From Zygnema cylindricum (taxonomy: Eukaryota; Streptophyta; Zygnematophyceae; Zygnematales; Zygnemataceae), in NCBI GenBank assembly GCA_037447655.1, contig JBBHKE010002555.1, positions 1-64,000 of the forward strand: DNA of 64,000 nt. The letters run 5' to 3'. The notes below the pieces were generated by a model. That model saw only the letters and a program-made list of their open reading frames with translations. It was not told the origin of the DNA and did no database searches. This document shows positions 1-64,000 of this stretch, piece after piece. Each line of letters begins with the position of its first letter. Positions within the stretch are counted from its first letter, which is position 1. The position numbers and the translations under genes were made by a program.

Positions 1-54
1 TGTTTCCGCTAATTTATTTTAAACTAGAAAATACAAAAACTACTTATTTCAACA
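1..54 (-). repeat. Terminal scrap of a Copia-type LTR
   Basis: The first bases contain ctagaaaatac followed by a ...ttcaaca end. This is the terminal pattern that closes the other minus-oriented Copia LTRs here (for example at 25201 and 31693). Only the last part is inside the window, so family and length cannot be given. Confidence 0.4.
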
Positions 55-1000
55 TAACCCACTTTCAACTACAACCACTGCTTCTCAAGCACACAAGCTC
101 ACAATGTGACTTTACTTCTATACAACCTGGACTTCCGTGAGTTTGTAGCAAAAAGAATTAGAGAAACGACCAGCCAGCCGATAAGTTATGAAGCGGCAAA
201 GATGCCAAGTTTTATACAAACTCTGTGGGAGAGAGGGGACAACCTGGTGAATTCTCTAAAGACTAAACCTCTCTCACAACCCTTATCTACTAGAGTACGA
301 ACAAATCATATGACTATATAGTACAAAAAGGTAATATGATTGTGTCATTTTTGTATGGCCTGTGTACGACAAGGCTATTGGGTGGACGCTTGTCTTGTTT
401 TTACTCGTCCTTATGTTCCCCAAGATTTTCGCGTCCCAATGTCATCCAGCCACGTGGCGCCAAGTCATGTCTTGCCTGAAAAACGCCAAAGCGCCCATTT
501 TGGGATATCGGCGTCAGTATGTGTCGTCGGATCCAAAGCGGCTTTTAATGTTAGTCGTCGAAACAAATGTCCGGTTCATTTGTTTCGTGCGTGACGTGTT
601 CGTACCGAATGTGTAACTGATCTTTATGCCTTCTATGCGTAGTTCCGTTAAATGGACCAGATCCTCTAGAAAATGTTTAAATATAAATCACACCCTATGT
701 ACTCTAACGAACTTCTACGACAGACTGGTTAGAGCTGACGGCTAAGCCTCGCTCTGCTGGTCGAAGGTTTGAGTCCTACCAAAACTCAAGCTTTTGTTGA
801 GAGTGACTGATGTCACTCTTCAGTCTTGCTAATGGAGTTGAGGCAGCCATGGCTTGAGCACCCTCTCTTTTCTTTAGTGACCACAACAAGTATTAGGGAT
901 AGAGAGAGGAGGTGGAGGCAGACTGCCTGCGCTTTTTCTTTTCTTTTATACTAAGTTATTTAGACCTAAAAAATACTCTATAAATCTAGTGATTTCAACA
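55..1000 (-). repeat. Copia-type LTR, minus orientation, diverged solo or partial copy
   Basis: The layout follows the other minus-oriented LTRs: a stretch ending in a gagagagg tract near 230, a palindromic ATTTGTTTC block near 553-590, a T-arm-like ggtttgagtcc near 767, and the shared hairpin module at about 848-925. It closes with ctcta...tttcaaca at 1000. No primer-binding site or polypurine tract of an attached element was found next to it, so it may be a solo LTR. The left boundary is approximate. Several ORFs of 70-120 codons cross it; they recur only as LTR sequence and are not called genes. Confidence 0.6.
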
Positions 1001-1631
1001 CTGGCCGCCTGTCTTTCTCTTGCTAATTCCTTTGCGGTACTCTTTACTCCTATAACGGTTTCCGTGGCATCTCTTTCTCTCTCTTCCCCCTCTCGTACCT
1101 CTTCCCGTTTTATTTTTGGCCGACGTCGTTGATTACGTCGAGGTAGTGGAAGGTAGCGACGACAATACTGCAAGACACTACGGTGTCGCCTATATACTTT
1201 GCTGCTGCCGTTTATGGATATTAGTAAGACATGATGAAAAAAATGAAAAAGAAGAGGCAGCTGCACAAAAAGCTGAGAGAATACGGAAGTAAACCTGAAA
1301 AATGACATGTCTGGTTTTCACTTAATAGATGCGTTCAAAATATACTTACATAGTGTATTGTCCGTGACGGTATGAAGTCGTCGCTTCTCCAATCATTATG
1401 AAAATTCCAAAAATGTGACGACAAAAACGTATTTAGGATGTCACGCGGCTCACTGTTTAGTAAACTCCAATACAGGCAACGTCATTCAAAATATACTTAC
1501 AGAGTGAGTGGTCTACGGCACAAGAAAGTTGTCGCGTCCCTAATTTTTTTGATAATCCAACAGTGTGAGGACGAAACTGAATTAAAAAGTCACGCGGTTC
1601 AATGATTGCGCGATTCCAACAAATAGACAAT
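1001..1631. repeat. Unassigned spacer with a diverged ~150-bp tandem duplication
   Basis: No gene is supported. Two diverged direct copies begin at about 1335 and 1485, both starting tcaaaatatacttac and both containing a gtcacgcggttca-like block near their ends, so the period is about 150 bp. A 120-codon ORF on the minus strand (946-1308) crosses the LTR edge, is low-complexity and basic, and is not supported. This may be the sequence that flanked the insertion site of Gypsy G1. Confidence 0.4.
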
Positions 1632-1874
1632 TGTCGAGTGTGCTTGAGAAATATAAGATAAGGCCCACAGCCCACCTTAGTTGATGTGGGGGTCATGCAA
1701 ATGCCCCCCCCCCCGTGCGCGTGCTTACCATGATAGTGACCATGCCCATTTGTGCCACCAATTCCCCCAAGAAAATGCATGAAAAACAAATGAGGAAATG
1801 GAGCCCGCATGGGAATTGAAAGCGTGGGGAGGTTAAAAGATACCCTATCCCCCCCCTCTAAGGCTGATATCCAA
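1632..1874 (-). repeat. Gypsy G1 terminal segment B2 (outer copy)
   Basis: This is a second copy of the segment at 3034-3274, in the same orientation. On the minus strand it begins TTGGATATCAGCC and ends ACTCGACA. It lies outside the A2 segment, so the 3' end of G1 reads B1-A2-B2. Gypsy G2 shows the same arrangement at 48178-49925. The outer edge on the plus strand is at tgtc (1632-1635). Divergence between the two B copies is easily seen by eye, so the element is old. Confidence 0.7.
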
Positions 1875-3031
1875 ATTAGTGTTGGTCCGCTGGAAGTCTA
1901 AGAAAGAATCCCTCAAAACCCACTGTTCTGGTCCAAAAGATTCTCGTAGTTAACCCTCGCTGAAAAGCAACCGAAGCTCAAAAAGGACTACTAAAGAAAG
2001 AACAAAGGCACTTCCACGTAGAATAACGGAAAAATAAAAGAATAATAAGCTGTTCCAGAATTAACATTATCACCTTGCCCTAGACAAATATACATAAAGA
2101 TATGATTCAAAATAATAGCAAGCGAGCTTAACATACCCCCAAAAAAATGTTGACAACAAGAGGAAACGAAATCTCTATAGAAGACACCAAAATAGGTAAT
2201 ATCCTCCTTAAATCCTCGGTTTCCGCAACCCGGAACCGGCAAGACCCATGTCGGTATCAAACAACCACAAGTCATTAATCGCCCAACAAGGAAAGATATT
2301 GCCAACTACCATACCAAACTACGACTTCCACAAAAGAAAAGCGCAAACCAAGATGGCAGTAGGGTCACAATTACATTACAAACAAAGGTTCTCCAAAAGA
2401 AGATTTGTTGGAATTTCTAAGATTTTTATCAAGAGACAGTACTAAAAAACAACCTGTCTCCTATGGCCCCAAGTGCCTTATACATCACAGTTTGTCCTAC
2501 TGTAGGGGCCAGAGTCAAAGCAATTCCAGAAACCAATCAACGACCAGCAATTGTTATCGTACTAACATAAGACAAAACAGTATGTACTACACTTAGGGCA
2601 AAAAGTTAGGCGACTCGCTCCGGCTAGATTTGCAGTAAATGGTCCTCTAATGGTAAACTAATAGGTAACAAAGTCATGAATTGACGTGAAACCGCCTAAC
2701 TTTGACCCAACGTAATAAATACTCTGCCTGTCTGTTGGGCCTAAACTAACATCCTACTGACGGCTAACAGCCGAATCTATGTACCCCTCGGCTAGAGCTA
2801 CATAGAACAGATGCCATGTTATGGAGCCGCCACCGTTGCAACGGACTAACTCCGCCGTTCGACCTTCGTTTGAGGTGAACTAAATTGCGTTGTTCTCTTG
2901 GGTGAGAATATAAGGATCTGATCCTGCTGGTTGTCCTCCCCTTCCCCATACGCTGGGGTCCGTACAGGGTGAAATGAGGCCCCAAAAATCTTGGGAGTAG
3001 AAATGTGCATAGAATGCACATGAGCTTGACA
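1875..3031 (-). repeat. Gypsy G1 terminal segment A2
   Basis: On the minus strand it starts TGTCAAGCTCATG and runs about 1.16 kb to the junction with B2. It is homologous to G2 A1 (17666-17866 plus 23028-24011) and G2 A2 (48461-49637). Shared landmarks include a GGGGGTACAT block, the cacttagggcaaaaagtt block near 2590, and the reverse complement of the ggcaaggtgat block near 2075. It is strongly diverged from the G2 copies. Scattered ORFs within it are chance. Confidence 0.7.
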
Positions 3032-3033
3032 TT

Positions 3034-3274
3034 TGTCGAGTGTGCCTGCGAAATATAAGGTAAGGCCCACAACCCACCTTAGTTGATGTGGGGGTTCTAT
3101 AAATGCCCCCCCCCCGTGCGCGTGCTTCTCATGATAGTGACCATGCCCATTTCTGGCACCAAATCCCATGGGAAATGCATGCAAAATAAAAGAGAAAATG
3201 GAGCCCGCATGGGAGCTGCAAGCGTGGGGAGGTGAAAAGATACCTTATCCCCCCCCTCTACGGCTGATATCCCA
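3034..3274 (-). repeat. Gypsy G1 terminal segment B1
   Basis: It follows a polypurine tract (minus-strand AAGGGGGGGGAAAT, at 3275-3291), starts TGGGATATCAGCC and ends ACTCGACA, two bases before the A2 start TGTCAAGC. It corresponds to G2 48178-48458. The polypurine tract marks this as the start of the 3' LTR in the ordinary retroviral sense (LTR = B+A). The extra B after A is therefore unexpected. Confidence 0.7.
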
Positions 3275-3314
3275 ATTTCCCCCCCCCTTAGTCCACCCTG
3301 AGTAAGATATAATT

Positions 3315-4545
3315 TTACCCCCCCAATTCACAGTTCTCACAAAACCAAGGGCCTTGGGGTTGGGTGTGTGGTTCCCAAGAGGAGGGGATACATGTTTCAT
3401 GCCAACATTGGGTGCATCTATCACAAACCAAGATAGGGTCCGGTGAGGATGACGGCGTGCAGTCCGAGGAGCAGGAAGGAGGGTCGGTAAAGGAAGTTAG
3501 ATACAAGGTGGGTTCGTCTTCCAAGCCTCGAAGGTGGCAAGGTGCTACATTGATGTGATTCTCCTTGATTCTCCGGCCATCCTTTCCTTCCAAGGTAAGA
3601 ACTCCTTTATTGGAAACATCCACCACTTTTAAAATCACTCGCCCGGCAGAATTATCTAGCGTTTTCTTTTTCTGGTGCATCCGATGCACAAAGTCTCCGG
3701 GCATGAATCGACGTTGTCGAAGTACATAGTTCCCGCTCCTACGTTGAGAATACCATAACTCATCCGAATGCTGCGCTGCCTGTAAATTCCCCATGGTGAG
3801 AGGCATTTCCTGGTAGAACACTTTGGCTCTGTCAACGATCAATTTCTCCACTGTCTCCTGATTATCAATCAACGGGAGGACCACTGCTTAGGCCGAAGTA
3901 GCGCCGGGGAGGATGGGATATAGTCCAAATAAATAGAAGTTAGGGCTATAGGAATGGAGAGAGGCTTGCCGGCTGAACATGTATCCCATGGCGATCCACG
4001 ACACCCGCCTTTCCCACTCCCCCAAATCTTCTTTAACTGTATATTTTGGTAGTGACCGCTTCACTATTTGTTTTTACCTTTCGGCTAAACCATCAGTTTA
4101 GGGGTGGTCGCGAATGGTAAGTTGATGGTCGATGAGACATTTCTCTAAAAGGGTTGAGAATTCTCTGGCAAAATTCAGATCCTTGATATGTCAGAACCTC
4201 TGAAGGCGCTCCAAATTGTGACAACACACTTTGAAGCAAGGCATCAGGAATAGCTTTAGACTCCTTCCGGGGAAAAACCACCAATTCTATCCATTTTGAA
4301 AAATGTTCGATCATAACCAGAACGAAACGATTCCCTCGTCTGCTGGTTAGAAGAGGCCCGAAAAGATTCAAAGACCATCGATAAAACATCCCCCGGATGG
4401 GAAGAGAATAAAGATCGATTCCGCCCTTTTTGTTAAAAGTTGCTTTAACTCGATACCAGGAAGAGCAAGTTTTCACAATTCGGTTGACTTGAGTTCGCAA
4501 CCCGAGCCACCAATAAGATCCTGTGACCATAGAAGTGGTCCTTTT
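3315..4545 (-). pseudogene. Gypsy G1 integrase core and C-terminal PHD finger (3' part of pol)
   Basis: The integrase would insert element cDNA into the host genome. The core (4093-4545) has HFSKWIELV and a TYQGSEF motif where active relatives have TDQGSEF, so the second catalytic Asp is lost. The first Asp position reads Asn in SLNLFGPL (G2 has SFDLLGP). A frame break separates the core from the C-terminal block (3315-3884, 189 aa), which carries an SH3-like region (FMPGDFVHRM, RRIKENH) and then a PHD-type zinc finger: LVCDRCTQCWHETCIP ... WFCENC. Chromoviruses usually carry a chromodomain here. The domain continues across the B1 insertion at 13614. G2 has the degraded homologue at 47470-48164. 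Clearly a dead copy. Confidence 0.8.
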
Positions 4546-5859
4546 TGTTGTTCTTTGGTCTAAAATAGACCGCAGAAGCAACCCAAACTATCATGCAAAA
4601 AGCTAAGCAAAAATAGGTCGACGAACAATCATATGAAATGCATCCTCCATATGCGTACACAGACGCAACAAACAACATTTAGGGTTTCATGGAATAATCA
4701 ACATAAATAAACCCTATGACAACATCTAAGGTTTGATGGAATAATCGACATAAACAAACCCTAGGACAAATGCATAAACAATGCATATCAAACATATATA
4801 AAACAACATAAATAAATAATAACAAAAGAGTGCAATCTCACATAAACATAGATAAACAAAAGTATATCAATAAACATATTACTCAAATGCATGACCTAAT
4901 CGGCAACCCTAAAAGTTTACATCTTCGGTCCCCACTTTACTAACCAGCATTGATGATTAATTCCTAACAAAGCTCAAACCTATATACACACTTGTGAGTT
5001 GTCAATGAATCACTAAGTGTCAAAATAACCAACATACATTACGTAACTGTCAATAAGTCCTATTTAACCATAATAGACCATCACTAAGAATAAATTAATC
5101 TTAAGCGTACACTTGAAAGTCAAACAATCGTAAGCGTACACTTGTCTACAAGTACAACATCGTACACACACAAATTAAACTATCGAAAAATTGATCACTT
5201 AAATAAAAATGTCATAATCAATACTAAATTAATAATACACATAAGACAAAATAATGTTACTCCAAATATTTATACCGACGCGTCCGCAAAATACGTGTCA
5301 TAAGCGACAACTCGCTTAGTCACTCGTAGATAAATCCACGTAGTGAACCGACATCGTATATGTACGGTCCACCTAATTAACACGTCATCAAACAATACGA
5401 TCCCTTGGAAATATCGGCGGACGTCATCCGCCTTCCACGTGTACCACGAATCACTTGTCAAACAATCCGGAACGTCCAAAAATAAATATCGTGTGATTGA
5501 CGCGATTTCGCGTCACCACTACATAAAAATCTCGGCGACCTATATCCGCCGTCCGTCGCTCTTAATCGGCACCATTGATGTCGCGCCGCGTGGTCATAAA
5601 AAATCCACTTGTCGAAATAATATCGTACAGCCGAAATCATTTTCGTACCGCAAGCGCGTCCCTTGTAATAAATTTGCTTGTCGCATTTTGTTTCGTACGC
5701 CATGCGTACATTTTCACACTTCGAAAATTTCAAATCGGATCGCTTCGCGATCCGCCGTCCATTTACATTGCGCATTCTGCGCCACACAATTAGTCCTTCA
5801 CGTACATTTAATTTTCTTCGTACATTTACTCCCCCAATCCGCAAATCTATTTGAACCTC
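4546..5859 (-). repeat. B1 left LTR (first part)
   Basis: It starts TGTTGTTCTTTGG directly after the 5-bp duplication ctttt (4541-4545); the other copy of ctttt is at 13614-13618. It is homologous to the 1244-bp LTR of B2. It is interrupted by Copia A at 5860 and resumes at 12314-12402, ending TTTTCAAAAACAACA. It contains AAACCCTA telo-box-like motifs near 4682-4765 and many GTAC/GTACG motifs. No gene is present; ORFs around 5343-5870 are LTR sequence. Confidence 0.85.
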
Positions 5860-6910
5860 TGAAACTCTGAGACCTCCATAAGTCCTCAGAGTGGACAGCT
5901 TCCAAGAAGCCTCTAGGATAATCCTGACCCCTTTGTGTTTAAGCAAAAATAACTGCCACCCTGGCAGACAAAAACTCTGACCAACTTCACCCCTGTGAAG
6001 ACAAGACTCCCCTGAGTCGATAGCAAAAAGAATCTCTGAATTTGCTCCCCTGAGCAGTAAGTTATGGAGGGTCAAAGTTGACCTTTTGTACAGAAGCTCT
6101 CTGGGAGAGGGGGTCCTATCTTCTAATTTTTCTAAGTCCTATCTCTCTCACAGACTCTATCTACTGATGTACGGAACCAATCAGAATTGAGTTCCGTACG
6201 CAAAAGTACAGCTGCCGGTGTACTTTATGTACGGACATTGTACGACATGGCCAAAATGTCGACACATGTCAAATCCGGATTCGGTGCCATAATCTCCGGA
6301 GTTTCCACAATCCAACGGAATTTTGCCACGCGTCATCCGATGTGGCGATGGCCACAAACCGCCGAAATCTTCCTCCGCGATCTCGGCGCTAATCCCGGCC
6401 GTCCGATTAAATTCGTCTTTAATCGTGGCCGTAATAAATACATGCGCGGTATTTGTTTCATTTACGAAACAAATGCGCGGTACTGATTTATGTCCGTACC
6501 GTAAGTCGTACATTACATATTACTGGATCTATGTATCCCGTAATTAATTCTAGTTAAATGGTTTATCGCAATAATACATATCTAAATAATTATCAAACTA
6601 TATGCTACGTAGTAATACCTCTAGATGAAACGGCTAAGGCTGCCGGCTATTTCATGTCTGCCGGCCGGCAGGTACATGGTTCAAATCCTGCCGCCGGCAC
6701 ATACATTTTAATCAAATATATATAAACCCTAATATAAAATTCCCGTAAACCTCAGGATAGCCAAGGTAGCCATGGCTCTAGCTTCCTCTCCAATTTCTCA
6801 GTGACTGCGACAAGTTTGAGAGTTGGAGAGAGAAGTTAGAGATAGACTGCCTCGACTTCTATATTTCTTTTCAGACCTAGAAAATACTAATAAAACCATT
6901 AGTTTCTACA
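5860..6910 (-). repeat. Copia A 3' LTR (left)
   Basis: 1051 bp, TGAAACTCTGAG...GTTTCTACA on the plus strand. It is the same length as the right LTR, and I see about two differences by eye (6636 and 6641 versus their partners), so roughly 99.8 percent identity. It holds the palindrome at 6451-6474, a tRNA-like minihelix with B-box GGTTCAAATCC (6678-6688, acceptor-like arms 6641-6647 and 6693-6699), and the conserved hairpin at about 6777-6839. Confidence 0.93.
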
Positions 6911-6927
6911 CTCCCCTTATTTTCTAG
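6911..6927 (-). other. Copia A polypurine tract
   Basis: On the minus strand the sequence just before the 3' LTR reads CTAGAAAATAAGGGGAG, immediately before TGTAGAAAC. It is the expected primer site for plus-strand DNA synthesis. The stop codon of the polyprotein overlaps its start. The same AGAAAATAAGGGGGAG-type tract precedes the LTRs at 21835 and 53661. Confidence 0.8.
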
Positions 6928-9900
6928 TCAATCTTTAATTTCAGACCACACTTCTCCCTGCAAAAAATTAGTTTAGGGGAAGGCACAGGTTTGGTCATCA
7001 TATCCGCTACCATCTCACTATCTGGTCTGTACTCTAAACTGATTATTTTGTTTTCTACTTTCTCTCTAACAAAGCTGAGTCTGATGTCCATGTGTTTGGC
7101 TTTAAAATGGTGTTTAGGATTGGCAGAAATAGCGATTGCTGCCTGATTATCACAAAATATTTTCTGCACACCACTCTTAAGGTGACCAAGCTCACCGAGC
7201 AAAGACTTGACCCACATCAATTCTTTTACAGCAGAGCAAGAGGCCATATACTCAGCCTCCATGGTGGACTGAGCAATAACCTTTTGCTGTTTGCTACTCC
7301 AACAGCAAGCCCCATCACCCACATATAATACATATCCAGAAGTACATCTCCTCATCGGAGCATCACCATAACTGGCATCACTCCAAGTAGTGATGTCATT
7401 ATTCTCCCCACCCAAATGCAACCATAGATCTCTAGTTCCTACCAAGTATCTAAGGACTCTCTTAGCTGCCTCCCAATCCTTCTTAGTGGGAGCATTTAGA
7501 CTTCTACTCAGCACTCCTACAGCTGCAGCTAAATCCGGCCGGGTACAATTCATAAAATAGATTAGACTTCCCACTACTTGCCTGTAAGGAATAGTCTGCA
7601 TGAACTTCTGTTCTTCAGGAGATAATTCCTCGTCTAAGACTATGACTCCTTCTTCCTCACTCCCCTCACTTCCCTTCTTCAATTCCATTGGAGTTGTACA
7701 ACTATTAGCTTTATCCATTTGAAATTTTTCAAGCATGTTCCCTATTGCTTCCTTTTGAGTTAATCTTATAATTTTTCTTTTTCGGTCTCTCTCTACTTGA
7801 ATTCCCAAAATATATTTTGCTTCCCCCATATCCTTCATTTCAAATCTCCCCTTAAGATCGGTTTTCAGTTTATTAATTTTTTCCATTGATTTACTTAAAA
7901 CAAGCAAATCATCAACATAAATTGCAATAAATATAAAACCTTCCTCATCTTCGAAAACATAGATTGAGTGATCTGAGCTGATCCGAATATATCCTAGACC
8001 GGTAAGAAACTCATCAAGCTTCTTATTCCACTGTCGGGGCGCCTGTTTCAAACCATAAAGAGATTTAATCAGCCGGCATACCTTACTCTCCTCTCCTTCT
8101 TCCACAAACCCTTCGGGTTGTCGCATGAAGATCTCCTCTTCTAATTCTCCATGCAAAAAGGCTGTTTTGATGTCCATCTGGTGCACTTCCATGTCTTCCG
8201 CCGCTGCTAAACTGAGAAGTATGCGGACGGAGGGAAATCTGACCACCGGGGCAAAGGTTTCCTCGTAGTCAATTCCTTCCTTTTGTGTAAATCCCTTTGC
8301 CACTAATCTGGCCTTGTAGCGCTCGATTGTGTTATCTGGGTTCAGTTTTAGTTTGAAAACCCACTTACAACCGATTGGTTTTCGGTTAGGTGGACAGTCC
8401 ACCAGCTCCCAAGTATCGGCTGCCATGATTGAAGCCATCTCCTCATTGATGGCTGTCTTCCACCGGTTTCTTTCTGGACAAGTCATCGCCTCTCGATAAG
8501 TTTGAGGTTCATCTTGATGAGATAGTTTAGTTACCTTGTTATTAACCTGTTTTTCTTGCAGTCTTTTGCTGCTTCTCCTCCCTCCCTCAAAATCTGAGGC
8601 CGGAATAGATGGTTCTCGTGGATTCTTTCGAACAAACTCGGCTTCTCCCCTATCCCTTGATTCCGAATCAATTTCCACCACGTCTTCCGCTTCGAGTAGA
8701 GTTGTCACTGGAGTTTCCACAGCCGAGTCCTTTATGGTCTGATTTGTTCCTGCAAGAATGTCATCGTCTCTAAAACCTGGATAGTTAGGAAGCTCAAAGT
8801 CATCAGAATTTTCTGAGTCAAATCTGATTTTTACTGACTTTGTATATTTGAAGGGATCCACAGACTTTCCTTCATCCATAACTACTAGATGCTTTACTAA
8901 GATTATATCTTCTCTTTTTAGATCATAAACTCTATATCCTTTAACATCTTCATCATATCCTAATAAGTATCCCGGTTTTCCTTTAGGATCTAGCTTCCAA
9001 TTGGACCGATCAGTATCTAGACTGAATACTTGACTGCCGAAAACCTTTAAATGAGATAAATCTGGTTTCCGGCCTGTCCATCTCTCATAAGGTGTTTGAT
9101 CTTTTATAGCTGAAGTAAGAACTCTATTTTTGAGGTAATTAGCACAGTTCATTGCTTCTGCCCAAAACCTTTTTCCTATCTTCTTATCCGACAACATACT
9201 TCTAGCACTATCACTTAGTGTTCTATTTAACCTTTCAGCTACCCCATTCTGTTCCGGATTTTCTGGAACTGTCTTTTGGTGTTGAACCCCATCTTCCCTC
9301 AAAAAATCCTCAAACTGGTTAGAAGTATACTCTCCACCATTGTCACTCTTTACTCTCTTGATTGGAGTTTCATGGAGTTTTTCGCTCCATGCTTTATATT
9401 GTCTAAAACAATCCTCAGCCTCTGACTTGTTTTTCAAAAAATATACTCGGGAATACCGAGACCAATCATCAGTTATAGTCATCATAAATCTCTTCCCCCC
9501 TGGTGAGGGCACTCTAGCCGGTCCCCAAATATCTGTGTGTACTAGATCTAGAAGTTTTTCTCCCTTGTAGGTGGCTGTTTTTGGAAAGGGTAATCTGTGT
9601 GCTTTACCTTGAGCACACCCACTACAATCACTTATATCATCACTCTCACTGAACTGAATCCCTTCCACCACTCCCATCTTTTTCATCTCTCTTAACTTAT
9701 CTAGATTCACATGCCCAAGCCTCTTATGCCACATCATAATATCATGAACACCAGCATAATAAAGTTTCTTCGTTTCATTACTTAAGATCAGCCTAAACAT
9801 CCCATGGCTACCTTTCTCAGCAATGAAATAGACATCCTCCTCAAAACTAGCAGTAAAGACTCCTTCCCTAGTGCTAGTGAAAAAACCCTTATCATCTAAT

Positions 9901-11282
9901 ACTGATGTAGAGATAAGGTTTTTGTTCAGCTCCGGAATAAACAATACATCGGAGAATGTTAATATGGATGTCTTTCCTTCTACTAACACTTTCAGATCTA
10001 CCGATCCTACAAGAGTAGTGGTGACTATCCTCCCATCCCCGTACTCTATCTCTACGGTGGGAATCTTTCTTATCTTAGTGAACAGGTGTCTATCCTTACA
10101 CATGTGCATTGAGGCACCTGAATCTATAATCCAGCCTGCTTCACCTTTCAATCCACCGTAAGCACATTTCTGCCTTCGTGGAATTTCAACCTCAGTTTTC
10201 GCCTCCAACTCCTCATCCAAAAGGAGCTCATCGTCCTCGTCCTCGGATTCCGCCTCAAGTACCTGTGTGACAAGGGCCTTTTTCTTTCCTCTCGGGGTAC
10301 CACCGGTCTGCCCCTCCTTTAACCGAAGCTCGGTTAGCTTGGTGCACTCTGCCATATAGTGCCCTGGTTTCTTACAAAAATGACATAAACCTTTGGGAGC
10401 CCTTGATTCGAACTCGCCAACCTGTTTTTTCTGCTCCCTACCCCCATAGTTTTCGACTGGTTTCCGAGAATCCTTGTTCCTCCAATCGGTCGCTGTTGCC
10501 AAGGCTTGGCCACTCTTTCCTCCCCTTCGGATCTCAATCGTATTCTCTCGAACGAGAATCATCCCTACCACTGAGTTCCATATCCACCTTGAGTCCGGCA
10601 AGTCCTGCACACGGTTGACTATGTTCTCGAACTCATCAGGTAACTTCATTAGTAAACAGTTAACTTTTTCTTTTTCACTAAAAACTTTACCCGCACTCTC
10701 TAGCTCCATGAAGAGTGTAGCAAGCTCATTGCAAAAATCCAACATATTTCCCCCTTTGTATACATACTCCTTAACTTTCTGATCAGCCAACTGTTGTTGC
10801 TGAATCGTACCACTTCGGTACATCTCTATGAGAGCCATCCAAAGATCGGATGCCCTCTCTACCTGCAAATGAGGACATGCAAGTCCTTGAGTGAGATGGC
10901 GTAGGATGAAGTGCTTTGCCGCCATATTGTTGAAGTCCCAGGTTTCAGTATCATTCTCCTCGTTCCTCGGAATAGGTGACATGAATGCTAAACCAGTTGC
11001 TATTGGTGTGGTCGCCTCCTTCTCCTTTCCTTTGTCCACCACCTCTCCTTCCTTTGTTTCCTCCGTTGAAGGTGAATCCTCTTTCCTGGTGAATCTGCTT
11101 CCTTTAAACCCTGGAGGAATTCCAAGACTTGATGGACGCCCCAATCGTCCACTCACTATCCCCCAAAACCTTTTTTCGCATAGAGCTCCTATCATCATAC
11201 TTTCCCAGTATATGAAGCCAGTTCCATTAAAGATTGGTACCCTAGAGGGTGGGCCCATAACCTGAAACTCTGAGACCTCCAT
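6924..11282 (-). CDS. Copia A gag-pol polyprotein (1452 aa)
   Basis: A complete Copia polyprotein that supplies capsid, protease, integrase, reverse transcriptase and RNase H in one frame. Approximate domains: gag capsid region 15-270; CCHC zinc knuckle CHFCKKPGHYMAEC near 300-313; aspartic protease motif IIDSGAS near 383; integrase zinc region around HKRLGH and CSGCAQGK near 520-560; DDE integrase with HTDIWGP near 580, SDNGGEY near 645 and the Glu of QNGVAERLNR near 682; reverse transcriptase with IYVDDLLVL near 1120; RNase H with TWSDASYGD and TMEAEYMAS (near 1340). The start ATG (11280-11282) lies inside the 5' LTR, so the first 20 nt of coding sequence are LTR and codons 7-12 cover the primer-binding site. 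This start matches that of Copia C and E. All catalytic residues seem present. Confidence 0.95.
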   Translation of the reverse strand: MEVSEFQVMGPPSRVPIFNGTGFIYWESMMIGALCEKRFWGIVSGRLGRPSSLGIPPGFKGSRFTRKEDSPSTEETKEGEVVDKGKEKEATTPIATGLAFMSPIPRNEENDTETWDFNNMAAKHFILRHLTQGLACPHLQVERASDLWMALIEMYRSGTIQQQQLADQKVKEYVYKGGNMLDFCNELATLFMELESAGKVFSEKEKVNCLLMKLPDEFENIVNRVQDLPDSRWIWNSVVGMILVRENTIEIRRGGKSGQALATATDWRNKDSRKPVENYGGREQKKQVGEFESRAPKGLCHFCKKPGHYMAECTKLTELRLKEGQTGGTPRGKKKALVTQVLEAESEDEDDELLLDEELEAKTEVEIPRRQKCAYGGLKGEAGWIIDSGASMHMCKDRHLFTKIRKIPTVEIEYGDGRIVTTTLVGSVDLKVLVEGKTSILTFSDVLFIPELNKNLISTSVLDDKGFFTSTREGVFTASFEEDVYFIAEKGSHGMFRLILSNETKKLYYAGVHDIMMWHKRLGHVNLDKLREMKKMGVVEGIQFSESDDISDCSGCAQGKAHRLPFPKTATYKGEKLLDLVHTDIWGPARVPSPGGKRFMMTITDDWSRYSRVYFLKNKSEAEDCFRQYKAWSEKLHETPIKRVKSDNGGEYTSNQFEDFLREDGVQHQKTVPENPEQNGVAERLNRTLSDSARSMLSDKKIGKRFWAEAMNCANYLKNRVLTSAIKDQTPYERWTGRKPDLSHLKVFGSQVFSLDTDRSNWKLDPKGKPGYLLGYDEDVKGYRVYDLKREDIILVKHLVVMDEGKSVDPFKYTKSVKIRFDSENSDDFELPNYPGFRDDDILAGTNQTIKDSAVETPVTTLLEAEDVVEIDSESRDRGEAEFVRKNPREPSIPASDFEGGRRSSKRLQEKQVNNKVTKLSHQDEPQTYREAMTCPERNRWKTAINEEMASIMAADTWELVDCPPNRKPIGCKWVFKLKLNPDNTIERYKARLVAKGFTQKEGIDYEETFAPVVRFPSVRILLSLAAAEDMEVHQMDIKTAFLHGELEEEIFMRQPEGFVEEGEESKVCRLIKSLYGLKQAPRQWNKKLDEFLTGLGYIRISSDHSIYVFEDEEGFIFIAIYVDDLLVLSKSMEKINKLKTDLKGRFEMKDMGEAKYILGIQVERDRKRKIIRLTQKEAIGNMLEKFQMDKANSCTTPMELKKGSEGSEEEGVIVLDEELSPEEQKFMQTIPYRQVVGSLIYFMNCTRPDLAAAVGVLSRSLNAPTKKDWEAAKRVLRYLVGTRDLWLHLGGENNDITTWSDASYGDAPMRRCTSGYVLYVGDGACCWSSKQQKVIAQSTMEAEYMASCSAVKELMWVKSLLGELGHLKSGVQKIFCDNQAAIAISANPKHHFKAKHMDIRLSFVREKVENKIISLEYRPDSEMVADMMTKPVPSPKLIFCREKCGLKLKID
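11248..11262 (-). other. Copia A primer-binding site (half initiator tRNA-Met)
   Basis: The minus strand reads GGTTATGGGCCCACC directly after the LTR. This is the reverse complement of the anticodon-loop side of initiator tRNA-Met (GGTGGGCCCATAACC, with anticodon CAT inside). It does not match a tRNA 3' CCA end. Drosophila copia uses the same kind of site, primed by a tRNA fragment cut in the anticodon loop. The site is translated as V-M-G-P-P. Confidence 0.85.
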
Positions 11283-12313
11283 AAGTCCTCAGAGTGGACA
11301 GCTTCCAAGAAGCCTCTAGGATAATCCTGACCCCTTTGTGTTTAAGCAAAAATAACTGCCACCCTGGCAGACAAAAACTCTGACCAACTTCACCCCTGTG
11401 AAGACAAGACTCCCCTGAGTCGATAGCAAAAAGAATCTCTGAATTTGCTCCCCTGAGCAGTAAGTTATGGAGGGTCAAAGTTGACCTTTTGTACAGAAGC
11501 TCTCTGGGAGAGGGGGTCCTATCTTCTAATTTTTCTAAGTCCTATCTCTCTCACAGACTCTATCTACTGATGTACGGAACCAATCAGAATTGAGTTCCGT
11601 ACGCAAAAGTACAGCTGCCGGTGTACTTTATGTACGGACATTGTACGACATGGCCAAAATGTCGACACATGTCAAATCCGGATTCGGTGCCATAATCTCC
11701 GGAGTTTCCACAATCCAACGGAATTTTGCCACGCGTCATCCGATGTGGCGATGGCCACAAACCGCCGAAATCTTCCTCCGCGATCTCGGCGCTAATCCCG
11801 GCCGTCCGATTAAATTCGTCTTTAATCGTGGCCGTAATAAATACATGCGCGGTATTTGTTTCATTTACGAAACAAATGCGCGGTACTGATTTATGTCCGT
11901 ACCGTAAGTCGTACATTACATATTACTGGATCTATGTATCCCGTAATTAATTCTAGTTAAATGGTTTATCGCAATAATACATATCTAAATAATTATCAAA
12001 CTATATGCTACGTAGTAATACCTCTAGATGAAACTGCTAAGGCTACCGGCTATTTCATGTCTGCCGGCCGGCAGGTACATGGTTCAAATCCTGCCGCCGG
12101 CACATACATTTTAATCAAATATATATAAACCCTAATATAAAATTCCCGTAAACCTCAGGATAGCCAAGGTAGCCATGGCTCTAGCTTCCTCTCCAATTTC
12201 TCAGTGACTGCGACAAGTTTGAGAGTTGGAGAGAGAAGTTAGAGATAGACTGCCTCGACTTCTATATTTCTTTTCAGACCTAGAAAATACTAATAAAACC
12301 ATTAGTTTCTACA
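11263..12313 (-). repeat. Copia A 5' LTR (right)
   Basis: 1051 bp, near-identical partner of 5860-6910. The 20 bp at 11263-11282 encode the first residues of gag. The conserved hairpin is at about 12181-12242. ORFs at 11584-11950 duplicate those of the left LTR and are not genes. Confidence 0.93.
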
Positions 12314-12402
12314 CACACTACATCGCGTAAATGCGCACGCACGCGAACACGCGCACGCACGAAACGCTCCGTACGCACGAAACTAAGTTTTCAAAAACAA
12401 CA
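12314..12402 (-). repeat. B1 left LTR (remainder after the Copia A insertion)
   Basis: Contains cgcacgcac/gtacgcacgaaac units that correspond to the tandem 18-bp repeats of the B2 LTRs, and ends TTTTCAAAAACAACA. The polypurine complement ctcccccgaaaaattag follows, as in B2 at 27485. Confidence 0.8.
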
Positions 12403-13294
12403 CTCCCCCGAAAAATTAGTCTCGTGCATCCATGGCGCCACGTCATCAGCTGTCACCAATGTTACCAGCTGTCACACCTGCTTTCAACTGCCTTCTCCAT
12501 CTTAATCCGCCAAATTCCTCCAACAAAATTTTCCCACTTGTTCCACCAACGCTTCCGCTGCCTCCATATACCATCCAAATTTCATAATACATAATATATT
12601 TTTCATTTTTCAATTACAACAATTTTTCTTTTTCTCACCAATATCTCAATCTGAATCTACTTCCCACAATTCTATCTCAAGTCAACTAAAATTAAAACTA
12701 AAGGATTACACTAATAATATAACCCAACTCAAAAAATTCTTACTTCAACTATATCAAATATAATTTTATTCTTTTGTTTTTCATTTAATAATCTGATCTC
12801 AAAATTTCCCATTAAAAATACATAAATCAAAAATCTATTTTCCCAAAAACAATTCTACCAATGTCACATTTCCAAAAAAATTCCAACAACTCAAAATCTA
12901 CATTACAAATCCAATTGTCAACAATCATCGATCCACAAAATTTGGATCTCTCCACCACATGTCACAACTCCACCTTCCGGATCTCTCTCCCCCAGACGTT
13001 GAATCTCCACCTTCCACATCTCTCCATCAAACGAATATGTATTTTCTAAAAATAAAATATCATTTCTCATAATTAATCATTTTCATTGAGGGTAGACATT
13101 TCGGCACTCTCACTAAGTTAACCCTTGGGGCGATGCAAGACTAAACTCGGCACATACCAACACTATAATAAGGCCGATCTCATGGGTACACAGACACTAT
13201 TACTGCAATACAACCACCAAGGACAATATTAACCCGCTACAATGCGTATGATACAAACCTATCTCGACTTAACCTAACATATGATAGATGGGGT
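12403..13294. other. B1 internal region, non-coding
   Basis: About 0.9 kb, AT-rich, no ORF with recognisable homology. It is alignable with the B2 internal region (27485-28458): both share the block attgagggtagacattncggcac and the gcccttggggcgatgcaag-type block near 13118. The element therefore supplies no protein and must depend on an autonomous relative. Confidence 0.75.
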
Positions 13295-13308
13295 GTGGGC
13301 CCATAACC
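13295..13308 (-). other. B1 primer-binding site (half initiator tRNA-Met)
   Basis: Plus strand gtgggcccataacc directly abuts the LTR start at 13309. It is the same anticodon-side match as in Copia A. Confidence 0.8.
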
Positions 13309-13613
13309 TGTTGTTCTTTGGTCTAAAATAGACCGCAGAAGCAACCCAAACTATCATGCAAAAAGCTAAGCAAAAATAGGTCGTCGAACAATCATATGAA
13401 ATGCATCCTCCATATGCGTACACAGACACAACAAACAACATTTAGGGTTTCATGGAATAATCAACATAAATAAACCCTAAATGTTGTTTGTTGCGTCTGT
13501 GTACGCATATGGAGGATGCATTTCATATGATTGTTCGTCGACCTATTTTTGCTTAGCTTTTTGCATGATAGTTTGGGTTGCTTCTGCGGTCTATTTTAGA
13601 CCAAAGAACAACA
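13309..13613. repeat. B1 right LTR replaced by a 305-bp fold-back palindrome
   Basis: Arm 1 (13309-13450) is the normal LTR beginning. After a 21-nt loop (13451-13471) the sequence returns as its reverse complement (13472-13613, ending AACAACA). I count about two mismatches over 142 bp. The outer end is followed by the correct target duplication ctttt (13614-13618), so the palindromic end was either integrated as such or formed in place. An assembly or read-hairpin artefact must be considered. Confidence 0.85.
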
Positions 13614-15440
13614 CTTTTCTGCCCAAAGTGACCACATTGCTGATGTAGCCGGGACATCAAAGTTTCTTGATCCAAGGGAGGGGGGACCACTTTCTTTGTC
13701 CTAGCAGCCCATTTCCAGAGAAGAATGCCTCCGTCCCAGTCATAAGCCGCCATTCGGTTCTGCACTCGGGACAATTGAACTCCAGCGAAGTGGGAAAGAG
13801 GAGACTCGTCCTGCTCCTTTCGGTGCCTGTCCCTCCACGTCCGCCGCAAAAGTGGACAGTTCCCCCCCAGATTTAGGAAGCCAGATTAAAGCAAAAGAGG
13901 CTTGAATAAGTCCCAGACTGATCTCCAAAACTAAATCGTACAGTGCTCCGGTGGAATCCAAAGTGGAGGGATCGAGATTTCGCCTAAGTCCGTCCACATT
14001 CCTGTGAATTTCCCCTGCCAAGTGGATACTACTGAAGTCGTAATCTTGCAAGATTAGAACCCATCTGGCGAGTTTGCCGGTCAACTTAGTGTTTTCGATG
14101 CTCCATTTGAGAGGTTGATGGTACGTTATAAGAGTGAAACGGTCCCCGTATAAATATGGGGGAAAATGCTGAATTGCCCAAACAGCTGCGACGAGCTCTT
14201 GATGGTAACTGCTATAATTCCCTTCCGCTTGTTTATTGCTCCTGCTGGCGTAAGCCCGCACATACTCAGCCCCTGCATCATCTATTTGAGCTAACACGGC
14301 TCCCATCTCAAACATGATCCAATAAGTGTGAAGAAGAAAAGGTTTTTGGTGGTCCAGCATGCGAAGCACGGGATGCTATTTCAGAGCGTCCTTCAAGAAC
14401 TGAAAGGCGATCAGTTGCTCTTTGGCCCACTGCCAATCTTGATCTTTCCGCAATAACTGTTTCAGAGGTTGGGCGTTATTACTAAACTCGCGGATAAACT
14501 GCAGATAGTTGTTAGCCAGGCCCAGAAAGGTGCGAAGGGAAGAGATGTCCTCCGGTGGAAAAAGAGCGCCAAGGGCTGCCACCTTGACCATATGGGGGCC
14601 CACTATCGTGGGTGTGACCTCATGTGCGAGGTAGATTATTTTCTGCACGCCAAAAATACCTTTGTTGGGGTGAGATTTTAAACCCGCTGCCTGAAGGGCC
14701 CGGAGGACAATCTGGACATGCTCCAAGTGTTCCTCAAAGGTCTTGGAGAAGATGATCACATCATCAATATAACACCGAGCGCAATCGAGTCCCCGGAGGG
14801 CTTTGTCCATCGCCCGTTGGAATTTGGCCGATGCATTCTTCAGTCGAAAAGGCATGTTAAGCCATTCATATAGTCTAGACCCAACCCAAAATTCCGTTCT
14901 CTCACAGTGCTTTGGTTCCATTGCAATTTGTTGAAACCCGTTTTTCATGTCCAAAGTGGAGTAAAAGGTGGCCCCAACAAGAGAGTCGAAAATCTATTTA
15001 GGAGTCGGCATCGAATACCGGTCAAGAATGGCATACGATATTCCCCACACATTAGGAAATCAACTGTCTTCCCGGATGAGTCTTTCTTGGGAGGAAGAAC
15101 TGTTGGGGAAGCGAACCCATTAAGTCTGGTACTCTCTTAAACCAATCCGGCATCCACTAAGGTTTGGACTTTAGCTGAGATAAACTCCTTTTTCTTGAAG
15201 TTGAGAGGATACTTCTTCTGCCAATCACTTGTCGTCTCGTCGATCAAATCAATTCGAAAGGGGTTCCTTTGTAGATTGCGACATCTGTTTCTGACTAGGT
15301 GAACACCTGCTGGTTCTTTGCCACTAGTTTTGATAGCCGGGCCTTCTGTTGAGGGTCCAACTACTCCCCCAAGGTCGAATCCATTTTCCGTGGCTCTATT
15401 GCTGCCCATACTTTCGGTGGGCGGCCCCACCTGGTGATAT
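13614..15440 (-). pseudogene. Gypsy G1 reverse transcriptase, RNase H and integrase N-terminus
   Basis: Read on the minus strand: RT entry block with FRIDLIDET and QKKYPL (about 15180-15270); RT core (14376-14954) with MDMKNGFQQIAMEP, CARCYIDDVIIFSK (YIDD catalytic box intact) and FLGLANNYLQFI; RNase H (13740-14369), where LLHTYW replaces the usual T-D-W, so the catalytic Asp is lost; then the integrase HHCC region (13620-13850) with QQCGHFGQK. Stops and frameshifts separate the pieces. A region near 15000-15130 between RT blocks is out of frame. The next integrase part is at 4093-4545, across B1. Order and sequence match G2 (45090-46990) closely. Confidence 0.85.
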
Positions 15441-16640
15441 CAAATTCTGGTCCAACCTGTGGATCTATGTCTCCCCCTCTCGTTAGGACACTACTACTGA
15501 CAAATTCCGCTAAGCTGTCATTTTCCGAGCCTCCGCTCCCCCCCACTGGATAGAATTTGTGAAGTTTTCTCCTTTTCTCTCTCCCCCCCTTAAGTTGCAT
15601 AGTGGCCTGTATTGCTGACAATTTTGGAGCTTGAAGGTAACTAGCCCTTAACTGAGGAGATTGCGGACTTAAAAAGGAAAGAGAATGTTTTAACACCCAT
15701 GTGACCGCATTCAGATCCATGCTCTGTCCGAGTAGGCTGCACCTTTCAAAATCTAAGATACATGGTGTAGCCGTTGTTGCAGGTTGGAATCCCATTGCCT
15801 GTTCTCGTTTCTCGACCGTCCCGGTTGTCCAAGTTTGAGTTTTGTTGTCGAATATCATTCTTGCCGCCCCCTTCCGATATGCATGGCTGTTGGGGAAGGA
15901 AACCAAAGTTGGTAGGGCTTACCATGGGCCCCCTAGTTTGTTGCACCAAAAGAATGGGAGACGATCAACCTTTGTCATTGGAGTGGCCATCCGCCCTGGT
16001 CCGAGAATCTGTTGCAAAGTGATCTGGGGATCTGTTTTGTGGTAGTGTAAGAGTTGGTGGAGGATGGAAAATGGGATTAGATTAGTCCAGTAAGCTCTTA
16101 CTCGGTGAGCTCTTGATCCCATTTGTGCTGCATCAAAAATAAGTGGAGCCCCTAGAACGTGCGTAACTTAAATCTAGCTATTGGCGACAAATTTTATTTT
16201 ATCCTCTTCAGGTGGACATTCTCCAAGACATACCCCACTAGCGTATCTTGAAGCTGCTGCAGCTAGGAAATTAATTTGATCATTTGAAAGAAAGTTCGGC
16301 CTCGGCTTTTTGATGTCCCTAACCCTTCCCTGCTAGAGAGTATACCTGACATGGCCATCCTGCTACTACCACATCTACTCTTTTCAGCATGGCCAAATGT
16401 GGTGCCAAGATGTTGTCAACATTATGGGGCAGACTTCGGTGAGCTTTACAGATAGCGGACACGAAAAGTTGTTGGGGATACAGTTTGTGAAGTTGTTGTT
16501 GTCGGTGCTCAATGACAGCCCGGGCGTCGGGTGAGATTTCCACGGCTACATAAGACTCCACCTTATATCCTGCCTTTAAGACAGTTTCTAGATCCGAGCT
16601 GATTCCAGAGAAAAGTGATAGTATCTAGAGTTCGAAATCC
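15441..16640 (-). pseudogene. Gypsy G1 DNMT3-like C5 cytosine methyltransferase domain
   Basis: This region between protease and RT carries the C5 DNA methyltransferase motifs in order. Motif I is ILSLFSG (about 16600-16625), followed by GYKVESYVAVEIS (SAM binding). Motif IV is VDVVVAGWPCQVYS near 16330-16375, with the catalytic Cys. Motif VI is VLENVHL near 16215-16235. Motif VIII is GSRAHRVRAYWTNL near 16085-16125; DNMT3 enzymes have AHRARYFW here. Motifs IX-X are KREQAMGF (near 15790) and LGQSMDLNAVTWVLKH (near 15690-15735). Short uncharacterised stretches and frame breaks lie between them. The AHRxRxxW and RLLG-S-type endings point to the DNMT3/DRM class rather than DNMT1 or CMT. The same block is in G2 (43830-44860). 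Known precedent: cytosine methyltransferases captured by LTR retrotransposons in dinoflagellates and charophytes. Confidence 0.85.
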
Positions 16641-16837
16641 GGATGTGATAATGACACCACCTGCCGATTAAATTTTTGTTTCTCAGGTTGAACCTCCAAA
16701 GATTCCTACTGATGCTTGGAAGTCTTATCGTTGGTAAAAAAAGCTGAGAAAGACTGATCCACTTCCCACCGAAGTGTGGATACCTGTGATAATCTTTCCT
16801 TGTATTCCCTTTCCTACCGCTTAGAAATATGGAATTG

Positions 16838-17665
16838 CTATATCATCTCGGAGATGTCTGGGGCGCTGGCGAGCAATTCTTTTGGCGTGTGGGTGGCATA
16901 AACAAGATTATATCCGGAAATGGGAAATTTGGTTTTTCCCCGATTCCATAAATTCAAGGATACGACCACTTGGGCCCCTTCCGGATCTTCAAGGTCCCGG
17001 ACTGTAAACTGCTCTTTCCACACACTTAAATCCATATTCAACCTTATCCAGGTGGCCATACCTAGCAGAATTTCTAATTGCTTACCTTCTACCACCAAGA
17101 AGGGAAGTCGGATTTGGACTCTCTGACCCGTGTCATCGGAGAATTCAATCACGATAGCCTTGATAATTCCGTGGATCGGCTGGTTTCCACTGCTTACTGT
17201 GCTCAAGCATATGTAATTGGGGAAAATTTCCGACCAGTGTTCCTCGGGCATTTTCTGCAAAGCCGAAGTAGTTATCAAATTGGGTAATGCTCCGGTGTCG
17301 ACCACTACATCCTGATATAATCTGTACCGGTAAATTTTGAAATTCCCTGTCAGGTTTAGGATAAGCGCCACAAATAACGTCTTATAATCCCTATCCATCA
17401 TAGGGGTCTTGGGGTCTGCGGAAAAAAATACTGACCTGGGCTGGTCTGCCTGGTCTCTTTGCCTCTTTCCTGAGTGAATTTCCTCTCCTAGTGCCTGAAT
17501 AAGGGTTTTTTCAGACAGGTTATGGGACGAGGCTAATGTTTTCACATGGGTAAGGGCGTAGGGCATGAGGTGCCTTACGAGCATAACTGCTGATTTGGAG
17601 GAAGGAGGTTGAGTTTTTGGCAAAGAAATGGGGGAACCCGGTTCCTCTAGTTTCTCTTGCTCCCG
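16838..17665 (-). pseudogene. Gypsy G1 aspartic protease region, 5'-truncated by the G2 insertion
   Basis: An uninterrupted stretch of about 276 codons containing a retropepsin-type active site VVVDTGALPNLI (near 17275-17310) and a flap/hydrophobic block VQIRLPFLVVEGKQLEILLG. It would cleave the polyprotein. Its start is lost: homology to the element ends at 17665, where G2 begins, and resumes in G1 gag at 49926. The apparent ATG at 17692 lies in G2 sequence and is not the real start. In G2 the homologous segment is 42739-43625. Confidence 0.8.
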
Positions 17666-17866
17666 TATCAAGCTCGTGTGCTTTACAGGCACCCCTTTAT
17701 TTTACCTAGGATTTCCGGCCCCATTCTCCTCTGTACGGTCATCAGAGTACGGCGAAAGGAGTGTATTAAGCCAGACGAGATTCTTCTATTTTCTAACTAA
17801 ACAAAACGCCAATTATTTTGTGCTTAACGGAGGCCGGACGACCAAGTTATTTCGTCTCACAGATTG
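17666..17866 (+). repeat. Gypsy G2 terminal segment A1, first part
   Basis: Homologous to 48461-48662: tcaagctcgtgt, ctttacaggcacc, acggtcatcagagtacgg and ggccggacgaccaagttatt are shared. It is cut at cacagattg by Copia C and resumes at 23028. Segment B, which precedes A at the 3' end, is absent here. Confidence 0.85.
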
Positions 17867-19872
17867 TGTTGAAATTGAAGTATTTTCTAGGTCTAGAGAT
17901 TGTAAAATAAAAAGCAAAAAGGGGACACTAACAACCTACCTCTAACTCTTCACTCAAGTCCCCACACTTGTCGCAGTCACTGAAGACTTGAAGAGGAGTT
18001 AGATCCATGGCTGCCTAGGCTGTCCGAAGTGGACAGGCAATTCTAAATAGAGATATCTAAAAGGTGTGACGGACCCAGGATTTGATCTTAGTACCTGCCG
18101 TCCGTCAAACTAGCCTTTCGCTTTAAACCAACAAGTCTAAATACAGTGCTAGAGTACGATGGGTTTGACAGATATTTATATTTTTACACGTAGACTAGTT
18201 CGTCTAACGGGAATAGATACGTAATGCATAGATACAGTTTTGTATAGTACGTGTTGTTCTACAACCACTGGTGCAGGTGGAGGAGCAGCAGTAGTAGTAA
18301 AAGTCGACATGATACACTCTCGGAAGCTATCAAGAATCCTACCAACAAGCTGTTCTTAAGTGCTCACCAATTCTTATACTAGCATCAAACCTCACAAAAC
18401 TCTATCAGAATATAGAGTTGCATAAACACTGACAACTCCCAAAGTTTCAGCACAATTGACCCAACAACACTCAAGATATAATACTCAGAAGTTTCCCAAA
18501 AACTGTCTGTAGTTTTACTACTTGGAAGTCTGGATACATGAAAATGCTCTAAGTCCTAAGTCTTATACTTTCGGTGTTCTACTGCCGATAACAATGTACC
18601 TGAGAGGTATGTCCAAAATCAACCCACCTACTGAGATCTACGTGTCCTTGATCGTGCCAACCCAATCTATCATTGTACAGTCAATATTACTCAGAATCTA
18701 GATTAAGTGTTTCTACAAATACTTGTCGGCTAAGTCACTTGTGATACTCTTATGAATCGCGTCCGTTGACTAGATTCATATCAATCGCAGGTGCGTTGTC
18801 CAGTACCGGATCACATTTATATCACCCGCGGCTGCGGTGTCCTACACCGAATCATATCCAAGATAGTAGCAGCTGCGTTGTCCGTACGCATCTTATCCAA
18901 AGTAACCGCAGCTGCGTTTGTCCTGTCTTTGTCGCAGCTTCGCTGCCGCGCTGCTCTGCTGCTGCGCTGCTGCGCAGCTTTGCTGTATAGCAGCTGCGCT
19001 ACTGTCTGTATAGTTGCTGCGCTGCTGCGCTGCTCTGAGACTGAAAGCTTTCCAGAAAGACAAGAGTACGGAGTACGATTTAATGTAATTTATGAAACGG
19101 ATACCGCGCATTTGTTTCGAACGCAAACAAATATCGTATGTATATTTTCAACGGCTACAATTGTATCCGGTTTGATCGGACGGCCACGATAGGCGCCGCG
19201 ATCACGGATTATGTACTTTTGGCGTTTTTCAGTCATCACCACGTCATGTGACACGTGGCGCGACAATGTTGGAATGCGACGACTCCGGAGATTGCGGTAA
19301 CAAATCCGGCTATGACACGTGTCGACATTTTGGCCATGTTGTACAATGGCCGTACAAAAAGTACACCGGCACATGTACTTTTCTGGACGACACACTAATT
19401 TGATTGGTGCCGTACTTCAATAGATAGAGTTTTAGAGAGGGAATAGGACTTAGAAAATTTTGGGTAAGTAGCTGCCTCTCCTAGAGAGCACCTTGTATAA
19501 AATGGCAAACTTTGGCCAGCTATAATTATCAATTTACTTGACCATTTTCACTGATTCTTTTTGCTGCGCACTTAGGGGAGTCCAGGCTACACAGGGGTGT
19601 AGTCGGTCAGAGTTTTTGTCTACCTGGGTGGCTGCATTTATAAGGGAAAGTCAAAGTGGGTGAATGTGTCCAAATCTCATATTCTAACTTTGCATTCTGT
19701 GGTGGAACTGAGCACACAGAAAGTGTTATTTCACAAAGGTGAATCTATATTGGGGTTCTGACTGTTAAGGGGTTGGTCATTTGGGTTTATATCAAGTTTG
19801 GAGTCGGCACTATCTAGATTAGCTTCTTTGGATCTGCCTACTCTGAGGGCCAATGGAGGTCTCAGAGTTTCA
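17867..19872 (+). repeat. Copia C 5' LTR, with a D-like LTR inserted
   Basis: Starts TGTTGAAATTGAAG and ends CAGAGTTTCA. It is about 818 bp longer than its partner because of the insertion at 18252-19065. Conserved hairpin at about 17942-18002. The gag ATG is at 19853, inside the LTR. Confidence 0.9.
18252..19065 (-). repeat. D-related LTR insertion with a GCTGC-rich tract
   Basis: Begins TGTTGTTCTACAACCAC, as do the Copia D LTRs at 31744 and 36903. Flanked by GTACG on both sides (18247-18251 and 19066-19070), where the partner LTR has one copy. It therefore looks like a solo LTR, though its right end (AGACAAG) does not match the TTTCAACA of D. At 18900-19045 it holds a tract of imperfect gctgcgctgct units absent from the other D LTRs. 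ORFs over this tract are low-complexity. Confidence 0.65.
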
Positions 19873-21179
19873 CGTTATGGGCCCACCATCTAGGGTGCCT
19901 ATGTTTGATGGAACAGGCTTCACTTATTGGGCGTTTACAATAGAGGGATTGCTTTTCGAGAAGCACTTATCGAAAATTATTGCGGGACAAGTGAGATGTC
20001 TGCCACCTGGCTTTGGAGGAGCTTACTATGGAGAATCATCTGAGGCTGCCCACAATATCATCCGCAGTTCAGATGCAACGGAAGGTGAAGGGAAAAACCT
20101 TTCCGTGGATGGGGAAATAGGGGAGAAGGAAAAATGGACATCTATGGTGAGGGGAGCTAGGCTCTCAGCTATGGTACCACATGTAGGGATTAAAACTAAA
20201 AAATGACAGAAAAATATGGGAATAAAAAAACACTATAGCAAAACATCTCATACTTAGATATGTGTCTAAGTCGATAGCTATCACTCTTTTAAGTTTAACC
20301 AGGTCTTCAGAGATATGGGAAGCACTAAGTCAAATTTATAAGAGTGAGACTATTCAAAGGCAACAATTAGTAAAACAGGAAATAAAGGCCTATGCTTATA
20401 AAGGCGGTAGCATGATAGAGTTTTGCAATGATATTGCTGCATTATATGTTGAGCTAGCTAGTGCGGGATATGTAGAATCTGAGGAGAATAAGATTAATAC
20501 ACTACTTATGAAACTCCCAGATGAGTACGAAAACATCATTTGTCGTATGCATGCACTTGATGGTTCCTCATGGACTTGGAGCTTTACCATGGGGATAATT
20601 CTTGTGAGGGAAAGCACTTTGGAGCTTCGTAGGGGAAGTGACAGGGTGAATGCATTTACAGCTGGTGGTGATTGGCGGAAGCGTGATGAGAGGAATGGCG
20701 GTGATTGGCGGAAGTGTGATGAGAGGAACGGTGGTGGCGAGCGGAAGGGTGATGAGAGGAAGAAAGACAAAGGTAAACCTTATCGGAACTTTGGTGGAAA
20801 AAGAGGGAGTGGAAAAGACACGGGAGCTTTGAAAAAGGGGGTTTGCTTTTTTTGTAGGGAACCGGGTCATTATATGGAGGAATGCCTTTGTTTGGAAAAA
20901 CTTAGAAGTTGGAATGTGGATGAGGAGGAAGAAGGGGAAGAGGAGAAAGAGGATGAAGATATTTTAGAGCTTCTCCGGATTAGTAGTATGGGGAAGAGAG
21001 AAAAGCACACAGAAATTCCACGAAAGCAACAGTGTGCTTTTGGAGGTATAAGGGAAGTAAAGAGAGAGGAGATACTTGAGGGAGTTCAAAATATTGAGGA
21101 TTGTTTCATAGATATTTTGGAAACAGAAAACCGGTTGGATATGGAGACTTCAACAGATTCCGAGGAAAGGGAGAATTAA
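19853..21179 (+). pseudogene. Copia C gag
   Basis: Gag/nucleocapsid, which packages element RNA. It starts in the LTR (MEVSEFHVMGPPSR), with the primer-binding site translated. A frame break near 20190-20260 separates an N-terminal 117-codon part from a 305-codon part starting near 20262. The second part has the capsid-type block (IWEALSQIYKSET, MKLPDEYENI), an unusual Arg/Asp/Gly-rich repeat (three units of about DWRKRDERNGG near 20670-20760) and one CCHC knuckle CFFCREPGHYMEEC (near 20845-20890). It ends in acidic sequence. C' keeps the bridging residues that C has lost, so the break is specific to this copy. Confidence 0.8.
19873..19887 (+). other. Copia C primer-binding site (half initiator tRNA-Met)
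   Basis: CGTTATGGGCCCACC immediately after the LTR; one mismatch to the Copia A and E sites at the first base (C for G). Confidence 0.8.
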
Positions 21180-21736
21180 TTCTAGAGGGGTTTTTAAAGG
21201 ATAGGGGAGAAGAGAAATATTTGACTAAAGGTTTAGGGGAGGAAAAATATTTATTGGGAATTAAAATAGAAAGTGATAGTGGAAAGAATTCCATGGGAGA
21301 GAGTGAGGGAAGTTCAGAAAAAATGGGTAATTATCATGGATAAAAATATGAGTACGGAAGATGTAGATCTTATGAGGAACTTAGTGGGGACTAGTGTTTT
21401 TTGGGAATATTTGGGGGTGGATGGATTTGACATCACTACTTGGTGTGATGTCGCTTGTGACGATGTGCCTGTAAAACGGTTATCATCCGGGTATATGTTG
21501 CAGGTTGGGGATGGGGCTGACTGTTGGAAATGCAAAAGGGAAAGTAGTTTCTGGTTGGATGAAAAAGGGAAAAGGTGGATAAAATCTTTGATCGAATTTA
21601 TGAAAAGTGGCATGCAAAATAAAATGTATGATCAACAAGATGAAATTATTTTTGGTCATCTAATACACTTTCTTAAATATAAAAGTATTCGCTTGAAGCT
21701 TCATGAAGGAAAAATGAAAAATGAAAGGAAAATATA

Positions 21737-21783
<47 letters not shown>

Positions 21784-21834
21784 TTGTTGTATTTGATGGG
21801 AGTTGAAAGTAAGTAGACTAGAAAATAAGGGGAG
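21180..21834 (+). pseudogene. Copia C pol remnants
   Basis: Short scraps only. EEKYLLGIKIESD (near 21235) resembles the RT block YILGIQVERD of Copia A. FDITTWCDV...SSGYMLQVGDGADCW (about 21427-21530) is a degraded RNase H start: compare ITTWSDASYGD and SGYVLYVGDGACCW. FLKYKSIRLKLHEGK resembles the MDIRLSFVREK tail. The 177-codon ORF from 21273 is therefore a decay product, not a new gene. A polypurine tract (gactagaaaataagggg) precedes the LTR at 21835. Confidence 0.7.
21733..21779. repeat. (TA)n microsatellite
   Basis: About 45 bp of alternating ta inside the Copia C pol remnant, translated as an Ile-Tyr run in one frame. Confidence 0.95.
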
Positions 21835-23022
21835 TGTTGAAATTTAAGTATTTTCTAGGCATAGAGATTGTAAAATAAAAAGCAAAAAGGGGACACTAAC
21901 AACCTACCTCTAACTCTTCACTCAAGTCCCCACACTTGTCGCAGTCACTGAAGACTTGAAGAGGAGTTAGATCCATGGCTGCCTAGGCTGTCCGAAGTGG
22001 ACAGGCAATTCTTAATAGAGATATCTAAAAGGTGTGACGGACCCAGGATTTGATCCTGGTACTTGCCGTCCGTCAAACTAGCCATTCGCTTTAAACCAAC
22101 AAGTCTAAATACAGTGCTAGAGTACGATGGGTTTGACAGATATTTATATTTTTACACGTAGACTAGTTCGTCTAACGGGAATAGATACGTAATGCATAGA
22201 TACAGTTTTGTATAGTACGGAGTACGACTTAATGTAATTTATCAAACGGATACCGCGCATTTGTTTCGAACGCGAAACAAATATCGTATGTATATTTTCA
22301 ACGGCTACAATTGTATCCGGTTTGATTGGACGGCCACGATAGGCGCCGCGATCACGGATTATGTACTTTTGGCGTTTTTCAGTAATCACCACGTCATGTG
22401 ACACGTGGCGCGACAATGTTGGAATGCGGCGACTCCGGAGATTGCGGTAACAAATCCGGCTATGACACGTGTCGACATTTTGGCCATGTTGTACAATGGC
22501 CGTACAAAAAGTACACCGGCACATGTACTTTTCTGGACGACACACTAATTTGATTGGTGCCGTACTTCAATAGATAGAGTTTTAGAGAGGGAATAGGACT
22601 TAGAAAATTTTGGGTAAGTAGCTGCCTCTCCTAGAGAGCACCTTGTATAAAATGGCAAACTTTGGCCAGCCATAATTATCAATTTACTTGACCATTTTCA
22701 GTGATTCTTTTTGCTGCGGACTCAGGGGAGTCTAGGCTACACAGGGGTGTAGTCGGTCAAAGTTTTTGTCTGCCTGGGTGGCTGCATTTATAAGGGAAAG
22801 TCAAAGTGGGTGAATGTGTCCAAATCTCATATTCTAACTTTGCATTCTGTGGTGGAACTGAGCACACAGAAAGTGTTATTTCACAAAGGTGAATCTATAT
22901 TGGGGTTCTGACTGTTAAGGGGTTGGTCATTTGGGTTTATATCAAGTTTGGAGTCGGCACTATCTAGATTAGCTTCTTTGGATCTGCCTACTCTGAGGGC
23001 CAATGGAGGTCTCATAGTTTCA
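21835..23022 (+). repeat. Copia C 3' LTR
   Basis: 1188 bp, TGTTGAAATTTAAG...CATAGTTTCA. Conserved hairpin at about 21910-21970, tRNA-like minihelix at 22035-22075 (antisense), palindrome near 22259-22281. By eye it is very similar to the 5' copy apart from the insertion. The 133-codon minus ORF in it is not a gene. Confidence 0.92.
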
Positions 23023-23027
23023 AATTG

Positions 23028-24011
23028 CAATCCCGTTACATGGGACTAGCTTCCGCTTGCCCTAGTAGGGGGTACATTGTGGATTGCCACGTAACTATCC
23101 AAATTGTCATTGAAATTATGTTGTTAGATGTTAGTTGGAATTTAGTATAGGTTCAATTGACTTCCGGTCCATTAATTACACTAGGTCAAAGTCTGGGATC
23201 CCAGCACCAGTTCAGGACCTTTTAAGTAAATTAGTGGTTGAAATTTGAACTTTCAGTTCCGAATTCAGCCGGAGACTGAAATAAAACTTTTTGCCCTGAG
23301 TGTAGTACGGCTTTATTTGTCTTATGTCATTTCGATAGAAATTGCTCTCCGCTCATTGGCTCCTTGCATTGCGTTGACCTTTTAGATCTGAAATCGGACA
23401 AATTCTGTTGTATAATGCGCTAGGGGCCATAGGAGACAAGTTGTTGTTTTCCGTATTGTCTCCTGAGAAAACACTTAGAAATTCCAGCAGAATTTCTTTT
23501 GGATAACTTTTGTTTTGTATGTGATTTTGACTTTATTGCCATCTTGGTTTGCATATGTTATTTGTGGAAGTCATAGTTTGGTTGGGTATTTGGCACTTTC
23601 TTTCCTGTTTGGGCGATTTGGGACTGGTGTCTGTTGAATACCTTGAAGGGTCTTGCTGGTTTCAGTTTGCGGAAACCGAGGAGTTAAGGAGGTTTTACCT
23701 TATTTGGTGTCTTCAGAAGTGATTTCAACTCCTCTTGTTGTCAACTTGACGTTTTGGGGGTAGGTTGAGCTCGCTTGCTATCATTCCAAATTATACCTCA
23801 TTCTCTAATTTCTAGAGCAAGGTGATATTGTTAATTCTGAAACAGCCAATTCTTTTTACTTTTAATATTTTTGTGTGGAAGCTTATTTGGTCCTCCTTGC
23901 TAGTCTTTTTGCTTCGGCGGCGGTCCTGCCGAAACATACTGCTAAAATCTTTTGGTACCAAAAGAGTGGGTTTTGAGGGTGCATTTGGCCGACTTCCAGC
24001 GGATTAGTACA
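23028..24011 (+). repeat. Gypsy G2 terminal segment A1, second part
   Basis: Continues A1 from ctgcaatcccg-type sequence to ggattagtaca. It aligns with 48663-49637 along its full length (gttacatgggactagcttccgc, gggggtacattgtgga, ttttgggggtaggttgagctc). It ends without a B segment; element leader sequence follows at 24012. Confidence 0.85.
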
Positions 24012-24050
24012 GTGTTGAAAACAACCACATGTCTCGTTCGAATTAGAGGG
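24012..24050 (+). other. Gypsy G2 leader after A1 (continues 31699-31743 and 38652)
   Basis: Thirty-nine bases after segment A1, ending in the target duplication gaggg of C'. The leader continues at 31699-31743 between C' and D and then at 38652. No convincing match to a tRNA 3' end or to the half-tRNA site of the Copia elements was found, so the Gypsy primer is unknown. Confidence 0.5.
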
Positions 24051-25201
24051 TGAAATTCTATGGGCTCGATTGCCACACAGAATTTGCAGATCAAAAGGAA
24101 AATAATCTAGATAGTGCCGACTCCAACTCGATATAAACCCAAATGACTCCCTCTTTGACAATCAAAACCCCATTATAGCTTCACCCTTGTGAAATAAGAC
24201 TTTCTGTGTGCTCAGTTCCACCACAGAATGCAAAGTTTGATTATGAGATTTGGACACATTCACCCACTTGGACTTTCCCTTAGAAATACAGCCATCCAGG
24301 CAAGCAAAAACTCTGACCGACTACACCCCTGTGTAGCCTTGACTCCCTTGAGTCCGTAGCAAAAAGAATCATTGAAAATGGTTAACTGAATTAATAGATA
24401 TAGCTGGCCAAAGTTTGCTTTTTATACAAGATGCTATCAGGGAGAGGCGCCTACCTACCCAAAATATTCTAAGTCGTATTCCCTCTCTAAAACACCTTCT
24501 ACTGAAGTACGGCGCCACTCACAAGATTGTACCGTACAGAAAAGTACAGGCACCGGTGTACTTTTTGTACGGCACCTGTACGACAGGCCATACAGGTGAC
24601 ATTTGTCACATCCGAGCTTGTTGTCTTGCACTCCAGAAATTCCGCAACCACGTACGATCTCGCCATGTGTCATTCGCAGTGGCGGTGCCCGAAAAACGCC
24701 AAGGCGGCCTTTCAAGAATCCCAGGTTGCACCACGGCCGTCGATTTCACATCGCCTTTTTATCCGGACCGTCGAAACAAATGTCCGTAACATTTGTTTCG
24801 TGCGGCATTAAAGGTAAGCAGGTTCTATGCCAAAGATTTTGTCCTAGTAGTTAAATAAAATCTTTGCCCTGTATTTATTCAAATACCTATCGTACCCTAT
24901 ATGTTCTAGCACTGATCCTAGTCGACAGGATAAAGCTGTCACCTACCAGTGTTAATGTAACAGACGTTAGGTACCAGGATCAAATCCTGGAGCCGGCAGT
25001 CTTTTTGGTATAGACTAAGTAGTAGCCTATTTTCTGTCACCTTAGACAGCATAGGCAGCCATCGTTCTAGCTCTCTCTCCAGTCTTCTGTGACTACAACA
25101 AGTATGGAGACTGGAGAGTGGAGCAAGAAGCAGACTGCCTATGCTTTATTTCTTCCTTTTATTTTTCCTATTCAGACCTAGAAAATACATAACTTTCAAC
25201 A
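24051..25201 (-). repeat. Copia C' 3' LTR (left)
   Basis: TGAAATTCTATGGG...ACTTTCAACA. Palindrome near 24775-24803, T-arm-like ccagg-atcaaat-cctgg near 24974-24990, conserved hairpin at about 25067-25123. A 26-bp T homopolymer lies just beyond it, within about 25226-25260. Confidence 0.92.
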
Positions 25202-26240
25202 CTCCCTTTATTTTCTAGTATACTTTTCTGCCAAAAATATTTTTTTTTTTTTTTTTTTTCTTTCTTTTCTTCTCATAGAGCTTCAATTAAATAACCTTGT
25301 ATTAAAAGAAGTGTAGTATATGAGTCGAAATAATTATTGCATCTTGTTGATCACTCATGTTATTTCGCATGCCAATTTTCATAAATCCGAGCAAAGATAT
25401 TATCCACCTCATCTTTTTTCCATCCACACACAAGTCGATTTCCCACTCGCAATCCAATTAGCCAACCCCATCTCCAATCTGCAACATACACCTAGATGCT
25501 AACCCTTTTACAAGCACACCTTGATAAATACCATCACTTCCTTTAGTGATGTCAAACCCATTACCACCAAAAAATGAACTTTCCTCACTCTCTCCCATGG
25601 ATTTCTTTCCACTCTCACTTTCTAAATTTATTCCCAATAAATATTTCTCCTCGCCTAAACCTTTTATTAAATATTCCTCTTCTCCCCTATCCTTTAACAC
25701 TCTTTCTAGTTTCCCTTCTCCCCTTTCCTCGGAATCCGTTGAAGTCTCCCTTTCCGACCAGTTTTCTGTTCCCAAATTATCTATAAAATTAACCTCATTA
25801 ATTTTATCTTTCCCGTTTTCTCTTATGGATCCTAGGTCTGAATTTCTCATTTCTAAGTCATACAATCTACACTCCTCGACATCCTGAAGTACCTCCTCTC
25901 TCTTTACTTCCCTTATACCTCCAAAAGAACATTGTTGCCTTTGTGGAATTTTTGTGTTCTTTTCTCTCTTCTCCATTCTATCGATGTGAAGAAGCTCCAA
26001 GATTTCTTCATCCTCTTACTCCTCTTCCCCTTCTTCCTCCCCATTCACACTCCAACTTCTAAGTTCTTCCAAACGAGGACACTCCTCCATATGGTGACCC
26101 GGTTCTCTACAAAAGAAGCAAACCCCTTTTTCAAAAGCTCCCCTTTCTTTTCTTCTCCCTCTCTTTCCACCGAAGTTTCGATAAGGTTTACCTTTGTCTT
26201 TCTTCCTCTCATCACGATTCCGCTCGTCGGTGCTGTTCCT
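25202..26240 (-). pseudogene. Copia C' gag C-terminal half and pol scraps
   Basis: Minus-strand reading from 26240: the DERKKDKGKPYRNFGGKRG basic block, CCHC knuckle CFFCREPGHHMEEC (about 26070-26112), then a frame break and an acidic, glutamate-rich region (25458-26000; QQCSFGGIREVKREE, then EEKYLLGINLESE, an RT scrap). It continues the gag begun at 29717-30563 across B2. It corresponds to 20700-21500 of Copia C. The pol scraps end near a T-rich tract next to the LTR. Confidence 0.78.
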
Positions 26241-27484
26241 TGTTGTTCTTTGGTCTAAAATAGACCGCTGAAGCCACCCAAACTATCATGCAAAAAAGCT
26301 AAGCAAAAATAGGTCGACGAACAATCATTTGAAATGCATCCTCCATTTAACATACAACAACATTTAGGGTTTCATGGAATAATCAACATAAATAAACCCT
26401 ATGACAACATCTAAGGTTTGATGGAATAATCGACATAAACAAACCCTAGGACAAATGCATAAATAATGCATATCAAACAAACATAAAATAACATAAATAA
26501 ATAATAACAAAAAGAGTCCAATCTCACATAAACATTAGATAAACAAAAGTATATCAATAAACATATTACTCAAATGCATGACCTAATCGGCAACCCTAAA
26601 AGTCTACATCTTCGGTCCCTACTTTTCTAACCAGCATTGATGAATATTCTAATGAAGCTCAAATCTATATATACACTTGTGAGCTGTTAACAAATCACTA
26701 AGTGTCAAAATAACCAACGTAAATTACGTAACTGTCATTAAATCAAACTAATCGTAAGCGTACACCTGAAAGTCAAGCAATCGTAAGCGTACACTTGTCT
26801 GCAAATACGACATCGTACACACACAAATTACACTATCAAAACCCTAATTGATCACTTAAAAATAAACATCATAATCAACACTAATTTATAATGATGTAAA
26901 AGACAAAATAATGTTACTCCAAATATTTACACCGACGCATCCACAAATCCGCGTCATAAGTGACAACTTGCTTAGTCACTTGTCGATAAGTCCACGTAGT
27001 AACCCGTCATCACATACGTACGACCCACTTGATAGTACATCCAAAAATAGCGCGAACCACTTGCCGAAATGAAATAGTACTTTCCAAATCTTTTCCGTAC
27101 CGAAACCGCGTCTTTTTCATAAGTGCGCCTCTCACATTATGTTTCGTACGGGCGACAGACTTTTACAAAAACATTTCAAAATCGATTACATCGGATCGCT
27201 TCGCGATCCGTCGTCCATTTCACATTACGCAAATCGTACTCTCCATAATTTGATTCGCGTCACTCAAATTTGATTCCGTACGCTTAAAAACAATTCCTAC
27301 CATTACTCCCCCAATCCGCAAATCCATTCCAGCTTCCACATTAAATTCAGTTAGTACTCACGCATTACAAATCGCGTCGAGTACGCACGAAACCTCACGT
27401 ACGCATGAAATGTCGCGTACGCACGAAACCTCACGTACGCATGAAATGTCGCGTACGCACGAAACTAAATCTTCAAAAACAACA
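26241..27484 (-). repeat. B2 left LTR
   Basis: TGTTGTTCTTTGG...TTCAAAAACAACA. Five tandem 18-bp units of the gtacgcacgaaacctcac / gtacgcatgaaatgtcgc type lie at 27381-27470. The 74-codon ORFs in both LTRs are repeat sequence. Confidence 0.93.
27381..27470. repeat. Tandem GTACGCAYGAAA 18-bp repeats in the B2 LTR
   Basis: Alternating 18-bp units, gtacgcacgaaacctcac and gtacgcatgaaatgtcgc, five in total; the same array is at about 29613-29702 in the other LTR. Located about 15 bp from the LTR end, at the start of U3 on the element's own strand, so an upstream promoter or enhancer role is plausible. Confidence 0.85.
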
Positions 27485-28472
27485 CTCCCCCGAAAATTTA
27501 GTTTCGTGCATCCATTATGCCACGTCATCAACTGTCACACTCTATGAGACTACGTCATCAGCTGTCACCAATGTCACCTTCAGCTGCCTCCTCCATTTGA
27601 ATCCGCCTTCGCTACACCACTGCTTCCGCTGCCTCCATAAATCTTTCCAAATATCATAATACACAATATATATATTTTCATTTTCCGATTACAACAAATT
27701 TTCTCTTTTCTCAACAATTTCTAAATCCAAAAATTTCCCATAAAAATACATAAATAATAAACTATTTTCCGAAAATCAATTCTACCAAAAAATAAACAAA
27801 ATTCCAACAAAAATTACCACATTTTCCTCTAACTACCATAACAATTTCCAAAAATAAAACTTTCCAAATTTTCTAAATTTCGCAACCCGCGTACTTAATC
27901 CCACAAAATAAAACATTAAAAATAAAAGTAAATAAAATCTACATTCTCTATCCCAATTTTAAGCTCCATTAATGTTACATTTCCCAAAACTACCAACAAT
28001 CCAAAAAATAAAATCTCATAACATCCCATAATTATAGATACACAAATTCCGATCTTTCACCAAATGCCACAACTCCACCTTTCGGATCTCTCTCCCAAAC
28101 GTCGAAACTCCTCTTTCCACATCTCTCCACTAAATGTCAAATCTCCACCAAATGTCAAAACTTCGTATTCCACATTTCGAAATGCTTCATCAAAAATAAA
28201 CATGTATTTTCCAAAAATAAAATATCATTTCTCAAAATAAATCATTTTCATTGAGGGTAGACATTACGGCACTGTCACTAAGTTAACCCTTGGGGCGATG
28301 CAAGATTAAACTCGGCACATACCAACACTATGATAAGGCCGATCTCATGGGTACACAGACACCATTACTGCAATTCAACCAGCAAGGACAATATTAACCC
28401 GCTTCAATGCGTGTGACAAAACCTACATCGACTTAACCTAACATATGATAGATGGGGTGTGGGCCCATAACC
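27485..28472. other. B2 internal region, non-coding, with primer-binding site
   Basis: 988 bp without recognisable ORF; polypurine complement ctcccccgaaaatttag at its left edge and half-tRNA primer site gtgggcccataacc at 28459-28472. Homologous to the B1 internal region. Confidence 0.85.
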
Positions 28473-29716
28473 TGTTGTTCTTTGGTCTAAAATAGACCGC
28501 AGAAGCCACCCAAACTATCATGCAAAAAAGCTAAGCAAAAATAGGTCGACGAACAATCATTTGAAATGCATCCTCCATTTAACATACAACAACATTTAGG
28601 GTTTCATGGAATAATCGACATAAATAAACCCTATGACAACATCTAAGGTTTGATGGAATAATCGACATAAACAAACCCTAGGACAAATGCATAAATAATG
28701 CATATAAAACAAACATAAAATAACATAAATAAATAATAACAAAAAGAGTCCAATCTCACATAAACATTAGATAAACAAAAGTATATCAATAAACATATTA
28801 CTCAAATGCATGACCTAATCGGCAACCCTAAAAGTCTACATCTTCGGTCCCTACTTTTCTAACCAGCATTGATGAATATTCTAATGAAGCTCAAATCTAT
28901 ATATACACTTGTGAGCTGTTAACAAATCACTAAGTGTCAAAATAACCAACGTAAATTACGTAACTGTCATTAAATCAAACTAATCGTAAGCGTACACCTG
29001 AAAGTCAAGCAATCGTAAGCGTACACTTGTCTGCAAATACGACATCGTACACACACAAATTACACTATCAAAACCCTAATTGATCACTTAAAAATAAACA
29101 TCATAATCAACACTAATTTATAATGATGTAAAAGACAAAATAATGTTACTCCAAATATTTACACCGACGCATCCACAAATCCGCGTCATAAGTGACAACT
29201 TGCTTAGTCACTTGTCGATAAGTCCACGTAGTAACCCGTCATCACATACGTACGACCCACTTGATAGTACATCCAAAAATAGCGCGAACCACTTGCCGAA
29301 ATAAAATAGTACTTTCCAAATCTTTTCCGTACCGAAACCGCGTCTTTTTCATAAGTGCGCCTCTCACATTATGTTTCGTACGGGCGACAGACTTTTACAA
29401 AAACATTTCAAAATCGATTACATCGGATCGCTTCGCGATCCGTCGTCCATTTCACATTACGCAAATCGTACTCTCCATAATTTGAGTCGCGTCACTCAAA
29501 TTTGATTCCGTACGCTTAAAAACAATTCCTACCATTACTCCCCCAATCCGCAAATCCATTCCAGCTTCCACATTAAATTCAGTTAGTACTCACGCATTAC
29601 AAATCGCGTCGAGTACGCACGAAACCTCACGTACGCATGAAATGTCGCGTACGCACGAAACCTCACGTACGCATGAAATGTCGCGTACGCACGAAACTAA
29701 ATCTTCAAAAACAACA
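28473..29716 (-). repeat. B2 right LTR
   Basis: 1244 bp, near-identical partner of 26241-27484, same tandem array. Confidence 0.93.
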
Positions 29717-30563
29717 TTCCTCACATCACCCTTTTTACAATCACCACCAGCTGTAAATGCAGTCACCCTATCACTTCCCCTACGAAGCTACAAAGTGCTT
29801 TCCCTCACAAGAATTATCCCCATGGTAATGCTCCAAGTCCATGAGGAGACATCCATTCCCTGCATACGGTAAATGATGTCTTCTTCTCATCTGGGAGTTT
29901 CATGTTTAGTGTATTAATCTTTCTCTCCTCAGATCCTACATATCCCGCACTAGAAAGCTCATCATATAATGCAGCAACATCATTGCAAAACTCTATCATG
30001 CTACCGCCTTTATAAGCATAGGCCTTTATTTCTTGTTTTACTAAGTACTGCCTCTGTATAGTCTCACTCTTATAAATCTGAATTAGTGTTTCCCAAATTT
30101 CCGAAGACTTGGTTAGATTTAAAAGAGTGATAGCTATGGACTTAGACACATATCTAAGTATGAGATGTTTTGCTATAGTGTTTTTATATTCACAATTTTT
30201 TCTGTCATTTTCTTCAGTTTTTGGTTCAGTTATAACCCCCACAAGTGGAACCATAGCCAAGAGCCTATCTCCCCTCACCATCGGTGTTCCTTTTCTTTTT
30301 TCCCCTTCCACGGCAAGATTTTTCCCTTCACCTTTCGTTGCATCTGAACTCTTGTTGATATTCAGGGCAGCCTCAAATGATTCTCCATAGTAAGCTCCTC
30401 CAAAGCCAAGTGGCGGACATCTTACTTGTCCCGAAACAATTCCCCATAAGTGCTTCTTGAAAAGCAACCCCTCCATCGTAAACTCCCAATAAGTGAAGTA
30501 TGTTCTATCGAACATAAGCACCTTAGATGGTGGGCCTATAACCTGAAATTCTATGGGCTCCAT
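29717..30563 (-). pseudogene. Copia C' gag N-terminal half
   Basis: The reading frame opens in the 5' LTR (MEPIEFQVIGPPSK; an upstream in-frame Met lies 8 codons earlier at 30587) and runs through capsid-type sequence (IWETLIQIYKSET, MKLPDE). Frame breaks occur near 29870 and the coding sequence is cut at 29716 by B2. The primer-binding site at 30529-30543 is translated as V-I-G-P-P because one base of the tRNA match has changed (ATG to ATA). Confidence 0.8.
30529..30543 (-). other. Copia C' primer-binding site, one mismatch
   Basis: Plus strand ggtgggcctataacc; the central c-to-t change alters the anticodon-complementary triplet. Confidence 0.7.
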
Positions 30564-31693
30564 TGCCACACAGAACTCGCATATCAAAAGAAGCTAATCT
30601 AGATAGTGCCGACTTCAAGTTGATATAAACCCAAATGACTGACCCCTTTACAGTCAGAACCCCAATATAGATTCACCCCTGTGAAATAACATTTTGTGTG
30701 TGCTCGGTTCCACCACAAAATGCAAAGTTAGAATATGAGATTTGGACACATTCACCCACTTTGACTTTCCCTTAGAAATACCGCCACCCTGGTGGATAAA
30801 AACTCTGACTAACTACACCGTTGTATAGCCTGGACTCCTAGGAGTCCGCAGCAAAAATAATCACTGAAAATGGTCAAGTAAATTGATAGATATGGCTGGC
30901 CAAAGTTTGCCTTTTATACAAGATGCTCTCTGGGAGAGGCGCCTACCTACCCAAAATATTCTAAGTCCTATTCCCTCTCTAACACCCCTTCTTATGAAGT
31001 ACGGCGCTAATCACAAGATTGTACCGTACATAAAAGTACAGGCGCCGGTGTACTTTCTGTACGGTAGATGTACGACAGGCCATACAGGTGACATTTGTCA
31101 CATCCGAGCTTGTTGACTTGCACCCCGCAAATCCCACAACCAAGTACGATGTGGCCACGTGTCATCCGGAGTGGCGGCATCCAAGAACGCTAAGGCGGCC
31201 TTTTCGGAATCCCGGCTTGCACCACGGCCGTCGATTTCACATCGTATTTTTATCTGGACCGTCGAAACAAATGTCCGTAACATTTGTTTCATGCGGCATA
31301 AAAGGTATAGCGGTTTCTATGCCAAAGATTCCGTCCTAGTAGTTAAATGGAATATTTGCCCTGTATTTATTTAAATACCTATCGTACCCTATATGTTCTA
31401 GCATTGATCCTAGTCTACAGGAAAAAGGTGTCACCTACCTATGTTAATCTAACAAACGTGAGGTACCAGGATAAAATCCTGGAGCCGGCATTCTTTTTGT
31501 TAAAGACTAAGTAGTAGCCTATTTTCTATCACCTTAGATAGCATAGGTAGCCATGGTTCTAGCTCTCTCTCCAGTGTTCAGTGACTACAACAAGTATGGG
31601 GACTGGAGAGTGGAGTGAGAAGTTGGCTGCCTTTGCTATATTTCTTCCTTTTATTTTTCCTATTCAGACCTAGGAAATACATAAGTTTCAACA
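30544..31693 (-). repeat. Copia C' 5' LTR (right)
   Basis: 1150 bp partner of 24051-25201 with scattered substitutions. Conserved hairpin at about 31559-31616. The MEPIEF start codon at 30563 is inside it. Confidence 0.9.
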
Positions 31694-31743
31694 GAGGGGA
31701 TTAGAGCTTCACATTTTGGGACCCTCTGTTTTTGGGAGGAGTT

Positions 31744-32729
31744 TGTTGTTCTACAACCAGAGTAGTAGGAGAAGACCTAGAAGCAATAGTAGTGGAAGTA
31801 GACATCTAAAACAAAAGCTATCAAGCACCCTATTGAACAGCCAACTTCAAGATACAAGAGAATGCAACTCAGTGATCTATGTAGACCCAAAATCTGTATA
31901 ACAATAGTAAACACAGTGTAGAATCACTCCTCAACGATTAAACTTAATTGATCCTGTCAACCATAAGATATTCACACTGCAGATTCACAAAAACTGCCTT
32001 AGTTTATTAATATCCCAAGACTTGGATATCACACTTTGTCTAAGTCCTAAACTATATACTCACCGTGAGTATCTACTAGTCACACTAATCTAAGTGAGTG
32101 TCCTACAGTACTGTCCTATGCTATTACAAAGTACTAAAACTATACTTACTATTCTAATAGTACTTCCAAAACTAATTTTGCCATTTCTCTAAATCTGAAT
32201 AGTGCGACACTATTTTAAAATAGCTAAACTGCATATCCTTATTTCCAGATATTTACAAATAGAAGATCATACATTAAATGTTCCTGGCGCTTAGTTAGTA
32301 GTGGTCCATAGCATCCGGTTGATTGTTGTCGTGTAGTACGAAGCACCTGATACCGTCCAAGTGTGCTTCGTCATTTGTGGTCCCTTCTGAATCGCGTCCG
32401 TCAATTCGATGTCAATCAACAACACTTCTTGGCTGACCGTACGATACTTTTCCAGATATGCGGTTTGTGTTCCGTTCGTCTGATTTCATCAATCTGCTCG
32501 TTAATCTGCCGACACGTGTAACTGGTCATCAACGCTACTCCGTGAAACCTGCAACACCCTTTTCATGCTGACGCCTGTCCAAGTGGCCGTATAGTACACT
32601 CTTTCTAGTCTTCTATTACTATAACACTATTTGAGGTAAGTATTACTGGTTTTCATTTCCGAAAATAATCGAAGTCCTTAATTCCTCCTCACAGCTCTAT
32701 CAACTGAGTAAAGATTTCCAATTTCAACA
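31744..32729 (-). repeat. Copia D 3' LTR (left)
   Basis: 986 bp, TGTTGTTCTACAACC...AATTTCAACA, followed by the polypurine complement ctcccctaaatctttag. It lacks the hairpin module of the A/C/E LTRs. No ORF of interest. Confidence 0.88.
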
Positions 32730-32752
32730 CTCCCCTAAATCTTTAGACTCAG

Positions 32753-35700
32753 TTACTCACTCAGCCCAATAACATTTCTACAAAACTGCAACTTAGGAGC
32801 AGGAAGGGGTTTGTTTAGCATGTCAGCAACCATTTTCTCATCCGGTAAATAACACAATTTTAACACTCTTGTAAGCACATTTTCTCTCACAAAATGAAGT
32901 CTGACATCCATGTTCTTGCTCTTAAAATTGTGACTCGGGTTATTAGCAATAGCAATGGCTGCCTGATTGTCACACCAAATAATCTGTGGACTTGTGTGCA
33001 TGTATCCGAGTTCCCACAAAATGGACTTAATTCATATGAGTTCTTTGAGTGCAGAAGCTGCTGCCATGTTCTCTGACTCCATTGTAGACTATGTTTTAAT
33101 CTTTTGTTGCTTGTTGCTCCAGCAGCAAGTTCCATCTCCGATCTTTAGGACAAAGCCAGTTGTGGATTTTTGGCTTGGCATATCCCCATAGCTGGCGTCA
33201 CTCCAAGTCTACATTTTCACTTCTCCTCCTCCGATATCAACTTAAGATCTCGAGTGCGTGCAAGGTATCTCAAAACTTTTTTTGCAGCTTCCCAGTCTAC
33301 CATTTTAAGATTCTGCAGACTTCTACTTAGGACTCCTACAGCTGCTGCAATGTCAGGTCTCGTACAATTCATGAAGTATATGAGACTTCCCACTACCTGT
33401 CTATACGGCTTTGAAGCCATAAATTCTTCCTCCCCTGACTCTATGCTCTCACTATCCATTATGCCTGACTCTGACTCACTTCCATCAAGCTTCTGTCGAT
33501 TTTCCATGAGAGTTAGAGATCCTTTTACATCTTTCATTTCAAATATTTCCAGCATATTAGTTATTGCTTCCTTTTGTGTTAACATAATGAGTTTTCTGTT
33601 TTTGTCTCTCTCTACGTGTATTCCTAAGATACACTTAGATTCACCAAGGTCCTTCATCTCGAACCTCGACCTTAAACCCGCTTTAATTCGATTAATTTCA
33701 TCCATAGACTTGCTTATTAAAAGCAAGTCATCCACATATATAGCAATATAAAGAATCCCATCCTCCCCTTGCACTACATACACTAAATGATCTGAACTAA
33801 TCCTTTGAAATCCTAGTCCAGTAAGAAATTCATCTAGTTTTAAGTTCCATTGTCCGGGGGCTTGTTTCAGCACATACAATGATTTTATTAGTTTACAGAC
33901 TAAGTTTTCTTTCCCTTTCTCTGCATACATCTCTAGTTGTTTCATGTAAATGGTTTCCTCTAATTCTCTATGTAGGAAAGCTGTCTTAACATCCATCTAG
34001 TGGACTTCCATGTTTTCTATAACAGCCAAACTTAGTAAAATTCTGACAGTGGGAAATCTGACAACCGGAGAGAAGCTTTCCTCAAAATCAATACCTTTTT
34101 TTGATTGCAACCTTTGGCCACAAGTCTGGCCTTGTACTTTTCAATGGTGTTGTCGGGTTCAGTTTCACTTTGAACACCCATTTGCTGCCGACGGCTTTCC
34201 TGCCCGGAGGAAGATCCACCAGCTCCCACGTCTGCGCCTCCATGATGGACTTCATTTCGTCATTTACCGCCTTGATCCAGTGATTTCTCTCCGGTGATGA
34301 GAAGACCTCATGAATTGTTAATGGTTCCGTTGTTGCTGCAGAGAAGGCAAAATGTGAGCCTGCATGTCGACAGCTGCTGGTTCTTCTTCCCCCCAGAAAT
34401 TCTGACGCTGAAATCGTCGGCAACCTGTTATTTGCTTTCTTGTTCTGAGCTGTTGCAGGTGCCAAAACTAGATCTGGATTTGCTGGTTCTACATGTGTAA
34501 GAAGTTTTGTAGATGCCTGTGCCGAATCTGGTTCTGCAGCAGGTGCTGCATCTGGTAGAGGAACCTGCGGAGATGTAGTTGTAGCCGGTGACTATGACTG
34601 AAAATAAATATGTTGAGTATGCTGAAAGATCACATACTCATGTACCTATTCTGTTTGTTCACTTTCGGTTTTTGTGAACAGATCAACCGAATCTTGTTCA
34701 TCTTTCAACTGTATATTTCTACATACAATAACTTTTTTTTTCTCTAAGACATATACCCTGTAACCCTTTGCATTGTCATCATATCCCATAAAGATCCCAG
34801 GTAAGCCCTTAGCTTCCATTTTCCTTCTAGTTTGCGATAAGGCTAAGACAAAACATTTGCTGCCAAATATTTTGAAGTGACTAACATCCGGTTTCATGGC
34901 TGTCCATAGTTCATAAGGTGTAGTCTTAACCGATCTAGATGCAATTCTGTTTCTAGTATAAACCGCACAATTGAGTGCTTCAGCCCAAAATTTCAAATCT
35001 AAACCTTTGTTTGCAAGCATAGATCTAGCACTTTTTGTTACAGTTCTATTTAGTCTTTCAGTTACACCATTCTGTTCCGGTGTGTACGAAACTGTCAGGT
35101 TATGACTGATACCTTCCTGCAGGAGAAACTTCTCAAACTCCTTTGAACTATATTCTCCTCCGTTGTCCGATCTTAGTGCCAAGATCGGAACACCATGCAG
35201 CTTTTCTGCCCATGCCTTGTAGTGTTTGAAGTGTGTAAACACTTCATTCTAGTGCTGCATGAAGTAAACTCTTGTGAACCTCGAGTATTCATCAGTGAAT
35301 GTAACCATATAGTGAACCCCACCAGCTGATGGAACTTGTGATGGACCGAGAACATCCGAGTGGATAAGTTGTAGAACTTTGTCCGATCTATAGCCAGATT
35401 GCTGTGGAAAAGGTAATATGTGAATCTTTTCAAGAGAGCATCCATCACATGATTTTACAGGCTAGAAGTTAGAGAAACACCCCCAACTTTTCCTGAATTC
35501 ACCATCTTTTGTAGGCTATCGTAATTGATATGGCCTAATCCCTTATGCCATAGCTCATTGTCAAATGATACACTGGAATAGAGAACATCCTTTTTTTTTG
35601 TATTCAGCCATATCCATCCTATATATCTTTCTTACATCTCTAGATCCTGTCATTGCTACTTTACCTAGCTTGCTAACATCCTGCCTTCCTCCTTTGAGGA

Positions 35701-36964
35701 TTACATCAAAGCCTTTGTTCTCTATCAAGGAAGTAGAAAATAGATTCTTTTTGAATTCTGGTACATATAACACATTGTGGAGAGTTCTTTCTACAGACTT
35801 TCCCCCCACAACTACCATTAAGGATACATCACCATGTGCTGAAGTCTGCACACTCATGCCGCACGCATAGTAGATGTTCTTGGGAGTTGTCGCCTTGAGG
35901 TTGGAAAAATTGGACTTGTTCCAACACATGTGTGCCGAGGCTCCGGTATCGATGCTCCATCCTGTATGTTTTTGACCTTCCATAGCTGGCGCCATTGCGA
36001 ATAATACTTTGCATCTGGGCCTTCAGCATAAGACAATGGATCATCCTCTTCAGTTGCAAAACCTGAGAAAAGAGCAGTTCCCCAAGAAGAGTTTCCAAAA
36101 AAGCCCCTATGATATGGGCTATATTGCCAGCCTGGACGATATAATCATAATTCTTTTGCCTTTTTGAGCTTCGAAAAGTACCTATATCTATGTCCCTTTT
36201 TAGAGCAATAAAATCAAGTAGTAGACTGTCTATTTGGTCTATTGTTATACTGATTCAAATTTTGATTCCTATCCTGATTATTGTTCTGATTAAGTAAAGT
36301 TTTTCTGTCAAAATTTGTGTTCAAAGCCTCTACCTTTCTCTCTCCCTGAAGTATTTTAGTAGTTGCTTCCTCTTCTAAGATCAGATTATATACTAGTTGA
36401 AATGTCCAGCCAGACTTATCATGAGTTTTAAGCTGGATAGACACTCCTTTCATGTTACTACGGAGTCCTCTAACAAGTAAAGCTGCCTACTCGAACTCAG
36501 GAAATGAGCCACCAACTGACGAATGTGCATCAATAAAGGCCTAAAAGTTTTCACAATATTCCACCATACTCCCCCCGGAGTATTTATATTCCTAGATTTG
36601 TCCAACCACCAAAAGTTCCTCCTGGACATCAGATTTCTCAAAAGCAGTTTTTAGTGATTCCCAGATTTCTTTTGCTTTCTTCATTTTGAGCCGAGACATA
36701 ACAAAAATTCTCTGAGATGCACAAGATCAGATTGTCTCGTGCCAAAGAGTTTTTCTTCGCCCACGTTGGATCTGTTTCATCTAAAGTACCATCAAAGACC
36801 CCCAATAAATCAGCAGTTTCAAATGTGGATTCACCCATTGCTTCCCAGTATGCATACCTTTGGCCATTGAATATGGGAATTATTGATGAAAGGCCCATAA
36901 CCTGTTGTTCTACAACCACAGTAGCAGGAGAAGACCCACAAGCAGTAGTATTGGAAGTAGACAT
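32753..36964 (-). pseudogene. Copia D gag-pol pseudogene
   Basis: Minus-strand order: gag (36214-36964), whose frame starts 61 nt inside the 5' LTR and runs through the primer site as QQVMG; a degraded zinc knuckle near 36195 (first Cys codon is a stop, remainder FYCSKKGHRYRYF); protease IDTGASAHMC (35561-35995); integrase with SDNGGEY and PEQNGVTERLNRTV (34646-35242); an RT entry block (34088-34465); RT core (33217-33996) with YVDDLLLISKS; RNase H tail with CDNQAAIAIANNPSHNFKSKNMD (32753-33019). Frames break at about 33100, 34010, 34600, 35250, 35500 and 36200. Sequence is clearly a different Copia family from A/E. Confidence 0.85.
36891..36902 (-). other. Copia D primer-binding site (half initiator tRNA-Met)
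   Basis: Plus strand aggcccataacc next to the LTR; 11 bases match (ggcccataacc), shorter than in Copia A. Confidence 0.7.
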
Positions 36965-38646
36965 CTAAAACAGAAGCTATCAAGCACCCTACTCAACAGC
37001 CAACTTCAAGATGTAAGAGAATGCAACTGAGTGATCTATGCAAACTGAAAATCTGCTTAACAATAGTTAACACAGTGCAGAATCACTCCTCAAAGATTTA
37101 ACTCAATTGGTCTAGTCGGCCATAAGATATTCACACTGCAGATTCACAAAAACTGCCTTAGTTTATTAATATCCCAAGACTTGGATGATCACAATTTGTC
37201 TAAGTCCTAAACTATATACGCATAATGAGTATCTACTGGTAACACTAATTTAAGTGACTGTATTACAGTCATGTCCTATGCTACGACAAAGTACTAAAAC
37301 TGTACTTACTATTCTAAAAGTACTTCCAAAAACCTAATTCTGCCATTTCTCTAAATCTGAATAGTGCGACACTATTTTAAATTAGCTAAACTACAAATTT
37401 TTGTTTCCAGATATTTACAAATTGAAGACCGTACATTAAATGTTCTTGGCGCTTAGTCAGTAGTGGTCCATAGCATTCGGGTGACTGTTGTCGTGTAGTA
37501 CGAAGCACCTAATACCGTCCAAGTGTGCTTCGTCATTTGTGGTCCCTTCTGAATCGCGTCTGTTTATTCGATGTCAATCAACGGCCTTTCTTGGTTGACC
37601 GTACCATATTTTTCCAGAAATGCAATTTGTGTTCCCTTCGTCCAATTTCGTCAATCCGCCCGTCATTCTCTCGATACGTGAAACTGCTCATCAGCGCTAC
37701 TCCGTGAAACCTGCAACACCATTTTCCTACCGACGCGTGTCCAACTGGTCTTAGCGTACACTCTCTTAAAGAGCCAATAAGCGGAGAGCAAATGCTATCG
37801 AACTGACCTAAGACAAATTAGGTTGTACTACACTTAGGGCAAAAGTAATACTTCTGATTGCGGCTAGATTTGCAGCTAAAAAGGTACATCAGATCCATTA
37901 CTAGGTGGTAAAGTACTTAAGGGACAAAAGAACGCCAAACCTTGACCTAAGGTTATTAATGAACCAAACGTCAATTTTGTTGTTTTTGAAAGCTTTGTCT
38001 TCAGTATATAGAGCTGTGAGGGACGCCTAAGTACTTAGAATATTTTTGGTGTAGTTTGAAATGTAATACTTACCTTAAATAGTGTGACAATAGATTGTTT
38101 TCTCAAAGAGTATTAGTACGGTCACATAAACACGCGTCGGCTTTTTAGACAGTGCAGGAAATGCGGAATGGACTTGGCCACATGTCATCTATCGGATATA
38201 AGACCGTACATTAAATGTTTCTGGCGCTTAGTCAGCAATGGTCCATAACATCTGGCTGATTGTTGTCGTGTAGTACAAAGCACCCGATAACGTCCAAGTG
38301 TGCTTCGTCATTTGTGGTCCCTTTTGAATCGTGTCCGTCAATTCGATGTCAATCAACGGCCTTTCTTGGCTGATCGTACCATACTTTTCCACATATGCGG
38401 TTTGTGTTTTGTTCGTCCGATTTCGTCAATCCGCTCGTTAATCTGACGTGTACGGTCATCGGCGCTACTCTGTGAAACTTGCAACACCTTTCATCTGAGC
38501 GTGTCTAGTTGGCCGTCAGTACACTCTCTTGTCTTTTATTCTGTAACCGTGTTGGGCAAATATTAGAGGTCATTTCCCAAAATATTTTAAGTCCTTAATT
38601 CCTCCTCACAGCTCTATCTGTTGAGTAAAGATTTCAAATTTCAACA
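36903..38646 (-). repeat. Copia D 5' LTR (right), rearranged
   Basis: About 760 bp longer than its partner. Up to about 37765 it follows the left LTR. Then comes a fragment homologous to the reverse complement of Gypsy segment A (37768-37990; compare 23284-23360), an inverted copy of the LTR 3' part (about 38010-38115), and a second forward copy of the LTR from about 38206 to the normal end at 38646. The gtacattaaatgttct-type block therefore occurs twice (37431 and 38209). Confidence 0.7.
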
Positions 38647-38651
38647 AAGTT

Positions 38652-40716
38652 AGGGTTCTCGTGACCGATAGTTTTGACAGCTCTGTCCGTCAGCAATCAC
38701 TCGATGGGAGTAGGCGAAGCTCAGGGAAAAGGGGCTCCGGATTTTGGATTTGAGGAGCAGGGTAGTTGGGATACATTTGCACCGAAGGAAGAGTCACATG
38801 TGCCCGAGGAAACAATCCCTTTTGCCTCACCTTTAAACATAGAGCATTTTCTTAAGAGAATGATGCCTCCGGCTGTTACACCCGATACTCCTCCACAACG
38901 GCATGTGAGGCAATCCTCTCCTTCACCACGCCTGTCATTTCCGCGAGATTTTTCCTACCTTGTCCGAGGCTGCCAGGGCTTGGGCCGAGGATAAGGTTGA
39001 GAGTTAGCCGGTATCTCTTAAATCACGTAGGAAGGGTTGGGCCCATAAGGAAGCCGTCCCTGATCACCCTCCCAAAATAGGGCGCCATACAAGATCTAAG
39101 GCCCTTATAGCTGAGATGTACATAGACCCTGAAAGTTTGGCTGATCCTAACCTGCCCGGTCGCTAGGAAATCTTAGCCCTTCACAATCTCCATGACTTGA
39201 AGGTTAAGGAGTTCGTACAGCGGGTAGCCCAAAAAGACCGAGCCAAGATCGTACGCCAAAAGGGAGGTGTAGTGGAAATACTTAGCAGTTTGTCCGAGAG
39301 CAGCTCTTGAACCTCAGTCCGGGAGCAACAAGAAAGGCCATTGACTTCACACCAGCAGCCCACCTGATCTCAAGACACTGCAACCAGTAGACCATTTAGG
39401 GGGCAGGGCGACCTCTCGGGCCCAAGCCGGGGAAGGAACCAGCAAGCGCGAGTTAGCATATCCCAAGAGAGTGCACCAGTCCGACCACTGTGACCGTAAA
39501 GGCAGGTTCACATTGGTTTTTAAGGAAGAAACGTTACCTCTTCCCAGGCCAACCGCACTAGAGAAACCTCCTCTAGTTGCCTCAATCGTTCGACCCCGGA
39601 AGGATTATGGAGTACTAGGGAAAGAGATCCAGAAGTTCCGAGCATGGGGATTGCAGAATTGACTAATGTTGTTAGCAAGACTTAGGAGTTGGGGGAAATA
39701 GTGAAGGCACAAAGTCAGGCGCCGACGGGGGGTTGAATAGTTACGTTAGATTGATAGGCTTTAGAAAAAGAAAGACGCGCTTTATGGGAGCATGAGTTGA
39801 ACCTTATACGAGAAGCGAGGCGTAGGTCCAATGGACTTCTCACCGCGCAGATGCTCATTTCTCCTGGGAGAGGACCATACCCTGGAGCACCACTTCAAGA
39901 ACCCACATCTATCTCGGAAACGCCACTAAAGATGCCTCCTTCGGAGACTAAGCAATATACCCCTCTTCAGCAAGAAGGGAGTGAAACCACATGACCTAAT
40001 GGGAAGGGTTTGGGTGCAGATATACTTTGTGACATTGTTGGTTCTCCTCGAAGAGTGTCAACTGTTGTTTCGGTGGAGGACGCTTCTACAATAGAAGCCT
40101 TAGTGGAATTAAGACCAGACGAAAGGTTTTACATTCCCTTGAAAGCATCCACTCCTCCTGCTTCTCCAGCCAGACAATCTCCACAATCCCCTGCTCTTTC
40201 ATCTTCCCATTCACCATCTTTTTCTCTTGCTGCCGAAGTCCGTGGGTCATCGAACCCGCCTGTTATCACCTACAAATATGACGTCACTACCCATTCTCCT
40301 CCTCATTGGCATTCTCTTTCTACCAGCTCAGGAACTACACCTCCCGAGACATCTACGAGGCGAACCAGGAGACGGACTCCTTATCCTACTAAGCCCCAGC
40401 AGTCTACGTCTCCGTCCCCGCCACCGTCCATTCCAAAAAGCCTTTGAACAGACCTCGTCTACACATCCCATTGGTGGAAAGAGTTTTAAGAAAATAACAA
40501 TACACTCTTGAATATAAAGGAGCCAGAAATTCCACACCTCCTTTGACAACAAGACCATCCTGAGTGGGGGGGAGGATCCGAGCTGTTACACCTAGAGGAG
40601 ACAAAGGTTTGGATATAGAAAGGAAAGATCCCCGAGCAGTTTCACCAGCTCAGTTTGTTAGTACCACCTGACTAGCCTCTTCACAGTTCACCAACCTTGC
40701 TGAGGAGGAGAAAGAA
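38652..40716 (+). pseudogene. Gypsy G2 leader and Pro/Ser-rich N-terminal gag region
   Basis: Open but broken reading frames (38674-38994, 39797-39994, 40010-40447) coding low-complexity Pro/Ser-rich sequence, for example PASPARQSPQSPALSSSH and a TPPETSTRRTRRRTP block. No domain is recognised. Its position before the capsid-like block makes an N-terminal gag extension likely, but separate small proteins cannot be excluded. G1 is cut before this region. Confidence 0.5.
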
Positions 40717-42738
40717 ATGGGGGACATCACGATCTTTACGGGAGATAGCTTGGGGATCGCTTACTTGGATTTTGAATTGCTGTGGAAATCTTTCACCCAG
40801 TCTGAAATCAATAAATATAGGGGCGGGGCCATTCGTGATGACTTCGAGACCACTCTTTTCCCAATGATGGTGAACTACCTTTCAGAAGGTGCTTTGGCGG
40901 ATTACAAGGAGAGACAACCACTCTTGATGGCTCCAAGCATCAAGATTTCAGACCCGGCTCTCGATGCGCCCGTTTTAGAGGCGTAGGCTAACTTGGCTGT
41001 GGCGGCGAAAACCCTTGTGTCTCCCACCTTTAAAGCAGAGATGAAACTACAAGCACAGGGAGCCGCCTATATCAACCATCTGCATGCTATTCAGGCAGCT
41101 CAGGCTACGAATCGCATGGTAGCCTATCCAAACCCTTTTACTACACTGCTTAACATCAGGAGACTCCTCTACACTGAGAGGAACGAATTAGCCATCAAGG
41201 AATTTATGGAATTCTGATTTTTGAAGAATGAAACCCCACAAACTCTTTTCAATCGACTCTCCAACCTTTGCCAGAAAACGAAGCTGTCAACTATTCTCCT
41301 TCCGGCAATGGCAACCAAATACTTTATCGCTAACCGAAATTCGTCCAGACCTACCGTGCAGACTGCTTTAGATAATTGGATTGCAGGGCACGCCATCCAA
41401 GACATTAATCCCCTGGCTAAAGAAATCTCCTTGGCGGGCATGAAACTGTACGACCATTTCGTCCACAGCGAGGCTCGGGAAAAGACTGTCACTGGCAAAG
41501 CCAAGGCTAATTTCGCCGCGTTTGCCGAAGAAACCTCTTTAACTAGTGAGGAACAAGATAAACTTCAAGCTTTGCGTAAGCTTAAAGGCAAATAGGCGGC
41601 TGAAAGCGGATCAAAACCCGCCATGGGGGCAAATGACAAGATGATTTTGTTTAATTGCCTAAATTGCTAGCAAACAGGCCACGGGTGGAAACGCTGTCCC
41701 CGCAAACTCAAACTAGAACTCAAGCTCAAACAAAAAGAGTGGGAGAAATAAAGAGCTGAAAGGATCCGTAAGCAGCAAGAGCAAAAACAAGGAGAATGGA
41801 GGAAAGTAAAATCACCAATGAACAAGGACACCTACCGTCCAACTCTTCGGGGAGAAACCTCTAAAATGTCCCTATCTCAACTGCGGCAAATCAAACTTCC
41901 CAAGTTTGATTAAGCTCAAATATCAATTGAAATCCGCAGCAAATATACCTCCGAAGGATCAAAATGCGAGGCTTGTGGTTTCATGGGTCATAAAAAAAGG
42001 GAATGCTACCACAAGAATGGGGTCCGCAAAGAAATGATGCAGTTTGCCGTGTTCAATGGAGAAGGAGGCGGTGTTAACCCTCCCCCTTCAACTTCTTTAC
42101 CCTTGGGGACGCAGAGTTCCGCTTGCAAAGAGGAACTAGCACGAGCATTGGCTCCTCTGGTGAGGATTACCCTAGAGACCATCATCCTGCAGCAGAGCCA
42201 GTTGCTAGCTGTAATGGCTACAGAATTCGCCGCCCTCCGCTTGGGATCAACATCATGGGCTGCACCTCTCACCGCTGCACAATGACTCCAAAAACAAAAG
42301 CAGGAGTTGTTACAAAAGCTTGCGGAGCTTGAGCTACAAAGCACAGCAGATGTTATCGATGACGACTTAACGGGCTGGCATTTTGAACCTCCAAATGCCC
42401 ACCATGTACTAACATTCTTTTCCAGAGCTTAGAATGTAGGGGTGGGAGATAACCGCCGACAACTCTGCCATTTTATATCGGAGCAAAGAAAAGACAAAAC
42501 GCGAATGGGTCTCAAGGACCACAATCGCAAGGCTACCAGGCCTTTGTCCTTCACTCTTCGGCCGGTGATCCTCAACAGCCACATTGGCCTAGGAATCAAA
42601 TCCATTCATTAGCTGTTGCTTCCTCCCAAACCCAAACTACCTCCCGGCTTTGAAAACTACAAGAGCAAGAAACAGCAAATAGAAAAAAAGTCATTGGAAA
42701 GAGAAAAACAAAGCAATCAGGATTTGTTTTAAAAATAC
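40717..42738 (+). pseudogene. Gypsy G2 gag with two zinc knuckles
   Basis: Capsid-like block starting near 40717 (MGDITIFTGDS), with in-frame stops at 40984 and 41215. It reads on through QTLFNRLSNLCQKT to an Ala/Lys-rich segment ending near 41595. Zinc knuckle 1 is CLNC-QTGHGWKRC (41655-41700, with a stop codon after the second Cys); knuckle 2 is CEACGFMGHKKREC (41968-42010). A C-terminal segment follows with the LQKLAELE and LTGWHFEPPNAHH blocks. The homologous G1 segment is 49926-51817 on the minus strand, better preserved in 50011-50742. Two knuckles separated by about 90 residues is not the usual Gypsy arrangement. Confidence 0.75.
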
Positions 42739-43625
42739 ATGGCAGAACGCCCGGACGATGACACTCCCCATACTCCACCTGCACCAGATTCCGGCTCCGA
42801 GAGTGACGAAAAGGAAGGAAAGGAGCAAGATCAGCAGGAACCAGATTCCCCAACGTCTTCACCAAAAGCTCAACTTCCTTGCTCAAAGCCGGCTGTTATG
42901 CTAGTCCGGCACCCACGTCAAAACTCTGGCATCATCCTACAACGTGCTCAAAGAAATCCTCATTCAAGCATTGGGAGAAGAAATACACTCTGGGAAAGAG
43001 AGAGTCGACGAAGTAACTGCGCCCACAACCGTCTTTTTGTCCACCGATCTTAAAACCCCTATGTTGGATACGGACTACAAAGCCTTATCAGTGGCTCTAA
43101 TACTGAACCGAACGGGAAATTTCAAACTCAACGGGTACGGAGGATATCAGGACGATGTGGTCGACACCGGAGCGCTTCCCAACCTCATCACCACCTTCGT
43201 TTTACGGAAAATGCCCAAGGAACTCCGTCCTGAAATCTGCCCAAGCAACATCTGCTTGAGCACGGTAAGCAGCGGTAGTCAGCCAGTCAATGGGATTATC
43301 AAGGGCATGAAAATTGAATTCTTTGATGATGCAAGCTAGCAAGTGAAAATTGAGCTCCCATTCTTAGTGGTTGAAAGAACTCAATTTAAAAATCCTGTTG
43401 GGAATTGCCACATAGACCTGGCTGAATATAGGGTTAAGCGTGTGGAAAGAACAATGTACCGTTCGGGACCCAAGAAATCCGGAAGGGACCAAAGTGGTGG
43501 TTCCTTTGGACTTATGGAACCAGGGGAAGACCAATGCCCCGGTGTCTGGCTACTTCCCGGTGTATACTACATCCTCTCCGACGAAACTTTTTGCCAACTC
43601 CAAAGATATAGCTGAGGAAATCTAG
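42739..43625 (+). pseudogene. Gypsy G2 aspartic protease region
   Basis: Acidic/Pro-rich entry, then ALGEEIHSGKE, a retropepsin motif DDVVDTGALPNLI (near 43150-43190) and the KIELPFLVVE block. Frame shifts occur at about 42940 and 43340. It aligns with the uninterrupted G1 stretch at 16838-17665 over its whole length. This copy supplies the intact gag/protease junction used to define where G2 entered G1. Confidence 0.8.
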
Positions 43626-43829
43626 CAATTCCCTATTTCCAAGCGGTGAGAAGAGGAATAGAATGACAAATTATGACAGGTGGCCAAACTCCCGCGTGGA
43701 GTGGATCACACCTTCTCAGCTTTATTACTAAAGGGTAAAGTTTAAAACCTGCGGTCTGATGTTTCATGGACCAAATCTGAACACGAAAAGTTCAACCGAC
43801 AAGTGGTCTCATTGACGGTTCCCGATTCA

Positions 43830-44872
43830 GGCCTCTGGATTTTATCTCTATTTTTTGGAACTAGTACTGATCTGAAAGCCGTTTTGAAAGCAGGATATTA
43901 GGTAGAATCCTATACAATCGTTGAGATATCGCTCGAAGCATGAGCAGTCAGCGAGCATAGCTTGCAATAGCTCCACCGTCTATACCCTCACCAGCTCCGT
44001 GTGCACGCCTTCTCCAAAGCCCACCAAAATCTTCCCTAGAATGTGGAAAATATAATGACACCTCATGTAGCCAGTCTGAGAAGGGTGGATATGGTAGTGG
44101 CTGGATGGCCTTGTCAAGGATACTCCTTAGCACAACAAGGAAAAAGGCATAGGGACAGCAAGAGTAGAACATTTTTTCAAATGATTAAGGTAATCTCATG
44201 GATAAACAGCTTCAAGATGCACCAATGGAGAACGTGTTGGAGGATGTCCACCCAAGGGACGACCAATAAAAACAGGTTGCCGACAGCTGGAATAAGGTGA
44301 CCCAGGTTTTAGGAAGTCTAATAGTTTTCGACGCAGCGCAAATGGGATCTCGAGCACACAATGTTAGGGCTTATTGGACCAATTTGATTACGTTCCCCGT
44401 CCTCCAAAAATTCTTCAAACAAGAGATCGTAGACTCTCAAAACTCTGTGCAGCAAATCCTAGGGAAAGAAATGACGGCAACACTTGTAACAAAAATAGAT
44501 CGCGCTCCGTTCTTCCGGTGCAACAGGCGAGGATTTCCACGTCGAGCGCTCCCCACTTTGGTTTCCTTTCCTTCTAGCCACGCATATCGCAAAAGAGCAG
44601 CAAGAATGATCTTTGATAGTAAGACAAGTCTATGAATGACACTGACAATCGCCGAAAGAGAACAAGCAATGGGATTCCTTTCGGACACAACGACCGCACT
44701 AGGTATTTTAGACCACCAGAGGTGCAGCTTAATCAGGCAAAGTATGGATCTGAATGCCATAACATGGATAATCAAACATGCTCTCGCCTTTTTAAGTCTC
44801 CACTCTCCAAAGTCTCGGGCTCTTTACCTTCAAGCTCCCCACTTATTGGGAATGTAAGCAACTCTGCAGCTT
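43830..44872 (+). pseudogene. Gypsy G2 DNMT3-like C5 cytosine methyltransferase domain
   Basis: Motifs in order: I, LWILSLFFGTSTDLKAVLKAGY (43830-43900, SAM site); IV, VDMVVAGWPCQGYSLAQQGK (44087-44150, catalytic Cys present); then RTFFQMIKVISW; VI, VLEDVHP near 44235-44255 (G1 has VLENVHL, so the Asn of ENV is lost here); VIII, GSRAHNVRAYWTNLI (44345-44390); IX-X, EREQAMGF (44655-44680) and RQSMDLNAITWIIKHA (44735-44785). In-frame stops near 43900 and 43942 and a shift near 44210 inactivate it. Same position between protease and RT as in G1, so the domain belongs to the family and is not a chance insertion. Confidence 0.85.
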
Positions 44873-45089
44873 GAGGGAGGGAGAGAGAGGAGAAAAATTC
44901 ACATTTCGCCACCGTAAGTTTTCCCAGTGGGGGGGGGCAGCGGCTCAGATGGCAACACCTTAACGGAAGTTGTCAGCAGTAATATCCTAGCCAAAGGGGT
45001 AGAGGCAAATCCACCCGGTAGGGTTGGAGTTAATCATTAACCTCTAGGGTAAACCGCCGGAAGCTTCGGCTGTTCTTGAGCCCGGGAAA

Positions 45090-46661
45090 ATGGATTCGAC
45101 CCTGGGGGAGCTGTTAGACCCTCAAGAGAAGGCGCAGCTCTACGAACTATTGGCCAAAAACAAGCAGGTGTTCTCATGGTCAGAAACAGATGTTTGCATC
45201 TACAAAGAAACCCCTTTTCGAATAGATTTAATCGACGAGACAGTTATTGTTTGGCAGAAGCAGTATCCTCTCAGCTTGAAGGAGAAGGAATTTATCACTA
45301 CTAAATTCGAGACTTTGGTAGTAGCCGGATTTGTTCAAGAAAGGACACGACTCCATGGGTTCGCTTCCCTGACAGTTCTCCCTCCCAAGAAGGACTCGTC
45401 CGGGAAAATTGTAGACCGAGATTATCGCATGCTGAACACGGCCACCATCTCTGACCAGTATCCGACGCTAACTCAGGAAGAGATATTCTACTCTTTTGCT
45501 TTTGCCACTATGTACTCTACTCTGGACTTGAGGAACAATTTCCACCAGATTGCCATGGAACCGAAGCATCAGGAGCGAACGGCATTTTGGGCAAGTTCCT
45601 GGCTATATGAATGGATTTACATGCCTTTCGGGGTGAAAAATGCATCAGCCAAATTCCAACGGGCAATGGATGAAACGCTTCGACGAATCGATTGTGCCCG
45701 GTGCTATATTGATGATGTGATCATATTCTCTAAGACTTTTGAGGAACACCACTTGGAGCACATCCAAATCGTTCTCCGGGCACTCAAAGCAGCGGGCTTG
45801 AAATGTCACCCAGGCAAAGGCATTTTTGGGGTGCAGAAATTATTAACCTCGCACATGAGGTGAGTCCTGGGACTCTGGGTCCCCACATGGTTAAGGTGGT
45901 CGCCCTTGACGCTCTTCCCCCACCACATGACATCTCGACCCTTCGCACCTTTCTGGGCTTGGCCAACTACTATTGGCGGTTTATCCCCGAGTTTTGTATT
46001 CACGCCCAGCCTCTCAATCAGTTATTGCGGAAGGACCAAGAATGGCAATGGGCCGAACAGCAACAAATCACCTTCCAATTTTTGAATGATGCTCTGAAAC
46101 AGCACCCCGTGCTCCGGATGCCTGATCACCAAAGGCCTTTCCTCCTTTATACTAATTGGAGCAGGTTTGGATTGGGAGCAATTTTAGCTGAAGTCGATGA
46201 TGTCAGAGATGAATATATGGTGGCTTATGCTAAATTGAGTAATAACCGAGCGGAGGGAAATTATAGCAGTTACCACGGAGAGCTCCTCGCAGCTGTTTGG
46301 GCAATCCAGCATTTCCGGCCTTATTTGTACGGGGTCCATTTCACCCTGATTAACGACCACCAACCCCTAAAATGGATCATGTAAAATAGTAAGTTAACCG
46401 ACAAACTCGCCAGATGGCTCTTTATCTTGCAAGAATATGATTTCGGCATTGTTCATCCGGCAGGGAAAATCCACGGAAATGCCGACGGACTTAGCCGAAA
46501 TCCTAATCCCTCTACCCTGGATTCTACAGGGGCTCGACATAATGAGGACCTGGAAATCAGTTTGGGACTTATTCGAGCATCTTCCGCCTAAATCTTGTTT
46601 CCCAAATTTGGGGGGGAACTGTCAACTATTGCGGTGGACGTGGAGGGGCATGCGCCCATAA
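45090..46661 (+). pseudogene. Gypsy G2 reverse transcriptase and RNase H
   Basis: RT entry (FRIDLIDETVIVWQKQYPL), the PPKKDSSGKIVDRDYRMLN block, LDLRNNFHQIAMEPKHQERTAF without its usual Tyr, CARCYIDDVIIFSKTF (YIDD, 45697-45745), FLGLANYYWRFIPEF, then RNase H with LLYTNWSRFGLGAILAEVDD (Asn for catalytic Asp), AVWAIQHFRPYLYG and NDHQPLKWI. The 257-codon ORF 45090-45863 covers most of RT; a shift near 45840 moves to 45803-46384, where a stop cuts the RNase H. The polyprotein is recognisable along its whole length. Confidence 0.88.
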
Positions 46662-48164
46662 AATCTGGACGAAAGGATATCTGGAACGACTCCGATGCTC
46701 TCAAATCTATCCAGCAGGGGTCTCCTCTTCCTCACTTGGTAAGAGTTCAATTATCCCGGGTGCAGACGCGGATGACGGCGTATGATTAGGACCGAGGAAT
46801 TCTCCTCCGGAATTGTCAGACAGTACAAGGAAAGTGGTTCCTCCCCCCTCAGCTCGAAAAACGCTGATTACCCATCTCCATCAGCAATGTGGACACTTCG
46901 GGCAGAAGGGGACCACTTCCTTAGTTACACGCTCTTATTGGTGGCTCGGGTTGCGGGCCCTAGTCAATCGAATTGTGTAGACTTGCTCTTCATGCGATCG
47001 AGTCAAGGCTGCTTTTGACAAAAAGGCCCGAACAGAGTTTCATTCTCTTCCTATCCGGGGGATGTTTTATCTATGGTCTTTCGATCTTTTGGGACCTCAT
47101 CCGACCAGCAAACAGGGTAACCATTTTGTGTTGGTCATGATTTAACATTTTTCGAAATGGATTGAGTTGGTGGTTTTGCCCCGAAAGGAATACAAGTCAA
47201 TTTCAGATGCCTTTTTGCAAAGGGTGCTGTCACAATTTGGGGCGCCAACAGAGGTTTTAACAGACCAAGGATCTGAATTTGCTAGAGAAATTACCAATCT
47301 TTTGGAGAAATGCATTATCGATCATCGACTGACAAGCGGCAACCACCCTCAAGCCGCAATTTGGCTGAAAGGGGCGTACAGACAGTGAAGCGGTCACTAC
47401 GTAAATATAGAGTGAAAGAAGATTTGGGAGAGTGGAACCGAAGGGTGCCTTCGATTGCCATGGGATATTGATTGAGTAGACAAGCTTCTCTCCACTCCTA
47501 TAGCCCTTACTTCATTTTATTCGAACGACATCCCATCTTGCCCGGGGCTGCCTCGGCCAAAGCGGTGGTCCTTTCGGAGATAGATGACAAGGGAACGGTC
47601 GGAAAACTAATCGCCGATAGAGCGAAGATCTTCCACCGAGAGATGCCTCTTGCTATGGGGAATTTAGAGGCGGCTCAATACAGGGATCAGTTGTGGTATT
47701 CTCAGCGCCGGAGCGGGAATTATGTGCCCCGCGAGCGACGATTTATGCTGGGGGCCTTTGTATATCGCATGCAACAGAAGAAAGACACGCTTGATATTTT
47801 TGCAAGGCGGATGACTTTGAAAGTGGTAGAAGTTTCCAACAAGGGAGTTCTAACATTGGAGGGGAAGGATGGTCGAAAAATAAAGGAGAATCAAGCAATG
47901 TGGCCCCTTGCCATCTTCGAGATTGGAGGACGAACCCACTTTTCACTTGACTTACTTTGCAGATCCTCCTTCTTGTTCACTAGCATGCATCCTGTCCTCT
48001 CAGCAGGGCCACGTCTTGATCTGCCATCTGTGCGCTCACTGTTGGTTTACAGCGTCTCTCCCCTCCTCGTGGGAGCCACGCACTTTACCCTCCAGCCCCT
48101 AGTTCTTGCGAGAATTGCGAATTGGGCGGTTAATTCTTCTTATGTCTTAGTCACGGTTGACTAA
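46662..48164 (+). pseudogene. Gypsy G2 integrase and degraded PHD finger
   Basis: HHCC zinc region (QQCGHFGQK, near 46880-46915), core with SFDLLGP, a stop in place of the Glu before HFSKWIELVVL, VLTDQGSEF intact (47254-47280), the third catalytic Glu retained only after a frame shift near 47360 (ERGVQTVKRSLR), then DLGEWNRRVPS, and the SH3-like FMLGAFVYRM / RKIKENQ region. The PHD-like end appears in another frame at 47908-48130 (LICHLCAHCW ... SWEPRTLP), with several Cys lost relative to G1. Ends at a stop just before the polypurine tract CTAAGAGGGGGGGAAAT (48161-48177). Confidence 0.8.
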
Positions 48165-48177
48165 GAGGGGGGGAAAT
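48161..48177 (+). other. Gypsy G2 polypurine tract
   Basis: CTAAGAGGGGGGGAAAT directly before TGGGACACCGG. The G1 counterpart is at 3275-3291 on the minus strand. Confidence 0.75.
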
Positions 48178-48458
48178 TGGGACACCGGCTCAATGACTAA
48201 GAACCCAATCCCTTTCCACGGCTAGGTGAGGAAGGAAGGGGGAGGAGATATCTTTTTGCCCTCCCATGCACTCATTCCTATTACCTATCCGATCATCCAC
48301 GCTATTTTGCATGCACGTCGATGGGCGCGATGCGGGCAGCGATGGGCGTAATCATTATTATGGGAAGCATTGGTAGTTTGGGGGTTATTTGCAGGACTTT
48401 GATGCCCACTACTCTGGGCAAAGGGCCCTTCTCTCATGTTCCTCAGTCACGCTCGACA
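48178..48458 (+). repeat. Gypsy G2 terminal segment B1
   Basis: 281 bp from TGGGACACCGG to GCTCGACA. About 88 percent identical by eye to B2 (49644-49925). Two bases (gc) separate it from A2. Confidence 0.85.
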
Positions 48459-48460
48459 GC

Positions 48461-49637
48461 TGTCAAGCTCGTGTACTTTACAGGCACCACTTTGTTTTAC
48501 CAAGGATTTCCGTGCCCTTTCTCCCCTATACGGTCATCAGAGTACGGAGGAAGAAGTGTACCAAGCCCAACAAGAATCTTCTATTATCTAAACTAAGTGG
48601 AACGCCCTTTATTTCGTGGCTAATGGAGGCCGGACGACCAAGTTATTCCGTCTCACACATTGCAATCCCGTTACATGGGACTAGCTTCCGCTTGCCCTAG
48701 TAGGGGGTACATTGTGGATAGCCACGTAACTTTCCGGATCGACATTGAGATTATGTTGTTAGATGTGAGTAGGAATTCAGTTTAGGTTCAGCTAAATTCC
48801 GGTCCATTAATTACACAAGGTCAAAGTCTGAGATCCCAGCAGCAGTTCAAAACTTTTTTGGTAAATTAGTGGTTCCAATTTGAACTCTCAGTTGCACATT
48901 CAGCCGGAGTTTGAAGTAAAACTTTTTGCCCTAAGTGTAGTAAAACTTTATTTGTCCTATGTCATTTCTATAGAAATTGCTCTCTGCTCATTGGCTCCTT
49001 ACATTCTGTTGACCTTTTGGATCTGAAACCGGACAAATTATGTTGTATAATGCGCTTGAGGCCAAAGGAGACAGGTTGTAGATTTCAGTACTGTCTCTTA
49101 TGAAAACCATAAGAAATTCTAGCAAACTTTCTTTTGGTGAACTTTTGTTTTGTATGTGATTGCGACCCTATTGCCATCTTAGTTTGCATCTGTCTTTTGT
49201 GGAAGTCATAGTCGGGTTGGGTAGTTGGCACTATCTTTTTTGTTTGGGCAATTTGGGACTGGTGTCTGTTGGTTATCGAGAAGGGTCTTGCTAGTTCCAT
49301 GTTGCAAAAACTAAGGAGTTAAGGAGGCTTTACCTGTTCCAGTGTCTTCGGGAGAGATTTCGTCTACCCTTAATGTCAACGTGACGTTTTGGGGGTAGGT
49401 TGAGCTCGCTTGCTATCATTCCAAATTATACCTTTATTCTCTAATTTCTAGGGCAAGGTGATATTGTCAATTCTAAAACACCAAATTCTTTTTATTTTTA
49501 ATATTTCTGCTTGGAAGTTTACCTTGCTAGTCATTTTGCTTTTGGGGCGGTGCCGCCGTAACAAATTGCTAAAATCTTTTGGTAGTAGAACAGTGGGTTT
49601 TGAGGGCGTATTTGGCCGACTTCTAGCAATAAGTACA
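48461..49637 (+). repeat. Gypsy G2 terminal segment A2
   Basis: About 1177 bp from TGTCAAGCTCG to AAGTACA, colinear with A1. Six bases (acaaat) then precede B2. Confidence 0.85.
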
Positions 49638-49643
49638 ACAAAT

Positions 49644-49925
49644 TGGGACACCGGCTCAATGACCAAGAACCCAATCCCTTTCCATGGCCAGGTGGGAAAA
49701 GGAAAGGGGAGGAGATTTCTTTTCGCCCTCCCATGCACTTATTCTTATTACCTGTCCAATTGTCCACAATATTTTGCATGCATGGTGATGGGCGGGATGC
49801 GGGCAGCAATGGGCATAATCCTTATTATGGGAAGCATTCGCAGTTTGGGGGCTATTTACAAGACTCCGACGCCGACTACTCCGGACAGTGGGCCCTTCTC
49901 TCATGTTCCTCAGGCACGCTCAACA
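49644..49925 (+). repeat. Gypsy G2 terminal segment B2
   Basis: Repeats TGGGACACCGGCTCAATGAC and ends GCTCAACA, where G1 gag resumes. It is the segment missing in front of A1. Confidence 0.85.
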
Positions 49926-51817
49926 CCCCCCCCTGTGCTTCCTCACTTTCATCGTCTGATTTTGGTGTGGGAGGCGCTTTTAGTGTTTTATCCACCGGGC
50001 GTTGGGCCATTTACCATTGAAACCAATCTTGATTGTTACGATTTTCCTCCTCTTTTGCTTGTTTTTCCATCTCCATTTGTTTGTTTGTTTTGTAATTTTC
50101 GAATCCGGGAGGTAATGTCTTTGCAGTAAGAGGAGGGGGATTGGTGGAATTGATTCCAAGACCGATGTCGTTGTTGAGAATAACCGCTCGTGGAGTAAAT
50201 GACAGTGGGCCCTTTCCTTTTCTGTTATAGTCCCCTTGGGCCAGTTTCTGCCGGTCTTTCCGCTGCTCCGATGTCGAGTTGCGAAGCTCTTTGCGATTGT
50301 CTCCCACGCCCACATTCCAAGCTCTTGACATAAAGGTACGAGCATGGTGAGCCTTAGGTGGTTCCATATCCCACCCCATAACATCATCATCATCTCCACC
50401 CGCCATGGATTTTTGCTCAAGCTCCGCTAGCTTCTGGAGTAACTCATGTTTTCTCCATTGGAGTCTTTGAGCTTCCGTCAGAGCCGGAACCCAATGGAAA
50501 ATTGTAAACGAAGGGCCGCCAGTTCGGTAGCCGTGGCGGCCAGTTGCTGGCTTTGATGCTGGATGATCTTCTCCGACGTGAGTCTTGCTTAACTTGTTGT
50601 CGTTTGTTTTGGTTCTTCCATGGTTCGACCTCCCTAAAGGTAAAGCAGTTGGACGGGAAGAGGATTTACGGCAGTGTCTCATCTGCCTGTAAACAGAGCA
50701 TATTACATCATCTCTTTCGTAACTCCATTTTTTCACAAACATAACCCCTCCTTGTGTCCCATGAAACCGGAAGCCTCACACTTAGAGCCCTCTGTGGTGT
50801 ATTTTCTCTTCAACTCATTTGAGATTTGCGCATCATCGAATTTTGGGAGTTTAATCTATCGTAACTGAGCTTGTGACTTTTAGGTAGTTTTTGACTAGAG
50901 AATTGGGCGGTAGTTGTCCTTCGTTATCGGCGTTTTGTCTTCCGATCCTCCTCATTGTTTTCGTTCCATCTTTTTCCTGGTTCTTTCGGATCTCTCTTTT
51001 TCCCATTCCTTTTGCTTTAGGGCAAGTTGGAGGTTAAGCTTCCGTGGGCAGCGCATCCACCCATGACCAGTTTGTTGAAAGTTCAGACAATTGTACACGA
51101 AGACTCAGTCGTCGGCCCCCATGGCCAGTTCTGATCGGCCATCAATCACATGCTTTCCCTTAAGCTTGCGCAAAGCTTGAAGTTTTGTTGTCTCATCGTT
51201 GTTAGAAAGCAATTCTCTGGCAAATCCTGCAAAATTTCCTCTGGCTTTGCCAGTGACCGCCTTCTCATTGGCTTCAAAATAAATGAAGTGGTTCTAAAGT
51301 TTCATAACGACCAGCAAAATTTCCTTAGGAGATGGATTGATATCCTAGATGGCCTGGCTTGCAATCTAATTGTCGAGTTCAGTCTGCCCCGTGGGCCCGA
51401 CGGAATTTTGAACTGCGATGAAATATTTGGTGGCCATAGCCAAAAGATCGATGACATAATTTTATCTTTTGACAAAGGCTGGACAGTCTATTAAAAAAAA
51501 TCTGTGGTGTCTCACTTTTTAGACACCGGATTTTCGTAAACTCCTTGATAGCAGATTCATTCCTCTTGGTGTAGAGGAGTCTCTAGATGTTCAAAAGAGT
51601 AGTGTAGGGTGCAGGGTTGGCAACCATTCTGGTGGCAGTTTTGGCGTCTTGTATTGCTTAGAGCTTGTTCACATACGCTTGCCCTTGTGCCTGTAATTTC
51701 ATGTCGTTGGTGTAGGTAGGGGTGACGGGGGCGGCTGCAGCTGCAGCCAAGTCTGCCTCTGCTTGTTAAGCTCCCGCATCCAAAACCGGGTCAGAAATCT
51801 TGATGCTAGGCGCCATC
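49926..51817 (-). pseudogene. Gypsy G1 gag (5' part of G1, after the G2 insertion)
   Basis: Reads on the minus strand. The C-terminal part is open over 243 codons (50011-50742), including LQKLAELEQKSMAGGDDDD and the MGWDMEPPKAHHARTF and VGVGDNRKELR blocks that match G2 42300-42600. Zinc-knuckle regions lie at about 50745-50770 and 51060-51090 and are degraded. Capsid-like sequence continues (51150-51500) to the start-proximal MAPSIKISDPV block near 51780-51812. It is truncated at 51817 by an E-type LTR. It aligns with G2 40930-42820. Confidence 0.75.
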
Positions 51818-52891
51818 TGTTGAAATTCATAGATTTTTATAGTATTTTCTAGGTTTAAATATGTTAAGAAAAAGAAAAAAGACAGACAGCCTGCCTCCAC
51901 CTCCTTTCTCTAGCCCCCGTACTTGTTGTAGTCCCTAAAGGATAGAGAAGGTGGTTCATCCATGGCTGCCTTAGTTCAACAAGGAGTTATTTTTAGAAGG
52001 TTACTAAAAATAGTCTTGACGGACCCAGGATTTGAACCCGGAACCTGCGGTTCGTCAAGTTGGCCGATAGCGGTCAACTTTATCCTACAAGACTAGGACC
52101 AATGCTAAGTGCTATAGAGTATGATAGATATATATATATTTAGGAAGTAAGAAATCCATTTACCTAAAACTAGATACGGCGTGCATAGATACAGTTTTAG
52201 TACGACATCATTTCAGAATGAATACCTCGCATTTGGTTGACAGGGAAACAAATATCTCGCAAGTAATTATAACAGTTAAGATTACGTCTCATTACGAATC
52301 TGACGGCGCACATCATCGCCAAATTCTCGGAGTGGTCACCTTGGTGTTTTGTGACGTGGCATGACCTAGAGCCACGTGGAGAGATGACATTCGGTCATAG
52401 GAATTCCGAGGAATATACGGACAAATAAAAAGCAGACACGCGTCCACTTAATAGCCTTGTCGTACATAAGCCGTACAAAAGGTACACCAGCAATAGTACT
52501 TTTAAGTACAGTACAATAATTTGATCGGTTCATGATAACGACCACATGGAAAACATGCCGAATACATGCTGTTCCGATAATTCACCTGCGCACAGACGAA
52601 AAATAAACAGGCATATAAGGAGCCTTAAGGATACTGGCTTACAGTAGAGAGGTGCACCGAGATCCAGTACGGTGCAGTGTTTTGTGGTTCCACTGGTGAG
52701 GCTCTTAAACCGCTACTACACGCGGCAGTCTAAGCATTACTCTGCATTAGAATTGACAATATTAATGAACGCTCTATAAACAAAGGGACAGTTGGTTTAC
52801 GCTCCATAAGTAAGACTTTACTACAGCATGATTTTGACATAGATACGTGCGGCATAGATCAAAATCCATTTACCTAAAGAATGAAGGATTT
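51818..52891 (+). repeat. E-type Copia LTR, partial and diverged
   Basis: Starts TGTTGAAATTCATAG. Hairpin module at about 51895-51955 and an especially clear tRNA-like minihelix at 52015-52059 (antisense B-box GGTTCAAATCC). After about 52510 it no longer matches the LTRs at 55994 and 61259; the stretch from there to the gap is unassigned. The insertion cuts G1 gag. Confidence 0.7.
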
Positions 52892-52901
52892 NNNNNNNNN
52901 N
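52892..52901. other. Assembly gap (10 N)
   Basis: Ten N. The true gap size is unknown, and the 5' parts of element H are missing here. Confidence 1.
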
Positions 52902-53645
52902 GGTATCTAGGGATCAAGGATAGTTCATGTCTTAGACGAGGAATTATCTCCTGAAGAACAGAAGTTCATGCAGACTATTTCTTACAGACAAGTAGTGGGA
53001 AGTCTAATCTATTTTATGAATTGTACCCGGCCGGATTTAGCTGCAGCTGTAGGAGTGCTGAGTAGAAGTCTAAATGCTCCCACTAAGAGGGATTGGGAGG
53101 CAGCTAAGAGAGTCTTTAGATACTTGATAGGAACTAGGGATCTATGGTTGCATTTGGGTGGGGAGAATACTGACATCACTACTTGGAGTGATTCCAGTTA
53201 TGGTGATGCTCCGATGAGGAGATGCACTTCTGGATATGTATTATATGTGGGTGATGGGGCTTGCTGTTGGAGTAGCAAACAGCAAAAAGTTATTGCTCAG
53301 TCCACCATGGAGGCTGAGTATATGGCCTCTTGCTCTGTTGTAAAAGAATTGATGTGGGTCAAGTCTTTGCTTGGTGAGTTTGGTCATCTTAAGAGAGGTG
53401 TGCAGAAAATATTTTGTGATAATCAAGCAACATTTGCTATTTCTGCCAATCCTAAAACATCATTTTAAAGCCAAACACATGGACATTAGACTCAGCTTTG
53501 TTAGAGAGAAACTAGAAAATAAAATAATCAGTTTAAAGTACTAACCAGATAGTGAGATGGTAGCAGATATGATGACCAAACCTGTGCCTTCCCCTAAGCT
53601 AATTTACTGCAGGGAGAAGTGTGGTCTGAAATTAAAGATTGACTA
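52902..53645 (+). pseudogene. Copia H (A family) RNase H end of pol
   Basis: The same family as Copia A: YRQVVGSLIYFMNCTRPDL, TDITTWSDSSYGDAPMRRC, QSTMEAEYMASCSVVKELM and CDNQATFAISANPK in 52968-53468. A one-base shift at about 53457 and a stop near 53540 break the tail. It ends MVADMMTKPVPSPKL...KLKID before the polypurine tract (53642-53660). The rest of the element is lost in the gap. Confidence 0.88.
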
Positions 53646-53660
53646 GAAAATAAGGGGGAG

Positions 53661-54693
53661 TGTAGAAATTGACAGTTCTTTTAGTATTTTCTAGTTTTAA
53701 AATAAAGCGCAGAAAAAGAAGCTGAGGCAGTATGTCTCTAACTTCCCTCTCCAACTCCCACACTTGTTGCAGTCACTAAGAAGTTGGAAAGGAAGCTAGT
53801 GCCATGGCTGCCTATGCTATCCAAAGATTTACGGGGTAGTAAAGTAGTTGATTTACTAAAAGGAGAACAGTCGGTTACACGATTTGATCTCAGTATCTAG
53901 GGATAGGTAATGCCGCCGGTAGCCTCATCCATTTGGTCTATGATCATTGGTAGACGATATAGGGTTTAACAAATATATAAACGTTAACATATAGGCTAAT
54001 TCATATAACGAAAACTATATACGGGATACATAGTGTTAGTTATAAAAAATACGGATTATGAGAACGGAGAAGAAATAAGTATCTCCCATTTGTTTCGATA
54101 GCGAAACAAATATATCGCAAATATTTATGACGGCTATGATTGAAATCGGCATTCAATCGGACGGCCGGAATTAATGTCGAGATTGCGGAAGAAGATTTCG
54201 GCGGTTTATGGTCGCTGCCACATCGGATGACACATGGCACCATGACATTGCATTTCCGCATCTCCGGGGATTACGGAAACGAATCCTGATAAGACACGTG
54301 TCGACATTTTGGTCATGTCGTACAATGTTCATACATAAATTACACCGGCAGCCGTACGTACAGTAATATGATTGGTGTCGTATGTCAATAGATAGAGTTT
54401 TAGAGAGAGATAGGACTTATATAAATTTTGTAGATAGGACCCTCTCTCCTAGAGAGCTTTTGTACAAAAGGTAAACTTTGACCCTCCATAACATACTACT
54501 CAGGGGAGCAAATTCAAAGATTCTTTTTGTTATCAACTCAGGGGAGTCTTACCTTCACAGGGGTGCAAGTGGTCAGATTTTTTGTCAGCCAGGGTTGTAG
54601 TTATTCTTTCTGAAACACGAAGGGGTCAGGGTTATCCTAGAGGCTTCTTGCAAGCTGTCTATTCTGAGGACCTATGGAGGCCTTAGAGTTGCA
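53661..54693 (+). repeat. Copia H 3' LTR
   Basis: 1033 bp, TGTAGAAATTGACAG...TTAGAGTTGCA, A-type. Hairpin at about 53736-53799, palindrome at 54088-54111. Inserted in Copia F integrase. Confidence 0.88.
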
Positions 54694-55993
54694 ACAGATT
54701 AAATCAAACTTTAAATGATAGTGCCCAAAGTATGCTGACTAATAAGAAGATCAAAAAACGCTTTTTGACAAAAGCAATGAATTATCTAATTAACTTAAGA
54801 ATAGGGTCCTGCCCTTGGCGGTGAAAAGTCAAACACCTTATGAAAGATGGACTGGGGAAAGACTTGATGTCTCACACTTAAAGGTGTTCGCAAGTCAAAT
54901 TTTTCATCTAAGTACAGAGAGACCTGATTAGAAGCTAGATGCTATAGGAATGTCAAGGAATTTACTTAGATATGATGAAAATGTCAAAGGATATAGAGTT
55001 TTACAATATTGAAAAAGAAGATATCATTCTAATTAAACACTTGGTAGTTATGGATAAAAGAAAATCAATAGATCCTTTTAAACATACCAAAACGATCAAA
55101 ATTAGACTTGAATCAAAAAATGCGCTACATTTAGATTCTTTTAGCAGCTCATCGATTCAATAGGACATTCTAGATGCCAAGAGAATTTTGACCAAAATTT
55201 ACTCTCTTTTGGAGCCACAATTTCTAGTTCAAACCGAGGAAGAAGACAATAAAATACCGGAAATGGACGATGAAAGATCGGAAATGGAATCCATGGAAAA
55301 GGGAGAATATTCGGAAAAATCCGAGGTTACCCTCCATTTCGGCATCAGATTTTGAAAGAGGGAGAAAAAGCAGCATGAAGGCTTCAAGAGAGACAAGTTA
55401 ACAATAAGGTAACTAAGCTATCACATCCAAGTGAACTTCAAACTTACTTAGAGGCAATCAATGGTCTAAAAAAGAGTAGATGGGTAACAACTATTAAATG
55501 ATGAAATGGCTTCTATTTTGGAATCAAATACATGGGAGCAGGTGGACTGTCCACCGCACAAAAAATCGATTGGATGCAAGTGGGTATTTAAGTTGAAACT
55601 CAATCCAGAAAACACCATCAGGCAATACAAGGCTAGATTAGTGGCCAAAGGATTCACACAAAATGAAGGGATCGATTATGAGGAGACTTTCGCTCTGGTT
55701 GTAAGATTTCCCTCCCTCCGAATTTTACTCAATTTGGCGGCAGCGAAAGACATGGAAGTACACCAGGTGGATATCAAAACAACCTTCTTAACAAAGAATA
55801 AGAATAAGAGATTTTCATGCGATAGCCGTAAGGTTTTGTGGAGGAAGGAGTAGAAAGCAAGGTGTGCACACTGATAAAGTCTCTTTATGGACTAAAACAG
55901 GCTCCCTGCCAATGGAACAACATATTAGATGAGTTCTTGACAAATTGGGATTTGTCCGAATAAGTTCGATCATTCCTTCTATTTATTCGAGGA
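54694..55993 (+). pseudogene. Copia F integrase-RT remnant, left of Copia E
   Basis: Heavily decayed A-like pol: LNQTLNDSAQSMLTNKKIKKRF (integrase end), EDIILIKHLVVMDKRKSIDPFKHTK (54972-55163), then RT with WEQVDCPPHKKSIGCKWVFKLKLN and EGIDYEETFALVVRFPS (55506-55853), and SLYGLKQAPCQWNN near 55885. Many shifts. Continues at 62300 after Copia E; the E target duplication gagga lies at the break. Confidence 0.82.
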
Positions 55994-57029
55994 TGTTAAA
56001 ATTTATAGATTTCTAGAGTATTTTCTAGGTTTAAATATGTTTTTATAAAAGGAAAAGAAAAGGACGGACAGCCTACCTCCACCTCCGCTCTCTAGCCCCC
56101 ATACTTGTTGTAGTCACTGAAGGTTAGAGAGGGTGGTTGATCCATGGCTGCCTCAGTTCAACAGGCAGCTATTTTTAGTAGGTTACTAAAAACATACTTG
56201 ACGGACCAGAGATTTGATCCCGGTACCTACAGTTCGTCAAGTTGGCCGGTAGCGGTCAGCTTTATCCTAATAGACTAGGACCAATGCTAAGTGCTATGGT
56301 ATGTGATAGATATATATATAATTCGGGTGAATTAAATCCATTTAACTACAACTGTTTACGAAGTACATAGATTCAGTTTTAGTAAGTACGTCGTACGATA
56401 GTAATTCAAAACGGATACCACGCATTTTGTTTCGACAGCGAAACAAATGCCGCACAAGTATTTATTACGGCTAAGATTGCGTTTCACATAAAATCCAACG
56501 GCGCACATCATCGCCGAAATCTCGGAGTGGTCACTTTGGCGTTTTGTGACGTGGCATGACCTGGAGCCACGTAGAAAGATGACATTCGGTCATAGGAATT
56601 CCAAGGAACGTACGGATGAGTGAAACACGGACACGCGTCCGCTTAATAGCCTTGTCGTACATAGGTCGTACAAAAGGTACACCGACAGCAGTACTTTTTG
56701 TACGGTACAGTAATCTGATTGGTCCGTACTTCAATAGATAAAAGTTATTAGAGGGAATCAGGACTTAGAAAATTTTGGTAGGTAGTCACCTCTCTCTTTG
56801 AGAGTTTGTACAAATTGGCATTTTTATTGCCTCATAACTTATCGCCTGGTTGGGCGTTTTCAGAGATTATTTTTCTTACGCACTCAAGGGAGTCCACGCT
56901 GCACAGGGGTGCATTCAGATTGGCAGCTTAATAGCCTGGCCAGCAGGGGCTGTGGGTTAAAGTGGGCTAGTTAACAATTATCTACAGGCTTCCTGTATTC
57001 TGTAGTCCAATGGAGGTCACAGAATTGCA
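55994..57029 (+). repeat. Copia E 5' LTR
   Basis: 1036 bp, TGTTAAAATTTATAG...CAGAATTGCA. Flanked by gagga (55989-55993). Hairpin at about 56077-56137, palindrome near 56425-56449. The gag ATG at 57010 is inside the LTR. Confidence 0.92.
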
Positions 57030-60000
57030 GGTTATGGGCCCACCCTCTAAGTGCCCACTTTCAATGGATCTGGGTTCATCTATTGGGAAGCCATGATGAT
57101 GGGAGCTTTGTGTGAAAAACGATATTGGGGTATCGTCAGTGGACAAGTGAAACGTCCACCTTCGGGAACTCCGACAGGATTTGGAGGAGTAAGGTTTTCT
57201 GCAACAACGGCTGCCTCAGCGGAGGAGGCAGATGATGGGGACAGCAGTGTGTTCGAAAAAGGGAAAGGGAAGGAGACATTCCTCACCCCTATTTCCATGG
57301 CACCAGGAGCGGCGGCCGTGAAGACAGTGGAGAACGATGTTCAAATGTGGGAAGACATAAACATGGCTGCCAAGAACTTCATTCTAAGGCATCTCAATCA
57401 AGCATTGGCCACCTCTCACCTTAATATTTACAAGGCCGAGGAGTTGTGGGAAAGTTTGGAGGAAAGATGTTAGATTATTGCAATGATCTTTCTTGTTTGT
57501 ATATGGAGATGGAAAGTGCTGGTTGGACACGCACAATGAAAATGAAAGTAAACACTCTCATCATGAAGTTACCAGACGAGTATGAGAACTTAGTGTACCG
57601 AGTACAAGAAATGACTGATAGTTCATAGAAGTGGAATACAGTGGTCAAGATGATACTTGTGCAGGAAAATACCATGGAGATCAGGGGAGGTGGAAAGAGC
57701 GTTCAAGCTCTAGCCGCCGGAGGGGACAGGTGGAGACCGGAACCGAAAAAACCATACAAAGGAGAAAGAGTCCAACCTGGAGGACCGAGGCCCCAAGCCA
57801 GGGCACTTTATTGCGGATTATGCCAAGCTGGCGGAGCTGAGGCTCAAAGAGAACCAAGGAGAGGGTTCTTCCGGAGGGAAGAAAAAGGCACTTTTGGTCA
57901 CAAAGGTGACAGGGGACACTGAGGATGAGTCCTCTGAAGAGGATGGGGAGCTTCTTCTTGACGAGAGTCTAGAGGAGAAGGAGATCCCTTGGAGACAAAA
58001 GTGTGCCCTTGGAGCAATTCGGGAAGCTCCACAGGAAGGTTGGATCATCGACTCAGGCACATCTATGCATATGTGTCGTGACAAGGACCTAAGCTAAGGA
58101 AAATCCCTACTGTAGAAATAGAGTATGGGGATGGGAGAGTTGTTACTATAGATCTATTGGGATCAGTTGACTTGAAAGTTTTAGTGGGGGGTAAGACTTC
58201 TATTCTCACTTTCTCAGATGTGCCTTATATTCCTCAGCTGAGTAAAAATCTTGTTTCTACATCTGTGTTAGATGACAAAGAGTTTGATACTTTCACTAGA
58301 AAGAGTTTTTACAGCCAAGTATGGGGATGAAGTTTACTTCACTGCAGATAAGGGTAGCCAAGGAATGTTTAGGCTTAACCTGAGTAATGAAAAGAAGAAT
58401 GCTTACTATGTTGGTGTCCCAAAATTGATGATTTGGCATAAGCGGTTGGGGCATGTGCATTTTGATAGGTTGAGGGAGATGAAGAAGCTCGGGGTGGTAG
58501 AAGGCATTCAGTTTAGTGATAATGAAATGGTGGATGATTCTAGTGGTTGTGCCCAAGGAAAAACTCACAGACTTCCTTTTCCTAAAGCACCCACATATAG
58601 GGGTGAAAAAGTACTAGATATGATCCACACAGATATCTGGGGACCAGCAAGGGTACCCTCAGTTGGAGGGAAAAGATATATGTTGACAATCACTGATAAT
58701 TGGTCTAGATACTCTAGAGTTTATTTTCTAAAAACAAAGTCAGGAACACCAACTTAGTTCAAAGAATACAAAGCCTGGAGTGAGAAGTTGCATGGAACCC
58801 CCATTAAGAGAATAAGGAGTGATAATGGGGGAGAGTATACCTCTAACCAATTTGAGGAATACTTAAGAGATGAGGGATTTCAACACCAGAAAACTGTACC
58901 ACATAATCCGGAACAAAATGGTGTAGCACAAAGGCTAAACCGAACACTAGGAGATAGTGTATGCAGTATGTTGGCTGACAAGAAAATAGGAAAGAGATTT
59001 TGGGTAGAAGCCATAAACTGTGCCAATTACATTAAAAATAGAGTCCTCACATCAGCTATCAAAGATATGACACCTTATGAGAGATGGGCTGGAAGAAAAC
59101 CAGATATCTCTCACCTTAAAGTTTTTGGTCGTCAAGTTTACAGTCTAGATATAGATAAGAAAAACTGGAAACTTGATGCTAAGGGAAAACCTGGAAATTT
59201 TGTGGGATATGATGAGGATGTTAAGGGATATAGAGTTTATGACTTAGCAAAGCAAGATATCATTTTGGTAAAACACCTAGTTGTCATGGATGAAGGAAAG
59301 GCAATTGACCCCTTTAAATATACTAAGAAGATAAGAATCAAGTTTGAGTCTGAGAGTGAGGAGAACTCTGTTTTTCTCAAAAAGGACATGAGTGATACCG
59401 TGATTGCAGATTCAAGGGATATCCAAGATACACGAGAGCTACCAGATACCCCACATATTCCCATGGATTTTGAGGAGACAGAGGAGGAGGAATCGGAACC
59501 ATCTTCCATGAATAGGGGAGCTAATGACACTAAGGAGGAACCCAAGACTTCCCTCTATTCCAGCTTCAAAATTTGAAGGGGGGAGAAAGAGCAGCAAAAG
59601 GCTACAAGAGAAACATGCGGCTCATAAGGTAACTAAGCTATCACATTTTGATGAGCCTCAGTCATACTTGGAGGCAGTGAACAGTCCAAAAAAGGACAGA
59701 TGGATCAGGGCCATAAATGATGAAATGGCTTCCATCATGGAAGCACATACCTGGGAACTAGCGGATTGCCCTCCAGACAGAAAACCTATTGGGTGTAAAT
59801 GGGTCTTTAAACTAAAACTAAACCCTGACAATACCATCAAAAGATATAAGGCTCGTTTGGTGGAAAAGGGTTTCACCCAAAAGGAGGGGATTGACTATGA
59901 GGAGACATTCGCCCCAGTTGTTCGTTTCCCATCAGTCAGGATTCTCCTCAGTGTAACAGCAGCAGAAAACATGGAAATTCATCAGATGGACATTAAGACC

Positions 60001-61245
60001 GCCTTCCTCAATGGTGAGTTAGAGGAAGAAATCTTCATGAGGCAACCAGAGGGATTTGTGGAGAATGGAGAAGAGAGTAAAGTGTGGAGGCTCATAAAAT
60101 CCATATATGGACTTAAGCACGCTCCACGACAGTGGAATAAGAAACTATATGAGTATCTTACTAGTCTAGGATATATCAGGATCAGCTCTAACCATTCTAT
60201 CTATATGTTTGAGGATGAGAATGGTGTGGTCTTTATTGCAATTTATGTGGATGATTTGGTGGTGTTAAGTAAGTCTTTGGAAAAGATCAATAAGTTGAAG
60301 AAAGATCTTAGAAGCAGATTTGACATGAAAGATTTAGGGGAGGCAAGATATATTTTGGGAATTCAAATGGAAAGAGATAGGGGTAAAAATATCATAAGAC
60401 TCACTCAGAAAGAAGCAATAGGAAATATGCTTGAGAAATTTCAAATGGAGAAAGCTAACAGTTGTACCACTCCCATGGACTTAAAAAAAGTAAGTGATGG
60501 GAGTGTAGAAGGAGGAGTGATAATCTTAGATGATCGAATGAGTCCAGAGGAGAGAGGTTTTATGAAGTCTATTCCTTACAGACAAGTCAAAAGAAGTTTG
60601 ATCTACTTTATGAACTGTACAAGGCTAGACATAGCGGCAGCAGTAGGAGTCCTCAGTAGGAGTCTCAACGATCCTAGAAAGAGAGATTGGGAGGCAGCCA
60701 AGAGAGTCATGAGATATCTGGTTGGAACCAAAGAATTATGGTTGCATTTGGGAGGGGAGCACACTGATATCACCACTTGGAGTGATGCCAGTTATGGGGA
60801 TGCACCTTTGAGAAGATGCACTTCTAGATATGTTTTGTATGTGGGGGAAGGTGCTTGCTGTTGGAGCAGTAAGCAACAAAAGGTGGTCGCTCAGTCTACT
60901 ATGGATGCTGAGTATATGGCGTCTTGTTCTGCTGTAAAAGAACTAATGTGGGTGAAGTCATTATTGTAAGAATTGGGATATATGAAAAAGGGAGTGCATG
61001 AAATATTTTGTGATAATCAAGCTGGAATCGCAATTTCGGTCAATCCAAAACACCATTTCAAAGCAAAACTTATGGACATAAGATTAAGCTTCGTAAGAGA
61101 AAAAGTTGAAAATAAAATTTTTAATCTTGTGTATAGACCTGATGAAGAAATGGTGGCTGACATGATGACCAAACCTGTGCCCTCTCCTAAATTAAAATAT
61201 TGTCGGGAAAAATGCGGGTTGAAAGAAAAATTAAAATTAGACTAG
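57010..61245 (+). pseudogene. Copia E gag-pol pseudogene
   Basis: Same protein family as Copia A. The start in the LTR reads through the primer site, but a one-base loss near 57050 shifts the frame; gag resumes at 57051 (MPTFNGSGFIYWEAM). The zinc knuckle near 57800 is out of frame. Protease IIDSGTS (58035-58060, Thr for Ala). Integrase zinc region HKRLGHVHFD, then HTDIWGP, RSDNGGEYTSNQF and PEQNGVAQRLNRT, where Gln replaces the catalytic Glu. RT-RNase H in one 481-codon ORF (59524-60969) with FIAIYVDDLVVLSKS and STMDAEYMAS; a stop at 60967 cuts the last block (60973-61245). Remaining breaks are near 57470, 57625, 58100, 58260, 58757 and 59560. Confidence 0.9.
57030..57044 (+). other. Copia E primer-binding site (half initiator tRNA-Met)
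   Basis: GGTTATGGGCCCACC immediately after the LTR, identical to the Copia A site although the two elements differ elsewhere. Confidence 0.85.
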
Positions 61246-61258
61246 AAAATAATGGGAG

Positions 61259-62294
61259 TGTCGAAATTTATAGATTTCTAGAGTATTTTTTAGGTTTAAA
61301 TATGTTTGTATAAAAGGAAAAGAAAAAGACGGACAACCTGCCTCCACCTCTGCTCTCTAGCCCCCATACTTGTTTTAGTCACTGAAGGTTAGAGAGGGTG
61401 GTTGATCCATGGCTGCCTCAGTTCAACAGGCAGCTATTTTTAGTAGGTTACTAAAAATATACTTGACGGACCAGAGATTTGATCGCGGTACCTACAGTTC
61501 GTCAAGTTGGCCGGTAGCGGTCAGCTTTATCCTAATAGACTAGGACCAATGCTAAGTGCTATGGTATGTGATAGATATATATATAATTCGGGTGAATTAA
61601 ATCCATTTAACTACAACTGTTTACGGCATACATAGATTTAGTTTTAGTAAGTACGTCGTACGATAGTAATTCAAAACAGATACCACGCATTTTGTTTCGA
61701 CAGCAAAACAAATGCCGCACAAGTATTTATTACGGCTAAGATTGCGTTTCACATAAAATCCAACGGCGCACACCATCGCCAAAATCCCAGAGTGGTCACT
61801 TTGGCGTTTTGTTACGTGGCATGACCTGGAGCCACGTGGAAAGATGACATTCGGTCATAGGAATTCCGAGGAACGTACGGACGAGTGAAATACGGACACA
61901 CGTCCACTTAATAGCCTTTTCCTACATAGGTCCTAGAAAAGGTACACCCGCAGCAATACTTTTTGGAGGTTACAGTAATATCATTGGTCCGTACTTCAAA
62001 AGATAGAAGTTATTAGAGAGAATCAGGACTTCGAAAATTTTGGTAGGTAGTCACCTCTCTCTTTGAGAGTTTGTACAAATTGGCATTTTTACTGCCTCAT
62101 AACTTATCGCCTGGTTGGGATTTTTCAAAGATTCTTTTTCCTACAGACTCAAGGGAGTCCACGCTACACAGTGGCGCATTCAGATTGTCAGCTTGATTGC
62201 TTGGCCAGTAGTGGCTGTGGGTTAAACTGGGCTAGTTAACAACTATCTAGAGGCTTCCTGTATTCTGTAGTCCAATGGAGGACACAAAATTGCA
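61259..62294 (+). repeat. Copia E 3' LTR
   Basis: 1036 bp partner of 55994-57029, preceded by the polypurine tract AGAAAATAATGGGAG. Hairpin at about 61338-61402. Confidence 0.92.
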
Positions 62295-62299
62295 GAGGA

Positions 62300-63079
62300 T
62301 GAGGAAGGTATAATTTTCATTACAATTTTTGTTGATGATTTGCTTCTTTTAAGTAGATCAATGGAGAAAATTAATAAACTAAATGAGGATCTAAAAAGTA
62401 GATTTGAAATGAAAAATTTTGGGGAAGCAAACTATAACCTGGGCATTAAGATGGAGAGAGATAGAGAGAAGAAAATTTGTAAACCAACTCAAAAAGAAGC
62501 AATCACAAATATACATAAAAAACTTCAAATGGATAAAACAAATAGTTCTACGACTCCTATGGATTTAAAAAAGCGAAATGAGGGGAGCTCACAAGGGGGA
62601 GTTGCAATTTTTGATAATTAGTTAGAACCGGAGGAAAGATAGTTTATAATAAATATTCCGTAAAGATAGGTTGTCGGTAGCTTGATCTATATTATGAACA
62701 CTACTTGGCCCAATATAGCGGCAGCTGTAGCAATATTGAGTAGCAGTTTGAATGACCCTAGGAAGAGAGATAGGGAAGCAGCCAAAACAGTAAACAAGGT
62801 AATTGATAAGAATGAGAGATATGTGGTTGCATCTGGCGGGGGAAAATATTGACATCACCACTTGGAGTGATACCCGTTATAAGGATTCTCAAATGTGCAG
62901 GTGTACATTTGGGTATGTATTGTATCTTGGGAATGGGGATTGTTGTTGAAGCAACAAGCAACTAAATGTCGTTGTTAAGTCCACAATATACGATGAGTAT
63001 ATGGCCTCTTGCTGTGCTGTAGAGGAATTAATGTGGGTGGAATCCTTACTCCAAAAGCTTGGATTTATAAAATATGGTA
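62300..63079 (+). pseudogene. Copia F RT-RNase H remnant, right of Copia E
   Basis: Continues F: FVDDLLLLSRSMEKINKLNEDLKSRFEMK (Phe for Tyr before VDD) in 62340-62621, then RNase H scraps near 62840-63050 (DITTWSD-type, YMASCCAVEELMWVES). Cut at 63079 by the LTR that follows. Confidence 0.8.
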
Positions 63080-64000
63080 TGAAATTCTAAGACCTCCATA
63101 GGTCTTTAGAATAGGCAGCTCACACGAAGCCTCTAGGATAACCCTAACCCCTTTGTGTTTCAACAATAATAATTGCAACCTTGGAAAACAAAAACACTGG
63201 CCACCTTCATCTTTGCCAAGGGAAGACTCCCTTGAGGCAATAACAAAAAGAATCTTTGAATTTGCTCCCCTGAGCAATAAGTTATGGTGGGTCAAAGTTG
63301 ACCTTTTGTACAGAAGCTCTCTCGAAGAGAGGCAGGTACCTACTAAATTTTTCTAAGTCTTATCTCTCTCTAGAACTCTAACTATTGCCATACGGCACCA
63401 ATCGCAATACTGTGTCATACAGAAAGGTACAGGTGCCGGTGTACTTTCTGTACGGCCATTGAACGACATGACCATTTCGCGGACATGTGTCACATTCAAA
63501 TTTGTTTTCATATTATCCTAATATGTCGCAATCCAGTGATATCCTTCCACGGGGCATCCAATGTGTCTTTGATCATTAACCATGAAAACGCGTATTCCGC
63601 GATCTCGGCGCTTACCTCGACCGTCTGATTACAACCGGTTTTCAATTTTAGTCGTCATAAATAATTGCGCGGTATTTGTTTCACATTTGAAACAAATGCG
63701 CGATATCCGTTTCAAGACATTTCGTAACCCGTACAATACAAACTCTATCTATGTCTTACTATTCTGTTAAATGAATTAATCTAAGTGTTAGCATTTATAT
63801 ATTTGTCAAACCCTTGTAGCATTTAGCACTGGTCGTAGACCATTATGATAACGGTACCGCTTACCGGCAACTTTGACGGACAACTAGTAGCATAATCAAA
63901 TCTTGGGTCCGTCAAGTTCCTTTTTAGTTAACCTACCAAACTATTGCTTGTCTTCCTCTTCATAGCATAAGCAGTCATGGTTCTAGCTCCATCTCTAACT
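63080..64000 (-). repeat. A-type Copia LTR, minus orientation, truncated by the window end
   Basis: TGAAATTCTAAGACCTCCAT on the plus strand resembles the Copia A LTR start at 5860. Palindrome near 63678-63702. The hairpin module begins at about 63979 and is cut off. It points the opposite way to Copia F, so it belongs to another element. Confidence 0.85.

Follow-up and report, generated by a model that had tools for sequence, protein, structure and literature searches.

A Ty3/Gypsy retrotransposon family carrying a DNMT3-type methyltransferase inside pol and a PHD finger at the C-terminus

The window, that is, the whole stretch of 64,000 nucleotides analysed here, lies on a eukaryotic contig and is a nest of LTR retrotransposons. 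Two of them, G1 on the minus strand and G2 on the plus strand, are almost certainly dead copies of a large Ty3/Gypsy family that resembles KnitGypsy-Dnmt3. There is very little doubt that the polyprotein of this family consists of gag, protease, DNMT3-type methyltransferase (MT), reverse transcriptase (RT), RNase H, integrase and PHD finger, and that its ends are split direct repeats arranged as A-coding-B-A-B. Both window copies show the order protease, C5 cytosine methyltransferase, RT, RNase H, integrase and PHD finger, and their features are as follows.

15670..16624, minus: G1 DNMT3-type C5 methyltransferase, broken (phmmer 3e-44 and motifs; initially annotated at 15441-16640)
16841..17386, minus: G1 retropepsin-like protease (E 1e-79 to a relative; Asp_protease_2 weak, E 0.21)
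14616..15091, minus: G1 reverse transcriptase (homology to relatives; PF00078 E 2.9e-19)
14040..14354, minus: G1 RNase H (homology to relatives; PF17917 E 1.3e-27)
4105..13684, minus: G1 integrase, interrupted by younger insertions, among them an open Copia element (homology; rve E 5.9e-6, under the cut-off; H2C2 E 9.8e-6; repeats)
3318..3503, minus: G1 PHD finger, C-terminus of pol (PF00628 E 3.1e-5; aligned with 25 relatives)
3028..3277, minus: G1 repeat B1 (87.7% to B2)
1886..3027, minus: G1 repeat A2 (aligned part 1886-2607; 73% to G2 A2)
1626..1877, minus: G1 repeat B2 (self-comparison; B1/B2 K2P 0.126)
49995..51817, minus: G1 gag-like region, separated from the G1 protease by the G2 insertion (65% to the G2 gag region)
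17668..17866, plus: G2 repeat A1, first part, the left end of G2; another element interrupts to 23021 (84% to 48463-48662)
23021..24011, plus: G2 repeat A1, second part (85% to 48656-49637; K2P 0.157)
40926..42754, plus: G2 gag-like region (homology to the G1 gag region)
43076..43622, plus: G2 protease (E 7e-43 to relatives)
43746..44794, plus: G2 DNMT3-type methyltransferase, broken (E 5e-50 and motifs; initially annotated at 43830-44872)
45384..45857, plus: G2 reverse transcriptase (homology to relatives; PF00078 E 3.1e-21)
46124..46438, plus: G2 RNase H (homology to relatives; PF17919 E 1.7e-27)
46840..47358, plus: G2 integrase (E 2e-36 to relatives)
47944..48099, plus: G2 PHD finger remnant (E 2e-13 to relatives; no Pfam match in frame 47472-48164)
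48174..48460, plus: G2 repeat B1 (86.4% to B2)
48461..49637, plus: G2 repeat A2 (self-comparison)
49640..49925, plus: G2 repeat B2, the right end of G2 (self-comparison; K2P 0.153)

The six-frame reading indicated that motifs I, IV, VIII and X of the methyltransferase stand in order in both copies, in agreement with the initial annotation. The G1 motifs are LSLFSGI (I), GWPCQ (IV), VLENV (VI, also as annotated), AHRVRAYWTNL (VIII) and LLGQSMDLN (X); in G2, motif VI reads VLEDV and Asn replaces the first Arg of motif VIII. Three frames are used by the motifs in G1 and two in G2, and the methyltransferase frames of both copies are broken, in line with their annotation as dead elements. Homology to open relatives set the extent of the domain at 16624-15670 (minus) in G1 and 43746-44794 (plus) in G2, with E values of 3e-44 and 5e-50 in a small phmmer search against those relatives, and it placed protease and RT on the two sides in both copies, which was the arrangement first proposed. 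A 385-residue G1 query, made by joining the open pieces with X at the breaks, found the public protein P0001 at E = 5.5e-38 among 5.8 billion sequences searched. On the broken pieces, Pfam recognised RT and RNase H clearly, and the G1 integrase and PHD finger were also present, while methyltransferase and protease were weak: DNA_methylase scored E = 6e-4 on 16319-16624, under the curated cut-off, and had no match on 15361-15918 or 44270-44635. Changes between G1 and G2 fall mostly at third codon positions in the methyltransferase, and likewise in protease and RT. A CX2CX4HX4C knuckle was read by eye in the G2 gag-like region at about 41.97 kb, and two frames of this region gave no Pfam match. 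The anatomy first described thus held for protease, methyltransferase and RT, but it had missed the PHD finger, the split repeats and the nesting of G2 inside G1.

G2 (17668-49925) is inserted in G1 between gag and protease. The minus-strand gag-like region at 51817-49995 and the protease side from 17663 are the two flanks of one G1 gag-pol linker, and when the two are joined, the alignment to the gag-protease linker of G2 itself runs through the junction; no clear target-site duplication was read at this insertion. An odd palindromic element, composed of an inverted segment beside G1 and an inverted gag at 50-52 kb, had also been considered and was dropped, since the segment proved to be G2's left end and the gag the one severed from G1. 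Self-comparison of G2 showed A1 and A2 to be 84-85% alike and B1 and B2 86%, as expected for copies that were identical at insertion. G1 shows B1-A2-B2 at 3277-1626, and no G1 A1 was found within the 64-kb window. The K2P distances between the repeats of G1 and G2 (0.126-0.176) suggest that both insertions are old. The A-coding-B-A-B arrangement, as in DIRS elements, was seen in G2 and in an open copy on contig C1344; no repeats were found in the flanks of locus L050.

Other elements lie in the window as well. An open Copia element of 1,454 codons occupies 5859-12314 (minus) inside the G1 integrase, and its 1,053-bp repeats are 99.8% identical, which indicates a recent insertion. Two 1,248-bp repeats (99.5% identical, less than 1 kb apart) at 26241-29720 are likely a young non-autonomous LTR element. 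At 13309-13613 about 305 bases are self-complementary (94%), and part of this stretch recurs at 4546-4716 and 26241-26401.

The assignment of the domain as a DNMT3-type C5 methyltransferase is supported by motif order, profile and predicted fold. Motif reading and alignment gave the unrearranged order I-IV-VI-VIII-IX-X, and the closest solved structures, both by profile and by the predicted fold of an open relative, were DNMT3A and DNMT3B, so the DNMT3-like character claimed at the start was borne out by three lines and a C5 methyltransferase fold was indeed found by profile search. Motif IV departs from the PCN of DNMT3, being PCQ in G1, G2 and the beta lineage and ECQ in the alpha lineage (both described below); hence we call the domain DNMT3-type and not DNMT3 proper, and the rows of our methyltransferase tree include no green-lineage host DNMT3. 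A DRM reading was rejected, since in DRM motifs VI-X precede I-IV and the order here is canonical; that DRM is not among the best 50 rows listed of the structure and fold comparison is no argument against it. A DIRS reading was rejected as well, because there is no tyrosine recombinase and the integrase is of the DDE (rve) type with an H2C2 finger. The Copia reading failed on the order protease, RT, RNase H, rve integrase together with the Gypsy-type RT (RVT_1), which define Ty3/Gypsy. Scans of viral contigs for C5 methyltransferases gave 5 and 24 loci and another viral scan gave none, while bacterial and archaeal genomes gave 7 loci; seven of these viral and prokaryotic enzymes served as tree outgroup.

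The host is probably a streptophyte, most simply a zygnematophyte: GRAS gave 27 matches on 12 contigs of its genome and none in 14 prokaryotic control genomes. A search of the host assembly (352.8 Mb, 2,689 contigs) with PF00145 returned 123 scored matches of 782 candidates. The initial annotation had proposed looking for longer uninterrupted copies, and the matches include open frames up to 2,395 aa; a single frame of 2,395 codons holds methyltransferase, RT, RNase H, integrase and PHD finger. We fetched 16 loci from the 123 matches in wider context, picked mostly for long open frames, and protease, methyltransferase, RT and RNase H were ordered on one strand in all 16, so that the placement of the domain inside pol recurs well beyond the window. 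The integrase was seen in 15 of the 16 (not in L056) and the PHD finger in 12 (not in L052, L056, L058 or L060). At the outset, when only the two window copies were known, the methyltransferase could have been a chance neighbour, brought about by a Gypsy insertion next to or across a gene of the host or of an endosymbiont. The uniform order in 16 of 16 loci, the fused open frame and the same fusion in other organisms refute this reading, which now has practically no probability.

The host genome holds two main lineages. Beta comprises L038, L044, L047, L050, L056 and L059, four of which are 94-95% identical to L050 (L056 was not in that alignment); G1 is 65% and G2 61% identical to L050, and beta with G1 and G2 forms one clade of eight rows (100/100) in the methyltransferase tree. 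Alpha comprises L045, L046, L048, L051, L054 and L057, also as one clade (100/100). The repeats of one alpha copy are nearly identical (A1/A2 100% over 920 bp, B1/B2 99.6%), indicating that alpha moved recently. L055 on contig C1100 represents a further methyltransferase-Gypsy lineage, apart from alpha (dN about 0.7), with the motif GWPCQ.

The family methyltransferase is under purifying selection. The comparison of dN/dS between copies, which had also been proposed, gave methyltransferase values below 1: 0.125-0.39 among distinct beta loci, leaving out L042 (the L050 locus) and the near-identical pair L044/L056, and 0.156, 0.160, 0.316 (two changes) and 0.317 (14 changes) for alpha pairs with unsaturated dS. 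The RT gave 0.065-0.195 in beta without L056, whose RT is damaged (0.33-0.49 when it is included), and 0.028 for L045-L054 in alpha, indicating that the methyltransferase is less constrained than the RT.

Relatives outside the host genome fall into two architectures. Our search with the beta methyltransferase yielded 26 proteins, in 7 of which the domain precedes RT, including P0026 of Klebsormidium nitens and P0031 of Closterium; in 17, including P0025 of Chromochloris zofingiensis, it follows RNase H or directly precedes the integrase, although four of these (P0012, P0014, P0015, P0024) were placed by the distance to the integrase only. The remaining two, P0009 and the Haematococcus protein P0030, were not placeable by domain order, and Haematococcus falls with the second group in the methyltransferase tree. 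A PHD finger was present in 16 of the 17 proteins of the second order and in 0 of the 7 of the first; the three non-host relatives of the first order that reach the integrase (P0007, P0018, P0026), some of them perhaps cut short, gave no PHD match. The methyltransferase tree, built for this comparison with no outgroup and with seven unplaced rows not counted, splits by architecture at 99/100, with 21 rows of the first order (14 from the host genome) against 17 of the second. The RT-RNase H tree of 24 rows splits in the same way (100/100), and the integrase tree of 27 rows did not separate the architectures. Both named streptophytes (Klebsormidium, Closterium) lie on one side and both named chlorophytes (Chromochloris, Haematococcus) on the other, which amounts to four names only. 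Most simply, these sequences could be read either as a single old association that shifted its position one time or as similar enzymes captured twice; a family present in both green lineages would mean that the capture was very early or happened more than once. Two of the proteins have further features: P0025 carries a G-patch domain, a nucleic-acid-binding module, at residues 737-780 between methyltransferase and integrase (Pfam E 5e-5), and P0031 (Closterium NIES-54) joins Copia and Gypsy-DNMT parts and is probably a gene model spanning two elements.

The PHD finger lies at the C-terminal end of the integrase and pol (3503-3318 in G1, 47944-48099 in G2). In alpha it is a canonical C4HC3 finger, and among the best 60 of 92 matches it was closest to the fingers of PHF12, BAZ2B, WSTF, Drosophila Lid (KDM5) and PHF21A, several of which bind unmodified H3K4. 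The fingers of beta and G1 have diverged (Pfam E 2.4e-4 to 4.4e-3 and 3e-5, respectively). By this resemblance the finger is a putative reader of unmodified H3. As DNMT3 enzymes read the same unmodified H3K4 through their ADD domain, the element may combine a writer and a reader on one polyprotein.

DNA methylation is a standard weapon against transposons, and since it normally silences them, elements that carry the enzyme raise the question of what methylation does for the parasite. The methyltransferase would be made within Gag-Pol and packed with RT, and its position between protease and RT suggests that the enzyme would be freed inside the particle in which cDNA synthesis takes place. There it would methylate the new double-stranded DNA of the element, and the PHD finger at the integrase terminus, similar to fingers that read unmethylated H3K4, would steer insertion to quiet chromatin. 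Fresh copies would thereby carry the marks of the heterochromatin around them from the start, look silent and be tolerated. We give this mechanism of self-methylation and PHD-guided insertion somewhat less than an even chance, and the identity of the element and the mechanism, taken as one claim, an even one. The CpG observed/expected ratios were 0.63 in G1, 0.69 in G2, 0.62-0.67 in three beta copies and 0.89 in alpha, compared with 0.30-0.50 in three methyltransferase-free Copia stretches of the window. CpG-type transitions accounted for 12 of 39, 3 of 31 and 12 of 138 differences between the G2 repeat pairs and for 0 of 29 in G1. Since the ratios are not below those of Copia, these data together give no clear sign of extra CG self-methylation. 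They weigh against the mechanism, as do the weaker constraint on the methyltransferase than on the RT, the lack of a PHD match in P0007, P0018 and P0026, and the K. nitens domain, which was inactive in yeast, a result that its authors graded as inconclusive (PMC5890265).

The main rival is a non-catalytic role, above all for copies with Glu before the catalytic Cys: the domain would no longer methylate DNA, at least in these copies, and would be kept as a DNA- or RNA-binding module for cDNA handling, as an RT cofactor or in the preintegration complex. In its favour, Glu precedes the catalytic Cys in 164 of 389 motif matches genome-wide (Pro in 200) and in 20 of 45 tree rows, and the youngest copy seen, alpha L045, has both Glu and the highest CpG ratio computed; the lower constraint on the methyltransferase points the same way. 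We consider this role unlikely overall. The Glu rows retain the other catalytic residues, with motif VI still EN-, and tend to Arg instead of Gln in motif X. Only two phylogenetically independent pairs bear on the Glu/Arg pairing, both concordant but too few for significance, and DNMT3A itself combines Pro with Arg. Against one origin of Glu the AU test, run after the tree had been seen, gave p 0.028. Departures beside or at the catalytic Cys were also noted in P0027 (WCCQ) and P0010 (WPYQ), and motif VI is EH- in five of the 45 rows (P0002, P0003, P0004, P0010, P0026), all in the Klebsormidium clade.

It is also conceivable that the enzyme acts on the host, methylating competing elements or host silencing genes or shifting the host methylome, and not on its own DNA. 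The many copies (389 motif matches) would suit this, and an effect of this kind was proposed for Symbiodinium; however, the same paper describes the methylome of K. nitens, which has a related element, as not very different from that of land plants (PMC5890265). We regard such a host-directed action as quite improbable.

The broadest reading of our data is tentative and rather doubtful: a retrotransposon lineage spread across green algae and plants that carries its own writer-reader pair (methyltransferase and integrase PHD finger) and is old enough for one architecture to be streptophyte and the other chlorophyte, in which Glu-Cys with the motif X Arg, found in nearly half of the methyltransferases, is a working and previously undescribed C5 methyltransferase variant. 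With the Glu-Cys form one could ask how much alteration a C5 methyltransferase tolerates in its catalytic core. If writer and reader do act together, the family would offer a natural system for self-methylation and targeted insertion in an alga that is probably closely related to land plants.

Chromoviruses are Gypsy elements with a chromodomain at the integrase C-terminus, which is thought to steer insertion. In the present family the integrase likewise ends in a module of the histone-reading type, which differs in being a PHD finger and in sharing its polyprotein with a methyltransferase.

KnitGypsy-Dnmt3 of K. nitens was reported by de Mendoza et al. in 2018 as an LTR Gypsy element whose pol frame holds an unrearranged Dnmt3-class domain, with split direct repeats as in DIRS and Ka/Ks below 1 (PMC5890265). 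The text of that paper also agrees with the prior art named in the initial annotation, namely captured C5 methyltransferases in LTR retrotransposons of dinoflagellates and charophytes; a passage of a 2025 paper cites such elements again, naming LTR Copia and DIRS (PMC12344493). Our family shares with KnitGypsy-Dnmt3 the methyltransferase inside Gypsy pol, in 16 of 16 loci and both window copies, and the A-coding-B-A-B repeats. P0026 (KFL_009030040) of K. nitens falls on the same architecture side in the RT-RNase H (100/100) and methyltransferase (99/100) trees, although G1 and G2 are in the latter only and K. nitens is not their nearest row within the group. Our family differs in that its host is another genome, probably of another streptophyte, that the integrase here carries a PHD finger and P0026, labelled partial, has none (the word PHD is absent from the main text of PMC5890265), that at least three methyltransferase lineages, one with Glu-Cys, occur in one genome, and that motif VI is ENV here and EHV in P0026 and four near relatives. 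SymbioDIRS-Dnmt3 and SymbioLINE-Dnmt of dinoflagellates, as described in PMC5890265, are likewise retrotransposons with a captured C5 methyltransferase, with split repeats in the DIRS case, but they are tyrosine-recombinase or LINE elements, whereas the integrase here is of the DDE (rve) type. The fungal DNMT-like Masc1/RID proteins, according to the text of PMC6709928, are comparable as a C5 methyltransferase family with a conserved non-canonical catalytic motif; there motif VI is changed (EQT/EET), whereas here motif IV exchanges its Pro for Glu, and the rows with that Glu retain EN- in motif VI. In the open-licence PMC literature we found no report of the Glu-Cys form, of the sister architecture (methyltransferase between RNase H and integrase) with its chlorophyte hosts, or of an integrase-terminal PHD finger in such elements. 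Taken together, elements of this kind have been known since 2018; the present analysis adds a family that appears wider, another domain order, the finger at the integrase terminus and Glu before the catalytic Cys.
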